A program made the position numbers and the translations under genes. Under the pieces are notes generated by a model, which searched no databases, was not told the origin of the DNA, and saw only the letters and a program-made list of their open reading frames with translations. A stretch of DNA of 64,000 bases from Streptomyces sp. DH-12 (GTDB lineage Bacteria; Actinomycetota; Actinomycetes; Streptomycetales; Streptomycetaceae), in assembly GCF_002899455.1 (NCBI RefSeq), contig NZ_PPFB01000001.1, forward strand, positions 868,001-932,000, read 5' to 3'. Below, piece by piece: positions 1 to 64,000 of the stretch; within the stretch, counting starts at the first letter, position 1; each line of letters starts with the position of its first letter.

Positions 1-1620
<1,620 letters not shown>

Positions 1621-1622
1621 GG

Positions 1623-2330
1623 TCAGCTCACCACTCCGGTCATGACGCCCACGGGGACGGCGAGGAAGCCGGCCGTGAGCAGCAGCGCAAGGGCGTTGGC
1701 GGTGGTCTTCAGGGCGCGGTCGCGGGTGCGGCTGCCGGCGCCGAGGGTCTGGGCGGCGCTCCAGAAGCCGTGCCGGACGTGCAGGCCGACGGCCAGCATC
1801 GCGACGATGTAAACGGTGTTGCCGTACCAGGTGGAGAAGGTGTCCACGACGTTCTGGTAGGGCTTGCCGGACTCGAAGCCGCCGGAGTGGACGGTGCCGG
1901 TGGTCAGGTCGAGGATGTGCCAGACGATGAACAGGGCGAGGATGACGCCGCCCCAGCGCATGGTGCGGGTGGCATAGCTGGCACGCGCTTTCTTGTGCAC
2001 GTACTTGGTGGGGCGCGCCTTGATGTCGCGGCGGCTGAGCTGGTACGCGGAGACGGCGTGGGCGACCACGGCGAGGACGAGGACGACGCGGACGGCCCAC
2101 AGCGTCCACTCGTAGTGCATGAACGGTTCGCCCAGGGTGCGCAGCCAGTGGGCGTAGTGGTTGAACTCCCCGGCCCCGAAGAAGATCTTCAGGTTGCCGA
2201 GCATGTGGACGACCAGGTACAGCAGCATGATCAGGCCGCTGACCGCCATCACTGTCTTCTTGCCGACGGTCGAGTCCCACACGGTGCGTGCCATGGACGG
2301 CCGTCGGTCCGTCCGCGTTGCCAGAGCCAT
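1623..2330 (-). CDS. sdhC: Succinate dehydrogenase cytochrome b subunit
   Basis: Membrane anchor of succinate dehydrogenase, 235 residues, that binds haem b and passes electrons to menaquinone. Start ATG 2330 gives [20 protein letters not shown], like other Streptomyces SdhC; an internal ATG at 2294 is possible. Five membrane segments are visible, beginning with the one in the [18 protein letters not shown] stretch. Haem-ligand candidates are His in VVHMLGN, AHWLR, AVVAHAV and VWHILDL. It is the first gene of the leftward sdhC-sdhA operon and is divergent from the LysR gene at 2415. The 84-bp gap between them holds an inverted repeat (2390-2406) that probably serves the regulator. Family assignment is confident. 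Confidence 0.93.
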
Positions 2331-2389
2331 GGCATCAGACGTTAGGGCCAGAGGCCCCCATCGGTCCAAGACATGGTACGGCTCGATTC

Positions 2390-2406
2390 GATAGGGAGCG
2401 CCTATC
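2390..2406. promoter_or_regulatory. Inverted repeat GATAGG-N5-CCTATC, probable LysR box
   Basis: The sequence reads GATAGGGAGCGCCTATC: perfect 6-bp arms around a 5-bp spacer. LysR-type regulators bind imperfect palindromes containing T-N11-A, and this site contains ATAGG-N5-CCTAT, which fits. It lies 9 bp before the LysR start codon and 60 bp before sdhC, so one site could control both divergent genes, including autorepression. Its function is inferred from position and symmetry. Confidence 0.6.
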
Positions 2407-2414
2407 ATGACCGC

Positions 2415-3299
2415 ATGCAGTTCCAGCAGCTCCAGTACTTCGTGGCCGTGGCCGAGACCCGGCACTTCACGCGCGCCGCGGAACTGGTCCACGTCGCTCA
2501 GCCGTCGCTCTCCCAGCAGATCAAGGCGCTGGAGCGGGAGCTGGGCGCCGACCTGTTCCGGCGGGCGCGCGGCAACATCACGCTGACCGACGCGGGCGAG
2601 GCGCTGCTGCCGCTGGCCCGGCGGATCCTGGCCGACGCGGACACCGCCCGGCACGAGGTGCAGGAGGTGGCGCAGCTGCGCAGCGGCCGGGTGCGGCTGG
2701 GCGCCACGCCCAGCCTGTGCACGGGCCTGCTCCCGGACGTGCTGCGCGCCTTCCACGACCGCTACCCGGGCGTACGGCTGCTGGTCGAGGAGAGCGGCTC
2801 GCACGACCTGGTGCGGGAGCTGGCCCGCGGCGCGCTGGACCTCGCCCTGGTCGTGCTGCCGCTGCCGACGCCCTCCCCCGCGCTGACCACGGTGGAGCTG
2901 CTGCGCGAGGACCTGGTGGTGGTCTCCTCCCCGGACGCCCCGCACCCGGGTCGGGGGCGGCACGCCGTGCGGGTCGCCGACCTGGAGGGCGAGCGCCTGG
3001 TGATGTTCCGCCACGGCTACGACCTGCGGGAGCTGACCGTGGCCGCCTGCCGGGCGGAGGGGTTCGAGCCGGAGTTCGCGGTGGAGGGCGGCGAGATGGA
3101 CGCGGTGCTGGGCTTCGTGCGGGCGGGGCTGGGCGTGGCGGTGGTGCCGCGCATGGTGGCCGCCCGCTCCGGCCTGGGCCTGCGGGTGACCCCGCTGGCC
3201 CGCCCGGGCCTGCACCGGACGATCGCCCTGGCCCATCGCAGCGACGTGGCGCCGCCCCGGGCGGCACGGGAACTGCAGCGGATACTGCTGGAGCGGTGA
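2415..3299 (+). CDS. LysR-family transcriptional regulator
   Basis: DNA-binding regulator of 294 residues. The N-terminal winged helix-turn-helix (residues about 1-60) has the family signature, including FVAVAETRHFTRAAELVHVAQPSLSQQIK. It is followed by a periplasmic-binding-protein-like effector domain (about 90-290) with the VRLGATPSLCTGLLPDVLRAF opening. The ATG at 2415 was preferred over the upstream GTG at 2373 because the HTH begins immediately after it. The leader is only a few bases past an inverted repeat (2390-2406). It is divergent from sdhCA, so regulation of succinate dehydrogenase in response to a carbon metabolite is a reasonable inference; the effector is unknown. Confidence 0.9.
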   Translation: MQFQQLQYFVAVAETRHFTRAAELVHVAQPSLSQQIKALERELGADLFRRARGNITLTDAGEALLPLARRILADADTARHEVQEVAQLRSGRVRLGATPSLCTGLLPDVLRAFHDRYPGVRLLVEESGSHDLVRELARGALDLALVVLPLPTPSPALTTVELLREDLVVVSSPDAPHPGRGRHAVRVADLEGERLVMFRHGYDLRELTVAACRAEGFEPEFAVEGGEMDAVLGFVRAGLGVAVVPRMVAARSGLGLRVTPLARPGLHRTIALAHRSDVAPPRAARELQRILLER

Positions 3300-3314
3300 C
3301 ACCGGGCGCCGGTG
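3300..3314. terminator. Short hairpin between convergent genes
   Basis: CACCGG-GCG-CCGGTG forms a 6-bp stem directly after the LysR stop codon, facing the end of the convergent NTF2-like gene at 3339. There is no T-run. It is a weak bidirectional terminator at best. Confidence 0.35.
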
Positions 3315-3338
3315 CCGCCGGAACCGGACCCAGGTGAC

Positions 3339-3728
3339 CTAGAGGACGTCCGGCGGCACGGGGGTGCCCTGGTGGTAGTACATGCGCCAGCCCGTCTCCT
3401 CGTCGCGCTTGCGCCACAGGGAGCTGCGGCGGGCGTGGCGGCCCTCGAAGCGGGTCTCGTAGGTGAGGTGCACCAGGCCGGGCGCGAGGAGGACGCCGGT
3501 GATGTCCGACGGTTCGTAGACCGCGCCGTCCGCCGCGCTGCCCGGGTGGCCGGCCAGGCCGGCGATCGTCTCCTCGTAGGTGTAGCGGCGGCCGGAGGCG
3601 CCCACCTCGGTGAACTCGGGGTCCAGCAGGCGCGTCGTCTCGGCGCGGGAGGAGCGCACGGCCGGGTCCAGGAGCCGCAGCTCCCCCTCGATCGCCGCCC
3701 GGACCGCCTCCGTCTCCTCGTCGGTCAC
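3339..3728 (-). CDS. NTF2-like / DUF4440-type small protein
   Basis: About 129 residues with the cone-fold pattern of the SnoaL/NTF2 superfamily: an N-terminal helix (EETEAVRAAIEGELRLLDP), then RLLDPEFTEVGASGRRYTYEE and alternating strands ending in WRMYYHQGTPVP. Members include small enzymes and ligand-binding proteins; no catalytic role can be read from this sequence. GTG 3728 has GAGG 8 nt upstream; GTG 3737 is an alternative that would nearly touch the rmdA stop (3739). Either way it is the last gene of the methyltransferase-rmdA-NTF2 operon and is probably translated by coupling. Confidence 0.75.
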   Translation of the reverse strand: MTDEETEAVRAAIEGELRLLDPAVRSSRAETTRLLDPEFTEVGASGRRYTYEETIAGLAGHPGSAADGAVYEPSDITGVLLAPGLVHLTYETRFEGRHARRSSLWRKRDEETGWRMYYHQGTPVPPDVL

Positions 3729-3738
3729 CGCCCGCACC

Positions 3739-5880
3739 TCATCCCGTCGCGTCCACCAGGGCCAGCTTGTGCAGCCGCTCCGGCGGGCCCGGGCGGGCGT
3801 AGTACCAGCCCTGGGCCGTGTCGCAGCCGAGGACGCGGAGCTGTTCGGCCTGGGCGCCGGTCTCCACGCCCTCCACGGTGACCGCGAGGTCGAGGCTGTG
3901 GGCGAGCGAGACGATCCCCTCGACGATCTTGAGGTCGACGGGGTCGACGGGGAACTGCTGCATGCTCTGGGTGAAGGAGCGGTCCAGCTTGAGGACGCTC
4001 ACCGGGAGGCGGCGCAGGTTGGCGAGGTTGGAGTAGCCGGTGCCGAAGTCGTCGAGGGCGATGTCGACGCCCATCTCGGCGAGCCGGCGCAGCGGCTTCA
4101 GCAGGTCGTCGTCGGCGCCGATGAGCGCGGACTCGGTGACCTCCAGGCACAGCGCGTCGGGGGTGACGCCGGTGCGCTCCAGGATCTCGACGGTGTCCTG
4201 CACGAGGCCCGGGTGGGTGAGCTGGCAGGGCGACAGGTTCACGTTGATGCGCAGCGGGCCGAGCGCGTCACCGCCGTGGGCGTCCCGCCACTCGCGGGCC
4301 TGGCGCACCGACTGCTCCAGCACCCAGCGGCCCAGCGGCACGATCAGCCCGGTGTGCTCGGCGAGCGGGATGAAGCGGTCCGGGGAGAGCACCCCGTGCT
4401 GCGGGTGGAGCCAGCGCACCAGCGCCTCGGCGCCCCGGACGCTGCCGTCGCCGAGGTGCACCAGGGGCTGGTACTCGATGAAGAACTCGCCCCGGTCCAG
4501 GGCCGTGGGCAGTGCCGTGGTGAGGCCGTGCCGGGTGATGGCGCGGGCGTCGGCCTCCGGGTCGGCGAGCTCGAACCGGTTGCCGCCCGCCGCCTTGGCC
4601 CGGTACATCGTGATGTCGGCGCTGCGCAGCACCTCCGCCGCGCTGCGCTCCCCCGCCGGTCCCTCGACGATGCCGATGCTGCCCCGCACGGTCAGCTCCC
4701 GCCCGTCGACGCTGATCGGGGCGAGGAGCGCGTTCATGATGCGGCCGGCCAGCTCGTCGACGGCGCGGCGGGTGTCGGGGCCGGTGGTGAGCGCCACGAA
4801 CTCGTCGCCGCCGAGCCGGGCCACCATCTCGCCGGGCGCGGTGGCGCAGGACTGGAGCCGGTCGGCGACCTCGACGAGCAGCCGGTCGCCGGCCGCGTGC
4901 CCGAGGCTGTCGTTGACGGTCTTGAAGCCGTCCAGGTCGAGGTAGCAGAGCCCGAACCGCTGTCCGGGACCGGCCGCGAGGGCCTTCTCCAGTCGCTCGA
5001 AGAAGAAGGTGCGGTTGGGCAGCCCGGTGAGCGCGTCGTGGGTGGCCTCGTAGCGGAGGCGGAGGTTGAGCAGCCGCCGCTCGGTGGTGTCCTCCATGAG
5101 GGCGAGCTGGTACTGCGGTGCGCCGTCGGCGTCGCGCAGCAGGGAGACGGTGAGGTTGGTCCACAGGACCGTTCCGTCAGGGCGGTAGAAGGCCTTCTCG
5201 AGGTGGTAGTGCTCGCGCTCGCCGCTCACCAGTTCCTCGTAGAGCCGCCAGGTCTGCGGGGCGTCGTCGGGGTGCGTCCAGTCCTTGACGTTGCGGCCCG
5301 GCAGGGCCTGCCCGGTCAGGCCGAACATGCGCCGCAGCGCGCCGTTGACCTGGAGGATGTTGCCCTCGAGGTCGGCGATGCCGATCCCTATCGCCGCGCC
5401 TTCGAAGACCGCGCGGAAGCGGGTCTCGGTGGCGTGCAGGGCCTGCGCCACCACGCCCTGCGCCTCCAGCGCGGCCTTGGCGACGGCCTCCTGCTCGGCC
5501 AGCGTCCGCTCGCGCAGTGCCTCCGCGAAGCCGGCCGCCATGGCGTGCTGGAGCCGCGCGCTGCGCGCCCTGAGGGTCTCGCGGTCGCCGTCGCCGCCGC
5601 AGTAGAGGACGAGGTAGGCGTCGACGCAGTCCAGGGTGCGGCTGAGCGCCTCGGGGTCCGTGCAGTGCGCCTCGACCAGCGCCGCGCCGGCCGCCCGGCC
5701 CGCCTCCGCGTCGAAGGATCTCGCGCGCAGCGCCTCACTCAGCCGCCGGGCCACCGGGAGCAGCCGCTCCTCGAACTCGGGGCGGGTGGCGGCGGTCGAG
5801 GTCACCGGGTACACGGCCCGGCTCCAGATCGTCGCGAACCGGCGCAGTCTGTCCTCCGGCCCGTCCGGCTCCGCGCTCAC
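3739..5880 (-). CDS. rmdA: PAS-GGDEF-EAL cyclic-di-GMP signalling protein, RmdA-like
   Basis: 713-residue cytoplasmic enzyme of c-di-GMP turnover. The order is an N-terminal region (1-180), PAS (about 185-300), GGDEF (about 305-460; intact GGDEF at 357-361) and EAL (about 475-710; EALVRW from residue 485). The EAL domain keeps the DDFGTGYSNL and LKLDRSF motifs expected for an active phosphodiesterase. From memory, S. coelicolor RmdA (SCO0928) has this architecture and lies next to an sdh-LysR set, as here; it is a c-di-GMP phosphodiesterase affecting development. The GTG start at 5880 overlaps the upstream methyltransferase stop by 4 nt (GTGA), so translation is coupled. The PAS domain may sense redox or a haem/flavin ligand. 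Catalytic balance between the two domains is not readable from sequence. Confidence 0.85.
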   Translation of the reverse strand: MSAEPDGPEDRLRRFATIWSRAVYPVTSTAATRPEFEERLLPVARRLSEALRARSFDAEAGRAAGAALVEAHCTDPEALSRTLDCVDAYLVLYCGGDGDRETLRARSARLQHAMAAGFAEALRERTLAEQEAVAKAALEAQGVVAQALHATETRFRAVFEGAAIGIGIADLEGNILQVNGALRRMFGLTGQALPGRNVKDWTHPDDAPQTWRLYEELVSGEREHYHLEKAFYRPDGTVLWTNLTVSLLRDADGAPQYQLALMEDTTERRLLNLRLRYEATHDALTGLPNRTFFFERLEKALAAGPGQRFGLCYLDLDGFKTVNDSLGHAAGDRLLVEVADRLQSCATAPGEMVARLGGDEFVALTTGPDTRRAVDELAGRIMNALLAPISVDGRELTVRGSIGIVEGPAGERSAAEVLRSADITMYRAKAAGGNRFELADPEADARAITRHGLTTALPTALDRGEFFIEYQPLVHLGDGSVRGAEALVRWLHPQHGVLSPDRFIPLAEHTGLIVPLGRWVLEQSVRQAREWRDAHGGDALGPLRINVNLSPCQLTHPGLVQDTVEILERTGVTPDALCLEVTESALIGADDDLLKPLRRLAEMGVDIALDDFGTGYSNLANLRRLPVSVLKLDRSFTQSMQQFPVDPVDLKIVEGIVSLAHSLDLAVTVEGVETGAQAEQLRVLGCDTAQGWYYARPGPPERLHKLALVDATG

Positions 5881-6689
5881 GCCGCACGCCCCACGCCCGC
5901 GAGGCCCGAGAAGGCGTAGGGATCCTCGTCCTCCGGCGCGGTGTCGGGACGCCATCGAGGCATCGGCACCAGTCCGGGTTCCACCATGTCGTACCCCTCG
6001 AAGAACCGCGCGATCTCGTCGCGCGTGCGCATGATCAGCGGGTTGCGCGTGTCTCGGTACACGTCGACCGCCCCCTCGGCCCGCTCCGGCGGCAACGGGA
6101 TCCCCTCGTACGCCGCGTGGGTGAGCACCAGCAGGCTCCCGGGTGCCAGGGCCTCGCGCAGTTCGGCCACCGCCCCGTACGGGTCGTCCGCTTCTTCCAC
6201 GAAGTGAAGTATGGCAACGAGCAGCAGCGCCACCGGCCGATTCAGGTCGATCAGCCGGCCGACTTCGTCACTGCCGAGGATCTCCCGCGGCGTGCGGAGG
6301 TCGGCGGCGAGGACGTCCGCGCGGTCGTTGCCCTCCAGCACCGCTTTGCTGTGCGCGACCGCCACCGGGTCGTGGTCCACGTACATCACCCGGGCCCCGG
6401 GGTCGGCCGCCTGGGCCACCTCGTGCACATTCCCGAACGTGGGGATGCCGGAGCCGATGTCGAGGAACTGGGTGACGCCCTCGGCGACGGCGAACCGCAC
6501 CGCCCGCCGCATGAACGCCCGGTTCGCCTGCATGATCTTGGGCAGTCCCGGCATGAACTCCATGGCCCTGCGGGCGGCTTCCCGGTCGACCTCGAAGTTG
6601 TGCGAACCGCCCAGGTAGTAGTCGTACATCCGGGAGACGCTGGGCACCGTGACGTCGATGCTCCGTGGGGCCCAGACGGGACGCTCCAT
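5877..6689 (-). CDS. SAM-dependent methyltransferase, DUF574 (Methyltransf_19)
   Basis: 270 residues of the Streptomyces-rich DUF574 family. Hallmarks are the VPSVSRMYDYYLGGSHNFEVD opening and the family stretch ANRAFMRRAVRF. The SAM-binding motif I is FLDIGSGIPTFGNVHE, followed by VMYVDHDPVAVAHSKAVL. The substrate is unknown. ATG 6689 is chosen because GGAGAGG ends 5 nt upstream; the in-frame TTG at 6701 would overlap that ribosome-binding site. It is the first gene of an operon with rmdA (4-nt overlap). About 150 bp upstream is a small palindrome, CGTGAT-GTG-ATCACG (6836-6850), a possible operator. Confidence 0.88.
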   Translation of the reverse strand: MERPVWAPRSIDVTVPSVSRMYDYYLGGSHNFEVDREAARRAMEFMPGLPKIMQANRAFMRRAVRFAVAEGVTQFLDIGSGIPTFGNVHEVAQAADPGARVMYVDHDPVAVAHSKAVLEGNDRADVLAADLRTPREILGSDEVGRLIDLNRPVALLLVAILHFVEEADDPYGAVAELREALAPGSLLVLTHAAYEGIPLPPERAEGAVDVYRDTRNPLIMRTRDEIARFFEGYDMVEPGLVPMPRWRPDTAPEDEDPYAFSGLAGVGRAA

Positions 6690-6894
6690 GTACCTCTCCA
6701 AGGCGTAGGCGATCCGTTGTTCGAGCAGAGGCTACTGATCGCCCGCCAACGAGGCGACCCCAAACGGAAATTGACCATCCGTTCCCGGTCACTGCCTCTG
6801 GCACGTGCCCACTTTGCGGGTGCACAGGATCGTCACGTGATGTGATCACGTCACTCCGAAGGGTTCCGGCGCGCGGAGGAACCGAAGGAAAACG

Positions 6895-6928
6895 GTCCGC
6901 CCCTCCGCGGGCTCGCGGAGGGGCGGAC
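6895..6928 (-). terminator. Strong hairpin terminator after the secreted-repeat lipoprotein
   Basis: GTCCGCCCCTCCGCG (6895-6909), a GGCT loop, and the exact reverse complement (6914-6928): a perfect 15-bp GC-rich stem about 40 bp past the stop of the leftward lipoprotein gene. It separates that gene from the methyltransferase operon promoter. Confidence 0.8.
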
Positions 6929-6969
6929 AGGGGGCCGGCCGCGCCGGGACGGGCGCCCTGGGGAGGTCG

Positions 6970-7896
6970 TCACTCCTCCGGCGCGCCGACCGGCTTCCCG
7001 TCGGGCCGTACGGCGTACCAGGTGCCGCCGACGCCCTGACCGTTGGTGTCGCCGGGGGCCTCGTCGCCGGCGAAGGTGTAGAGGGGCCAGCAGTCGATCG
7101 TCTGCTGGTCGGCGCCGTCGGGCCGGGTGAAGGTCATGTAGCCCTTCTTCTGGATGCCCTCGGTGTCGGCGAAGTCGACCGGCGGGACGATCGGCCACTT
7201 CTCCACGCAGTCGCCGGTGCAGGCCGAGACGGGCTCCGGCCACGCCTCGTCCTTCATGAAGCGGTAGACCGTCATGCCGTTCCCGTCGACCACGATCTCG
7301 CCGAGCTCGGGGTCCTGCCGGGTGGAGAGCCCGGCCTGCTCGGCCGCCTGCGCCTTCTTGCCCTCCGGAGTGAACGCGAACCATTTGCCGCCCACACCCT
7401 GGCCCTTGACGTCACCGGCGTTGACGTCCTTGACGTACCGGTACGCCGGCCAGCCGTCCACGGTGAGCTGCTTGGTGCCGTCGGCCCGGGTGATCTCGCC
7501 GAGCAGCGCCTTGTCGATGCCCTCGCCCGCCGAGGCGTCGTCCGCGGGCACCGGCGGCCAGGTCTTCGCGCAGTCCCCGTCGCAGTTGGACTTCGGCGGG
7601 TTCGCGGAGTCCTGGTCGAACCGGTACAGCGTGAGCCCCAGTTCGTCGGTCACCACCTTGCCGAGCTCGGCGTCGGTGGCCACGTTCAGCCGGCCCGCCG
7701 TGTCGGCCGGCCGGTCCGGGGCCGGGGAGGTCCGGCCCGCCTGCGCGCCGCTGCCGACGCCGCCGAGGTCGCCCGGCGCCGTGATCCCCACGTTCTGGCT
7801 GGAGGGCGGCTGGGTGTCCTGACCGCACGCCGTCGTCAGGGTCAGCACCGCTGCGGCGCTCACCACCAGTGAGGCGGTCCGCCAGGAGGTCTTCAT
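6970..7896 (-). CDS. Secreted lipoprotein with two COG4315/PF03640-type repeats
   Basis: 308-residue lipoprotein. ATG 7896 (GGAG 8 nt upstream) opens a signal peptide ending in lipobox LTTAC, so the mature protein should be lipid-anchored outside the membrane. After a Gly/Pro-rich linker come two homologous repeats with the pattern LGLTLYRFDQD / CDGDCAKTWPPVP / WPAYRYVKD...GVGGKWFA and GMTVYRFMKD / CTGDCVEKWPIVP / WPLYTFAGD...GVGGTWYA. Each repeat carries a Cys pair (CxGDC). This matches the 'secreted repeat of unknown function' family. An electron-transfer or metal/haem role has been suggested for related proteins but cannot be seen here. It is a single gene with its own terminator. Confidence 0.85.
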   Translation of the reverse strand: MKTSWRTASLVVSAAAVLTLTTACGQDTQPPSSQNVGITAPGDLGGVGSGAQAGRTSPAPDRPADTAGRLNVATDAELGKVVTDELGLTLYRFDQDSANPPKSNCDGDCAKTWPPVPADDASAGEGIDKALLGEITRADGTKQLTVDGWPAYRYVKDVNAGDVKGQGVGGKWFAFTPEGKKAQAAEQAGLSTRQDPELGEIVVDGNGMTVYRFMKDEAWPEPVSACTGDCVEKWPIVPPVDFADTEGIQKKGYMTFTRPDGADQQTIDCWPLYTFAGDEAPGDTNGQGVGGTWYAVRPDGKPVGAPEE

Positions 7897-8065
7897 CGTC
7901 AGCTCCAGATGATCACAGAGGTGGTGCAGCGCCCTGCCGCGCCGCCGCTCGACGAGGGGTACGCACGACAGCACAGGTTGTGTTCAACGGCGGCCCGTTT
8001 TTCTTTTCTTAACTCCTTCGGGGCAATCCTCGGGCTTCCGCGCGTGTCCCGGCCCCGGACGACTC

Positions 8066-8695
8066 ATGATCTTCGTCGTGCACGCACTCGTACCGACCCA
8101 AACCCGTACCGGGGTACGCGCGTTGACCGTGGTCACGCTGCTCTGGGCGCTGGCGGGCGCACCCGGCCAGGCGGCGGCCGACGCCTGCGCGTACGCCTCG
8201 ACGGGGCCGGGCGGCACGGAGGCGGTGGCGATCGCGGGCTCCGTCGACTGGGACGTCCCGCCCTGTACCCCGCCTCCCCCGCCACCGTCACCCACGCCGA
8301 CCCCCACTCCCACGCCGACCCCCACCCCGACACCGACTCCCCCGCCGCCGCCGCCACCGCCACCACCGCCCTCGCCGACGCCTCCGCCGCCGAAGCCCAC
8401 TCCCACCGCGCGGCCCGCCCCGCCGCCCGCGGCGCGCCCCGCACCGCCGCCGCCCCGGCCGACGCCCACCGTCCGGCCGCGCCCGACGGTCCGCCCCGCA
8501 CCGCCCCCGCCGCCTCCGGCGCCGAAGCCGTCCGTGACCCCGGGTCCCCGTCCGACCGTGCGGACCGTCACCTACCCGCGCCACCGCGCGACCGAGGTGC
8601 GGCGGCCGGCCCGGAGCACCACGTCCCCGCTCGTCTTCGTCCTGCTCATCATCACCCCGGCGGTGGTCGCCGTGGCCGCGCTCCGCCCGCGCTGA
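8066..8695 (+). CDS. Exported proline-rich protein with C-terminal membrane anchor
   Basis: 209 residues. A hydrophobic signal sequence (about 17-38, ALTVVTLLWALAGAPGQAAA) is followed by a short Cys-containing region (DACAYAS...VPPCTPP). Then comes a very proline-rich spacer of about 100 residues with PT dipeptide repeats, and a C-terminal membrane helix (LVFVLLIITPAVVAVAAL) ending in RPR. It looks like a cell-wall-spanning protein tethered at its C-terminus. No enzymatic domain is visible. The low-complexity core could be a sequencing problem, but the frame is open throughout. Its stop is 30 bp before the RBS-TTG of the DUF4239 gene, so the two are probably co-transcribed. Confidence 0.65.
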   Translation: MIFVVHALVPTQTRTGVRALTVVTLLWALAGAPGQAAADACAYASTGPGGTEAVAIAGSVDWDVPPCTPPPPPPSPTPTPTPTPTPTPTPTPPPPPPPPPPPSPTPPPPKPTPTARPAPPPAARPAPPPPRPTPTVRPRPTVRPAPPPPPPAPKPSVTPGPRPTVRTVTYPRHRATEVRRPARSTTSPLVFVLLIITPAVVAVAALRPR

Positions 8696-8725
8696 CGACC
8701 GCCCCTCTCTCCCTGGAGGCACCTC

Positions 8726-9490
8726 TTGCCGGAATGGCTTGTTCTCACCCTCGCCATGCTCGCCGCCTGTGCCGTCGTGGTGATCATCACCCTTCTCCGG
8801 CACCGGAGGGCGGCCGAGGACGAGGACCCCAGCGAGACCCCGGACGTCATCGAGTACATGACGATGTGGATCGGCGTGGTGTACGCCATCGTCCTGGGTC
8901 TCGCCATCGCCGGCGTCTGGGAGGGCCGCAGCGCCGCCCAGGAGAACGTCCGGGCCGAGGCGGTCGCCCTGCACGAGATCTCCGAGCGGGTACGGGTCTA
9001 TCCCGCCGAGATCCGCGACCGGATCCGTGACGATGTCAACGCCTATGTCGGACACGTCGTCACCACCGAGTGGCGCACCATGGCCGACCACGACCGGCTG
9101 ACCGACGAGGGCACCGCACTGCTCGACCGGCTGCGCCACGACGTGACGGACTACGAACCGCGCAACGACTTCGAGGCGCAGGCCTACCAGCCGCTGGTGG
9201 ACCAGGTGGCCGCCGCCGACCAGGCGCGCAGCGCCCGCGCGGAGTCGACCGGGGCGACCATGCCGGGCGTGGTGTGGTTCGGCCTGGTGACGGGCGCCGT
9301 CATCACCATCGGCATGATCTTCGCCCTGCAGATCCGGCGCACCCGCCGCGAACTGATCCTCGCCGGACTCTTCTCGGCGCTCATCGCCTTCCTGCTGTTC
9401 CTGATCTGGGACTTCGACGCCCCCTACAGCCGGGGCCTCGCCGCGACGGCGGAGCCGTTCCTGCGGCTCTTCCCGGAGGCCGGGAGCTAG
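8726..9490 (+). CDS. DUF4239 (bestrophin-like) integral membrane protein
   Basis: 254 residues with four membrane segments: near residues 3-22, 46-64, 180-200 and 212-232. A cytoplasmic or extracytoplasmic helical domain of about 115 residues (RAEAVALHEISERVRVYPAE onward) lies between the pairs. This is the DUF4239/bestrophin-like layout; bestrophins are chloride channels, but channel activity is only an analogy. The start is TTG 8726, supported by GGAGG 6 nt upstream and by MPEWLVLTLAML giving the first membrane helix. It follows the proline-rich gene and ends before a strong bidirectional terminator. Confidence 0.8.
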   Translation: MPEWLVLTLAMLAACAVVVIITLLRHRRAAEDEDPSETPDVIEYMTMWIGVVYAIVLGLAIAGVWEGRSAAQENVRAEAVALHEISERVRVYPAEIRDRIRDDVNAYVGHVVTTEWRTMADHDRLTDEGTALLDRLRHDVTDYEPRNDFEAQAYQPLVDQVAAADQARSARAESTGATMPGVVWFGLVTGAVITIGMIFALQIRRTRRELILAGLFSALIAFLLFLIWDFDAPYSRGLAATAEPFLRLFPEAGS

Positions 9491-9528
9491 CGGAACGCCG
9501 CTCTCGGCCCGAACCGCCGTGCGCGCAC

Positions 9529-9567
9529 GACCGCGCCCCGGACACCGTCAGGGTCCGGGGCGCGGTC
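9529..9567. terminator. Bidirectional hairpin terminator
   Basis: GACCGCGCCCCGGAC (9529-9543) pairs perfectly with 9553-9567 around a 9-nt loop. It lies between the convergent DUF4239 gene (ends 9490) and the anchored secreted protein (ends 9609), so it can stop transcription from both sides. Confidence 0.8.
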
Positions 9568-9608
9568 CTCGAGCGCATGCGGAACGGGGGACCGAGGGGG
9601 ACAGCGGT

Positions 9609-10106
9609 TCAGATCCGCTTCTCGGCGCGACGGCGCATCCAGAAGACGCCGCTGCCGACGACCGCGGCGGCCACCAGCGACCCGCCGATCGCCATGTCGG
9701 CGGGGGTGGCGCCGGTGGTGCTGCTGCCGCCGATGCCGCCGCGGACGCCGCCGATGACGGTGAAGGCGGCCGGGCGGGTCAGGCTGCGGCCGGAGCAGTG
9801 GACGGTGATGTCGTAGGAACCGGGGCGGGCGTCGTTGTTGATGGTGGCGGTGCCCTTGGCGGTGTCGTTGGCACCGTGGACGGGCGTCAGATGCGTCCGC
9901 TGGAAGGCGTTCGAGGTGGCCGTGCCGCCGTTGGGGCAGCCGTCGACGGTGATGGTGAGCTGGCCGCCGCGGGCGATGACGCTGGGCAGGGCGACGATGT
10001 TGGACGGGTTGGGAACCCGCCCGCCGTCCGCGACGGCCGCCGGGGCGGCGACCCCGAGGACGGCGACCGCGGCGCCGGCGGCCGCAAGGGCACGTGTGTT
10101 GCGCAT
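9609..10106 (-). CDS. Secreted, C-terminally membrane-anchored small protein
   Basis: 165 residues. ATG 10106 has a clear GGAGG 6 nt upstream. The signal peptide is about 1-27 (cleavage after AAVA). The mature domain contains one Cys pair (DGCPNGG...VHCSG) and a short beta-sandwich-like pattern (QLTITVDGC...GSYDITVHC...AAFTVIGG). A Gly/Ser/Thr linker then leads to a C-terminal membrane helix (MAIGGSLVAAAVVGSGVFW) and a basic tail RRRAEKR. The tail resembles a sortase sorting signal, but no LPXTG or LAXTG box is present. A class F sortase gene is divergent from it at 10443. Such pairs are common in Streptomyces; the function is unknown. Confidence 0.8.
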   Translation of the reverse strand: MRNTRALAAAGAAVAVLGVAAPAAVADGGRVPNPSNIVALPSVIARGGQLTITVDGCPNGGTATSNAFQRTHLTPVHGANDTAKGTATINNDARPGSYDITVHCSGRSLTRPAAFTVIGGVRGGIGGSSTTGATPADMAIGGSLVAAAVVGSGVFWMRRRAEKRI

Positions 10107-10442
10107 GTGTTCCTCCGCGGGAGACGCCCCGGGTCCCGTCCCCGGTCCGATCGGCGAGAAAGCGCCTCCCGGATAGACCCTCAGATGCCTTGCGCCGCCG
10201 CGCATTTCGGGAGTGGTCCGTACGGTTGAGGGCCGCGCCCGGCCCGGCCGTGCGGGCGGGGCCATCGCCGCAGGTCACGGACCGTCAGAGGATCTTCGTC
10301 CGGGATCACCCCGGATGGCGCACCCCGCCCGTCCGGAGGCCACCCGTTCGCCGCCGTCCCGTCGCCGGAGGCGCACCCTCCGCTTAGCGTTCACGTCATG
10401 CGCGAGTGACACGGCGACGGCCGTGTCGAGAGGGGAAGGCGA

Positions 10443-11108
10443 ATGTCTGCTTTCGAGCCGGCCGAAGCCGAAGAGGAGGCGCGTCCGAGGAGGCGCGCTC
10501 CGTGGGGCGTGATAGCGCTGGTCCTGCTCACCGGTCTCGCGCTGCTCCGCAACGGCTCCGGGGAGTTCGACGTGGGCCCGCCGCAGCCGGCCGGCGCGGC
10601 CGCCGCGGACAGCGCGACCCCCGGCGTCACCGTCGGCGCGCTGCCGCCGCTGCCGTACGCGGTGCCGGACCGGGTGCGGATCCCGGCGATACAGGTGGAC
10701 GCGCCGATCGTGCCGGTGGGCCTGGACGCGGAGGGCTGGGTGGACGCGCCGCCGCCCGAGGACCCGAACCTGGCGGGCTGGTTCACCGGCGCGGTCACGC
10801 CGGGCGAGAAGGGCACGGCGGTCGTCGTCGGACACGTGGACAACGCGCAGGGCCCGGCCGTGTTCTACGGGCTGGGCGCGCTGAAGAAGGGCAACCGGGT
10901 CGAGATCGCCCGGGGGGACGGCAGGACGGCCGTGTTCGAGATCTACGGCGTGGAGGTCTTCTCCAAGAACGACTTCCCCGGCGACCGGGTGTACGCGTCC
11001 AAGGGCACCGCGGAGCTGCGGGTCATCACCTGCGGCGGCGGCTTCACCCAGCAGGACGGCTACGACGGCAACGTGGTCGCCTTCGCCCGCCTGGCCGAGG
11101 TCCGCTGA
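10443..11108 (+). CDS. Class F sortase
   Basis: 221-residue membrane-bound cysteine transpeptidase. A basic N-terminus (RPRRRAPWG) and one membrane helix (VIALVLLTGLALL) hold the catalytic domain (about 75-220) outside the cell. The catalytic His is in VVVGHVDN and the Cys in VITCGGGF. The VRIPAIQVDAPIVPVGLD opening and the NLAGWFTGAVTPGEKGTAVVVGH segment are typical of actinobacterial class F. Class F enzymes are the least understood sortases. The natural partner may be the anchored protein divergently encoded at 9609-10106, although that protein lacks a recognisable sorting box. Confidence 0.88.
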   Translation: MSAFEPAEAEEEARPRRRAPWGVIALVLLTGLALLRNGSGEFDVGPPQPAGAAAADSATPGVTVGALPPLPYAVPDRVRIPAIQVDAPIVPVGLDAEGWVDAPPPEDPNLAGWFTGAVTPGEKGTAVVVGHVDNAQGPAVFYGLGALKKGNRVEIARGDGRTAVFEIYGVEVFSKNDFPGDRVYASKGTAELRVITCGGGFTQQDGYDGNVVAFARLAEVR

Positions 11109-11115
11109 GCGGGTC

Positions 11116-11136
11116 CCCGCCCGGGGCGGGCGGGGG
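11116..11136. terminator. Hairpin between convergent sortase and deacetylase genes
   Basis: CCCCGCCCG-GGG-CGGGCGGGG: a perfect 9-bp stem 8 bp after the sortase stop and 15 bp before the end of the convergent deacetylase gene. Confidence 0.65.
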
Positions 11137-11150
11137 CCTCTCAGGGGTTC

Positions 11151-11990
11151 TCAGAGGTACTCACGGCGGGGCACGGTGACGTGGTAGCCGGAGTCCAGCA
11201 GGTGCGGCAGATAGGAGCGCAGGGCCTTCACGCTCTGCGAGCGGTCGCCCCCGGCGTCGTGCGAGAGCACCACGACGCCGGGGGCGGCGCCGTCCTCGAC
11301 CCGGCCGACGATGGTGCGGGTGCCGGGCTCGGTCCAGTCGAGGGTGTCGACGGTCCAGGCCAGGGGCTCCATGCCCAGTTCCGCGCCGAGCTGGAAGGCG
11401 GCGCGGTTCCAGGCGCCGTAGGGGGCGCGGAACCACTCCGGACGGGCGCCGTAGTGCTCCTCCACGACGTCGCTGGTGCGTTCCATCTCGGAGCGGATGC
11501 GGGCGCGGCGCAGGCCGGTGAGCAGGGGGTGGGACCAGGTGTGGTTGCCGACCACGTGTCCCTCGTCGGCCATGCGGGCCAGCAGGTCCGGGTGGTAGGC
11601 CGCCATCTCGCCGCACACGAAGAACATCGCGCGCACCTCGTGGCGGGCCAGGGTGTCGAGGATGTCGGGGGTGTAGCGGGGGTCGGGTCCGTCGTCGAAG
11701 CTGAGCACGATGGTGCGGCCGTTCTCGGGCACCTTCAGCAGCGGCTCCTTGCGCACCGGGGTCCTCCCGGGCGCGGCGCGCGGGGGGCCGTAGCCGGTCA
11801 GGGGCCTCAGACGGTACTCGGAGGGTCTGAGCGGGCGGCGGGCCGCGGGCGCTCCGGCGACGGGCGGCGGCGCCGGAGCGCCCCGGCCCCCGGCCCCCGG
11901 CACGAGCGCCGCGGCCACGCCTGCCGCGCCCAGCGCGGCGGCACCGGCGAACAAGGCCCGGCGCCGGGTGAGCGAGTGATCCTTCTGCAT
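11151..11990 (-). CDS. Polysaccharide deacetylase (NodB homology, CE4), Tat-exported
   Basis: 279 residues. The twin-arginine-type leader (SLTRRRALFAGAAALGAAGV) suggests Tat export. After a Pro/Ala linker the NodB domain occupies about 90-275 with all CE4 motifs: motif 1 FDDGPD (catalytic base and metal Asp), motif 2 NHTWSHP (metal His pair), motif 3 RAPYGAWN, motif 4 DTLDW, motif 5 LSHDAGGDR. Such enzymes remove N-acetyl groups from peptidoglycan, chitin or xylan; the substrate here is not readable. ATG 11990 is the natural start. Confidence 0.9.
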   Translation of the reverse strand: MQKDHSLTRRRALFAGAAALGAAGVAAALVPGAGGRGAPAPPPVAGAPAARRPLRPSEYRLRPLTGYGPPRAAPGRTPVRKEPLLKVPENGRTIVLSFDDGPDPRYTPDILDTLARHEVRAMFFVCGEMAAYHPDLLARMADEGHVVGNHTWSHPLLTGLRRARIRSEMERTSDVVEEHYGARPEWFRAPYGAWNRAAFQLGAELGMEPLAWTVDTLDWTEPGTRTIVGRVEDGAAPGVVVLSHDAGGDRSQSVKALRSYLPHLLDSGYHVTVPRREYL

Positions 11991-12285
11991 GACTCATCAG
12001 TCGCCCCGCGGAGGTCCGGCGCAGCTCCGCGACACCGGTGCGGCGGCACGATTTCACCTGGTCGGCGCAGCATACGGCGGAGTTCCGCGGGGACCGCACG
12101 TCCGGCCGGGGGACGCTCCGACGGCCTCGCGGCCGTGACGGAACAGCGGTCCCGTCGGTTCGGGCGGGGCACGGACGGCCCGAAGGTGATCGTGGCCGGG
12201 GGGCGGCTCCGACTCGTCACTGCGCGCGGCGGCGTACGCCTCGGACCTGGCGCGGCGTCAGGGCGCGCTGCCCGCCCTCGCGTAC

Positions 12286-12555
12286 GTGCAGCCGGTGCCG
12301 GCGGCCGGGGCGGCCGAGCCGAGCGACATCGGCACGCCGCCGGCGTTCGTGGTGGCGTGCACGGCGGTGACCGTGCTGCGCCACCGGCGGCCGGGGCTGC
12401 CGCGCGCCTTCCGTGCGCCGCGGACGCCGGTGGTGCCGGCGGGGGTGTGGTGTCCCCGGCCCTGCTGATCACGTTCCTGCGGTGACGGACCGGGCGCGGT
12501 TCGCCGTGTGGTGCGCGGTCGGCCTGGTCGTCTCCTCCGGTTACCGGTTACCGGT
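12286..12555 (+). pseudogene. Decayed C-terminal remnant of an APC-family amino-acid permease
   Basis: The conceptual peptide PSDIGTPPAFVVACTAVTVL, followed by RHRRPGLPRAFRAPRTPVVP, corresponds to the late membrane helices and loop of YfnA/CAT-type amino-acid permeases, which typically read DIGTLFAFVVV...VLRRTRPDLPRAFRTPWVP. A stop follows soon after. A second fragment, RARFAVWCAVGLVVSSGYR, matches the usual extreme C-terminus (RFAVWLAIGLVVYFGY) with the intervening helices deleted. No N-terminal part is present upstream. The rest of 11991-12567 shows no other gene. Identified by eye, so confidence is moderate. Confidence 0.55.
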
Positions 12556-12567
12556 GACGGCGCGGGG

Positions 12568-13383
12568 TCAGAGGGTCTCCAGGAAGTCGGACAGGACGCG
12601 GACGAACGCGTCGGGGCGTTCCATGGCCGAGTAGTGGCCGGTGCCGTCGACGGTGGCGGTCCGGCCGTCGGGGACCGCGCCGGCCAGCCGCTCGGCGGCG
12701 GCGTGCAGATCGGCCGGCTCCAGGGAGCCGTTGACGGCGAGCAGCGGAACGCGGATCTCGCCGGCCCGGTCGAAGGAGCCGGTCACCCGGACCAGCCAGT
12801 CCTTCTCGTCGGGGCTGTGCTTGGACAGCGTGTGCAGGGCCATCTCGCGGACGCGGCGCAGGATGTCCGGGTCGATGTCGCCCGCCGTACGGTCCGGGCC
12901 GGGCACGAGCCGCAGGAAGGCGTCGAGCCAGGCGCTGACGTCGCCGGCCGCCAGCGCCCGGTCGATCGTGCCCTGAAGCTCGCGGTGCCAGGGGTCGGTG
13001 TAGCGGAAGTCACCGGTCGCGGCCCCGGCGGTGACCACCGCGCGGACCACGTCGGGGTGTTCGAGCACGGTGTCGGTGGCGATCACGCCGCCCATGGAGA
13101 GACCCACGAGAACCGCGGGTCCGGCGTCGAGGTGGCGCAGCAGCGCGGCCAGGTCGTCGGCCCAGCGGAACGGCTCGGTGGCGTTGGCGGAGAAGCCGTG
13201 GCCGCGCGTGTCGGGGGCGATCACCCGGTACCGCCGGGCGAGGACGGGCACGTGGTCGTCCCAGACGCGGTGGTCGAGGAAGCCGGAGTGGAGCAGGACG
13301 ACGAGGTCGCCGGAGCCGGTGTCGCGGTAGGCGAGGTCGCCGTCGGCGGACGGGAGGAAGCGGAGATCCGAAGCACCATTCAT
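12568..13383 (-). CDS. Alpha/beta hydrolase
   Basis: 271-residue soluble alpha/beta-hydrolase. The oxyanion region is LLHSGFLDHRVW and the nucleophile elbow is GLSMGG (Ser near residue 98). The catalytic Asp/Glu candidate lies near VNGSLEPADLH and the His is in DGTGHYSAMERP. The family includes esterases, C-C hydrolases and epoxide hydrolases; the substrate is unknown. ATG 13383 gives the expected short N-terminus. It is divergent from a MarR gene, and its start codon touches the first of two identical-type operators, so it is very probably that regulator's target. Confidence 0.88.
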   Translation of the reverse strand: MNGASDLRFLPSADGDLAYRDTGSGDLVVLLHSGFLDHRVWDDHVPVLARRYRVIAPDTRGHGFSANATEPFRWADDLAALLRHLDAGPAVLVGLSMGGVIATDTVLEHPDVVRAVVTAGAATGDFRYTDPWHRELQGTIDRALAAGDVSAWLDAFLRLVPGPDRTAGDIDPDILRRVREMALHTLSKHSPDEKDWLVRVTGSFDRAGEIRVPLLAVNGSLEPADLHAAAERLAGAVPDGRTATVDGTGHYSAMERPDAFVRVLSDFLETL

Positions 13384-13399
13384 GACAACTAGGGTGTCA
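13383..13399. promoter_or_regulatory. MarR operator 1 (TGACA-N7-TGTCA)
   Basis: TGACAACTAGGGTGTCA, a 17-bp palindrome overlapping the first base of the hydrolase start codon. It shares TGACAAC and TGTCA half-sites with the palindrome at 13414. Bound protein here would block hydrolase expression. Confidence 0.7.
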
Positions 13400-13413
13400 T
13401 CTTGCTGCCACTT

Positions 13414-13430
13414 TGACAACCTGGATGTCA
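13414..13430. promoter_or_regulatory. MarR operator 2 (TGACA-N7-TGTCA)
   Basis: TGACAACCTGGATGTCA, the same half-sites as operator 1 and exactly 31 bp away, about three helical turns, so two dimers would sit on the same face. It lies 10 bp before the MarR GTG start, which implies autoregulation. Confidence 0.7.
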
Positions 13431-13440
13431 TGATGGACGG

Positions 13441-13914
13441 GTGACGGACCACGACACCCCCCTCCCCCCGGACGAGCTCGGCCGTCGCCTCACCGAGGTG
13501 TACGACCTGGTCGGTCCCCTGTACCGGCGCGCCCAGCGCAGCGTCGAGCACGGCCTGACGGACGGTGAACTGTCCCTGGGCGTGCGCGCCGTGCTGACCC
13601 TGCTGCACCGCAACGGACCCATGACGGTGCCGCAGATGGGCCGGGCGCAGGCGATCAGCCGCCAGTTCGTGCAGCGCATGGTGAACGACGCGGCGGCCCG
13701 GGGCCTGGTGGAGAGCATCCCCAACCCGGCCCACCGCCGCTCCTCGCTGATCCGCCTGACCGAGCGGGGCGCCTCGGCGATCGGCGAGGTGCTGGACCGG
13801 GAGCACGCGCTGCTGCGGGAGACCGGCGGCAGGCTGACGGACGCCGAGGTGACGGCGTGTCTGCGCGTGCTGGGCGAACTGCTCAAGGCGCTGGACCACG
13901 TCGACGACGACTGA
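13441..13914 (+). CDS. MarR-family transcriptional regulator
   Basis: 157 residues with the MarR winged-helix fold: an N-terminal dimerisation helix (DELGRRLTEVYDLVGPLYRRA), the DNA-recognition segment MTVPQMGRAQAISRQFVQRMVNDAAARGLV, the wing (PNPAHRRSSLIRLTERG), and a C-terminal helix. GTG 13441 lies right after two 17-bp palindromes. Divergent from an alpha/beta hydrolase, it most likely represses both genes until a small ligand, perhaps the hydrolase substrate, binds. Confidence 0.9.
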   Translation: MTDHDTPLPPDELGRRLTEVYDLVGPLYRRAQRSVEHGLTDGELSLGVRAVLTLLHRNGPMTVPQMGRAQAISRQFVQRMVNDAAARGLVESIPNPAHRRSSLIRLTERGASAIGEVLDREHALLRETGGRLTDAEVTACLRVLGELLKALDHVDDD

Positions 13915-14137
13915 CGGTTCCGCCGGGGTCCCGGCCGTCGGCCGTTCGGGACCGCCCTCGGTGACGCCCCGGTGACGCCGGTCCGCGACCGCACCCGCTT
14001 CGGCGGCCGTCACACCGCCACGGCCCGGTGGGCGGCGTCCCGGCCGGCACGGTCGCCGCCCGGTTCCGCCGCGGGCGCGGGCCGGCCGAGCCGGCCGACG
14101 CGACCGGTACGGACGCCCTCGCCCTCAGCTCTCGCCC

Positions 14138-15301
14138 TCAGCCCTCCCCGCCCGCCATCACGAGCCCGTCCTTCGCCGCGCCCCGGCTGAACACCACGTC
14201 GCGGATGCGGTCGCGCACGGCGTGCAGTTCGGCTCCCCGGGCCAGGGCCTGGTCGAGGTCGAGGACCCGGCCGGCGTCGACGTCGTAGAGCTGGGGGACG
14301 AACTCGGCGCGGGTGACCTCCCAGCGGCCGCCGGGGCGGGACGGCGGGGAGAAGGTGAAGCGGCCGACGGTGGACTGGTTGCCGCGCGGGTCCGTGCCCC
14401 CCTCCGGGCCGGTCGTCGCGCCGGCGATCTGGTCGCCCATGCCGTAGACGACCCAGGTGCCGTTGACCTTCTCGTACGCCTGCGGGACGTGGGCGTGGGC
14501 GCCGAGGATCAGGTCGATGTCCGGGCGGCCGCCGCTTCTCGAGGCGGTGAGGGAGCGGGCGAGGGAGAGCTGGAGGTCGTCGGGTTCGTCCTGCCACTCG
14601 GTGCCCCAGTGCAGGGAGACGACCACGACATCGGCGCCGGCCCCGCGGGCGGCGCGGGCGTCGGCGACGATCCGCTCCTCGTCGATCAGGTTCACGGCCC
14701 ACGCCCGGTCCGACGGCAGCGGATGCCCGTGGGTGCCGAAGGTGTAGGCGAGGTGCGCCACCCGCGCCGCGCCCGCCTTCAGCAGCGTCGGCGTGGCGGC
14801 CTCCTGGGCGGAGCGGGCCGAGCCGGCGTGGCGCACTCCCGCCCGGTCGAGGGCGTCCAGGGTGCGGCGGATTCCGGCCTCGCCGTCGTCCAGGGTGTGG
14901 TCGGAGGCGGTGGAGCAGCCGTCGTAGCCGGTGGCGGCGAGGCCGGCGGCCACGTCCGGCGGTGACGTGAGGAGGGAGCGACCGCCGTAGTCGCCGTCCG
15001 CGCCGTGGACGGTCTCCATGTGACACAGCGCCAGGTCCGCGCGGGCGACGACGGGCCGGACGCCGGAGAGCATCGGCCGGAAGTCGTGTCCGCTGCCGCC
15101 GGCGTCGTACCGGGCGCGTTCGACGACCGAGGCGTGGGGCAGCACATCGCCCGACGCGACCAGGGTGAAGCCGCGCTGGGCCGTCGCCGGGGGAGCCGGA
15201 CGTCCCTGTGCCGGCGGCTCGTGGCCGCGGGCCTGGCAGGCGGCGCCCGCGGCGAGGACGGCGGTCAGGACGAGGGCCAGCTGTCTGCTGCGTGCGATCA
15301 T
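14138..15301 (-). CDS. CapA-family (PGA_cap) lipoprotein
   Basis: 387 residues. A signal peptide with lipobox AGAAC (ALVLTAVLAAGAAC) predicts an extracellular lipoprotein. The rest is the CapA/PgsA metallophosphoesterase-like fold: VASGDVLPH, ADLALCHMETV, TGYDGCSTASDHTLDDGEAG, HLAYTFGTHGHPLP, VVVSLHWGTEWQDEP and LILGAHAHVPQAYE. These segments carry the His/Asp/Glu metal ligands. Relatives take part in poly-gamma-glutamate capsule formation; in Streptomyces the role is unproven. ATG 15301 is chosen over the adjacent GTG 15304. The 223 bp between its end and the convergent MarR gene hold no gene. Confidence 0.85.
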   Translation of the reverse strand: MIARSRQLALVLTAVLAAGAACQARGHEPPAQGRPAPPATAQRGFTLVASGDVLPHASVVERARYDAGGSGHDFRPMLSGVRPVVARADLALCHMETVHGADGDYGGRSLLTSPPDVAAGLAATGYDGCSTASDHTLDDGEAGIRRTLDALDRAGVRHAGSARSAQEAATPTLLKAGAARVAHLAYTFGTHGHPLPSDRAWAVNLIDEERIVADARAARGAGADVVVVSLHWGTEWQDEPDDLQLSLARSLTASRSGGRPDIDLILGAHAHVPQAYEKVNGTWVVYGMGDQIAGATTGPEGGTDPRGNQSTVGRFTFSPPSRPGGRWEVTRAEFVPQLYDVDAGRVLDLDQALARGAELHAVRDRIRDVVFSRGAAKDGLVMAGGEG

Positions 15302-15415
15302 CACGTCACCCCGCTGTGGTCGTATTTATGGATGAACAGGTAAAAATCCTCCTCTCGTCGCGTGGCGCTCCGACACGCCCTTTAGGCCGTCCGGCGTGCG
15401 AGAACAGCCGTCTCG

Positions 15416-15458
15416 ACCGTTCGTCGAACCGTTCGTCGACGCGATCGACCGTCCGTCG
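15416..15458 (+). repeat. Tandem 12-bp direct repeat upstream of a sigma-factor gene
   Basis: ACCGTTCGTCGA occurs twice back to back (15416-15427 and 15428-15439). A third imperfect copy (ACCGTCCGTCGC) is at 15447-15458. The array ends 54 bp before the sigma factor's start, in its likely promoter/leader, and is a candidate activator or sigma-recognition array. Confidence 0.5.
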
Positions 15459-15512
15459 CACACTCCTGTGCGCGCCCTGTCCCCCGGCCGCGGCGTGCGT
15501 TGCCATACGGCC

Positions 15513-16058
15513 ATGACGGCCGGAATGACACTCACGCACGGGACCACCGCCGAGCACGAGCTCGCCGCACTCCAGCGGGAGCACGGCCGGCCCCTCTTCG
15601 CGTTGCTGCTCCGGCTCTGCGACGGGGACCGGCAGCGTGCGGAGGACCTGGTCCAGGAGACGCTGGTGCGCGCCTGGCAGCACCCCGAGGCCCTGCGCGC
15701 CGAGAACTTCGACTCCGTACGCCCCTGGCTGCTGACCGTGGCGCGGCGGCTCGCCATCGACGCGCGCCGCGCCCGACAGGCGCGTCCCGCCGAGGTCGGC
15801 GACGCCGTGCTGGAGAACGCCCGGGTGATCTCCGATCACGCGGAACGGGCCGCCGCGATGCTCGACGTCCGGGAGGCTGTGAAGACTCTCACTCCCGAGC
15901 ACCGTGAGGTCCTGGTGCTCGTGTACTTCCAGGGGGCGAGTGTGGCGGAAGCGGCGGCTGCCCTCGGGATCCCGCCCGGTACGGTGAAGTCCCGCGCGTA
16001 CTACGCGCTGCGCGCCCTGCGCCGGGTGCTTCCGGGCTACGCCTCCGACATGCGGTGA
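15513..16058 (+). CDS. ECF-type sigma factor (sigma-70 family)
   Basis: 181 residues with region 2 (GRPLFALLLRLCDGDRQRAEDLVQETLVRAWQHP) and region 4 (LTPEHREVLVLVYFQGASVAEAAAALGIPPGTVKSRAYYALRALR), joined by a short linker, as in extracytoplasmic-function sigma factors. The start is ATG 15513 or ATG 15525; the open frame extends further up but loses family similarity. A zf-HC2 anti-sigma gene follows at 16879 after one unknown gene, making a likely sigma/anti-sigma module responsive to an envelope signal. Confidence 0.88.
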   Translation: MTAGMTLTHGTTAEHELAALQREHGRPLFALLLRLCDGDRQRAEDLVQETLVRAWQHPEALRAENFDSVRPWLLTVARRLAIDARRARQARPAEVGDAVLENARVISDHAERAAAMLDVREAVKTLTPEHREVLVLVYFQGASVAEAAAALGIPPGTVKSRAYYALRALRRVLPGYASDMR

Positions 16059-16192
16059 AACCAGCCGTCGGGTCAAACCTCCGTAAAGCGCCTTGCCGTG
16101 GAACCCGGTTGGGGATCGGCTGTCCTCATCCGTGTTCCGGACCGGGGACCCGGGCTCGGGCGACGCGCACGCACCGGAGGAGGCAGGAAGGG

Positions 16193-16705
16193 ATGCTGCA
16201 CAGAGGTCGAGAGAACGCGGAGGGCGACGGCCGGCCGGACGTCCCCATGGCCTGGTTCTACGCCGAGTACATCGCGGACGAGCTGCTGCGCACCGGCGAC
16301 CTCATGCCGCCGACGTCCGTGGAGTTCCGGGCGGGCCGGGACGCGCTGGCGCTGACCGTGTTCCTGTCCGACACCGACGGCGAGCTGTCCGGCATCCGGG
16401 TCATCACCCAGCTGGAGACCTGGCTGTCGCTGACCGCCTACGACCAGCCGTGGCAGGAGTGGGTGCAAGGCCGCCTGGACGACCTGGCCGCGGACGCCGC
16501 CGCGTCCGGCCGGGGCACGCCGGGCCCGGACCTGGAGCTGGCGGTGGAGGCCTGGCGCTGGCTGCGGGAGACGGAGCTGCTGGCCCCGGATCTGAACGCG
16601 GTGCCCGGCGGCGGGGCGGCCGGGGAGGACGAGGGGCCGAAGGTGTGGACGCCGGCGTGGCAGCTCGGACTGCCGCTCGGACACCTCGCCATCCACCTCT
16701 TCTAG
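16193..16705 (+). CDS. Conserved-looking hypothetical protein between sigma and anti-sigma genes
   Basis: 170 residues, family not recognised. It begins MLHRGRENAEGDGRPDVPMA and is rich in acidic residues and Trp (AWFYAEYIADELL, QLETWLSLTAYDQPWQEWVQ, VEAWRWLRETELLAPDL, KVWTPAWQLGLPLGHLAIHLF). There is no signal peptide or membrane helix. ATG 16193 follows GGAGGAGGCAGGAAGG. Position between the sigma factor and its anti-sigma suggests a related role, but nothing in the sequence proves it. Confidence 0.7.
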   Translation: MLHRGRENAEGDGRPDVPMAWFYAEYIADELLRTGDLMPPTSVEFRAGRDALALTVFLSDTDGELSGIRVITQLETWLSLTAYDQPWQEWVQGRLDDLAADAAASGRGTPGPDLELAVEAWRWLRETELLAPDLNAVPGGGAAGEDEGPKVWTPAWQLGLPLGHLAIHLF

Positions 16706-16878
16706 GAGCCGCGCCGGCCCGGTCCGCGGCCCGCGGGAGATCCGGCCGGTCCGCGGGCCGCGGGTCTCCGAACGCGTAGGTCACGATTCGGTGCGTGGCT
16801 GAGTCATCCGGCTGCCTGGTGCGTACCGGTGGGAGCAAGGAGCAACCCCACCCGCACCCGACGGCACGAGGATTCGGC

Positions 16879-17535
16879 ATGAGGTCCCTGGAGAGGCATC
16901 GCGACGTCGGCGCCTACGCGCTCGGCGTGCTGGACGAGGCGGAGGCGTTCCGCTTCGAGGACCACCTCATGGAGTGTCCCCGCTGCGCCGTCCAGGTGAC
17001 CGCGTTCGGCCCCGCGACACGCCAGTTGATGCTCTACCGGAGCGCGACCCCGCGCATGGTCCACCCGATGGCGCAGCCCTCGCCGCGGATGTCGGACCGC
17101 CTGCTCGCGCAGGTGTCGCTCCGGCGGCGCGCCGGGCGGCGGCGGACGCTGCTGGCGCTGGCCGCCTCGGTGGTGCTGGCGGTGTCCGTGCCGGCGGTCA
17201 CGGTGGTGGCGCGGGGCGGCGACGGGCCCCGCCCGCTGACCGTGGAGGCGACCGACGAGCGCTCCGGGGTGTGGGCCGAGGTGGAGGTCGAGGACCGCGA
17301 GTGGGGCAGCAGCGTGGAGCTGCGGGTCAAGGACGCGGCGGGGCCGCGCGAGTGCGTCCTGGTGGGGGTCGGCCGGGACGGCTCCGAGGATGTCCTGACC
17401 AGCTGGGCCGTGCCCCGTCACGACGCCCGCCCGAACACCGTCCCGGGCGGCTCCGCGCTGCGCTCCGGCGACATCGAACGCTACGAGGTGCGCTCCACGG
17501 AGGGCGAGACGCTGGTGGTGCTGCGGCCCGGATGA
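16879..17535 (+). CDS. Zinc-finger (zf-HC2) anti-sigma factor, membrane-bound
   Basis: 218 residues. The N-terminal zinc-binding anti-sigma domain has His in RHRDVGAYALGVLDE and the motif HLMECPRC (H-x3-C-x2-C), which clamps an ECF sigma factor and can release it on thiol oxidation. A single membrane helix (TLLALAASVVLAVSVPAVTVV, about 92-112) leads to an extracytoplasmic domain of about 100 residues (VWAEVEVEDREWGSSVELRV...RECVLVGVGRDG) that probably senses the signal. ATG 16879 gives the expected N-terminus. The likely partner is the sigma factor at 15513. Confidence 0.9.
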   Translation: MRSLERHRDVGAYALGVLDEAEAFRFEDHLMECPRCAVQVTAFGPATRQLMLYRSATPRMVHPMAQPSPRMSDRLLAQVSLRRRAGRRRTLLALAASVVLAVSVPAVTVVARGGDGPRPLTVEATDERSGVWAEVEVEDREWGSSVELRVKDAAGPRECVLVGVGRDGSEDVLTSWAVPRHDARPNTVPGGSALRSGDIERYEVRSTEGETLVVLRPG

Positions 17536-17544
17536 CCCGGGCAG

Positions 17545-17773
17545 CCTGAGCGCGCCGGACGGGTGACGGGGTACGGGCCGCCGTCCGTGGCCAGGGCGAG
17601 GAACGCGCCGTACCGGCGGACAGCGGTGACCTCGCGGCCCCCCACGGCGGTGAGCGGCGGGTCGCAAATCTTCAGGACGCTGGTCGCCACGGGCAGCGTC
17701 CGGACGATCCCGTGGCCGGTCAGGTGTGCGGTGAGGAAGTCCCTGAGCGCCTCGCCCCGGGGAGTTCCGGCAT
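17545..17773 (-). pseudogene. N-terminal remnant of an Fpg/Nei-type DNA glycosylase
   Basis: The minus strand opens with ATG 17773 giving MPELPG, the invariant N-terminus of Fpg/Nei (catalytic Pro2, Glu3). A one-step frameshift then restores GEALRDFLTAHLTGHGIVR, TLPVATSVLKICDPPLTAV and GGREVTAVRRYGAFLALATD, which follow the family's first beta-strands closely. Similarity stops at about 17545; the H2TH and zinc-finger parts are missing. It is a truncated, frameshifted relic between the anti-sigma gene and the SpoIIE gene. Confidence 0.7.
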
Positions 17774-17805
17774 GCGCCAGGGGTGCCCGCCGGCGGCCCG
17801 CGGCC

Positions 17806-19941
17806 TCAGCCCGTGCCGGGCCTGCGCTCGGCCCGCACCGGGTCCTTCGCCACCACGAACTCGCTCCACACGCACTTGCCGCCGCCGCGCGCCTCCACCC
17901 CCCACAGGTCGGTGAGCGTCTCCACCAGCAGCAGGCCCCGGCCGGAGACGCCCGCCTCGCCCGCCTCCCTGCGGCGCGGCAGCGCGCTGGAGGAGTCCTC
18001 GACCTCCACCCGCAGCCGCCGTTCGGCGCCGTCGAGCACCCGGAGCGTGACCTGCGCGGCCCCCTCGGTGTGCATCAGCACGTTGGTGATCACCTCGTCG
18101 GCGACCAGTTCGATCTCGTCGGCCCGGTCGCGGGCGCCCCACGCGACGGCCGCGGTGCGGATCATGCGCCGGGTGTCGGAGAGCGCCTCCGGGTCGCCGG
18201 GCGGCACCAGCTGCTTGAGCCGGCCGCCGGAGCGCGGCCCCTCCGGTTCGCGGCGGCGCAGCAGGAGCAGCGCCACGTCGTCGTCGCCTCCGCGCCCCTC
18301 GGCCACGTCGATCAGCCGGTCGGCGAGGTCGCGTACGTCGTCGGGGCCGGCGGCGATCAGCGCGGCGAGGGTCTCCACGCCGTCGTCGAGGTCCGCGCCG
18401 GGCTGTTCGACCAGGCCGTCGGTGCACAGCACCAGGGTGTCGCCCGGCTCCAGCTCTATCGTCCCGACCGGGTAGTCGAGCCCGCCGAACTCGGCGGACA
18501 GGCCGAGCGGCAGCCCGCCGGGGACGGGCACCCGGCGGCAGGAGCCGTCGGCGCGGCGCACCATCGGATCGATGTGCCCGGCGCGGACCACCTGGATGAC
18601 GCCGGTGGACAGGTCGACCTCGGCGTACAGGCAGGTCGCGGAGCGGTCGGTGTCGAGTTCGTGCAGGAAGACGGAGGCACGGGCCATCACGGTGGCCGGC
18701 GTGTGCCCCTCGGCGGCGTAGGCGCGCAGCACGATGCGGAGCTGACCCATGACGGCGGCGGCGTGCGTGTCATGGCCCTGGACGTCCCCGATGACGGCGC
18801 CGACCCGGCTGCCGCCGGTGGGGCTGCCGCCGGGCAACGGGATCAGGTCGTACCAGTCGCCGCCGATGTCCCGGCCGAAGGCGCCGCCGAAGGAGGCGGC
18901 GCGGTAACGGACCGCGAGGTCGGCGCCGGGCACGCTGGGGATGGTGCGGGGCAGCATCGCCTGCTGGAGCCCTTGGGCGAGGTCCATCTCCTGCTCGTAG
19001 AACATCGCGCGCTGCAGGCTCTGGGAGATGCTGCTGCCGAGCGCGACGAGGATGTTGCGTTCCTCGGCGGAGAAGCCGCGCCGGTCGCTGTAGAGCAGGC
19101 CCATCGCGCCGATGGGGCGGGCCTGCGCGATGAGCGGCAGATAGGCGGCCGAGGTGATGTTCAGGCCGGTGATGCCCCGCCACAGCTCCGGGTAGCGCTC
19201 GGCGAACTCCTCCGGGGACTCGATGAAGCGCGGGCTGAGGGTGCGCACCGCCTCGCTCATCGGGTACGGCTCGTCGATCCGGGTGAGTTCGGTGCCGGGG
19301 ACGAAGCTGCCCGCGGGACCTTCCGCGATGAGCCGGATGTGCCCGGCCTCGACCAGTCCCATCACCAGGCTGGTCGCGCCCAGATGGGTGAGGCCGTGGG
19401 TGTCCTTGAGGACGTCGATGACGTCCTGCACGGTCCGGGCGTGGGCGAGCGCGGCGGTGGTCAGCTGGACCACGTTGGTCTGCTGGCGGCGCAGGGCCTC
19501 CTGGAGGGCCTGGTCGCGCCGGTCGCCGCTGTCGCGCAGCTCCTGGGTGGCGTCGCGGACGATGCCGATGATGCGGTGGGGCCGGCCGGCCGGGTCCCGC
19601 CGGATGTAGCCCTGGGTGTGGGTCCAGCGCAGGGAGCCGTCGCGGCGGCGGAGGCGGAAGTAGGCGCCGTAGTTCTCCTCGCCGCTGTTGAGCGCGCGGG
19701 CCACGACGGCGTCGAGCCGCCGCGCCTCCGCGGGCGGGACGCGGCCGGCGAGGGTCTCCGGGCGGTCGTCGTACTCGTCGGGGCGCACGTCGAAGATCTC
19801 GTGCGCCTGGGCGTCCATCTGCATCACCCCGGCGTCCAGGTCCCAGTCGAAACTGCCCATGCGGTTGAGCGCCAGGATCGGATCCGGGTGTTCCGGCCAG
19901 TCGTCCGGGAGTGACAGGGGGCTCGCTCCCCGATCAGCCAT
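17806..19941 (-). CDS. PAS-GAF-SpoIIE phosphatase with HATPase_c domain
   Basis: 711 residues, cytoplasmic. A PAS fold (about 35-150; GSFDWDLDAGVMQMD...LRWTHTQGYIRRD) is followed by a GAF domain (about 175-320). The SpoIIE/PPM serine phosphatase (about 345-560) carries the metal-binding motifs DIGGDWYD, IGDVQGHD, LCTDGLVE and GGDDDVALLLL. The HATPase_c anti-sigma-kinase-like domain (about 590-690) has EIELVADEVITNVLMHTEG and GRGLLLVETL. Fusions of a PP2C phosphatase with an RsbW-like kinase are typical of Streptomyces partner-switching systems acting on anti-anti-sigma proteins; the target is not encoded nearby. Start ATG 19941 with AAGGTGG upstream. The 273 bp beyond it hold no gene. Confidence 0.9.
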   Translation of the reverse strand: MADRGASPLSLPDDWPEHPDPILALNRMGSFDWDLDAGVMQMDAQAHEIFDVRPDEYDDRPETLAGRVPPAEARRLDAVVARALNSGEENYGAYFRLRRRDGSLRWTHTQGYIRRDPAGRPHRIIGIVRDATQELRDSGDRRDQALQEALRRQQTNVVQLTTAALAHARTVQDVIDVLKDTHGLTHLGATSLVMGLVEAGHIRLIAEGPAGSFVPGTELTRIDEPYPMSEAVRTLSPRFIESPEEFAERYPELWRGITGLNITSAAYLPLIAQARPIGAMGLLYSDRRGFSAEERNILVALGSSISQSLQRAMFYEQEMDLAQGLQQAMLPRTIPSVPGADLAVRYRAASFGGAFGRDIGGDWYDLIPLPGGSPTGGSRVGAVIGDVQGHDTHAAAVMGQLRIVLRAYAAEGHTPATVMARASVFLHELDTDRSATCLYAEVDLSTGVIQVVRAGHIDPMVRRADGSCRRVPVPGGLPLGLSAEFGGLDYPVGTIELEPGDTLVLCTDGLVEQPGADLDDGVETLAALIAAGPDDVRDLADRLIDVAEGRGGDDDVALLLLRRREPEGPRSGGRLKQLVPPGDPEALSDTRRMIRTAAVAWGARDRADEIELVADEVITNVLMHTEGAAQVTLRVLDGAERRLRVEVEDSSSALPRRREAGEAGVSGRGLLLVETLTDLWGVEARGGGKCVWSEFVVAKDPVRAERRPGTG

Positions 19942-20192
19942 GGGGCCACCTTGCCAGGATTCGGGCGATTCTTCGACCGCTGGGACACCTGGGACACGGG
20001 CGTCCCGGGTCACCCGGTGGGACACGGGACGTCACAGGCGGCGGGGAGGCACGAGGGCCGGAAGCGGACGCGGGACCGGTGCGGCGGAGGAAGAGGGGCG
20101 CGGTCGTGAAGTGGTCCGGCGCGACCGGGTACCGGACCGGCCGGCTGGTCCTCGGAAGGAGCCGGAGGCGCCCGCCTGGCCGCGGCGCGGCC

Positions 20193-20209
20193 GCTCCCCC
20201 AGGGGGAGC
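20193..20209 (-). terminator. Hairpin after the DUF3291 gene
   Basis: GCTCCCCC-A-GGGGGAGC lies 6 bp past the stop of the leftward DUF3291 gene. The 8-bp arms are separated by a single base, so the real loop takes the innermost pairs. Plausible terminator. Confidence 0.45.
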
Positions 20210-20214
20210 CCGGG

Positions 20215-20646
20215 TCAGCGGGCCTCCGGCGTCTGGCTGCGGCCCTCCGCGTCGGCACGGGCCTGCTCCTCGAGCCGGCGCTCGGCCTCCGCCCAGTCGA
20301 TCGGCAGTGCGTCGGCCGGCACCTCCCAGAAGGTGAAGGTCGAGGTGCGCATGGTGTCCCGCAGACCGGTCATGACGCTCTTGTGCGGCTCGGTGCGGGC
20401 GTAGGTGTAGAGGGCCTCGCGGCTCTCCCACGCGGACAGGGTGAGGAAGGTCCGGCGCAGCGGCCTGGCCACCAGGGAGGCGCCGAGCGCCCCGGGCGCC
20501 CGGCGCACCTGACCCCATGCGGCGAGGGACTTCCGGAAGAACCGGGGGACGTCCTTCAGTGACCGCACTTCGAAGCGGGAGGCCATGACGTAGGCCTCCG
20601 TGTCGGGCCGGGCCGGGTGGGGTGTGACCCAGGGAAGAGTGGGCAC
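20215..20646 (-). CDS. DUF3291 / spheroidene-monooxygenase-like protein
   Basis: 143 residues with the dimeric alpha-beta barrel pattern of DUF3291: YVMASRFEVRSLKDVPRFFR, the TFLTLSAWESREALYTYART strand-helix, HKSVMTGLRDTMRTSTFTFWEVP. Relatives include haem-dependent monooxygenase-like proteins, but no catalytic residue can be named. GTG 20646 is favoured because GGAGG lies about 10 nt upstream; a GTG at 20679 would lie inside the operator. A 39-bp palindrome (20668-20706) covers its leader/promoter, so the gene is tightly regulated. Confidence 0.7.
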   Translation of the reverse strand: MPTLPWVTPHPARPDTEAYVMASRFEVRSLKDVPRFFRKSLAAWGQVRRAPGALGASLVARPLRRTFLTLSAWESREALYTYARTEPHKSVMTGLRDTMRTSTFTFWEVPADALPIDWAEAERRLEEQARADAEGRSQTPEAR

Positions 20647-20667
20647 GGTGCTCTCGCCTCCATAGTT

Positions 20668-20706
20668 GGGTAGTGACACTATCCATGTTAGAGAGTGCCA
20701 CTACCC
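20668..20706. promoter_or_regulatory. 39-bp interrupted palindrome in front of the DUF3291 gene
   Basis: The left arm GGGTAGTGACACTATC and right arm GAGAGTGCCACTACCC are near-perfect reverse complements (14 of 16 positions) around a 7-bp centre. The inner AGTGnCACT repeats resemble TetR-family operators. It lies between the RBS of the DUF3291 gene and its likely promoter. No regulator gene is next to it. Confidence 0.65.
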
Positions 20707-21112
20707 GACGCCAGGGGAAAATGGGGACGCACGTGAGGATCTCGGAGCCGAGCCGCCGCGGCGGTCACGCATCACCTGCGGGCGGTCCTGCCGGCCTTCC
20801 CGCTGGAGCCGGCACCGACGGCCCCGCGCCGGCTCGCCCAGAGAACGGGCCGGCACTCCGCCAGGCGACCTCCCGGACACCGGTGGCGGACGTCAGACGC
20901 CCGAGTCATGTCCCATTGCCCCGACGGGCGTTCACGACCTAGGGTCGGAGACGTGACTGCCGGGTCGGCCATGGGCCTCACACGAAAGGCGCTCCCGGCT
21001 CCGGAGTGAGTCCGGGGCGGGCGCGTGCGCCTCCGTCGTCGGTCGTTCCTTCCGCCCGCCGTGCTTCCGCCGGCGGGGATCGACGATCCGACTCCTGAGA
21101 CGGGAGACAGCC
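20707..21112. other. Intergenic region, no gene seen
   Basis: 406 bp between the DUF3291 operator and the VOC gene. Short open frames exist on both strands but none has a good RBS or a recognisable product; the longest rightward one begins inside the palindrome and is arginine/proline-rich as expected for a shadow frame. A deleted regulator gene could have stood here. Confidence 0.4.
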
Positions 21113-21508
21113 ATGTCCGCAGCACCGCACATCCAGTTGGACCACACCGTCGTCCACGCCCGTGACCCCAGACGCTCCGCCGAGTTCCTCGCCGGGATCC
21201 TGGGCCTGGAGGTGGGGGCGCCGTTCGGCCCGTTCCTCCCGGTCGACCTGGGCAACGGCGTGACCCTGGACTACTACGAGATGCGGGACGAGCCCGTGCA
21301 GTCCCAGCACTACGCGTTCCTGGTGCCCGACGAGCGGTTCGACGCCATGATCGCGCGCCTGGAGGCGGCCGGGGTGACGTACTACGCCGACCCCCGGCAC
21401 ACCGAACCAGGCCGGGTGAACGGCCTGTTCGGCGGCAAGGGCGCCTACTTCGACGACCCGGACGGCCACAACATGGAGATCATGACCCGGCCGTACGCCC
21501 GGCCCTGA
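21113..21508 (+). CDS. VOC-family (glyoxalase/bleomycin-resistance fold) protein
   Basis: 131 residues made of two beta-alpha-beta-beta-beta halves. The first starts IQLDHTVVHARDPRRSAEFLAGILGLEV and the second YAFLVPDERFDAMIARLEAAGVTYYADP. Possible metal ligands are His in QLDHTVV, Glu/Asp in LDYYEM, and the terminal YFDDPDGHNMEIM motif typical of the family. The substrate is unknown. ATG 21113 has GGGAGA upstream. Confidence 0.9.
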   Translation: MSAAPHIQLDHTVVHARDPRRSAEFLAGILGLEVGAPFGPFLPVDLGNGVTLDYYEMRDEPVQSQHYAFLVPDERFDAMIARLEAAGVTYYADPRHTEPGRVNGLFGGKGAYFDDPDGHNMEIMTRPYARP

Positions 21509-21520
21509 GCGCCGGTCCGG

Positions 21521-22003
21521 TCACAGCGACCGGTACATGATGTGCAGTCCGACCCGTCCGTGCCGGGGGTGGTCGAAGGCGTCCGGGACCGTGCCGAGGA
21601 CGGTGAAGCCGAGTGAACTCCACAGCTTCACCGCGGGGTTGGTCTCGACGACGGCGTTGAACACCATGCCCCGGTACCCGGCGTCGCGCGCCGCGGCCAG
21701 CACGTGCTCGGCCAGCAGCCGCCCGGTCCCCCGGCCCGCCCGGTCCGGGTCGACCATGAAACCGGCGTTGGCGATGTCCGCGGCGGGGCCGCCGTAGTTG
21801 GGGGTGAGATAGGCGGAGGCGACGACGGTTCCGCCGTCGTCCTCGACGACGTACACCCGCTTCGCGGGGCTCATCCACAGGGCCCGGGCGGCCTCCTCGG
21901 AGGTGCCCGGGTCCCAGGTGTAGGTCTCGCCCGCGGCGACGATGCGGTGCCAGAACGGCCAGATGCGCGGCCAGTCGTCGGGGTTCGCTTCCCTGATCAG
22001 CAT
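21521..22003 (-). CDS. GNAT-family N-acetyltransferase
   Basis: 160 residues, complete GNAT fold. It opens MLIREANPDDWPRIWPFWHR; the acetyl-CoA pyrophosphate loop is MVDPDRAGRGTGRLLAEHVL (R/Q-x-x-G-x-G/A type). It ends with MVFNAVVETNPAVKLWSSLGFTVLGTVP, the signature of PhnO/Pat-like acetyltransferases. It acts on an unknown small-molecule or protein amine. It lies immediately upstream of no partner except the 57-residue gene, which reads the same direction 52 bp away. Confidence 0.88.
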   Translation of the reverse strand: MLIREANPDDWPRIWPFWHRIVAAGETYTWDPGTSEEAARALWMSPAKRVYVVEDDGGTVVASAYLTPNYGGPAADIANAGFMVDPDRAGRGTGRLLAEHVLAAARDAGYRGMVFNAVVETNPAVKLWSSLGFTVLGTVPDAFDHPRHGRVGLHIMYRSL

Positions 22004-22054
22004 GGGGGCGAGTCTTTCAGGCCCGGTACGCGGCGAGGGTGCGGGGGTGACGTG

Positions 22055-22228
22055 TCAGTCGACGCTGGGGAGGATGTGCGGCTCCGCGAGGTCCTCCTCG
22101 TACCCGGCGAGGCGGATGGGGGCCGAGCGGGCCCACACGTCGAGGCTCCCCAGTTCCCCTGGGCGGCGGCCGGAACGCTCCATGCGTTCGTCGGGGCGCC
22201 GTTCGAGTTTCGTCTGCTCCGGTGTCAC
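22055..22228 (-). CDS. 57-residue conserved-looking small protein
   Basis: GTG 22228 is preceded by AAGGAG with ideal 6-nt spacing, and the frame ends at TGA 22055. The peptide starts VTPEQTKLERRPDERMERS and continues with LGSLDVWARSAPIRLAGYEE and DLAEPHILPSVD. Charged, Trp-containing, no membrane helix. Tiny proteins with a similar GSLDVWARSAP...EPHILPS(I/V)D ending are, from memory, common in Streptomyces; their function is unknown to me. It is probably co-transcribed with the acetyltransferase downstream. Confidence 0.7.
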   Translation of the reverse strand: MTPEQTKLERRPDERMERSGRRPGELGSLDVWARSAPIRLAGYEEDLAEPHILPSVD

Positions 22229-22448
22229 CGCGCACTCCTTATGTGTCGGTCACCCTCGGGACGTACCGCGTCGACCCTGTGGCCGGCGCCCGGCGCCCGA
22301 GCGGGTCTGTGTCCCATGCCGTTCGGGCGCGGTGGCGCCGGTCGTTCGAGGGAGAGCGGGCCGTGGTGAACCGGCCGTCCCATGACGGATCGTGGGTGCG
22401 GGTAGGACCCTTGTCGCTGCCTCCGTCCGCCCCAGAGTAACCAAATGA

Positions 22449-22473
22449 GCGGCCCCCCGCTCGATGGGGCCGC
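22449..22473. terminator. Hairpin GCGGCCCC...GGGGCCGC
   Basis: A perfect 8-bp stem with a 9-nt loop within the 418-bp gap (22229-22646) between the small-protein gene and the SDR gene. The remainder of that gap shows no convincing coding frame; it must contain the promoter of the small protein and the end of the SDR transcript. Confidence 0.5.
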
Positions 22474-22646
22474 GCACTGGCTGTAATCATCACATGACGG
22501 ATCGCCCACCATCAGGCGCTATGTCCGGGCATGCCGTGACAGAACGCACACCATAGCTCACTCGATCGGAGTACGCGCCCACCGATGTACCCGACAAGTC
22601 CGGACGCCCGGGGCGCCGTTCGGCTGCCGTCGGCCGTCCGCCGGTG

Positions 22647-24140
22647 TCACCAGCGGCCGGGCGCGTAGTCCTTCAGGAAGACGCCGTACAGGTCCTCGCC
22701 CGCCTCGCCGCGCACGATGGGGTCGTACACGCGGGCCGCGCCGTCGACCAGGTCGAGCGGGGCGTGGAAACCCTCCTCGGCGAGGCGCAGCTTGTCGAAG
22801 TGCGGACGCTCGTCGGTGATCCAGCCGGTGTCGACCGAGGTCATCAGTATCCGGTCGGTGTCGAACATCTCCTGCGCGCTGGTCCGCGTCACCATGTTCA
22901 TGGCCGCCTTGGCCGCGTTGGTGTTGGGGTGCCCCGCTCCCTTGTAGCCGCGGGCGAACACGCCCTCCATCGCGGAGACGTTGACGACGTAGGCGCGGTT
23001 CGAGGACGAGCGGCGGGCCGCCTCGGCCATCGCCGGGCGCAGCTTGCTGATCAGGATGAACGGCGCCGTGTAGTTGCAGAGCTGGGTCTCCAGCAGCTCC
23101 ACCGGGGAGATCTGCTCGATGGTCTGCACCCAGGTGTTGCTGTCGACGACGTCGGGCAGCAGGCCGCCCGCGTCGATGGCGGTGCCGTCCCGGTGCCGCT
23201 CCACGCTGGCGTTGCCCGCGACCAGCGCGAGGTCGGCCACCGCCTGCGCGTCGAGGCCGCTGGTACCGGCGGGCAGCGCGGTCAGACCGTCCACCGCACC
23301 GGAGTTGAACGCGCCGATGACGTGGTGGGCGGGCAGCTCGCCGGCCGGCAGCGGGGCGCTCTCGCCCTCGACGAGCGCGGCGTAGGCGGAGGGCAGGCGG
23401 CGCACCGTCTGGGTGGCGTTGTTGATCAGGATGTCCAGCGGGCCCTGCTCCGCGACCTGGTCGGCGAGCGCGACGACCTGGCCCGGGTCGCGCAGGTCGA
23501 TCCCGACGACCTCCAGGCGGTGGATCCAGTCCGCGGAGTCGTCCATCGCCTTGAAGCGGCGGATGGCGTCCTTGGGGAAGCGCGTGGTGACCGTGGTGTG
23601 GGCGCCGTCGCGCAGCAGCCGCAGCGCGATGTACATGCCGATCTTGGCGCGGCCGCCGGTGAGCAGCGCCCGCTTGCCGCCGAGGTCGGCGCGGGCCTCG
23701 CGGCGGGCCCGGTTCTCGGCGGCGCACTTCGGGCAGAGCTGGTGGTAGAAGTAGTCGACCTCGACGTAGCGGGTCTTGCACACGTAGCAGGAGCGGGGGC
23801 GCTGGAGTATCCCCGCGATCCGGCCCGGCTCCACGCGGGAGGAGGGCAGGATGCCCTCGGTCTCGTCGTCGATGCGCTGGGCGGAGCCGGTGGCGGTGGC
23901 CTCGGTGACCGCCTTGTCGTGCGCGGTCTTGGCGGCCCGGCGCTCCTGGCGGCGGCGCTGCTTGACCGTGCGGTAGATGTGCGAGGTGGCCCGGCGGACC
24001 GCGATCGCGTCCGGGTGGTCCACGTCGAGCCTGTCGAGCTCCTCGAGCACGCTCAGGCAGACGGCCAGCCGCTCCGGGTCGATGCCGGGCCCGTGCGCCA
24101 CCTCGTCCGTGGTGTCGGGGCCGTCCTGTGTCACCGTCAT
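22647..24140 (-). CDS. SDR-family oxidoreductase with N-terminal zinc ribbon
   Basis: 497 residues. The N-terminal 115 residues are helical and basic (TVKQRRRQERRAAKTAHDKA). They are followed by a four-cysteine zinc ribbon, CYVCKTRYVEVDYFYHQLCPKC (C-x2-C...C-x2-C, about 118-140). Then comes a short-chain dehydrogenase domain (about 155-470): dinucleotide loop LLTGGRAKIGMYIAL (TGGxxxIG), LDILINNATQTV (NNA), and YVVNVSAMEG followed by the lysine segment HPNTNAAKAAMNMV. The usual YxxxK tyrosine is not evident; the stretch GYKGAGHPNTNAAKAAM has Asn/Thr there, so catalysis is uncertain. Substrate unknown. Confidence 0.82.
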   Translation of the reverse strand: MTVTQDGPDTTDEVAHGPGIDPERLAVCLSVLEELDRLDVDHPDAIAVRRATSHIYRTVKQRRRQERRAAKTAHDKAVTEATATGSAQRIDDETEGILPSSRVEPGRIAGILQRPRSCYVCKTRYVEVDYFYHQLCPKCAAENRARREARADLGGKRALLTGGRAKIGMYIALRLLRDGAHTTVTTRFPKDAIRRFKAMDDSADWIHRLEVVGIDLRDPGQVVALADQVAEQGPLDILINNATQTVRRLPSAYAALVEGESAPLPAGELPAHHVIGAFNSGAVDGLTALPAGTSGLDAQAVADLALVAGNASVERHRDGTAIDAGGLLPDVVDSNTWVQTIEQISPVELLETQLCNYTAPFILISKLRPAMAEAARRSSSNRAYVVNVSAMEGVFARGYKGAGHPNTNAAKAAMNMVTRTSAQEMFDTDRILMTSVDTGWITDERPHFDKLRLAEEGFHAPLDLVDGAARVYDPIVRGEAGEDLYGVFLKDYAPGRW

Positions 24141-24243
24141 CGCCGCTGCCGTTCCCGCTTCGGTTCTCGCGGCGCTCCGTTCGCGTCCGCTGTCGAACGG
24201 GGGATTTTACGGAGCGCCGGGCCGCAGCACCAAACCGCTGCGC

Positions 24244-25671
24244 TCAGTGATCGCAGGCCACGGTGAGTGCTGTCACCTCCTCGGTCACCGCGCGGGCCAG
24301 CAGGCCGAGGTCCGCGACGGCCGCGCCGTCGGCCACCAGCCCGTAGTGGACGTGCCCCCGGTAGGTGGAGACGGCGACCGCGAGGGAGTGGCCGGGGGCG
24401 AGCGGCGCGAGCGGGAAGACGGCGCCGAGCGGGTCGCCGCCGAGGCGCAGGCCGAAGCCGGGCAGCGGCACGCTGGTGACCAGGACGTCGAACCAGAGCC
24501 GGGCCGCCTGCCCGAGCAGCGGTCCGCCGAGCCGGTGGCCGAGCGGCGGCACGTGCTCGGCGAGCAGGGCGACGGCGCCCGCGCCGCGGTGCGGGCCCGC
24601 CTCCTTGTTGCGGTCCATGGCGGTGCGCACCCGGGTCAGCCGGGCGAGCGGGTCCTTCTCGTCGACCGGGAGCCGCATCACGTACCCGGACAGCTGGTTG
24701 CCCTGCGGGTGGGCGGTGCGCGGGCGGCGCCGGGAGACGGGGACGAGGGCGCGCGGGGCGACGCCCTCGCTGCCGTCGCCGCGCTCGTCGAGCCAGCGGC
24801 GCAGCGCGCCGGCGACGACCGCGATGAGGACGTCGTTGACGGTGCCGCCGGCGCTCTTGCGGATGCGGTGCACGTCGTCGAGGTCGACGACGACGCCGGC
24901 GGTGCGGCGGGTGCCGCTGGGCGCGCAGGTCAGGGCGGGTGAGGAGCGCATGTCGAGGGTGGACCGGGCGACGGCGGCGCCGATGTCCAGGGCCCGGCCG
25001 GCCTCGGCGAGGGCCTCGCGCACCATGCCGGGCACCTCCCGCACGTCCGGGATGACGCCGCGGGGCGGCTCGGCGGGCCTCGGCCGGGGTGCGGGCAGGC
25101 CGGTGGGGTCCATGAGCGCGGCGGCGAGGGCGAGGGCGCGCAGTCCGTCGGCGAGGGCGTGGTGGAACTTGAACAGGACGGCGAAGCGGGCGCCGCCCTC
25201 CCCCGGCAGCACGTGCGCCTCCCAGGGCGGACGGGTGCGCTCGAGCGGGCGTCCCATCAGCTCGCCGGCGGCGGTGTGGAAGTCGGCGGCCGGCGGGTGC
25301 AGCCGGACGTGGTCCAGGGGGTCGAAGCCGGGGTCGGGCTCGCGGGCGGCGCCGCCGAAGGCGAGCGAGTGGCGTACGGCGGAGGTGAGCGGGCGGCCCA
25401 GGGCGGCCGTGAGGGGCTCGCCGGGGGCGGGCCAGGGGCGGCGCAGCGCCGACAGCGACCGCCGCAGTCCGGGCGGCTGCCAGGTGTCGCGGATGCGCAT
25501 GCGCAGCCCGGGGACGGCGGCCGCCCGCGCGGCGAGCAGGTCCGCGGCGTGGGCCGCGGCGGAGGGCGAGCCGGCCGTGAAGACGCCGAGCGCCGCGAGG
25601 TGCATGGGGTGACCGGCGGACTCTAGGTTCCAGAACGCCAGGTCGAGGGGGGCGAGCGGGTCTGCGGTCAT
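24244..25671 (-). CDS. Wax ester synthase / diacylglycerol acyltransferase (WS/DGAT)
   Basis: 475 residues, single-gene WS/DGAT acyltransferase making triacylglycerol (or wax ester) from acyl-CoA and diacylglycerol/alcohol. The catalytic motif HHALADG (HHxxxDG) lies about residue 160. Supporting family motifs are LDLAFWNLES at the start, PLERTRPPWEAHVLPG, GTVNDVLIAVVAGALRRWLDERG, and GNQLSGYVMRLPV. It usually associates with the membrane and lipid droplets; Streptomyces store TAG, precursors that can feed polyketide synthesis. ATG 25671 is the natural start. Confidence 0.92.
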   Translation of the reverse strand: MTADPLAPLDLAFWNLESAGHPMHLAALGVFTAGSPSAAAHAADLLAARAAAVPGLRMRIRDTWQPPGLRRSLSALRRPWPAPGEPLTAALGRPLTSAVRHSLAFGGAAREPDPGFDPLDHVRLHPPAADFHTAAGELMGRPLERTRPPWEAHVLPGEGGARFAVLFKFHHALADGLRALALAAALMDPTGLPAPRPRPAEPPRGVIPDVREVPGMVREALAEAGRALDIGAAVARSTLDMRSSPALTCAPSGTRRTAGVVVDLDDVHRIRKSAGGTVNDVLIAVVAGALRRWLDERGDGSEGVAPRALVPVSRRRPRTAHPQGNQLSGYVMRLPVDEKDPLARLTRVRTAMDRNKEAGPHRGAGAVALLAEHVPPLGHRLGGPLLGQAARLWFDVLVTSVPLPGFGLRLGGDPLGAVFPLAPLAPGHSLAVAVSTYRGHVHYGLVADGAAVADLGLLARAVTEEVTALTVACDH

Positions 25672-25778
25672 GGGCGGGGGCCTCGCATCGACGACGGGAA
25701 CGGATCAGCCGTCAATCGCTCCCGGCCGATTACGGTCAAGTACGATCTGGCTACCCCTAGTTAACAGCATGTGACGTC

Positions 25779-25813
25779 TCCGCCCCTTCCGCCGCCACGG
25801 CGGAAGGGGCGGA
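25779..25813 (-). terminator. Strong hairpin terminator downstream of the GH2 gene
   Basis: TCCGCCCCTTCCGCC (25779-25793), a 5-nt loop, and its exact reverse complement (25799-25813): a 15-bp perfect stem, 113 bp past the GH2 stop and upstream of the WS/DGAT promoter. Confidence 0.75.
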
Positions 25814-25925
25814 AGACCGGGTGGCGTACGGGGCCGCCGGGGCCTTCCGGCCGTCCGGCGGGGTGACGCACGCCACCCGGACGCACGCCGCCCGGACGGG
25901 CGGGCGCCCCGCCCGTCCGGGCCCG

Positions 25926-28544
25926 TCAGCCGGTGGCCGGGCAGCCCGCGGGCCGGGCGCGGGAGGCGTCCCGGATCAGGTCCTGGTGCGCGGCCCGCAC
26001 CCGCGGCACGTCGGGCTTCATCACCCGCCGGTCGTAGGTGAGCAGGCCGTTGAGTTCGCCCTCCACGTCGGAGATCTGGGTGTAGACGGCGCCGTTGCTG
26101 CCCCGGCACACCAGCGCCCGCACCTCGTCGAGCTTGGTGAGGTAGTCGTCGGTGTAGGTCGCCGGGTCGACGTCGACGTACGACTGCTGCACGGGCCAGG
26201 CGTGGCCGGGCACCGCGAGGCCGAGGCCGCCGTACTCGCCGCTCACCAGGGCGCGTTCGCCGTCCGGGCGGGGCGGCAGCGCGGGGCTCGGGTAGCCGTG
26301 CTCGTCCATGATGTCGCCGGCGCCGCCGTCGGCGCCGAGGTTGAGCCCGGACTGGTTGTTGACCAGCCGGCTGGGGTCCCAGGCCTTGGCCTGCTCGGCG
26401 ACGCGGCCGACGTCGTACTGCCCCCAGCCCTCGTTGAAGGTGACCCACATGACGACGGAGGGGCTGCTGATGTGCTCGTCGATCATCTCCTTCATCTCGC
26501 GCTCGTAGCGGGCGCGGGCCTCGGCGTCCGGGGTGCGGCCGGCCCGCATGGAGGGCATGTCCTGCCACACCAGCAGTCCGAGGCGGTCGGCCCAGTGGAA
26601 CCAGCGGTCGGGTTCGACCTTGATGTGCTTGCGCACCGAGTTGAAGCCGAGCTGCTTGTGCGCCCTCAGGTCGTGGGCGAGGGCCTCGTCGGTGGGCGCG
26701 GTGTGCAGTCCGTCGGGCCAGAAGCCCTGGTCGAGGGTGGCCATCAGGAAGATCGGCTTCCCGTTGAGGACCGTGCGCGGCACCCCGTCGATCTTCTCGA
26801 CGGCGATGGAGCGCATGCCGAAGTAGCTGGAGACGCGGTCGGCGCCCACGCTGACCTTCAGGTCGTACAGGAAGGGGTCGTCGGGCGACCACAGGCGCGG
26901 GTTCCCGATCTCCAGGGTGAGCGGCTGTCCGGTGCGGCCGGTGGCCGTGGCGACCTTGCGCCGCCCGTCGTACGCGGTGGCCGTGACCGGCAGGCCGGCG
27001 CGGACGCCCTTGGCCTCCACGGTGAGCCGTTCGCCCGCCACGTCGGGGATCAGCTTGAGGGAGTCCACGTGGTCGCGGGCGACGGGCTCCATCCAGACCG
27101 TCTGCCAGATGCCGGAGCTGGGCGTGTACCAGATGCCGCTCGGGTCGAGGCGCTGCTTGCCCATCGGCGGGTTCTCGCCGTCGGCGGCGTCGGTCGGGTC
27201 GTGGACGCCGACGATCAGCTCCTGGGGACCGCTCCGCTTCAGCGCGTCGGTGACGTCCACGGAGAACTTGTCGTAGCCGCCCTCGTGCGTGGTGACCTTC
27301 GTGCCGTTGACGTAGACCTCGGCGCGCCAGTCGACCGCCTGGAAGTTGAGGCGCAGCCGCTTGCCGGAGCCGATGCGCCAGTCGCGCGGGACGGTGAAGG
27401 TGCGGCGGTACCACATGCGGTCCTCGTGCCGCTGGATGCCGGAGAGCTGGGACTCCACCGGGTACGGCACCAGGATGCGTTCCTTCAGCGTGCGGCCCAC
27501 GGGCGGACGTTCGCCCTCCTCGGCGGCGGCGAACTGCCAGCGGCCGTTGAGGTTGCGCCACTCGGGGCGGGTGAGCTGCGGGCGCGGGTACTCGGGGTGG
27601 GCGTTGCCGGGGCCCACCTCGTCGGCCCACCTGGTGCGCAGCTCGTGGGTGGAGCGGTTGGGGCCGCTGCTCAGGAAGGCGTCCACGGGGTCGCCGTCGG
27701 TGGCCCGCAGTCCGCCCCGGCCGTCGTAGCGGACGTCGGCGCTGCCGCGGGCGGTGCCGGTCTTGTTGCCGACGACGGGCTCGGCGAGCGTGACGAGCAG
27801 CGCCCTCGGGTCGGCCGGGTCGGGTCGCGCCGAGGTCAGCGGCCAGGGGGCCCCGCCGATGACCGCGTCGAGGTGGTCGGTGAAGCCGGCGGGCGGGGTG
27901 GCGAGCGGCTTGGGGAAGTCGAGTCTGAGGGTGCGTCCGGAGGCGAGGACGGTGGCGGCGAGGGCGCCGTCGTAGTCGAAGCCGTCGGGGAGGCGGAACG
28001 CCGTCCGGGGCACCGCTTCCTTGACGCCGCCGGGCGGGGTCCAGCGCAGGTGGAAGTTGGAGCCGCCGTAGTGCTCGAAGTACTCGACCTTGATGTCGTG
28101 GGCGCGGCCCGCGGTGAGCTGGACCGGCTCGGAGGTCTGTTCGTTGTCCCAGTCGTCGACCCAGTGGTCGATGGCGAGGGCGCCGTCGATCCACAGCCGG
28201 AAGCCGTTGTCGGAGCTGACCGAGAAGGTGTGGGCGCCGGTGGCCTGCGGCACGATCCTGCCGGTCCAGCGGACGCTGACGTCGTCCGCCTGGCCGGTGG
28301 TGAAGGTCAGGCGCGGCTCCAGGTTGTCGAAGTCGAGCCGGGGGTCGAAGGCGACGGCCTTGAGTTCGTGGAAGTCGAAGGCGCCGGGGGCGGAATGGGT
28401 CCAGTACTCGCCCTTCAGTCCGTGGATCTCCACGGGGTCGTCCTCCGCGGCGGCCGAGGCGGGCCCGGTCGCGGTGAGACCGGTGACGCCCAGCGCGGTG
28501 GCCAGGAGGAGGGCGAAGCGGTTCCTGAGTCGTCTGGTGCGCAC
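25926..28544 (-). CDS. Secreted glycoside hydrolase family 2 with PA14 domain
   Basis: 872 residues. The signal peptide (about 1-31) ends in GPASAAA. A PA14 carbohydrate-binding domain (about 40-165; HGLKGEYWTHS..., VSSDNGFRLWIDGALAIDHW) precedes a GH2 sugar-binding beta-sandwich (about 320-460), an immunoglobulin-like domain and a TIM barrel (about 565-865). The acid/base Glu705 lies in FNEGWGQ and the nucleophile is probably Glu770 in SGEYGG, both expected for GH2. It probably hydrolyses beta-galactosides, beta-glucuronides or beta-mannosides outside the cell. GTG 28544 is chosen because GGAGGA lies 4 nt upstream and the signal peptide starts there; longer frames are out of family. Probable LacI-type operator at 28619-28634. 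Confidence 0.88.
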   Translation of the reverse strand: MRTRRLRNRFALLLATALGVTGLTATGPASAAAEDDPVEIHGLKGEYWTHSAPGAFDFHELKAVAFDPRLDFDNLEPRLTFTTGQADDVSVRWTGRIVPQATGAHTFSVSSDNGFRLWIDGALAIDHWVDDWDNEQTSEPVQLTAGRAHDIKVEYFEHYGGSNFHLRWTPPGGVKEAVPRTAFRLPDGFDYDGALAATVLASGRTLRLDFPKPLATPPAGFTDHLDAVIGGAPWPLTSARPDPADPRALLVTLAEPVVGNKTGTARGSADVRYDGRGGLRATDGDPVDAFLSSGPNRSTHELRTRWADEVGPGNAHPEYPRPQLTRPEWRNLNGRWQFAAAEEGERPPVGRTLKERILVPYPVESQLSGIQRHEDRMWYRRTFTVPRDWRIGSGKRLRLNFQAVDWRAEVYVNGTKVTTHEGGYDKFSVDVTDALKRSGPQELIVGVHDPTDAADGENPPMGKQRLDPSGIWYTPSSGIWQTVWMEPVARDHVDSLKLIPDVAGERLTVEAKGVRAGLPVTATAYDGRRKVATATGRTGQPLTLEIGNPRLWSPDDPFLYDLKVSVGADRVSSYFGMRSIAVEKIDGVPRTVLNGKPIFLMATLDQGFWPDGLHTAPTDEALAHDLRAHKQLGFNSVRKHIKVEPDRWFHWADRLGLLVWQDMPSMRAGRTPDAEARARYEREMKEMIDEHISSPSVVMWVTFNEGWGQYDVGRVAEQAKAWDPSRLVNNQSGLNLGADGGAGDIMDEHGYPSPALPPRPDGERALVSGEYGGLGLAVPGHAWPVQQSYVDVDPATYTDDYLTKLDEVRALVCRGSNGAVYTQISDVEGELNGLLTYDRRVMKPDVPRVRAAHQDLIRDASRARPAGCPATG

Positions 28545-28618
28545 GGATCCTCCGTCGGTGAGGAAATGACGGCTCGCTGTGCAGGTGTGCATGTTCTTTT
28601 CTGTGCGTTGCCAGTCCA

Positions 28619-28634
28619 GTACAACGTTGTCAAA
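28619..28634 (-). promoter_or_regulatory. LacI-type operator overlapping a -35 element of the GH2 gene
   Basis: Minus strand TTGACAACGTTGTAC: ACAACGTTGT is a perfect 10-bp palindrome with the central CG typical of LacI-family operators, and TTGACA is a consensus -35 hexamer. It lies about 75-90 bp before the GH2 start. Binding would block the promoter until a sugar releases the repressor; no LacI gene is nearby. Confidence 0.55.
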
Positions 28635-28690
28635 GAACAGCACTTGGCATGACAGCACGGATTCCTTCAACAGTCCAGGGACATGACAAA

Positions 28691-28719
28691 GGCTCCGGTC
28701 GTCCCGCCCGACCGGAGCC
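28691..28719 (-). terminator. Hairpin terminator of glgC
   Basis: GGCTCCGGTCG and CGACCGGAGCC form an 11-bp stem with a 7-nt loop. On the minus strand it is followed by TTTGT. It lies 14 bp past the glgC stop. Confidence 0.75.
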
Positions 28720-28732
28720 TCCCCCACGGCCG

Positions 28733-29953
28733 CTACGGCACCGGCTGCCCCTTGCCGAGCGCGATCACGCCGCCCCGGGAGACGGTGTACAGCTCCGCGT
28801 CCCGCTCCGGGTTGACCCCGATCGTCGCGCCCGGCGGCACCTCGACGTTCTTGTCCAGCACCGCCCCGCGCACCACCGCGCCCCGCCCGATGTGCACGTT
28901 GTCGTGCAGGACCGACCCCTGCACCACCGCGCCCGGGTCGACGACCACGCCCGGCGACAGCACCGACCGCGTCACCTGCCCCCGGATCAGGCACCCGGCG
29001 CTGATGATGGACTCGCCGGCGATGCCGCCCGCGTTGAACCGGGCCGGCGAGAGCTGCCCGGAGTGCGTGTAGATGGGCCACTGGCGGTTGTAGAGGTTGA
29101 ACGCGGGGCGCTCGGCGATCAGGTCCATGTGCGCGTCGTAGTAGGCGTCGAGCGTGCCGACGTCCCGCCAGTAGCCCTGGTCGCGGCTGGTCTCCCCCGG
29201 CACGTGGTTGGTGCCGAAGTCGTACAGGTGGGCCTCGCCCCGCTCGGTGAGCTGTGGCAGGATCGAACCGCCCATGTCGTGCACCGAGTTCTCGTCCTCG
29301 GCGTCCCGCTGCAGCGCCTCGACGAGCGCCTTGGTGGTGAAGATGTAGTTGCCCATCGAGGCGAAGACGCAGTCGGGGTCGTCGGCCAGGCCCGGCGGGT
29401 CGGCCGGCTTCTCCAGGAAGCGTTCGACGGTGCGGCCGTCGGAGCCCGGAGTGATCACCCCGAACGCGGAGGACTCCGCGCGCGGCACCCGGATCCCGGC
29501 CACGGTGACCCCGGCGCCGCTCTCGATGTGCTGGCTGAGCATCTGGCGCGGGTCCATGCGGTACACGTGGTCGGCGCCGAACACCGCCACGTACTCCGGG
29601 CGCTCGTCGTGGATCAGGTTCAGCGACTGGAGGATGGCGTCGGCGCTGCCCAGGTACCAGCGCGGGCCGAGCCGCTGCTGCGCGGGGACCGGGGTGACGT
29701 AGTTGCCGAGCAGGCTGGACATCCGCCAGGTGGTGGTGATGTGCCGGTCCAGCGAGTGCGACTTGTACTGCGTGAGCACGCAGATCCGCAGGATGTCGCC
29801 GTTGACCAGGTTGGACAGCACGAAATCGACGAGGCGGTACGTGCCGCCGAAGGTGACCGCCGGTTTGGCGCGGTCCGCCGTGAGGGGCATCAGGCGCTTG
29901 CCCTCGCCGCCCGCCAGCACGATTCCCAGGACCGAAGGCCCTCCACGACGCAT
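28733..29953 (-). CDS. glgC: Glucose-1-phosphate adenylyltransferase (ADP-glucose pyrophosphorylase)
   Basis: 406 residues. It makes ADP-glucose from ATP and glucose-1-phosphate, the activated donor for glycogen synthesis. The nucleotidyl-transferase domain has the pyrophosphorylase signature [28 protein letters not shown], the active-site segments [13 protein letters not shown] and [11 protein letters not shown], the glucose-1-P site FLEKPAD, and [20 protein letters not shown]. The C-terminal left-handed beta-helix (about 290-400; [20 protein letters not shown]) gives tetramer contacts and allosteric control. ATG 29953 has GAGGGGAG upstream; the in-frame upstream start would add 10 residues. 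Same strand as and just downstream of glgA. Confidence 0.95.
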
Positions 29954-30004
29954 GGCCGCTCCCCTCACGCCGAGTTTTCCCATGACTGCCCCGGACGGGC
30001 CGGG

Positions 30005-31156
30005 CTAAGCCTGCCGGAGGACCCCCTCGTACAGCCCGGCCGTGCGGCGGGCCACCGCGTCCCAGCCGAACTCCGTGACCGCGCGCTCCCGTCCCGCCTC
30101 GCCCATGGTCCGCGCGGTGTCCGGGTCGCCGAGCACGGAGTCCAGCGCCCGGGCGATCCCCGCCTCGAAGTCGTCGTCCACGTCCACCAGCAGCCCGGTC
30201 GCGCCGTGGTCCACGACCTCGGGGATGCCCCCGACGCGGGAGGCGACCACGGCGGTGCCGCACGCCATCGCCTCCAGGTTGACGATGCCGAGCGGCTCGT
30301 AGACGGAGGGGCAGACGAACACGGTCGCGTGCGTCAGCAGCTGGATCACCTCGGGCCGGGGCAGCATCTGCGGAATCCAGTGCACGCCCTCACGCACCCG
30401 GCTCAGCTCCTCGTACAGCTCGCGGAACTCCCGGTCGATCTCCGGGGTGTCCGGGGCGCCCGCGCACAGCACCACCTGCGTGTCCGGGTCGATGCCGCGC
30501 ACCGCCCGCAGCAGGTGGGGCACGCCCTTCTGCCGGGTGATCCGGCCGACGAACAGCACGTACGGGCGGGAGCGGTCCAGACCGATGCGGTCCAGCACGT
30601 CGGTGCCGGGGTCGGGCCGGTACAGGGCGGTGTCGATGCCGTTGTGGACGACGTGCACCCGGGCCGGATCGAGCGCGGGGTAGCAGTCCAGGATGTCGTC
30701 GCGCATGGCGCCGGAGACGGCGATCACCGCGTCGGCGGCCTCGTAGGCGGTGCGCTCCGCCCAGCTCGACAGGGCGTAGCCGCCGCCGAGCTGCTCGGCC
30801 TTCCAGGGACGCAGCGGCTCCAGGGAGTGCGCGGTCACCACGTGCGGAACGCCGTACAGCAGCTTGGCGAGGTGGCCGCCGAGGTTGGCGTACCAGGTGT
30901 GGGAGTGGACCAGCTCGCGGCCTTCGAGGGCGGCGGCCATGGCGAGGTCGGTGGAGAAGGTGCGCAGGGCGTCGTTGGCGCCGTCGAGCGCGGGCCAGGA
31001 GCGGTGGCGCAGCACGCCGTCGGCGCGGCCCTCGCCCCAGCAGTGCACCTCCAGGTCCACCAGGGACCGCAGCTCCCGGGCCAGGAACTCCACATGGACC
31101 CCCGCGCCGCCGTACACGTCCGGGGGGTACTCCCGGGTCAGCAGTCCCACTCGCAC
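30005..31156 (-). CDS. glgA: Glycogen synthase, actinobacterial GT4 type
   Basis: 383-residue GT4 glycosyltransferase. It opens VRVGLLTREYPPDVYGGAGVHVEFL, the typical actinobacterial GlgA/GlgM N-terminus. Catalytic and nucleotide-binding motifs are VVTAHSLEPLRPWK, VHNGIDTALYRPD, YVLFVGRITRQKGVPHLL, and the E-x7-E motif SVYEPLGIVNLEAMACGTAVV. It uses ADP-glucose to extend glucan, or in actinobacteria to make maltose-1-phosphate; these cannot be separated by eye. GTG 31156 is preferred because the family starts here and AGGGGG precedes it. glgC follows 51 bp downstream, so they form an operon. Confidence 0.93.
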   Translation of the reverse strand: MRVGLLTREYPPDVYGGAGVHVEFLARELRSLVDLEVHCWGEGRADGVLRHRSWPALDGANDALRTFSTDLAMAAALEGRELVHSHTWYANLGGHLAKLLYGVPHVVTAHSLEPLRPWKAEQLGGGYALSSWAERTAYEAADAVIAVSGAMRDDILDCYPALDPARVHVVHNGIDTALYRPDPGTDVLDRIGLDRSRPYVLFVGRITRQKGVPHLLRAVRGIDPDTQVVLCAGAPDTPEIDREFRELYEELSRVREGVHWIPQMLPRPEVIQLLTHATVFVCPSVYEPLGIVNLEAMACGTAVVASRVGGIPEVVDHGATGLLVDVDDDFEAGIARALDSVLGDPDTARTMGEAGRERAVTEFGWDAVARRTAGLYEGVLRQA

Positions 31157-31193
31157 CCTGAACCCCCTGTCTGCGCGGATGTCCCTCCCATGG

Positions 31194-32015
31194 TCACGCA
31201 GACGGGGCGCGCGGGGAAGAGCGGGGCGGCCGGACGAAGCAGCAGTCGCCGCAGACGCCTCCGCCGGGCACCCGGTAGTACAGGCAGCAGCTGCGGCGCC
31301 GGAAGCCCGCGGCTGTGAGGCCGCCCGCGCCGGAGAGGAGGGGGTGTGCGAGGAGTTCACGGCAGAGCCGGGCGGCGCGGGCGGCGGCTTCGGGGCGGGC
31401 GTGGCGGGCGAGTTCGCGGGCGGCGGCGGCGAGGGCGGAGGCGGCGTTGCCGCGCAGGAGGGCGGGCGCGACGCGGTGGCGGGCGCGCAGGGCGGCGGAG
31501 AGGGGTTCGAGGTGGCCGTGCAGCACGACGTCGGCGAGGGACGCCGCGTCGCCGGGCAGCGGGCGGACCCCGGCGAGCCACAGGTCGTCGGGGGCGCTCC
31601 CCTCGGGGTCCCAGCGGACCGTCTCCGGGGCGAGGTCGGGGACGGCGCCGTACAGGGCGGTGCAGCCGAGCGCCACGGACCACAGACGCGCGGCCAGACC
31701 CTGGTGCGCCACGGAGGCGGCGACGCGGGGTTCCCGGGTGCGGAGGGCGGCGGCGACCCGGCGGACGCGGGCGGTCAGGGGGTCGGTCAGGACGTCCGGG
31801 CCTGTCAGGGGGGCGGTCAGGGGAGCGCTCAGGGGGTCGCTCAAGGGGGCACTCCGGGGGGCGCCCTGACCATCCGGGCGGTGGGGGCCGTATGCGTGGG
31901 CGAGCGTGGGCAGGCGGCGGTCGGCTTCCTCCCCCGCGCGCAGGCTGAAGAAGCCACCGAGGTCACGGAGGGCGGTGAGGCGGGGGTCGAGATCCACGAC
32001 GTGCAGTGGTACCAC
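31194..32015 (-). CDS. FhuF-like [2Fe-2S] ferric-siderophore reductase family protein
   Basis: 273 residues. The diagnostic part is the C-terminus: CCLYYRVPGGGVCGDCCF, whose Cys residues match the C-C-x10-C-x2-C motif that holds the unusual [2Fe-2S] cluster of FhuF siderophore reductases. The centre has the ferric-iron-reductase fold (VAHQGLAARLWSVALGCTALYG). A repeat-like insert (PLSDPLSAPLTAPLTGPDV) near residue 65 is odd. No siderophore genes are nearby; its substrate may be imported hydroxamates. The start is GTG 32015 or 32012. Confidence 0.82.
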   Translation of the reverse strand: MVPLHVVDLDPRLTALRDLGGFFSLRAGEEADRRLPTLAHAYGPHRPDGQGAPRSAPLSDPLSAPLTAPLTGPDVLTDPLTARVRRVAAALRTREPRVAASVAHQGLAARLWSVALGCTALYGAVPDLAPETVRWDPEGSAPDDLWLAGVRPLPGDAASLADVVLHGHLEPLSAALRARHRVAPALLRGNAASALAAAARELARHARPEAAARAARLCRELLAHPLLSGAGGLTAAGFRRRSCCLYYRVPGGGVCGDCCFVRPPRSSPRAPSA

Positions 32016-32225
32016 GTCTCTCAGGGGTGGATGTCAGGGGCCTCGGCCTTCCGGAGCCCACCCAGGGGATGACGGGGGCGTCCTCCTACTCCATCGGCAG
32101 TAGGACGTATTGGGTGCTCAGGGACGACGACGGGGAACACCCCGGCAGGGCATCGTGTTGGTCATGACAGCCGACCGTTCGCCGCGCCGGGCCCGCCGCC
32201 CCCGCCTCACGCAGAGGAGCAGCCG

Positions 32226-33368
32226 ATGAGCGCCCTCGCGTTGTCCGTGCTCCTCTCGTTCGTGTCCGCCGTGGCGTACGCCGGGGGCGCGATCGTGCAG
32301 GAGCAGGTGGCGCTGTCCTCCTCCGGCGCGCAGCAGTACGCCCCGCTGCGCCGGCCGGGCTGGTGGGCGGCGGTCGCGCTGAACGGTCTGGGCGCGATCC
32401 TGCACGTGGTGGCGCTGGCCTACGGGCCGCTGAGCCTGGTCCAGCCGCTGGGCGCCCTGACGATCGTGTTCGCGCTGCCGATGGCCGCGCTGTTCGTGGG
32501 CCGCAAGGCAGGGGCGACCGCGTGGCGGGGCGCCCTGATGGCGACGATGGGTCTCGCGGGTCTGCTGGCGCTGGTCGGCGCGTCGGGCACGCAGTCGCTG
32601 GACGGCCCGCAGCGGGTCGCGGCGGCCGTGGGGACGGCGGCGGCGGTCGTGACGCTGATGGTGGCGGCACGGGCGGCGCACCGGCACCCGGCGGTGCGCA
32701 GCATCCTGCTGGCGACGGCGTCCGGTGTCGCGTTCGGCATGTCCTCCGTCTTCACCAAGACGGTCGCGGTGGACTGGTCGGGCGGGGTGTCGGCGGCGGA
32801 CCTGCCGTCCCTCGCGGTGATCGGCGTCCTCGCGACGGCGGGCATGCTGCTGTCCCAGGCCTCCTACCGGGGCGCGGGCCTCGCGGCCCCGCTGGCGACG
32901 CTCACCGTGGTGAACCCGGTGGTGGCCGCGGCGGTCGGCATCACGATGTTCGGCGAGACCTTCCGTTACGGCACGACGGGGACGGCGCTGGCGCTGAGCT
33001 GTGGTGTGGTCGCGGCGGGTGGCCTGATCCTGCTGACGACCGAGAGGCTGGCGCGGGAGCAGAAGGCCGCCGCCGAGGCGGAGGCGTCTGTTCCCGTCCC
33101 TCTGGATGCGGGGCCCGGCACCGTGCCGGTGGCCGCCGGGCGGGGGACGGAGGACCCCGCCGAGCTGCTGCTGGCCGAGCTGACGGTTCCGGAGGACGTC
33201 ACGCTGCCCGAGCACGCCACGTCGCCGGCCACCGTCCCCGCGGCGGCCGCCGGACCGGACGCGGCGGACCCGGCGGCGGTGCCGGTCATGCCGTACGCGC
33301 CGTTCCACGGCGGCCCGTACGTGGCGCTGCCGGCGGCCGACCGGCAGCTCGCCCGCGTCAGATCGTGA
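32226..33368 (+). CDS. DMT/EamA-family membrane transporter
   Basis: 380 residues. Nine or ten membrane segments lie in the first 285 residues, with the internal duplication of drug/metabolite transporters (ALAYGPLSLVQPLGALTIVFALPMA and its second-half counterpart ASYRGAGLAAPLATLTVVNPVVAAAVG). A long soluble Ala/Pro/Glu-rich tail of about 95 residues follows, unusual for the family and probably cytoplasmic. The substrate is unknown. ATG 32226 is preceded by GAGGAG. It is divergent from the FhuF-like gene across 210 bp. Confidence 0.85.
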   Translation: MSALALSVLLSFVSAVAYAGGAIVQEQVALSSSGAQQYAPLRRPGWWAAVALNGLGAILHVVALAYGPLSLVQPLGALTIVFALPMAALFVGRKAGATAWRGALMATMGLAGLLALVGASGTQSLDGPQRVAAAVGTAAAVVTLMVAARAAHRHPAVRSILLATASGVAFGMSSVFTKTVAVDWSGGVSAADLPSLAVIGVLATAGMLLSQASYRGAGLAAPLATLTVVNPVVAAAVGITMFGETFRYGTTGTALALSCGVVAAGGLILLTTERLAREQKAAAEAEASVPVPLDAGPGTVPVAAGRGTEDPAELLLAELTVPEDVTLPEHATSPATVPAAAAGPDAADPAAVPVMPYAPFHGGPYVALPAADRQLARVRS

Positions 33369-33397
33369 AGTGAAGGACCTCGGGCCGTGACGCCCCG

Positions 33398-35118
<1,721 letters not shown>

Positions 35119-36558
35119 ATGAGCAGTTCAGCGCAGATCGGCGTCACCGGGCTCGCGGTCATGGGCCGCAACCTCGCACGCAACTTCGCCCGCAACGGCT
35201 ACACGGTCGCGGTGCACAACCGGACCGCCGCCCGGACGCACGCGCTGGTGGAGGAGTTCGGACACGAGGGGAGCTTCGTGGCGGCCGAGACGGCCAAGGA
35301 GTTCGTGGCGGCGCTGGAGCGGCCGCGGCGCCTGGTCGTGATGGTGAAGGCCGGGGAGCCGACGGACGCGGTGATCGAGGAGTTCGCCCCGCTGCTGGAA
35401 CCCGGTGACATGATCATCGACGGCGGCAACGCCCATTTCGCGGACACCCGCCGCCGGGAGCGGGCGCTGCGCGAGCAGGGCATCCACTTCGTCGGCATGG
35501 GCGTCTCGGGTGGTGAGGAGGGCGCGCTGCACGGCCCGAGCATCATGCCGGGCGGTCCGAAGGAGTCGTACGACTCGCTGGGCCCGATGCTGGAGAAGAT
35601 CTCCGCGAAGGCGAAGGACGGCTCGCCCTGCGTCACGCACGTCGGTCCGGACGGCGCCGGCCACTTCGTGAAGATGGTGCACAACGGCATCGAATACGCC
35701 GACATGCAGCTCATCGGTGAGGCGTACCAGCTGCTGCGCGACGTCGCCGGGTACTCCCCCGCGCGGATCGCGGAGATCTTCCGCACCTGGAACACGGGCC
35801 GGCTCGACTCGTACCTGATCGAGATCACCGCCGAGGTGCTGTCGCACGTGGACGCGGCGACGGGCGAGCCGTTCGTGGACGTGGTGGTGGACCAGGCGGA
35901 GCAGAAGGGCACCGGCCGCTGGACCGTACAGATCGCCCTGGACCTGGGCGTGCCGGTGTCGGGCATCGCGGAGGCGGTGTTCGCCCGCTCCCTGTCGGGT
36001 CACTCGGCGCTGCGGGAGGCCTCGCGGGGGCTGGCGGGTCCGAAGCCGACGCCGATGGGCGAGGAGGAGGCGTCGGCGTTCGCCGACCGGGTGGAGCAGG
36101 CGCTGTACGCGTCGAAGATCGTGTCGTACACCCAGGGCTTCCACGAGGTCGCCGCGGGCAGCCAGGAGTACGGCTGGGACATCGACCTCGGCGCGGTGTC
36201 GGCGATCTGGCGCGGCGGGTGCATCATCCGCGCGGCGTTCCTGGACCGGATCCGGGCCGCGTACGACGCGCGGGCGGACCTGCCGAGCCTGCTGGCGGAC
36301 GAGACGTTCGCGCGGGAGATCGCGGAGGCGCAGGACGACTGGCGCGAGGTGCTGGTCGCGGCGACCCGGCAGGGTGTCCCGGCCCCCGGTTTCGCGGCGG
36401 CGCTCGCCTACTACGACGCGCTGCGGGCGGAACGGCTGCCGGCCGCGCTCACTCAGGGCCAGCGGGACTACTTCGGCGCGCACACGTACCGGCGCACCGA
36501 CCGGGGCGGGTCGTTCCACACGCTGTGGGGCGGGGACCGGTCGGAGGTGCCGGCGTAA
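35119..36558 (+). CDS. gnd: 6-phosphogluconate dehydrogenase, decarboxylating (NADP+)
   Basis: 479 residues, the long form. It oxidatively decarboxylates 6-phosphogluconate to ribulose-5-phosphate, giving NADPH (pentose phosphate pathway). The NADP loop is GLAVMGRNLARNFARNGYTVAVHNRT. The substrate site includes DGGNAHFADT, VGMGVSGGEEGALHGPSIMPGG and FVKMVHNGIEYADMQLIGEAY with the catalytic Lys in HFVKMVHN. The C-terminal helical domain contains KGTGRWT and a final RRTDR...FHTLW. ATG 35119 has AGGAG upstream. It is followed by a dispersed Streptomyces repeat/hairpin. Confidence 0.96.
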   Translation: MSSSAQIGVTGLAVMGRNLARNFARNGYTVAVHNRTAARTHALVEEFGHEGSFVAAETAKEFVAALERPRRLVVMVKAGEPTDAVIEEFAPLLEPGDMIIDGGNAHFADTRRRERALREQGIHFVGMGVSGGEEGALHGPSIMPGGPKESYDSLGPMLEKISAKAKDGSPCVTHVGPDGAGHFVKMVHNGIEYADMQLIGEAYQLLRDVAGYSPARIAEIFRTWNTGRLDSYLIEITAEVLSHVDAATGEPFVDVVVDQAEQKGTGRWTVQIALDLGVPVSGIAEAVFARSLSGHSALREASRGLAGPKPTPMGEEEASAFADRVEQALYASKIVSYTQGFHEVAAGSQEYGWDIDLGAVSAIWRGGCIIRAAFLDRIRAAYDARADLPSLLADETFAREIAEAQDDWREVLVAATRQGVPAPGFAAALAYYDALRAERLPAALTQGQRDYFGAHTYRRTDRGGSFHTLWGGDRSEVPA

Positions 36559-36568
36559 CGTCCGCGGT

Positions 36569-36610
36569 CCCCGCGCCCTCAGGGGCGCGGGGAACTGCGC
36601 GACCAGCCCC
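36569..36610. repeat. Dispersed Streptomyces intergenic repeat with hairpin
   Basis: CCCCGCGCCC-TCAG-GGGCGCGGGG followed by AACTGCGCGACCAGCC. The hairpin plus this tail is a motif I recall as widespread between genes in Streptomyces genomes. Here it also acts as a terminator 11 bp after gnd. Confidence 0.75.
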
Positions 36611-36645
36611 CCCACCTGCCCGGGGCCTCTCTGAGGCTGTCGGTC

Positions 36646-36915
36646 TCAGGTCAGCGGCGGCCCGGGCTCCGGATGGGGCACGGGCTCCGGTCCCGGAGGG
36701 ATCGGCGAGGGCGACGGCTCGGGCGGGCCCGGGTGCGGCGGGGGCGGCTGCGGGTTCGGCCCCGGGGGCTGCGGGCCGGGGCCCGGAGGCTGCGGCGGGG
36801 GCGCCGGGTCGGGTCCGGGCGGGCCCGGGTCGGGGGTGGGCTGTGCGGGGTCCGGGCCCGGAACGGGGCCGGGTGTGGGGCCCGGCGGGACGGGGTCCGG
36901 GTGCGGGTTCGTCAT
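36646..36915 (-). CDS. Small proline-rich protein
   Basis: 89 residues, about half proline, built of PGP/PPGPxP units (MTNPHPDPVPPGPTPGPVPG and onward), with no signal peptide, membrane helix or Cys. ATG 36915 has GGAGGA about 8 nt upstream, and the frame ends cleanly, which favours a real gene over a shadow. Function unknown; such polyproline peptides can be intrinsically disordered interaction modules and need EF-P for translation. Confidence 0.55.
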   Translation of the reverse strand: MTNPHPDPVPPGPTPGPVPGPDPAQPTPDPGPPGPDPAPPPQPPGPGPQPPGPNPQPPPPHPGPPEPSPSPIPPGPEPVPHPEPGPPLT

Positions 36916-37026
36916 GACGCGTGTCCTCCGGCCGGTCGGTCGACGTGGGCTCTGGACTTACTTGCCCGCCTACCCGGCGGACCCCCGCGCAGTCACCCAC
37001 GCGCGTGACGGGGCGACGGCCGGGCG

Positions 37027-37090
37027 GCGCACCGGTCGGGGCGTGCACCGGTCGGGGTGTGCACCGGGCCGGGTGTGCACCGGGCCGGGT
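37027..37090. repeat. Four tandem 16-bp repeats
   Basis: Units GCGCACCGGTCGGGGC, GTGCACCGGTCGGGGT, then GTGCACCGGGCCGGGT twice, head to tail. They sit in the 345-bp gap (36916-37260) between the proline-rich gene and the end of panD; the rest of the gap shows no gene. Copy number is likely to vary between strains. Confidence 0.85.
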
Positions 37091-37260
37091 GCGCGGCACG
37101 CCGTGCACGCCCGGTGTCAGCCCTCTCAGAACCGTCCGGGACGCGCGGCGAGCCGCTGCCCGGTCGCGCGGAGCGGCTCCGGGCCGACCGCGGGGCCCCC
37201 TGGGGGTGGCCGCGCGGCCCACCCGGACCACCCGGACGAACGTGCGGGCTCCGGCGCCGT

Positions 37261-37683
37261 TCAGGCCGTGGCGACGGCCTGGGGGCTGCGCTCCTGGTCC
37301 GACCCGGGCACCGGCTCGGACGGGTCGGCGCCGAGGGCGACGACACGGTTGTCGGCGTCCACGTGGACGACCCGCGGTTCGAGCGCCCGCGCCTCGGCGT
37401 CGGTCACCTGGGCGTAACTGATGATGATCACGAGGTCGCCCGGGTGCACGAGGTGGGCGGCGGCTCCGTTGATGCCGACCACACCGGACCCGCGCTCCCC
37501 CTCGATGACGTACGTCTCGAGCCGGGCGCCGTTGGTGACGTCGACGATGTGCACGAGCTCACCGGGCAGCAGATCGGCGGCGTCGAGCAGATCCGCGTCG
37601 ATCGTCACGGATCCCACGTAGTGCAGGTCGGCCTGGGTGACGGTGGCGCGGTGGATCTTGGACTTGAACATGGTGCGCAGCAT
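37261..37683 (-). CDS. panD: Aspartate 1-decarboxylase (pyruvoyl-dependent)
   Basis: 140 residues. It makes beta-alanine from aspartate for pantothenate/CoA synthesis. The proenzyme self-cleaves between Gly and Ser in YVGSVTID (residues 24-25) to form the pyruvoyl cofactor. Conserved features include the [20 protein letters not shown] start, the tyrosine-containing [18 protein letters not shown], and [20 protein letters not shown] 37683 is preceded by GGAG. A longer C-terminal tail is normal in actinobacteria. It is solitary here, without panB/panC. Confidence 0.96.
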
Positions 37684-37755
37684 GTTGGACTCCTGGAAGA
37701 CGGCTCCCCGCCAGCTTTCTGCAGGTCAGGGGCGTCCTTCACTGTACATCGGCAT

Positions 37756-37772
37756 GTCTTCGACTCGAAGAC
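37756..37772. promoter_or_regulatory. Perfect palindrome upstream of panD
   Basis: GTCTTCGA-C-TCGAAGAC, 8-bp arms, 73 bp before the panD start codon in a low-GC stretch. Possible repressor site for panD, or part of the neighbouring mobile-DNA scar. The leftward 70-codon frame covering it (ending 37726) has unusually AT-rich codons and no recognised product. Confidence 0.4.
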
Positions 37773-37884
37773 TTTCCGGAACATCGTGCGCCGTGGCGAG
37801 CAGGCTTCTCACCTGCGTGATCTGCATGAAGCAGCCTGCCGCGAAGCCATCAACCGGGAGCATGTACGGAAGACTGCCCCGGTC

Positions 37885-38304
37885 CAATGCTGATTGGATG
37901 CTGACTTGCCTCGGCATGCTCCTGACGGTCTCCGTCACCGCGGCCAGTGTCCAGGGCCGTGACGCCGCCGTCGCCCTGCTCGAGCGGGGACGGACGGCCT
38001 ATTACTCCCTGAAGCGGGTCTGGGCCGACGGCGGCTGCTCCGGGAGCCTGGTCGGCTGGTCGGCCGACCGGCTCGGTCTCGTCCTCGACATCGTCCGACG
38101 TTCCGACGCCGCCCGCGGGTTCACGGTCTTACCCAGAAGGTGGGTGGTCTAGCGGACCCTGAGCTGGCTGATGCGTTCACGCCGTCTCGTCCGTGACTAC
38201 GAGACCTTGCCGCAGATGCACGAGGCAGTGGTGTTCTGGTCCATGACGATGCTCATGAGCCGCCGGCTCGCGGGCGGCCGCCGGCGCACCGGGCTCATCC
38301 CGCA
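37885..38304 (+). pseudogene. C-terminal remnant of an IS5-family transposase
   Basis: The frame LGMLLTVSVTAASVQGRDAA, then VWADGGCSGSLV and FTVLPRRWVV, is the DDE-domain C-terminal half of IS5-type transposases, which usually read LLAVVVTAASVQDRD...RRWVVERTFAW. An in-frame TAG at about 38150 replaces the expected Glu codon. The rest, RTLSWLMRSRRLVRDYETLP and MSRRLA, continues in frame. The N-terminal half, with the first catalytic Asp residues, is missing. It is a dead relic directly abutting the left side of the intact IS at 38309. Confidence 0.85.
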
Positions 38305-38308
38305 CTAG

Positions 38309-39205
38309 GCAGTTTCGTTTGGATCAGTCGGTCGTTGGTCTGGGTGTGCCGTTGACTGATGCGCAGTGGGCGCGGATCGAGCCGTTGCTCCCGGACCGGA
38401 CGCCGAAGCGAGGTGGCCGCTGGCGGGACCATCGTGAGGTGATCGACGCGATCGCCTACAAGTTCCAGACCGGTACCCAGTGGGTGCACCTGCCGGAGAA
38501 GTACGGCAACTGGCGGGGCGTGTACAACCGGCTGCGGATGTGGGCCGCCGACGGCACGTGGGAGCGGGTGTTCACCGCCCTGGTGGCCCAGGCCGACGCT
38601 GACGAGGACCTGAGCTGGGCTGTGTCGGTGGACTCCACGATCGTGCGGGCCCACCAGCACGCGGCCGGGGCCCGCAAAAAGGGGCCCCGGCCGACGAGCC
38701 GCAGGACCACGCCATCGGCCGCTCCCGCGGCGGACTGACCACGAAGATCCACCTTGCCGCCGACGGCCGGTGCCGGCCCCTGGCCTTCCACCTCACCGCC
38801 GGTCAGGCCGGTGACGCACCCGCCTTCACCGAGGTGATGGACCGCCTGCGCGTTCCCCGACAGCGCGGTCGTCCGCGCACCAGACCGGACATGGTCCTGG
38901 CCGACAAGGCCTACTCCTCCCGCGAGATCCGTGACCATCTGCGCAGACGCGGCATCCGGGCGGTGATCCCGGAACGGGCCGACCAGCAGGCCAACCGGAA
39001 GCGGCGCGGACAGGCCGGCGGCAGACCGCCGGCCTTCGACCCGGAGGCGTACAAGCAGCGCAACACCGTCGAGCGGTGCATCAACCGCCTGAAGCAGTGG
39101 CGCGGTATCGCCACCCGCTACGAGAAGACCGCGACCATCTACCTGGCCGGACTCCACATCGCGGGCATCTTCCTCTGGTCCGCCCGATGATCCAAACGAA
39201 ACCGC
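38309..39205 (+). mobile_element. Complete IS5-family insertion sequence (897 bp) with CTAG target duplication
   Basis: Ends are GCAGTTTCGTTTGGATCA (38309-38326) and TGATCCAAACGAAACCGC (39188-39205), inverted repeats with a single mismatch. Both are flanked by CTAG (38305-38308 and 39206-39209), the expected 4-bp target duplication. It carries one transposase in two overlapping frames. Preserved ends and duplication indicate recent insertion. Confidence 0.92.
38346..39190 (+). CDS. IS5-family transposase expressed by -1 ribosomal frameshift
   Basis: The first frame (start GTG 38346, stop at 38738) encodes the N-terminal HTH and the first DDE residue (VPLTDAQWARIEPLLP... SVDSTIVRAHQHAAGARKKG). 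The second frame, open to 39190, starts in register with APADEPQDHAIGRSRGGLTT and carries the second Asp (MVLADKAYSS) and the final Glu (NTVERCINRLKQWRGIATRYEKT). Joining them needs a -1 shift at CGC-AAA-AAG-GGG (38673-38684), an A5G4 slippery run typical of programmed frameshifting in this IS group. The fused product is about 280 residues, full family length. Its stop TGA overlaps the right inverted repeat. A point deletion instead of programmed shift is the alternative. Confidence 0.88.
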
Positions 39206-39206
39206 C

Positions 39207-39686
39207 TAGTAGCCGGCGTCTCGGTGGTGAGGCGGACGAAAACATTCGGGGTCACCTCCCGCACCCAGCCCCGGTCGGCCAGACGCCGCACTCTGGCCCG
39301 CACGCCCTCCAGCCTCGACGGGGTCGCCTTGCCGCCGAGCCGGCCGAGGATCTGCGGCGCTCGCAGCCCGTCGGCGGGTGCGGCGGCGAGGATCGACAGG
39401 ATCCGCTGATACTCCACCGCCAGCGCCCGCGCGTCGATGCCCGGGGACCACGGCGGCACGATCCGCCCCGGCGGGCCCCGGCCGGAGCGGCCTACTCGGC
39501 GGCCAAGACCTCGACAAACGTCGCCCGGGCATCGGCAAGACGGTTCAAAGAACGCTCGGCGACATCCAGCGCGGCCTGCACGCGTCCTGCTTCCTCGCGA
39601 AGTCGCGCGACTTCTTCGCGGGCCTTCTTCTCACGGGCTTCCAGCAGACCGATCATCGACGGCACAGGCACCTCCACGAGCGACAC
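39207..39686 (-). pseudogene. Frameshifted coiled-coil/winged-helix protein gene cut by the IS
   Basis: The N-terminal part (from GTG 39686) is a coiled coil: VPVPSMIGLLEAREKKAREE, VARLREEAGRVQAALDVAER; it stops at 39492. In another frame the protein continues as ARALAVEYQRILSILAAAPA, DGLRAPQILGRLGGKATPSR and VRRLADRGWVREVTPNVFVR, a winged-helix-like C-terminus. It then runs into the IS end at 39206. So the gene has a frameshift near 39490 and lost its last codons to the insertion. From memory, proteins of this layout often sit beside transposases in Streptomyces; function unknown. Confidence 0.65.
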
Positions 39687-39758
39687 GAGCGGAACGAATC
39701 GCCCGCATCACTCCCGTCGCCAGGCGCTGTTCATGCCTCTACCGGCCGAACCAACCGC

Positions 39759-40628
39759 TCATGTTCGGAAAGCGGAAAGCATCTCAGCGGTGACGCCGAC
39801 AACTCGCCCATCTTGGAGTTCGGCACAGTCTCGGGAGATAGGTCGAAATCGTGGAGGCACCCCCCTGGGCAGGCCGGTGGTGTCGGGGGTGTACATGATC
39901 GTGGCGTCGTCCTCCGGCCGGATCTCCACCTCGGGAGGCCCCGCCCACGGGTCGGGCTCGGGAAAGTCCGCGTACCGCTCGGCCCCGACGACCGCGCTCT
40001 CCTCCGCGTCGTGGAAGACGACGAAGCGCGCCCCGGCCCTCACGCCCCAGGCCGCGACCCTCGGCAGCCGCTCCCCGTCGACCAGCAGCAACCGCGGTGC
40101 GCAGTCGTCGAGGGCACAGCGGAACTCCGCCTCGGTGCACCGGGCGTCGAGCGGTACGGCGACGAGTCCGGCGAGCTGCGCCGCCCAGAACGCGATCTGC
40201 CACTCGGGGTGTTGGCGCATGGACACGACGGACCGGCCACCGGGCCGGAGCCCGTACGTCTCGGTGAACCGGCGGGCGAGCGCGGACGCGGCGGCGAAGA
40301 ACTCCCCGTAGGAGCAGGCGCGTCCATCGGAGATCAGGAACGGCTGCTCCCCGAACGCCCAGGTCGTCTCCACGAACTCGCGGAGCATGCGGGGCTCGTT
40401 CGCGTAGACGAGGACCCCGCGCTCGTCCCGCACGACGGCGAAGGGAGCACCGGGCGCGGTCAGCGATGCCTCGACGGGCTCACGGGCTGCCGTCGGGTCC
40501 GGTGCGATGGGGGCGCGGGGTGTTGGTGAGGTCGAGCCCGGTGGCGGTGCCGGGTGGGGGGACGGTGCCGGACGCAAGACTCCGGTCCGTGGGACGGCCG
40601 GGCGCCGGTGAACGGCTGGGGTCGGCAT
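39759..40628 (-). pseudogene. Truncated acyl-CoA synthetase (AMP-binding, N-terminal part only)
   Basis: The leftward frame matches the N-terminal third of class I acyl-CoA synthetases: APGAPFAVVRDERGVLVYAN, GEQPFLISDGRACSYGEFFA, then SVVSMRQHPEWQIAFWAAQL. It ends at the AMP-binding P-loop, DDATIMYTPDTTGLPRG, where the normal YTSGTTGxPKG has lost Ser, Gly and Lys. About 30 unrelated residues then lead to a stop. The adenylation core and C-terminal domain are absent, so it cannot be an active ligase. The break lies next to the mobile-DNA scar. Confidence 0.8.
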
Positions 40629-41344
40629 GCGGCACGGACGGCCTCTCCACGTACTGGCTCAGCGAGCCGGCGAAGCTATGCCCGCACCCCGTCCCCGTCA
40701 ACCGAACGAGAGGGCCGCTCCCCCGAACACGTCCCACAGGAGCGCACATGCGGGTGGTAACCGGTCCGGCCGGACGGTTGTCGCGCCTCTCACCCGCCCG
40801 GCCTGCGAGCGATGCACGCCCACGGGATCATTCACGTCTGTCTGTGAGCGCTAAGGCATGCAGATACGCGCCGACCGGGCCCGTTCCGAATGTCATCCAT
40901 GGGTGCGACCGCCCCTACTCCGGAGACATGCCTAAACAACTCAGGATTACTTCCGGTGAATTCGACTGCGGGTGCGGCAACTTCGTGTGCACACGACGAA
41001 GTTATTCGAGCCGGAAGCGCGGTGGAGCGTGGGCGAGGGCATCAGGGAAATGCCGGATCGCCGCAATCCGGGTGCGGCCGATCCGCCAGGAAGGCAAGGC
41101 GACCGCCCCGGCGAGGCTCTTGGCCCTTCGGAATCCATAACGCGTGGAGAAACGCAGGTCCGCAATGCGCAGACGCAAGGGGGTAGGAATCCGCGCAAAC
41201 TTCAGCCCTCCGCGGCGTGCTGTCGAGCAGCGGCAGGACGCATCGGCCAGCGGAGGGCAACCTGCCCCCGGCGCGGCTCGTTAAGAAGTTCATCTCTGGA
41301 CTAGCTGCGCCTGAGGGACAGGTTCTCGCCGAGCGGTCGACATC
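40629..41344. other. Intergenic, lower-GC boundary region
   Basis: 716 bp without a believable gene; short frames lack RBS and family features. It contains a palindrome at 40979-41003 (AACTTCGT / ACGAAGTT around a 9-bp centre). GC falls from about 40860 onward compared with the flanking core genes, marking the entry to the acquired biosynthetic region. Confidence 0.5.
40979..41003. promoter_or_regulatory. Palindrome AACTTCGT-N9-ACGAAGTT
   Basis: Perfect 8-bp arms; the centre GTGCACACG contains a GTGCAC palindrome. It stands alone between the acyl-CoA synthetase relic and luxR. It could be a regulator site or a small hairpin; no T-run follows. Confidence 0.35.
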
Positions 41345-42142
41345 TCACATGACGAGGAGCCCCGACTCCATGGCCCGGACGACCGCCAGAGTCCGGTTCG
41401 GGCAGTTGAGCTTGGCCAGAATGATGCCGACCGTGCGCTTGACCCCGTGTTCGGAGACACTCAGCGATCGGGCGACCTGCCGGTTGCTGAGCCCCTCGGC
41501 GATCAGGCGCAGCACCTGATGTTCACGTGCCGTCAGGGATATCGTCGACGCGCGCTTCGAGGTGCTTCCGTCCCCGACCTGTTCGGACGCTGTCACGGAC
41601 CGTCGGGCCAGGGTCGCCGACACATGGAAGCGCCCGGCCTGCACATCGACGATCGCCACACGCAGGGACTCGGGGCAGAGATCCGCCCAGTCCAGGAAGC
41701 CGTTCGCGTGATCGGCCCAGGACTGCTCGACCACGTCCGCCGAGTCCACCAGGATCAGTACGGGCGTGTTCTGCCTGCGCAGCCTTTCGGAGATCTCATC
41801 AGGTACGGACTCCAGGGCAGTACTGTCCGAGATGACCAGCCAGCCGTTGCAGAAGGACGAGAGATCTTCGGCATTCGTCACGGATCGAACGGCCAACTGG
41901 ATGTCGAGCGAACCAAGCATTCCCTCGACACTGTATCGGCGGATGTCGTCTTCGATGATCAACGCTATAGCGGTGCGCGACCAGGGTCGTCCGGTGTGCA
42001 GGGAAGCTCGTCCGTCACGTATGTCAGGCACCACATCATCTATCCGAACGCTGCAGTTCTCGTATTTTCTGCCACTCGATATCGGTTGCCAAAGTAACCC
42101 GTTCTTCACGCTGCCCATGTCAACGATTCCCCCGTTACCCAT
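41345..42142 (-). CDS. LuxR-type regulator with degenerate receiver domain and TTA codon
   Basis: 265 residues. The C-terminal LuxR/NarL helix-turn-helix (about 200-260: LTAREHQVLRLIAEGLSNRQ...LSVSEHGVKRTVGIILAKLN) is complete. The N-terminal half looks like a response-regulator receiver (AIALIIEDDIRRYSVEGMLG; WLVISDST; PVLILVDSAD), but the conserved Lys region reads NGFLDWADL, so normal phosphorylation control is doubtful. Codon 16 is TTA (plus-strand TAA at 42095-42097), the rare leucine codon read by bldA tRNA; this layout resembles S. coelicolor RedZ, an atypical regulator with TTA. The start is ATG 42142 with GGGGGAAG upstream; ATG 42118 is possible but would drop the TTA region by 8 codons only. 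It is likely the pathway-specific activator. Confidence 0.85.
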   Translation of the reverse strand: MGNGGIVDMGSVKNGLLWQPISSGRKYENCSVRIDDVVPDIRDGRASLHTGRPWSRTAIALIIEDDIRRYSVEGMLGSLDIQLAVRSVTNAEDLSSFCNGWLVISDSTALESVPDEISERLRRQNTPVLILVDSADVVEQSWADHANGFLDWADLCPESLRVAIVDVQAGRFHVSATLARRSVTASEQVGDGSTSKRASTISLTAREHQVLRLIAEGLSNRQVARSLSVSEHGVKRTVGIILAKLNCPNRTLAVVRAMESGLLVM

Positions 42143-42687
42143 ATAACTTCCCCCATTCCTTTATGCTGCAAATCCGGAAGAGCCGCTTCCTGATACATGA
42201 GCATGGCACGGAGTGACGCTAACTGTCCACCCCGCACTGATCAGCCCCGCTCGATCGCAAGGCATCTCTGAAGAAAAATTTCAAGTAAAAAACTCGCCTA
42301 GGATCTCGGGGCTGTTTACCGCGTTCGATGGTCCCGACCTGATCACGTATGCGCCTATGCCCGGTTCATCCCGACGAGTCGGGAGGGCTGTGCGGTGCAC
42401 CGGGAGAGGGTGGGGCGGCCTCGACAGTCCGGACGTCGTGCGTCATGGGGGCCTGTCGGGTGTGGTCGGCGGCATGCCCGTGGACAGCCGGGCTGAGGGT
42501 TTTGGGCGCGGACTCGGTCTCGGGCTCGGACCCGGCGTGTACGACCGGGAGCGCGACGGTCGGCTTCACCCTGCTGCGGAGGGGAGCGGGACATCGTCGG
42601 CTCGGACCGGACCGTGGGCGGCCGGGTGTGCGCGGGGAGGCGGCGAGCGGCCCGGCGGGGGCGGGGCGGTGATCGTCCTGCGTCGGC
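42143..42687. other. luxR upstream region, AT-rich then non-coding
   Basis: 545 bp between luxR and the helD terminator. The first 190 bp are strikingly AT-rich (runs such as GAAGAAAAATTTC near 42270) and should hold the luxR promoter. CTGCAAATCCG at 42166-42176 is the reverse complement of an 11-mer in the exporter's upstream repeats. The remainder (about 42340-42687) is GC-rich with long open frames on both strands but no recognisable protein; it may be a decayed gene. Confidence 0.45.
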
Positions 42688-42714
42688 GGCGCCCGCGGTG
42701 ACACCGCGGGCGCC
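42688..42714 (-). terminator. Perfect hairpin terminator of helD
   Basis: GGCGCCCGCGGT-GAC-ACCGCGGGCGCC, 12-bp perfect stem with a 3-nt loop, 7 bp past the helD stop codon. Confidence 0.85.
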
Positions 42715-42720
42715 GCGTAT

Positions 42721-44793
42721 TCAGGCGGGCTGGACGGTAATGGTGCAGAGGCGCTTGGTCGCGCGGGTCAGGGCCACGTACAGGTCCCTCTCCCCTCCGG
42801 GGCGGGCCGTGATGATCTCCTCGGGGTCCACGACGACGACCCCGTCGAATTCGAGGCCGCGTGCTTCGGACGCGGGCACGATGCGTGCGTGGTGAGCGAT
42901 GCCCTGGGCCGTCAGTTCGCTCACCCTGTTGTCCGCGCAGATCACGCCCAGGAGCTCGCCCGGATGCGTGGTGCTCTGGGCGCGGAGTTCCTGGACGGCG
43001 GCGGCCACCAACCCGTCCGGGGTGGTGGTCACGGTGCGAGGGCTCTCACCGCTCCGCAGTGACCGTGTGGGCTTCTGGTCGGGGGCGATCCGCGTGAGCA
43101 GGTCCCGGACGCTCTCCAGGATCTCCTGCGTGGTGCGGTAGCTGACGGTCAGGTTGTGGAGCTTGAACCGAGGTCCGACGTGAGGGCTCAGCGCTTCCTT
43201 CCAGTCGCATGCGGTCGCGGCCGGGCCCGCCTGGGCGAAGTCCCCCACCAGCGTCATCGCCCTCGCCGGGCAACGGCGGACGATCATCCGCCACTGCATG
43301 GCGGTCAGTTCCTGGGCCTCGTCGACGACGACGTGCCCGTACGTCCGCTCGGGGGGGCCGTCGACCAGGCTCGCCGCCTCGTCCAGCAAGGGCACATCCG
43401 CATCGGTCCACGGGTCGTCCGGGCCGCGCAGCAGAAGGGACCGCTCCTGCGCGGTCAGGCGGGGCAGGTACTCGGCGAGAGCGTCGGCATCCGTCAGGAG
43501 CGCCTTCACGAGGTCACCCGGTACCAGCCGTGGCCACAGCGTCTCGACCGCCCGGTCGACGCCCGCGTCGTCGAGGAGATCGTCCCGGATGGCGTCCAGG
43601 TCCAGTTCGTGGACCGGACCGGGGTCGGCCGCACCTTCGACGCGGCGCTGGGCGACGCCCGTGAACCGGTCGAGGTTGATGCCCGTCATCCTCTCGGCAT
43701 CGGCGTCGATCTGTTCGAGCACCTCGCTCATGTCCCGTTGCATCGCGTCGGTGACGGCGTCGACCAGGAGCTCCTTGAACACCTGGCGTGCGGGGTTGTG
43801 CCCCGATACGGCTCGGACGGCGGCCTCACGTGCCATGGCGACCTCCTCGCCGGAGAGGTGGACCCGTTCTTGTCCGACCCGCACGGTGAAATCGCCGGCA
43901 GGGGCCTGGTGGACGCGCAGCAGACCGGCCAGCGCATCGGCGAGGCCGGAGCCGCCCTTGAGACGTGCCCTGTCGAACGGGTCCACCACGTCCGTGGAGA
44001 CCCCGGCCAGTTCCTGGCAGGTCGCCAGGACGACATCGTTCTCGCCCAGCGAGGGGAGAACCTGGGAGATGTAGTCGAGGAACCGGGCGTTCGGCCCGAC
44101 CACGAGGACACCCTCCTCGGCGGCGCGCGGGAACGCGTACAGGACGTAGGCCGCCCGGTGCAGGGCGACCACCGTCTTTCCGGTGCCGGGGCCGCCCTGG
44201 ACCACGGTCACCCCGCGGTGGGCGGAGCGGACGATCTCGTCCTGCTCGGCCTGGAGCGTCGCGACGGCCGCCTGCATCATGCCCGTACGCCGTGCCGACA
44301 GAGCCTCGGTCAGCGGACCGTCCCCCACGACGTCGTCGTCGGTGGGGGCGGTCCCGTCCAGGATCTCGTCGCTCACCGAGATGACCGTGCGCTCCTCCAG
44401 ACGCAGGTGCCGGCGCCGCCGCAGGTCCATCGGGTGGACCGGTGTCGCCTCGTAGAAAGGACGTGCCGCGTTCGCACGCCAGTCCACGAGCAGAGGCAGG
44501 TCGTCCTCCTCCGTCTGCAGTCCGATGCGCCCGATGCGCAGGGCCGTGCCGTCCGTCCAGTCGATGCGCCCGAAGACCAGCCCCTTCTCGGCACCCTCCA
44601 ACCGGCCGATCTCCTTGGCCAGCCGCTCGGCGGCGATCTCTCTCTCGTATGCCTCAACCGCACTTTCCGCCTTGGCCTTCAGCACGCTCGTCCGGCTCTC
44701 GCGGGCCTCGGAAAGCCGCTCGGTGAGCAACGCGTACAAGGAGGAGACGTAATCCCGCTCCGCTTCCACCGCACGCGCAGCGGGATCATTCAT
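42721..44793 (-). CDS. helD: HelD-type UvrD/PcrA-like RNA polymerase recycling ATPase
   Basis: 690 residues. HelD proteins insert a coiled coil into the RNA polymerase secondary channel, pry it open with ATP and free stalled or drug-bound enzyme. The N-terminal 60 residues are a coiled coil (AVEAERDYVSSLYALLTERL...). Helicase motifs follow: Walker A QGGPGTGKTVVALHRA, DEAQELT (motif II), VGDFAQAGP (III), SYRTTQEIL (IV), SEARGLEFDGVVVVDPE (V) and LYVALTRATKRL (VI). The length and insertion pattern fit the actinobacterial class, as in HelR, which protects Streptomyces from rifamycins. ATG 44793 is the family start; ATG 44832 is possible. It lies between the regulator and the exporter of a PKS cluster, which suggests a self-resistance role. 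Confidence 0.88.
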   Translation of the reverse strand: MNDPAARAVEAERDYVSSLYALLTERLSEARESRTSVLKAKAESAVEAYEREIAAERLAKEIGRLEGAEKGLVFGRIDWTDGTALRIGRIGLQTEEDDLPLLVDWRANAARPFYEATPVHPMDLRRRRHLRLEERTVISVSDEILDGTAPTDDDVVGDGPLTEALSARRTGMMQAAVATLQAEQDEIVRSAHRGVTVVQGGPGTGKTVVALHRAAYVLYAFPRAAEEGVLVVGPNARFLDYISQVLPSLGENDVVLATCQELAGVSTDVVDPFDRARLKGGSGLADALAGLLRVHQAPAGDFTVRVGQERVHLSGEEVAMAREAAVRAVSGHNPARQVFKELLVDAVTDAMQRDMSEVLEQIDADAERMTGINLDRFTGVAQRRVEGAADPGPVHELDLDAIRDDLLDDAGVDRAVETLWPRLVPGDLVKALLTDADALAEYLPRLTAQERSLLLRGPDDPWTDADVPLLDEAASLVDGPPERTYGHVVVDEAQELTAMQWRMIVRRCPARAMTLVGDFAQAGPAATACDWKEALSPHVGPRFKLHNLTVSYRTTQEILESVRDLLTRIAPDQKPTRSLRSGESPRTVTTTPDGLVAAAVQELRAQSTTHPGELLGVICADNRVSELTAQGIAHHARIVPASEARGLEFDGVVVVDPEEIITARPGGERDLYVALTRATKRLCTITVQPA

Positions 44794-45018
44794 GGTCGAC
44801 AACCGGGGGCTCCTTCGGGTCGGGCGAGACATACGGGGTGAGATCTTCCGCCGGGAATCGGACCGCTCCGCCGGGAGACGGACCGGTGGACTCGCACCCC
44901 GCTCGCCGCAGTGCAGCCCGGCGGCGGGTGACCGACAGCCCCTTCACGGCGGCGGCCGTCCGAGTTCCGTCCGCGTTCCCGCCCGTTCCGGTCCGGGTTC
45001 CCGTCCGCGTCCACCCCG

Positions 45019-46596
45019 TCAGGCGGTGGAATGAGGCTCGGCACTGCGGGCCCCTTCGTACTCCGGTTCCGGTGCCGGGTTCTTCTTCTTTCCGGCAGCG
45101 GGCAGGGCGATCATCAGCACGGCCACCGCGACGAGCGTGATGAGCATGATCCAGACCGCACCGACGTGCATGGCGTGGATGAACGCCTGATCGGCGGCCC
45201 GTGCGAGAGCGGGCTGATCGATCGTGGTGGCGACATGGCGGGCCTGTTCCGCGGAGACCCGGGCGCTGTCCCGCACCGACTCCGGGACAGCTCCTAGCGA
45301 GGGTTCGATCGCGTCTCGGTACGCGATCGACATGATCGTGCCGCCCACCGCGATCCCGATCACGCTGCCGACCTGCCGCGCCGTGTTGGTGACGGCCGAC
45401 CCGGCACCGGACCGCTCCAGCGGCAGGCTGCTGAGCAGTGCGCCGGTCACCGGGGCCATCACCATGCCGACGGAGAGGCCCTGCACCAGCAGCAGGAGAG
45501 CGATCCAGACGAGCGGGGTGCGCAGATCCAGGAATCCGACCGCGCCCATGGTAAGCGCCGCCACCGTGAGCGCCGGCACGGCGACGGGGCGCAGTGACCA
45601 TCGGCCGACGAGACGTGCGCCCAGGGGCGCGCCCACGACGGCGCCGACGGCCGTCGGAACATTCGCCAAACCGGCCTTCATCGGTGAGTAGCCCAGCGCG
45701 CCCTGCATGTAGAACGCGTTGTAGAAGGTGATGGCGGCGACGGAGAAGAACAGCAACGCCATGGACGCGTTGCCACCGCCGAACATCCTCTGGGCGAGCA
45801 GCCGGGGATCGAAGCTCGGTGCCTCGGTCCGCAATTCGACGAGCACGAAGACGACCAGCAGGACGATCCCGGCCGCGGTCGGCGCCCAGACGTCCCAACG
45901 GCTCCAGTCGTCCACCTGCCCCGCACGGATCACGCCGTAGGTCAGTGCCGCGAGTCCGGTGATGGACAGCAGGATCCCGGCCGGGTCCATCGGCCGCACG
46001 GAGGGGCTGCGGAAATTGGGGACCAGAAAGACGATCCCGGCCAGTGCCACCACGATGATCGGGACGTTGACGAGAAAGACCGAACCCCACCAGAAATGTC
46101 CGAGCAGAAGTCCCGCCAGCACCGGCCCCGCCGCCATTCCGACACCGGTGGATGTCGAGGAAATGGCGATCGCGGTTGCCCGCCCGGCGCCGGTGAAGGT
46201 CCACAACAGAATGGCGAAGTTGGCCGGCATGATCAGTGCGGCGCCGACTCCCATCGCGGCACGTGCGGCGATCAACTGGCCCGCATCGCCCGCGTACGCC
46301 GCCCAGATCGAGGCCCCGGCGAAGATCACCAGGCCGACGGCGAGCACATTCCGATGGCCGAAGCTGTCGCCCATCGCACCGGCGGTGAACATCAGGGTCG
46401 CGAAGACCAGGGTGTAGGCGCCGGTGGCCCATTGCAGCTCGGCCGGGCTGGCGCCCAGCCCCTGGACCGGGTCAGCAAGGGTCTCCAGAGTGATACTGAG
46501 AACGGTGTTGTCCAGCCAGATCAGCAGCGAACACACCATGAGCACGGAGAGAATTAACCGTTGCCTGGATTTCGGCAACGTCGGAGGCGCGGCCAT
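45019..46596 (-). CDS. MFS exporter, DHA2 (14-TMS) drug:H+ antiporter, with TTA codon
   Basis: 525 residues, 14 predicted membrane segments. DHA2 signatures are motif D1 LIWLDNTVLSITLETL, motif A AGAMGDSFGHRNVL, motif C STGVGMAAGPVLAG, and an extended hydrophobic middle. It probably expels the polyketide. Codon 14 is TTA (plus-strand TAA at 46555-46557), so translation should depend on bldA tRNA, like luxR. ATG 46596 follows GAAGGTGGTC. The 226-bp gap to helD holds no gene, and the two are likely co-transcribed. A 386-bp upstream region contains three 34-bp repeats. Confidence 0.9.
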   Translation of the reverse strand: MAAPPTLPKSRQRLILSVLMVCSLLIWLDNTVLSITLETLADPVQGLGASPAELQWATGAYTLVFATLMFTAGAMGDSFGHRNVLAVGLVIFAGASIWAAYAGDAGQLIAARAAMGVGAALIMPANFAILLWTFTGAGRATAIAISSTSTGVGMAAGPVLAGLLLGHFWWGSVFLVNVPIIVVALAGIVFLVPNFRSPSVRPMDPAGILLSITGLAALTYGVIRAGQVDDWSRWDVWAPTAAGIVLLVVFVLVELRTEAPSFDPRLLAQRMFGGGNASMALLFFSVAAITFYNAFYMQGALGYSPMKAGLANVPTAVGAVVGAPLGARLVGRWSLRPVAVPALTVAALTMGAVGFLDLRTPLVWIALLLLVQGLSVGMVMAPVTGALLSSLPLERSGAGSAVTNTARQVGSVIGIAVGGTIMSIAYRDAIEPSLGAVPESVRDSARVSAEQARHVATTIDQPALARAADQAFIHAMHVGAVWIMLITLVAVAVLMIALPAAGKKKNPAPEPEYEGARSAEPHSTA

Positions 46597-46707
46597 GACC
46601 ACCTTCGAATATCGATCGGCGGAAACTTGAACGACGCGACTATAAACAGGCCCTACAACACTGTCAAGCTCAGAATTTCTCGCCGACACGGTTGCAATCG
46701 GGCGGCC

Positions 46708-46808
46708 TTTATGCCTCCAGCGGATTTGCAGACCGCGCCATTCTGTGCCTCCACCGAATTTGCGGATCGAATAGTTTTGTGCCTCCGGTGAATTTTCGAG
46801 CCGGAGGA
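46708..46808. repeat. Three 34-bp-phased imperfect direct repeats upstream of the exporter
   Basis: TGCCTCC recurs at 46712, 46746 and 46780, exactly 34 bp apart. Each is followed by a GGATTTGC/GAATTTGC/GAATTTTC element and preceded by TTTAT/TTCTG/TTTTG. The third copy adds an inverted pair (GGTGAATT...AATTCACC). The array lies 110-190 bp upstream of the exporter start in an AT-richer gap, as expected for an activator array. Confidence 0.7.
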
Positions 46809-46893
46809 ATTCACCTCCCTCGGTGGTTGCGGCCGAGGCGATTCTTTGCCCTCGGGGACCTGAACTGTCGCGCGGCGCCCCGCTGCGGACGGA

Positions 46894-46933
46894 CGAGCCC
46901 GAGCGCGCCGCGCGGGCGGCGTGCTCGGGCTCG
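46894..46933 (-). terminator. Hairpin terminator after the PKS
   Basis: CGAGCCCGAGC (46894-46904) pairs perfectly with GCTCGGGCTCG (46923-46933) around an 18-nt GC-rich loop that can pair further. It is about 50 bp past the PKS stop codon, before the exporter promoter. Confidence 0.75.
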
Positions 46934-46981
46934 GGCAGAGCTGTCAGGCGTCTCCATTCCCCCGTTCCGACGGTCCGGCCC

Positions 46982-49900
46982 TCACCGGCCGCCGAGTGAG
47001 TCCAGCCAGCGCCGCAGATGTGCGGCGGTCTCCGGCGCCCGCTCCTCGATGATCGAGAAGTGATCCGCCTCGATGTGCTCGATCGGTCCACGGTGCTGCC
47101 AGTCCGGGACAGGGTCGCTGTCTCCGAAGGTGCTCAGCGTCAGGGTGGCCCGCAGATTCAGTGTGGGTGCGGCGATCGGTTCGGCCTCGCGATCGGGATA
47201 GATGCGCACATAGCCACCCATGGCGAGCAGGCCGTGGTCGTCCACGGGGGTCAGCGAGTTGTTCCGGGACAGGATCTGCCCCAGCGCGTCGGTGAGCACG
47301 TGGCGGTTGAGTTCGATGTCGTCCGGGGAGTAGGTGTCGATCATCGCGACGCCCGCCAGCGTGCCTCCGTCGTCCTCGATCCGCCGGGCGACCGCATGGG
47401 CGATCGCGCCACCGGCCGAATAGCCGATGAGCGCCACCGGGCTTCGGCCGAGCTCCGCCGCGACGCTCGCGGCGAGGCTCTCGATCGCCGCCGTCCAGGT
47501 CGGTGGCAGGTCGTCACCCGCGCGCGTGCCGGGCAGCCGCAACGCGCTGACACGCCGCTCGCCGCCCAGTTCATGGGCGAGGCGCGCGAACTGGTGGGAG
47601 CCCGATCCCGCGAGGAACGAGGGGATGCAGACCAGTGCCGGTGCCGTGTCGCCGCGCGCCAGGAGCTGCGCGGCCGGGCGCCGGGTGGCGGCCTCCTCGG
47701 CGGAGTACAGGGGCATCAGGGCGGCGCTCGCGGTCAGCAGCGGCATCGCCCCTGCCAGCTCACCGCGGCGATGCGCCGTCGACACCAGCTCGGTGATCGT
47801 GCCGCGCACGCCGGCCGGTACCTGCTCGGCCACGCCGGTGCCGGACTCCTCGATCCGCGACCGCACCAGTTTCGCCACATCGGCGGCGGTCGGGTGGTCG
47901 AAGATCAGCGTCGACGGCAACGTCAGCTCGGTCAGTTGTGCCAGCCGGTTCCGGAACTCGACGGCACCGAGGGAGTCGAACCCCAGCTCGGTGAACGGCG
48001 CGTCCGGGTCGATCGCGTCACCGGAGAGGTGGCCGAGGACCGCCGCCGCGACGTGGCGTACCTCGCGCAGGGCCGCGGCGTCGAGGTCGGCGTCGGGCAG
48101 GGCGGCCATCTGCCGCGCCAGGCTGACACCGGCGCTCCTGGTGACCCGGGGGACCCGGATCATGCCGCGCAGCACCGCGGGCAGTGTGCCGCCGCGCGCC
48201 AGGGCGGTGAGCGCCACCGTGTCCAGCAGCGCCGTCATCGGTGTCGCCCGGTCGGTCTCCAGCGCATGGTCGAACAGCGCCATCCCGGAATCCGGGTCGA
48301 TCGGGACCAGGCCCAGCCTGGCCCGGATCCGGCGGGCGTACTGCTCGGCACCGTCCCCGCTGAGCGCCCCTGCCATGCCGACGGTCCACAGCCCCCAGGC
48401 CAGGGAGTGCGCGGGCAGGCCCGCGCTGCGCCGCAGGCGTGCCAGGGCGTCCAGGGCGCTGTTCGCGGCGGCGTAGTTGCCCTGTCCTTGTCCGCCGAGC
48501 AGCGGGGCCGCGGACGAGAAGAGCACGAACGCCGACAGATCCAGATCGCGCGTCAGCTCGTGCAGATGCAATGCCGCGTCGACCTTTGGCGCCAGCACCC
48601 GTGTCGTCCGCTCGGCGGTCAGGGTGTCGAGTGTGCCGTCGTCCAGGACGCCCGCCGCGTGGATGACGGCGGTCAGCGGCGCGTCGGTGCCGATGCCGGC
48701 CAACAGGTCCTGGACCGCGGTGCGCTCGGTGACGTCGCACGCCACGACCTGGACGTGGGCGCCGTGGCCGGTCAGCTCGGCGGTCAGTTCGGCGGCGCCG
48801 TCCGCGGCGGCGCCGCGTCGCGACACCAGCAGCAGCCGCCGTGCGCCGTGCGCCGTGACCAGATGCCGGGCGACGATCGCACCGATGCCGCCGGTGCCGC
48901 CGGTGATGAGCACGGTGCCCCGGTCGAACGACGGCGGCGCGCCCGCTCCGGTGGCGGGCAGCGAGCGCAGTCGCGGTGCCAGGAGCCGTCCCCCGCGCAC
49001 GGCCAGGTGCGGTTCGTCCTGGGCCACGGCGTCGGCGAGCGAGGTGAGCGGCAGGGCGTCGCCGTCGTGGTCGATGAGCAGGAAACGGCCCGGATGCTCG
49101 GCCTGTGCGCTGCGCACGAGGCCCGCCACGGCGGCCCCGGCCAGATCGGGCTCCTCACCGGGCAGCCCAGCGGCCGTGCGGGTCACGATCACGAGCCGGC
49201 CGGGGTGAGCGGCGCCTGTCCAGCCCTGCAACAGGGCGAGCGTCGTCAGGACGCCGGTGTGGACGTCCGCCGCGCCCGCCCCTGTCCTGCGGGGCGCCTG
49301 CCATACCACCGTGTCGGGAGCGTCCCCCAGCCCGGCGAGTCCGGCCAGATCGGAACAGCTCGTCGCGGGCTCCGGAGCCTCGACGGCCGCCGGGTCACCC
49401 AGCACGACGACGCACCCCGCGTCCGCCTCGGGGGCGGCAGGCACGGCGACCCATTCCAGGTCGAACAGCGGTGCCGCGCCGCGCAGCTCGGCCAGCGCCT
49501 GCGGCTCGATCGGGCGGGACCGCACCGATTTCACGCTCAGCACGAGGGCACCGGTCGCGTCGGCCGCGTCCACGCGCAGGGTGTCCGGTGCGATGCGGGC
49601 GATACGGACGCGCAGGGCGCCCACGCCGGACTGTGCCACCTGGACGCCGTCGAAGGCGAAGGGGAGGGGCAGCCGGCCGTCGGGCCCGCCCTCGACGAGA
49701 GGTCCGACCGCCGCGTGGAACACCGCGTCCAGCAGTGCCGGGTGCAGCCCGAAGTCAGTGGCGCGCGCCGCGCTGTCGGTGTCGAGGGCCAGGTCGGCGA
49801 AGACTTCCTCCCCACGGGTCCACGCGGCGCGAACACCCTGGAACACCGGGCCGTACCCGAAGCCGAGGTCGCTGAGCGCGCGGTACACCCGCTCCCCGTC

Positions 49901-52900
49901 GACCGGCTCGCCCGCGGCCGGAGGCCACGCGCGGGACCAGTCCGGTGCCGGGACCGGTGCGGCGGGCGTGAGCAGGCCATGGGCGTGCGGCACCCAGGCG
50001 TCGGCGACGCGGGCGTGGACGGCCACGGTCCGGTGCCCGGCCGCGTCGGGTTCGCCCACGGCGAGCTGGAGGTCCGCGGTGCCGTCGGCCGGGAGGACCA
50101 GCGGCGCCGCGAGGACCAATTCAGCCAGCCGTGGCACGCCGAGCCGGGCGCCGGCCGCCAGGGCCAGTTCCACGAATCCGGTCCCTGGCATCATGACCGT
50201 GCCCAGGACCGTGTGGTCGGCGAGCCAGGGGTGCGTGCGCAGCGAGAGCCTGCCGGTGAACAGCCATTCGTCCTTGCCGGCGAGCTGCGTCTGGGCGTGC
50301 AGCAGCGGATGGCCGGCGGAGTCGGCGCCGGCGAGCGGCGCTGCGGCCTCCGCGGGCAGCAGCCAGAAGCGTTCGTGCTGGAAGGGATAGGCGGGCAGTG
50401 TGATCCGTGCCTGCGGTCGCGCTCCGAAGTAGTCGGACCACCGCACCGGCCGGCCCGCGCAGTGCGCGGTGGCCAGCGCGGCGACCAGCTGTCCGGGTTC
50501 GTCGACGGTGCGGCGGGACGCCGCGACCACCGAGGCGCGCGCCGCGACGTCGGCCGCCGCGGTGGCGCGGGTCATGGCCGTCAGCACCGCGTCCGGGCCG
50601 AGCTCGACGAACAGGCCCACGCCCGAGTCGAGCAGGGACCGCACCGCCGGGGCGAAGCGCACAGCCTCGCGCACCTGCCGTACCCAGTACTCGGGCGTGC
50701 CCACCGCGGCGCCGGCGAACGCGCCGGTGACCGTGGAGCACAGAGGGATGCGCGGCTCCCGGTACGTCAGGCCGGCGGCGATCTCCGCGAACTCAGCCAG
50801 CATCGGGTCCATCAGAGCGGAGTGGAACGCGTGGCTCACCCGCAGCCTGCTGGTCCTGACGCCTTCGGCCACGAGCCTCGACTCGACCGCCGAGACCGCG
50901 TCGGCGTCTCCGGAGAGGACCACCGCGTCGGGGGCGTTCACCGCGGCCAGGGAGACCGCGCCGGCTGCCGGACCGGCGTCGGCCGCCGCCAGCAGCTCCA
51001 GGGCCCGCCCCTCCGGCACCGCGGCGGCCAGCATGCTCCCGCCTGCCGGCAGCGCCCCCATCAAGCGGCCTCGGGCCGCGACGAGGGTGCACGCGTCCGG
51101 CAACGACCACACACCGGCCACGTAGGCCGCGGCCAGCTCGCCGATCGAGTGCCCAGCGACCACGTCCGGCGTCACGCCCAGCGACTCGACGAGGCGGTAC
51201 ATCGCCACCTCGAACGCGAACAGCGCGGGCTGGGTGTACTCGGTGCGGTCGAGCAGCGTCTCGTCGGCCGCGCCGAACATCACGTCCCGCAGCGCGTGCC
51301 CCAGGTGGGCGTCGAACTCCGCGCACACCTCGTCGAGCGCCGCCGCGAAAGCGGGGAACGCCCGGTACAGCCCGGCGCCCATCCCGGTTCGCTGGGCGCC
51401 CTGGCCGGTGAACAGGAACGCGGTCGTCCCGGTCCGGCCGGCGTCGTCGGCGATGCCCGATCCCGGCTCGTCGGCCGCCAAGCGCGCCAGGGCGGCGAGC
51501 AGTGTCTCCCTGTCCTGGCCCACGGCTGCGGCGCGCCGGTCGAACCGCGCGCGGTGCAGTGCCAGCGTCACCGCGACATCGGTGAGGTCGAGCTCCGGAC
51601 GTTCACTCAGCGTGTCGTGCAGACGGCGCGCCTGGCACCGCAGCGCGGCAGGTGTCCGCGCGGACAACAGCAGCGGCACGGCCGGCGGGCGCGGTGGATC
51701 GACCGGCCGGGGCGGGGCCAGGGGCGCCTCCTCCAGGATCACGTGCGCGTTGGTCCCGCTGATCCCGAACGACGACACCCCCGCCCGGCGCGGGCGACCG
51801 CCGGCGGGCCACGGCTCGGCCTCGGTCAGGATCCGTACCGCGTCCGCCGGCCACTCCACGTGCGGTGACGGCTCGTCGACGTGCAGGGTGGGCGGCAGCG
51901 TCTCGTGCCGCAGCGCCTGCACCATCTTGATCACACCGCCGACACCTGCAGCGGCCTGCGCGTGCCCGATGTTCGACTTCAGCGACCCGATCCGCAGCGG
52001 CTCGGCGCGGTCCTGGCCGTAGGCGTTGATCAGCGCCTGTGCCTCGATCGGGTCACCCAGCGTGGTGCCGGTGCCGTGCGCCTCCACGGCGTCCACCTCG
52101 GCCGCCGACACCCCTGCCCTGGCCAGTGCCTGGGCGATCACCCGCTCCTGGGAGGGTCCGTTCGGTGCGGTCAGGCCGTTGCTCGCGCCGTCCTGGTTGA
52201 CCGCGCTGCCGCGGATCACGGCCAGCACGGGGCGCCCGTTGCGCTGCGCGTCGGACAACCGCTCCAGGGCGAGCACGCCGACGCCCTCGGCCCACGCGAC
52301 ACCGTCCGCGGCGCTCGAGAACGCCTTGCAGCGCCCGTCCGGTGACAGGGCCCGCTGCCGGGAGAACTCCTGGAACAGCATCGGGGTGGACATGACCGTC
52401 ACCCCGCTGGCCAGGACCAACGACGTCTCCCCGGCGCACAGGGCCTGCACCGCCAGATGCAGGGCCACCAGCGACGACGAGCACGCCGTGTCCACCGTCA
52501 CCGCGGGTCCTTCCAGACCGAGGGCGTAGGACACCCGGCCGGAGACGACGCTGCCGCCCGATCCGGTCGCCAGATAGCCTTCCGCGGCACCGTCGGCGGC
52601 CTCGCGCGCCGTGTAGCCGTAGTCCTGGTACATGACGCCGGCGTACACCCCGGTGTCGCTGCCGCGCAGGGAGGCCGGGTCGATACCGGCGTCCTCGAGC
52701 GCTTCCCAGGACGCTTCGAGCAGCAGCCGCTGCTGCGGGTCCATCGCCGCTGCCTCACGGGGGCCGATGCCGAAGAAGGCGGCATCAAAATCACCCGCGG
52801 CGCGCAGGAATCCGCCTTCCCGTGTGTACATCTTGCCGGGCGTGCCGGGGACGGTGTCGTACAGGTGGTCGATGTCCCAGCCGCGGTCATCGGGCATCGG

Positions 52901-55900
52901 GCCGATCGCGTCCACGCGCCCGGCGATCAGGTCCCAGAGCTGGTCGGCGTTCTCCACGCCGCCGGGGTACCGGCAGCTCATGCCGACGATCGCGATCGGC
53001 TCGTCGGCCCTGGCCCTGGCCGTGGCGGGGCGCGACCGTGCCGGCGCCGCGCTGTCAACCCTGGTACGCAGGAAGTCCGCGACGGCGGCGGTGGTCGGAT
53101 AGTCGAACACCAGCGTGGACGGGAGCGGGACGCCGGTGGCGGCGGTCACCTTGTTGCGGAACTCGACTCCGCCGAGCGAGTCGAAGCCCAGTTCCGTGAA
53201 GGGCGTTTCGGGGTTGACGGCTTCGGCCGACTCGTGGCCGAGTACCCCGGCGGCGATCGCGCGGACCTCGTCGCGGATCAGCGCCTCCCACCGATCGGCG
53301 GGGGCGTCCAGCAACCGCCGACGCAACGGGCTGTCGGCGGTCCGGCCGCGCGACGGCACGTGGATCAGACCGCGCAGCACGGCGGGCAGCGTGCCGAGCC
53401 GGCCCAGCGCGGTGAGGGCCTGCGTGTCGAGCAGCGCGGTCATCAGCATCGGTTCGCCGGTGGTCAGCGCGTCGTCGAGCATCCGCATGCCGGTGTCCGG
53501 CTCGATCGGGGACAGGCCCAGACGCGTGCGGATCTGACGGGCCAGGTGTTCGGCGCCCGCCTCGTTCAGCGCCTCGGCCATGCCGCGCTTCCACAGCCCC
53601 CAGGCCAGCGAGTGTGCGGGCAGACCGGCACTGCGGCGCAGCTGGGCAAGGGCGTCCATCGCCGCGTTCGCCGCCGCGTAGTTGCCCTGGCCCTGCCCGC
53701 CGAGCAGCGGCCCGGCGGAGGAGAACAGCACGAACGCCGCCAGGTCCATGTCGCGGGTGAGCTCGTGCAGGTGCCAGGCGGCATCGGCCTTCGGGGCGAG
53801 CACCCGGTCCACCTGCTCCGCGGTCAGGGTCTCGACGGTGCCGTCGTCGACCACGCCTGCGGTGTGCACGACAGCGGTCACCGGTTCGTGCACGGGTACG
53901 GATTCCAGCAGCGCCGCCACATCGGAGCGCTTGCTGACATCGCAGGCGGCGACGCGTACGCGGGCGCCCAGCGCGGTCAGTTCGGTGACCAGCTCCGCAA
54001 CCCCCGGCGCGGCGGAGCCCCGGCGCGAGACGAGCAGCAGCCGGCGCACCCCGTGCCGGGTGACCAAGTGGCGTGCGGTGACGGCGCCCAGTCCGCCGGC
54101 GCCGCCGGTGATCAGGACCGTGCCGTCACCGAAGGGCTCGCCGGCCGGCGCGGCGGTGGCCGCACGGACCAGCCTCGGTGCCACCGTGGCGCCGACACGG
54201 ATCGCGAGCTGGGGTTCGTCCATGGCGGCTGCGGCGGCGATCCGCCGGTGCGGGTCCGCGAGGTCGTCGTCGAGGTCCACGCTCACGATGCGCCCCGGAT
54301 GTTCCGACTGCGCGCTGCGCACCAGGCCACGGACGGCCGCCGCCGCGAGATCCGGCGTCTCACCGGGCAGACCCGCCCCGTTGCGGGTCAGCACGATCAG
54401 CGTCGAGTCGGCGCAGCCCGGTTCGGCGAGCCAGTCACGCAGCACCGTGAGGGCGCTGTGCACGGCGGTGCGGACGGTCGCCGGGACGTCGGCGCCGTCC
54501 TCCGCCGCCGTTCCGGGCGACCAGACGACGGCCGCGCCGGTGGGGTTCCCGCCTGCCACGAACGCCGTGACATCCTCGAACGTCTCGGCGCAGCCCTCGA
54601 CGGGCCGCCCCAGGGCGACCAGGGGCCGGTCCGGCACCTCGGGCGCCGTCACCGGCGTCCAGGCGATCGTGTGGAGCGGGGCGCGGGCCCCGGCGAGAGC
54701 GCGCGCGTCCGCAGGGCGGGCGAGCACGGCGTCGATCGACAGCACGGCGGCGCCGGTGGCGTCGCAGGCGTCGATGCGCACTTTTTCGGAACCCGACCGG
54801 ATGATGCGGGCGCGGACTGCGCTCGCGCCGCGCCGGAAGACACGGACGCCGCCGAAGGAGAACGGAAGCGGCAGCCTGCCGTCGGGGAGGTCGTCGGCGA
54901 GTACGTCGATGGCGGCGTGGAAGATCGCGTCCAGCAGCGCCGGATGGACCCCGAAGGCCGCCGCCCGGCCCGCCGTCGTCCCGCCCAGGGACACCTCGGC
55001 GAAGACGTCGTCACCGCTGGTCCAGGCGGCGCGCACGCCCTGGAAGCTCGGGCCGTAGCCGAATCCCAGGTCGGCGAGCCGGTCGTACAGCCGCGTTCCG
55101 TCGATCGGCTCGCCGTCGGCCGGCGGCCAGTCGGGGTCGGTCCAGGCCGGTGTCACACCGTCGGCGGGAGCAAGGACGCCGGTGGCGTGCAGCGTCCAGT
55201 CCGGCCCGCCCGGGTGGGACGGCGCGATGCCGGTGGCGGCACGCGAGTGGACCGACAGGCGCCGTCGGCCGGTGTGGTCGAGCTCGGTCACCGACACCTG
55301 TACGTCCACGGCGGCGGTGCCGTCGAACACCAGCGGTGCCTCCAGGACGAGTTCGTCCACGACGGGCAGGTCCAGGCGGCTGCCCGCCGCCGACGCGAGC
55401 TCCACGAACCCGGTGCCGGGCAGCAGCCTCGAACCGAACGCCGTGTGGTCGGCGGTCCACGGCTGGTCGGTGGCGGAGAGCCTGCCGCTGAAGAGCCATG
55501 CGTCACGCCCGGCGAGCGGCGCGGCGACGCGCAGCATCGGATGGTCGAGCGTGGACAGGCCGGCGCGGCCCAGGTCACCGAGCGCGCCGTCCTCGGGCTG
55601 CACCCAGTAGCGGCGGTGCTGGAAGGCGTAGGCCGGCAGGTCGAGGTGGGTGACCGGCCCTGCCGGTGACAGCGGCGACCAGTCGACGGTGACGCCCGAG
55701 CAATGGGCTGCGCCGAGCAACCGAAGGAACTGGCCGGCCTCGTCGACGCCCCGCCGTGACGCCGCCTCGACCAGCGAGCGCTGCGCCACCTCGTCGTTCA
55801 GCGTGTGGCGGGTCAGCGCCGCCAGCACCGCGTCCGGACCCACCTCGACGAACCGGCGCACCCCGGCGTCGGCGAGCGACCGCACCGCCGGGGCGAACCG

Positions 55901-58357
55901 CACGGCCTCGCGCACCTGCCGCACCCAGTACTGCGGCGTCAGCAGCTCGGGACCGGCCGGCGCACCGGACACCGTGGAGCACACGTCCATGCGGGGCTCC
56001 CGGTACGCAACCGACCCGGCGACCTCCTCGTACGCGGCGAGCATCGGCTCCATCAGCGCCGAGTGGAAGGCGTGACTGACCGTCAGCCGGTTCGTCCTGA
56101 CGCCCTCGTCCTTCAGCCGCTCCTCCAGGGCGGCGATCGCCGCCGTCCCGCCCGAGAACACCACGGCCGTGGGCCCGTTCACGGCCGCCAGCGAGACCGG
56201 CCCGGTCGCGAGCAGGTGCAGCGCCCGCTCCTCCGGCACCGCGGCGGCGAGCATCGCTCCGTCGGCCGGCAGCGCGCCCATCAGCCGGCCGCGGGCGGCG
56301 ACGAGCCGACACGCGTCGGCCCGCGACCACACCCCGGCCACGTAGGCCGCGGCCAGCTCACCGATCGAGTGCCCGACCACCACGTCCGGGGTCACGCCGA
56401 ACGACTCCAGGAGGCGGTACATCGCCACCTCGAACGCGAACAGCGCGGGCTGCGTGTACTCCGTCCGGTCGAGCGGGGCGCTGTGCCCGGTGTCGCCGGC
56501 CCGGCCGGACATGACCTCGCGCAGCGACACCCCCAGCAGGGCGTCGAACTCCGCGCAGATCTCGTCGAGGGCGGCGGCGAACACGGGGAACGCGGCGGCC
56601 AGCCCTTCGCCCATGCCGACGCGTTGCGCGCCCTGGCCGGTGAACAGGAAGGCCGTTCCGCCGGTGGTGGCGGCACCCGACACGAGCTGCGGGGACTCCG
56701 CGCCCTCGGCCAGGGCCGTGAGGCCGGCGAGCAGAGCGGCCCGGTCGGCGCCGAGCACCGCGCCGCGCCGCGCCAGCTGAGCGCGCCCGGTGAGCAGGGC
56801 GGCGGCGACATCAGCGTCATCCGCCTCGGGGTGCGCGGCGAGCCAGTCCCGCAGCCGGCCCGCCTGCGCCTGGAGCGCGGCTTCCGACTTGGCGGACAGC
56901 AGCCACGGCGCCGGCAGCGCCGGACGGCCCGGCTCCGGCCGCTGTGCGTCGTCCGCCGGTCCGGTGGCACGGGCGCGTGGCGCCTCTTCGAGGATCACGT
57001 GAGCGTTGGTCCCGCTGATCCCGAAGGACGACACACCCGCCCGGCGCGGACGGCCGAGCTCCGGCCACCGCTGAGTCCGCGTCAGCAGCCTCACGGTGCC
57101 CGCCGACCAGTCGACCTCGGGGGTCGGCTCGTCCACGTGCAACGTCGGGGGCATGACCCCCTCGCGCATCGCCATGACCATCTTGATCACGCCCGCGACA
57201 CCCGCCGCGGCCTGCGTGTGACCGATGTTCGACTTCACGGAACCCAGCCACAGCGGGTTGTCGTCCCCCCGGGCCTGGCCGTACGCGGACATGAGCGCCC
57301 GCGCCTCGATCGGATCGCCGAGCCGTGTTCCCGTACCGTGCGCCTCCACGGCGTCCACCTCGGACGCCGACAGCCGCGCGTCGGCCAGCGCGGCCCGCAC
57401 GACCCGCTCCTGCGACGGCCCGTTCGGTGCGGTCAGCTGGCTGCTCGCACCGTCCTGGTTCACCGCCGAGCCCCGCATCACCGCCAGCACCCGGTGCCCG
57501 GCGCGCTCCGCGTCCGACAGCTTCTCCAGCACCAGCACGCCCACGCCCTCGGCCCAGCCCGTGCCGTCCGCCGACGACGAGAAGGCCCTGCACCGCCCGT
57601 CCGGCGCCAGCCCGCGCTGCCGGGAGAACTCCACGAACGTGCCAGGTGTCGCCATCACGGTCACACCGCCGGCGAGCGCCATCGAGCACTCACCCTGGCG
57701 CAGCGCCTGCGCGGCGAGGTGCAGCGCGACGAGCGAGGAGGAACACGCGGTGTCGACCGTCACCGCCGGCGCCTCCAGGCCGAAGGTGTAGGCCAGCCGG
57801 CCCGACGCGACGCTGCCCGCGCTCCCGGTCAGCATGTAGCCCTCGAAGCCCTCGGGGGTGTGGGGGCGGGAGCCGTAATCGTCGTACATGACGCCCATGT
57901 ACACCCCGGTACGGGTGCCCCTCAGCGTCGTCGGGGCGATGCCCGCGTGCTCGAAAGCCTCCCAGCTGGTCTCCAGCAGCAACCGCTGCTGGGGGTCCAT
58001 CGCCGCCGCCTCGCGGGGGCTGATGCCGAAGAACTCGGCGTCGAACCGGTCCGCGTCGTACAGGAAGCCGCCTTCGCGGGCGTACGAGGTGCCGAGGTGG
58101 TCGGGGTCCGGGTGGTACAGGTTCTCCAGGTCCCAGCCACGGCCGTCCGGGAAGGGACCGACCGCGTCACGTCCGGCGCTCAGCAGCTCCCACAGGTCCT
58201 CCGGGGAGGCGACACCGCCCGGCAGCCGGCAGGCCATGCCCACGATCGCGATCGGCTCGTGTGCGCGCTCCTCCAGATCCCGCACCCGCTGCCGGCTCTC
58301 CCGCAGATCGACCGTCGCCCGCTTGAGATAGTCACGAAGTTTCTGCTCGTTGTCCAT
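46982..58357 (-). CDS. Type I polyketide synthase, last two modules plus thioesterase
   Basis: 3791 residues. An N-terminal docking helix (1-33, [20 protein letters not shown]) is followed by two full modules. Module A: KS (34-460, Cys205), AT (570-880, Ser664 in GHSIGE), DH (945-1215, His971 in [10 protein letters not shown]), KR (1400-1590, Tyr1560), ACP (Ser1727 in GFDSL). Module B: KS (Cys1959), AT (Ser2404), DH (His2715 in [10 protein letters not shown]), KR (Tyr3295), ACP (Ser3462). The C-terminal thioesterase (3560-3791) has Ser3647 in GYSAGG. Both ATs have HAFH, predicting malonyl-CoA. Both KRs carry the Asp of the B-type LDD motif (GVVDDG, GVLDDG). Each module therefore adds C2 and leaves an E double bond. 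The TE ends assembly by hydrolysis or macrocyclisation. The start is 2 nt after the upstream PKS stop, so the two are coupled. Confidence 0.95.
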
Positions 58358-58359
58358 GT

Positions 58360-61300
58360 CTACCTGCCGAGTTCGTTGTCAAGTGCTGCGAAGAGTTCGT
58401 CGTCGGTCGCCAGGTCGATGTCGGCGCCGTCGGGGCCGCCGTCCACCGTCCGGAGCAGACCGCGCAGTCGCGTGGCGTACGTTCCCGCCGGGCCGTCGCC
58501 GTCCGAAGGTCCGGCGGCCGAGAGTGCGGCCTCGAGGGCGTCCAGAGCCGCCTGGACCGGGTCCGCCGCTTCGCCGGCCAGCTCGCCCCGCAGGTGTTCG
58601 GCGAGAGCCTGAACGGTCGGGTGGTCGAAGACGAGCGTGCTGGGCAACTGCATTCCGGTGACGGTGTTCAGCCGGTTGCGCAGTTCGACCACGGTCAGGG
58701 AGTCGAAGCCCAGGTCCAGCAGTCCGCGCTGGACGTCGATCGTCCGCGGGGCCGGGTGGGCCAGCACGATACCGACCTGCTCCCTGACGAGGTCGAGCAG
58801 CCGCTGCCGCTGCTCCTCCGAGCCCAGGCCCGAGAGCCGTTGCGCGAGGGGGATCTCCGCCGGGGCGGAGGCTCGCCGGCCGGTGTGGGGCCCGGTGCGC
58901 ACCAGGCCCCGGTACAGCTCGGGCAGGGCGTCCCCGAGGCTCCGCAGGGCCGCGAGGTCGAGGGCCACCGGTGCGAGCACCGGTGGCGTCGCCGCCGCGC
59001 CGGCCGCCGGTGGCGCCTCGGCTCCGGCCAGGGCCGTGTCGAGGGCGGTGAGCGCCCGGCCGGCCGACATCGGCAAGATCCCGTTGCGTGCGAGCCTGGC
59101 CCGGTCGGCACGGTCGAGGTCGTTCGCCATGCCGTCCTGCCACATTCCCCAGGCGAGGGACACGGCGGGCAGGCCCTCGGCGCGCCGGTGTCCGGCGAGC
59201 GCGTCCAGGAAGGTGTTGCCGGCGGCGTAGCCGGCCTGTCCGGCGTTGCCCACCAGACCGGCGACGGACGAGAAGAGGACGAAGTGCGTCAGCTCCAGCC
59301 CGGCGGTCAGCTCGTGCAGGTTCCAGGCGGCTGCCACCTTCGGCCGTAGGACCCGGGAGAGGCGCTCCCGGGTCGTGGCCTCCAGCATGGCGTCCTCGAC
59401 GACTCCGGCCGCGTGCACGACCGCGGTGAGCGGGTGCTCGTCCGGAACCGAAGCGAGCAGCGCGGCCAGCGCGTCGCGGTCGGCCGCGTCGCATGCCGCG
59501 ACGCGTACGTCCGCGCCGAGCGCCGCCAGTTCGGCGATCAAATTCCGCGCCCCGCCTCGCCGGCTGGTGAGCAGCAGGCGACGGGCGCCGTGGGCGGTCA
59601 CCAGGTGCCGGGCGACCTGGGCCCCGAGGGCGCCGGTGCCCCCGGTGACCAGCACCGTGTGCTCCGGGTCGAACGCGCCACCGGTGTCCGGGGCCGGGTT
59701 CGGGACCTTGGCGAGCCGGGTCACGTAGGCCAGCCCTCCGCGCAGTTCGATCTGCGGCCGAGGGTCGGCCAGGGCCGCCGCGAGCAGGTCGCCGCCGACC
59801 GGGCGGCCGTCCGTGATCACGTGCTGGAAACGTCCCGGATGTTCCGACTCCGCGGTCCGCATCAGCCCGGAGAGCGCGCTGTGCGCCAGTTCCCCGGTGC
59901 TGACCACGGCGAGCCGAGCTCCGGCCGCCGGGTCGGTGGCGAGCCACTGCCGCAGGACCGTCAGCGTCTCCTCCGTGACCCGGCCGGTCTCCTGCGGGGT
60001 GGCCGGGCGTACCGGAAGGACGACCACGTCGGGTACGGGCGCGCCGTCCGCCGTCGAGGCCGCCAGGCCGGCGAGGTCGGCGTGGTGCCGGGCGGCGAGT
60101 CCGAGGGTGGTCCCGCCGAGGACCGCGAGACTCATGTCACCACCGGTGGCAAGTTCCACAGCGGCCCGCTCCACCGCGTACACGAGCGGCTCCGAGGGGC
60201 GGGTCAGCGAGGTCCCCGCCGGCAGGGCCCGCACGGCGAGCGAGGCGACGGTGGCGACCGGCGCGCCCGTCCCGTCGGCGACGGCGACCGTGACCGTTCC
60301 GTCCGGGCGGGGTGACAGCTTGACCCGCAGGGTTCCGGTCGCGGTCCCGGTCAGCTGGACGCCGCCGAAGGAGAAGGGCAGCCGTAGTGCGGCAGGCTCC
60401 TCCAGGAGCAGTGCGTGCAGCGCGGCGTCGAACAGGGCCGGGTGCAGGGCGAATCCCTCATCGAGGTCGACGGGCAGCTGTACCTCGGCGTAGAGGTCTT
60501 CGCCCGAGCGCCATGCCGCCCGGAGGCCCTGGAAGGCGGGTCCGTAGCCGTAGCCCCGGTCGGCGAGGCGGTCGTACAGGTTCTCGACCGGCTGTAGTTC
60601 GGCGCCGACCGGGGGCCACGGGACGAGGTCGGGGCCGGGGGTGCCGGGGACGGCGGCCACCACGGTTCCGGTGGCGTGCCGGTCCCAGGCGTCTCCTTCC
60701 TGGTCCCCGCGCGAGTGGACGGCGACGGGCCTGCGGCCGTCTCCGTCAGGGCCGCCGACGGTGATCTGGAGCTGGAGCGCGCCCTCGTCGGGGAGGACCA
60801 GGGGCGCCTGGAGGGCGAGTTCCTCCAGCCGCTCGCAGCCGAGTGCGGCGCCCGCGTGGAGCGCGAGCTCGACCAGGGCCGTGCCGGGGACCAGCAGGGT
60901 GCCGGCGACGGCGTGGTCGGCGAACCAGGGGTGGCTGCGGGCCGATATCCGGCCGGTGAACAGGACACCGTCGGAGTCGGCGAGCGGGACCGCGGCCCCG
61001 AGCAGCGGGTGCCGTGCGGCGTCCAGCCCGGCCGAGGTGACGTCGCCGCCGGGCCCTTCCATGAGCCAGTAGCGCCGGCGCTGGAAGGGATAGGTCGGCA
61101 GCTCCGCTGCCGGTCCCGTGTCCTCGTCGAACAGGGCGCGCCAGTCCACCGGCACCCCCCGCACGTGTGCGTGGGCCAGGGCGGTGACGGCTGTGTGCGG
61201 CTCGGGGCGCCCGCCGCGCATCACCGGGACCAGGAGCGATCCCGCGTCGAGGAAGTCTTGCCCCATGGCGCTGAGCACACCGTCCGGGCCGAGCTCCAGG

Positions 61301-64000
61301 AAGGTCCGTACGCCTTCGGCCTCCAGGGCGCGGGCCGCGTCCAGGAAGCGCACGGGGCGGCGGGCGTGCCGGACCCAGTACTCGTACGTGGTCAGCTCCT
61401 CGGCGCCGGCGAGCTGCCCCGTCAGGGTGGAGACGACCGGGATAGCGGGCGCGGCGAAGGTGAGCCCCTTCGCGACCGTCTGGAATTCGTCCAGCATCGC
61501 GTCCATGTGCGGCGAGTGGAAGGCGTGGCTGACGCGGAGCCGCTTGGTCCTGCGTCCCAGAGCGGAGAGTTCGGCCCCGACGGCCTCCACGGCCTCCTCG
61601 TCGCCCGAGAGCACCACGGAGGTGGGGCCGTTGACGGCGGCGATGTCCAGCAGGTCCTCCCGCCCGGCGAGCAGCGGCAGCACCTCCCGCTCCTCGGCCT
61701 CCACGGCGAGCATTGCGCCGCCGCCGGGCAGCGCCTGCATCAGCCGGCCGCGGGCCGCGACGAGCTGCGCCGCGTCCGCCAGGGAGAGGACGCCGGCGAC
61801 GTGCGCGGCGGCCAGCTCACCGACGGAGTGCCCGGCGACGAAGTCCGGTCGCACGCCCCAGCCTTCGAGAAGCCGGAAGAGCGCGACCTCGGTGGCGAAG
61901 AGGGCAGCCTGCGTGAAGCCGGTCCGGTCCAGCGGCGCCGGGTCCGTGCCGAAGAGGACGTCGAGCAGCGGCTTCTCCAGCCACGGGTCGAGCTCCTCGC
62001 ACACGGCGTCCAGCGCTGCGGCGTAGGCGGGGTAGGCGGTGTACAGCTCCCGTCCCATGCCGATTCGCTGGCTGCCCTGGCCGGTGAAGAGGAAGGCCGT
62101 ACGGCCGTCCACGGGGGTACCCCGCACGGCCGGTGCCGCGCAGCCGTCGACCGCTTCGGTGACGGTGGAGGCCACCACGACGGCGCGGTGCGGCAGTCCG
62201 GCCCGTCCGAAGGCCAGGGTCCGGCCCGCCGGCGCCAGGTCTCCACGCGCGGCGCCGGCGAGGGCAGCACCCACCCGGTCCGCCTGCGCGAGCAGAGCCG
62301 CGTCGTTATGCGCGGACAGCAGCAGGGGCACGACCGGCATCGGCGCGGCGGGCGGGGCTACCCCCTCGGCCGGCGGCTCCTCCACGATGACGTGGGCGTT
62401 GGTACCGCTGATGCCGAAGGAGGACACGCCTGCCCGGCGCGACCGGTCGGACTCGGGCCACGGCACCGCCTCGGTGAGCAGTTCGACCGCCCCGGCGGAC
62501 CAGTCCACGTGCGGGCTGGGCTCGTCGATGTGGAGGCTTCTGGGGAGCACCCCGTGCTCCATCGCCATGACCATCTTGATGACCCCGGCCACGCCGGCGG
62601 CGGCCTGGGAGTGTCCGATGTTGGATTTCAGGGAGCCCATCAGGAGGGGTGCCGTACGCTCCTGCCCGTACGTGGCGAGTACGGCGCGGGCCTCGATCGG
62701 GTCGCCCAGCGTGGTACCGGTGCCGTGGGCCTCCAGTGCGTCGACGTCCGCGGCGGTCAGGCCCGCGTTGGTCAGGGCCTGGCGGATCACCCGCTCCTGC
62801 GAGGAGCCGTTGGGGGCGGTGAGGCCGTTGCTCGCACCGTCCTGGTTGACGGCGGTTCCCCGGATCACGCCGAGGACCCGGCGGCCGTTGCGCCGGGCGT
62901 CGGAGAGCCGTTCCAGCAGGAGGATTCCGGCGCCTTCGGCCCAGGCCGCCCCGTCCGCCTGGGCGGAGAAGGACTTGCACCGGCCGTCCGGTGCCAGGCC
63001 GCGCTGCCTGCTGAACTCCACGAACAGAGTGGGCGCGGCGAGGACGGTCACCCCGCCGGCCAGGGCCAGCCCGCACTCGCCGTTCCGCAGCGCCTGCGCG
63101 GCGAGGTGGAGGGAGACGAGGGAGGAGGAGCAGGCGGTGTCGACGGTGATCGCCGGTCCCTGGAGGCCGAAGGTGTAGGCGACGCGGCCGGAGGCGACAC
63201 TGACCGTGCTGCCGACCGACAGATAGCCCTCCAGGGCCTCGGGGGCGTCCTTCAGGCGTGCCGCGTAGTCGTTGGCCATGACACCGGCGAACACCCCGGT
63301 CCGGCTGCCCTTGAGTGAGGCCGGGTCGATGCCCGCGCGTTCGAATGCCTCCCAGCAGATCTCCAGCAGCAGGCGCTGCTGCGGATCGATGGCGGTGGCC
63401 TCACGGGCGCTCACCCCGAAGAGCTCGGGGTCGAACTGCGGGGCGTCGTAGAGGAATCCGCCGTGCCGGGTGTACGAGGTGCCCATGTGGTCGGGGTCCG
63501 CGTCGTACAGGCCGTCCAGGTCCCAGCCACGGTCGTCCGGGAACGGGCCGATGGCGTCCCGCTCGTCGGACAGCAGCGCCCACAGCTCCTCCGGTGAGCT
63601 GACCTGGCCCGGATAGCGGCAGGCCATCGCGACGATCGCGATCGGCTCGTCGGAGGCGCCGACGGCCGGTTCGGCCTCGGCCGGTGCGGCGTCCCGGCCG
63701 AGCAGCTCGGTCCGCAGGAAACCGGCCAGTTCGACTGTACTCGGGTGGTCGAACACCAGCGTCGCGGGCAGCTTCAGACCTGTGGCCGCGTTCAGCCGGT
63801 TGCGCAGTTCCACCGCCTTGAGCGAGTCGAAGCCCAGCTCGTTGAAGGCCCGGTCGGGCGCGACCTGGCCGGCGTCGGTGTGCCCCAGCACGGAGGCCAC
63901 CACGCCGCGGACCAGCTCCAGCAGCGCGCGCTCCTGGTCCTGGGGGGCCAGGGGCGCCAGGCGTTCCCGGAGGGAGTTCCCGCCCGCCCGCTCGCCGGCG
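58360..64000 (-). CDS. Type I polyketide synthase, penultimate protein (N-terminus outside window)
   Basis: About 1880 residues visible. Nucleotide anchors on the minus strand: ACP of a preceding module (phosphopantetheine Ser codon 63823-63825), then a whole module with KS (Cys 63130-63132, DTACSSS), AT (Ser 61825-61827, GHSVGE; HAFH, so malonyl), DH (His 60913-60915, [10 protein letters not shown]), KR (Tyr 59227-59229; GVVEDA, B-type Asp kept), ACP (Ser 58699-58701). A C-terminal acidic docking tail ([15 protein letters not shown]) follows, matching the docking helix of the next protein. The KR and AT read differently from the next protein's modules (for example [16 protein letters not shown] against [12 protein letters not shown]), indicating separate module ancestry. 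The reading frame continues through 64000, so at least one more module lies beyond. Confidence 0.95.

Follow-up and report, generated by a model that had tools for sequence, protein, structure and literature searches.

HelD proteins recycle stalled RNA polymerase (RNAP), and in actinobacteria the HelR proteins shield the enzyme from rifamycins (PMC10719064). For Mycobacterium smegmatis HelD, the same source describes that E484/D485 at the tip of the PCh loop, together with Q490, disturb the rifampicin pocket, and that alanine in place of the tip residues compromises resistance (PMC10719064). The class I HelD of Bacillus subtilis has no such loop and is described as shielding RNAP from rifampicin via its N-terminal domain (PMC12802891). 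Small HelDs are also listed for Streptomyces coelicolor, namely SCO4195 and SCO4316, which are 680-681 aa long (PMC8655204). Streptomyces calvus is named as the producer of annimycin, and the C5N triplet (ams, hemA, all) is on record for this and further C5N compounds (PMC4525017). In a range of actinobacterial genera, sporulation is inhibited by 4-Z-annimycin (PMC12451607), and the annimycins are termed antibiotics in a passage that gives no target (PMC4071589). In the open-licence literature we found no report of a molecular target of annimycin, and no paper that connects HelD with a biosynthetic cluster or annimycin with RNAP.

The window analysed here is a chromosomal stretch of 64,000 nucleotides (C1:868001-932000) from Streptomyces sp. 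DH-12, and its right-hand part carries a PKS cluster on the minus strand. Domain matches identified the downstream part of PKS_A (58360-64000, -), consisting of an ACP and one KS-AT-DH-KR-ACP module, and PKS_B (46982-58357, -), consisting of two KS-AT-DH-KR-ACP modules and a thioesterase (TE). PKS_A runs beyond the end of the window to about L028:13.0 kb, where a KSQ loading module and two more modules are found; thus, the full PKS in the window and L028 comprises a KSQ loading module, five KS-AT-DH-KR-ACP modules and a TE. A C5N triplet of an acyl-CoA ligase, an ALAS-type gene and a second AMP-binding gene follows beyond PKS_A (L028:13063-17522). On the other side of the PKS lies an MFS exporter (45019-46557, -; Pfam MFS_1), whose ORF is readable to 47091 and whose homology with relatives starts from 46557; its top NCBIfam matches are DHA2-type efflux models, under their cut-offs. 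Then come helD (42721-44793, -) and a LuxR-type regulator with a GerE domain match (41345-42142, -), which adjoins helD in clusters of the layout called type A below. The gene map therefore agrees with the preliminary description, in which helD was placed between a regulator and an exporter on the strand of the PKS: LuxR is on its 3' side and the MFS exporter and PKS are on its 5' side.

One of the closest described systems is the annimycin cluster of Streptomyces calvus. PKS_B is 86% identical over 2573 aa to the Streptomyces calvus PKS (L051), the TE is 87% identical, the C5N and KSQ regions are 84-91% identical, and the order PKS-MFS-helD-LuxR is the same as in the window; the LuxR is just 72% identical. 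The C5N triplet and KSQ region were also found in all eight other annimycin-PKS genomes, with 79-98% identity. Because of the C5N triplet, the PKS architecture and the identity to Streptomyces calvus, the product of the window cluster is, as read from the sequence, most likely annimycin-like. GC content is 0.68-0.70 in five 2-kb bins between 38 and 48 kb, compared with 0.70-0.78 in the other bins. An IS4/5-type transposase is present in two ORFs at 38319-39190 (+) and 39759-40628 (-), beside a short AMP-binding fragment (289 aa), and the gene at 37261-37683 is one which we take to be panD-like. Neither the AMP-binding fragment nor this gene was found in other annimycin loci, and the cluster border therefore seems to be near 41 kb.

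ORF, homology and domain matches identify the helD product as a HelD ATPase of 690 aa. The ORF is open over 42721-44832 (-), and homology with relatives begins at the ATG at 44793. This start codon, assigned from sequence comparison, is provisional; an in-frame ATG also lies at 44832, and six of seven annotated plasmid orthologues begin 42-45 nt inside the matched stretch and one at its first codon. Among PDB entries, M. smegmatis HelD matches best (E 1.3e-107), Pfam helicase-core domains are matched, and both Walker A (GGPGTGKT, aa 200-207; 44173-44196, -) and the Walker B region (DEAQE, aa 491-495; 43309-43323, -) are intact in all 102 sequences of our set, which comprises the window HelD and its relatives. 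The N-terminal secondary-channel domain is present, since aa 9-145 match the N-terminal M. smegmatis HelD chain 8r6p_H (E 1.6e-26). A structure model contains helices at 4-39 and 45-71 (mean pLDDT 71, pTM 0.59); its confidence is moderate and it supports the fold assignment only, and in Foldseek its top five matches were all M. smegmatis HelD-RNAP complexes (E 3.7e-41 to 1.5e-36). These results bear out the earlier claim of a complete HelD-like ATPase. A search of the genome for another helD copy, as had been proposed, found four more strongly matching HelD-like loci, at C1:2.59, 4.19, 4.27 and 4.71 Mb. Therefore helD is the fifth HelD-like gene of this genome and not a second copy, as it had been called. 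Two further matches are weak (E 1e-6 to 1e-4) and are probably other helicases. The nearest paralogue is 39-43% identical to the window HelD over aligned segments.

The window HelD lacks the PCh loop. In M. smegmatis HelD the loop spans about 452-513, and E484/D485/Q490 align within the stretch that is missing from the window HelD. At this site (43335-43380, -), 14 residues separate aa 472 from aa 487 where the core paralogue (C1:2.59 Mb) has 92, and the loop is absent in 102/102 sequences of the set. Compared with HelR and Class II HelDs (S. venezuelae HelR, M. abscessus HelR, M. smegmatis HelD), the RecA-like ATPase core is alike and the N-terminal arm and HelD-specific middle part are common to both, but the window HelD lacks the entire loop with its rifampicin-expelling tip. 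In addition, the scan found no rifamycin-associated element (RAE) at the window helD, which unlike those genes lies inside a biosynthetic cluster, and its protein is far under the HelR and HelD cut-offs. It scores 461.7 bits against a cut-off of 1100 and 367.5 against 750 with the NCBIfam HelR models, and 414.6 against 1051 with the HelD_MYCSM model. With about 690 aa, it is near the size of the small SCO4195/SCO4316-type HelDs of S. coelicolor. Two paralogues in the genome of the window, at C1:4.19 and 4.27 Mb, likewise have no PCh loop, which shows that HelDs of the loop-less kind occur in Streptomyces already; these two are only about 34% identical to the window HelD. Outside the loop the window HelD is nearer to large Streptomyces HelDs (40-48% identity over segments) than to the small ones, and unlike the small ones its gene is accessory and lies beside a PKS or, in relatives, resistance genes. 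Protection of RNAP may not require the loop, because the loop-less class I HelD is reported to protect against rifampicin (PMC12802891).

Co-occurrence of helD with PKS clusters had been named as a check, and it was borne out. One set of 392 Streptomyces genomes was searched both for helD (E<=1e-150) and for the C-terminal ACP-TE part of the PKS. The helD clade is patchy, being present in 42/392 genomes at this threshold, and the annimycin PKS is present in 6/392 (TE part 80-100% identity). In all six, helD is on the same contig within 3 kb of the PKS, compared with helD anywhere in 36 of the 386 genomes without the annimycin PKS (hypergeometric P = 1.1e-6, which treats genomes as independent and ignores phylogeny). 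Three further annimycin-PKS genomes, one of them from another genus, came from a draw of 394 genomes across the family that overlaps in part with the first set, and all three have helD in place. Thus, helD lies within 3 kb in nine of nine genomes that were picked by their PKS and not by helD. The objection that this might be the only helD, conserved at its position in strains without the PKS, fails: four other HelDs are present, and PKS-less strains carry helD of this clade elsewhere. Starting from helD, we examined 80 named loci, nearly all from Streptomyces. The annimycin PKS end is within 10 kb in 11 of them; L057 (S. diacarni), which has C5N genes with MFS-helD-LuxR, is one more linked locus; L048 has the exporter only; and 67 have no PKS end, C5N genes or exporter. 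The linked count is a lower bound because several contigs end within 10 kb. Counted by contig, type A accounts for 14 and type B for four of the 18 distinct linked loci. We conclude that helD is almost certainly a regular member of the annimycin-type cluster.

Two observations stand beside these counts. In L048 (Streptomyces chattanoogensis, 8316-12070), the exporter (88%) and helD are in the annimycin order, and no TE or LuxR relative was found in the stretch examined; L048 is possibly a remnant of a lost annimycin cluster. Weaker TE matches (36-45%) in G038, G058, G069, G094, G167, G227, G326 and G347 were not counted as annimycin PKS. Six of these eight genomes carry helD elsewhere, which is above expectation (P = 1.1e-5, post hoc), and in none of the eight was helD found within 10 kb of the TE match; one copy in G326 is about 49 kb off. 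The resemblance between the clusters is only partial, and genomes rich in clusters may account for the excess.

The linked clusters show two layouts. Type A is PKS(TE)-MFS-helD-LuxR, and type B (L079, L080, L085, L087) is PKS(TE)-helD-TetR-another MFS. The helD of type B is of the same clade as that of the window, whereas exporter and regulator are different: the type B exporter is about 32-34% identical to that of type A, and no LuxR relative was found in the type B stretches examined. Between the layouts, helD is constant while exporter and regulator vary. In G262 the MFS-helD-LuxR block is inverted relative to the PKS, yet it is whole. Distances of HelD and PKS-TE correlate (Spearman 0.75, 17 loci) about as those of TE and exporter do (0.74, 13 loci); those of HelD and exporter correlate less (0.58). 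Mean identity over loci decreases from HelD (90%) to TE (86%), MFS (82%) and LuxR (79%). Between the window and G080, HelD (95.4%) is below TE (96.8%) and exporter (97.1%), and dN/dS of helD is 0.26, indicating purifying selection.

These patterns bear on whether helD is a mere passenger, i.e., a mobile accessory gene that has been transferred and inherited alongside the cluster but has no function connected with the product. In trees, the linked helDs fall in one clade (SH-aLRT 100), mixed with unlinked ones: 15/15 linked genes are in a clade of 70 rows in the first tree and 18/18 in a clade of 81 rows in the second. Of the 70 members, 55 are unlinked to the PKS, and the label changes between linked and unlinked ten times, a count made on a weak tree. 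Both trees are quick searches, with 52/86 and 50/82 inner branches under 80. The first omits the partial row L105, and the second omits 17 of 102 rows, picked out by hand (11 of outer clades, four other distant ones, L105 again, and L032, whose locus is that of plasmid L149 and is counted twice in the 102-sequence set). Relatives are also found on ten plasmid records, two of which are the same plasmid, with 87-93% identity; the nine plasmid helDs examined all fall in the linked clade, and no annimycin TE was found in any of the ten records. Four related linear Streptomyces plasmids (L142, L144, L145, L146) carry ABC-F-helD-TetR-MFS, where the ABC-F gene of L145 reads in two frames and is unannotated. 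This unit shares the helD clade with the window but has no annimycin TE and a different exporter and regulator. Its TetR and MFS are 88-91% identical to their counterparts in type B clusters, and its helDs group with the type B helD of L079 (97*). The same ABC-F gene (92%) is ahead of helD in L081 (S. halstedii), and both scanned ABC-F proteins exceed the NCBIfam cut-off for antibiotic-producer ABC-F ribosomal protection proteins. On one other plasmid, helD adjoins two APH-family (aminoglycoside-phosphotransferase) genes, and IS elements are beside helD in two loci. In G254, two equal-scoring copies of helD lie on opposite strands (C1:420186-422255 and 11118578-11120647), about 0.4 Mb from either chromosome end, as expected of terminal inverted repeats. 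The patchy occurrence, the plasmid and IS contexts and the variety of surroundings, with 68/80 named loci showing no annimycin linkage within the stretch examined, would suit a passenger. However, helD is retained in all nine clusters, including one in another genus and those with TE identity as low as about 80%, it is kept where exporter and regulator differ and where the block is inverted, and it is under purifying selection. The passenger explanation is thus unlikely, although transfer of the cluster as one unit could alone explain the co-inheritance.

It is also unlikely that the role of helD is regulatory or housekeeping-like, whereby HelD would recycle polymerase along PKS genes that are GC-rich and span roughly 30 kb, or tie production to development. 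In its favor, helD follows the 3' end of the PKS genes, in most cases on their strand, LuxR adjoins it in type A, and recycling of stalled RNAP is described for HelDs (PMC10719064). Against it, a KS domain was found, within the stretch examined, in just 2/75 unlinked loci scanned (L048, weak, and L074), so helD does not accompany PKS genes in general. Furthermore, some relatives adjoin drug-resistance genes, and four other HelDs are already present in the genome. A separate scan covered the 110 nearest genes of the 55 unlinked loci in the clade, with 103 farther genes as control. The gene caller was home-made and misses low-GC3 genes; it also missed the exporter and LuxR in some loci, which were recovered by tblastn. 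No Pfam family, whether linked to resistance or not, occurred in more than 5/110 of the nearest neighbours among the best 25 of 134 families. Since 55/70 clade members are unlinked, strains without the annimycin product either benefit from the gene or tolerate it, and the unlinked helDs are as well conserved as the linked ones.

A link to rifamycins was sought in the same loci. With the RAE motif in the form that we presume it to have, no RAE within three mismatches was found in the window or the annimycin loci scanned. One locus outside the annimycin clusters, L112 (6112-10071), has helD followed by a true rifampin monooxygenase (rox) gene, with an RAE-like palindrome with two mismatches between them (L112:8362). 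RAE sites in L070 and L099, with three mismatches each, look like chance. Four of the 110 neighbours of unlinked helDs were considered as rifampin monooxygenases, and this count was rejected, since only that of L112 (900 bits) passes the cut-off of 800 bits; those of L061, L064 and L094 score 372, 71 and 59 bits. In the two overlapping sets of genomes, rox is not enriched with helD (23/42 helD-positive genomes versus 90/150 Streptomyces). In the 42 genomes, no rox sharing a contig with helD was nearer to it than 10 kb, the closest being about 26 kb away; rox on another contig of a fragmented assembly cannot be placed relative to helD. The proposal of the preliminary description, that the product inhibits RNAP and HelD clears it in the fashion of HelR, is therefore not supported and very unlikely: HelR guards RNAP from rifamycins (PMC10719064), a PCh-less class I HelD protects against rifampicin (PMC12802891), helD is linked to the cluster and L112 exists, but the PCh loop is missing in 102/102 sequences, RAE and rox give the picture above, the cluster is annimycin-like with a reported effect on sporulation (PMC12451607), and no report of annimycin acting on RNAP was found in the open-licence literature.

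Producer self-protection is the reading that we prefer, and on the sequence evidence its chances are about even. Self-resistance had been proposed together with an RNAP-binding product; the cluster linkage in 9/9 genomes, the adjoining exporters and the ABC-F and APH company on plasmids fit the former, while the latter found no support. Self-protection is also favored by type B, in which four loci keep helD directly after the PKS, and by the co-divergence of HelD and TE. A protective role fits the exporters that adjoin helD and the ABC-F or APH genes that adjoin its plasmid relatives; association with resistance genes is, however, not the rule for unlinked helDs. On the other side, HelD and exporter correlate less, the window and G080 HelDs are less conserved than TE and exporter, most clade members (55/70) are unlinked, with no neighbour family in more than 5/110 proteins among those listed, and the effect reported for annimycin is on sporulation and not on transcription (PMC12451607). 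If HelD is protective, it would bind RNAP as other HelDs do, with its N-terminal arm in the secondary channel and opening of the clamp, and would free transcription complexes that are stalled directly or indirectly by the product. It would thus rescue stalled polymerase and not expel a drug from the rifamycin pocket via a PCh loop, and beside the exporter it would be a second line of defence. It is doubtful that RNAP itself is the direct target of the product. A rather improbable extension is that annimycin-type compounds block transcription and that the PCh-less HelD clade is a mobile form of target protection by a non-HelR route, shared by producers and non-producers and found with ABC-F and exporter genes on linear plasmids. 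Inhibited sporulation would perhaps be explained if the target were a developmental form of RNAP.

In summary, the association of helD with the PKS is real and meaningful, and it is stronger than is visible from the window alone. By its sequence, the window HelD is a PCh-less variant whose gene forms part of an antibiotic cluster. Since the PCh-less clade is under purifying selection, it is kept for a purpose other than loop-driven drug expulsion. The scope of HelD thereby widens beyond intrinsic rifamycin tolerance, to a gene that is built into a cluster and also occurs on resistance-bearing plasmids. A protective gene fixed in a cluster is a classical pointer to the target, and therefore the helD link makes the question of the annimycin target directly testable. 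If annimycins indeed block transcription, this HelD clade would protect RNAP by a route other than that of HelR.
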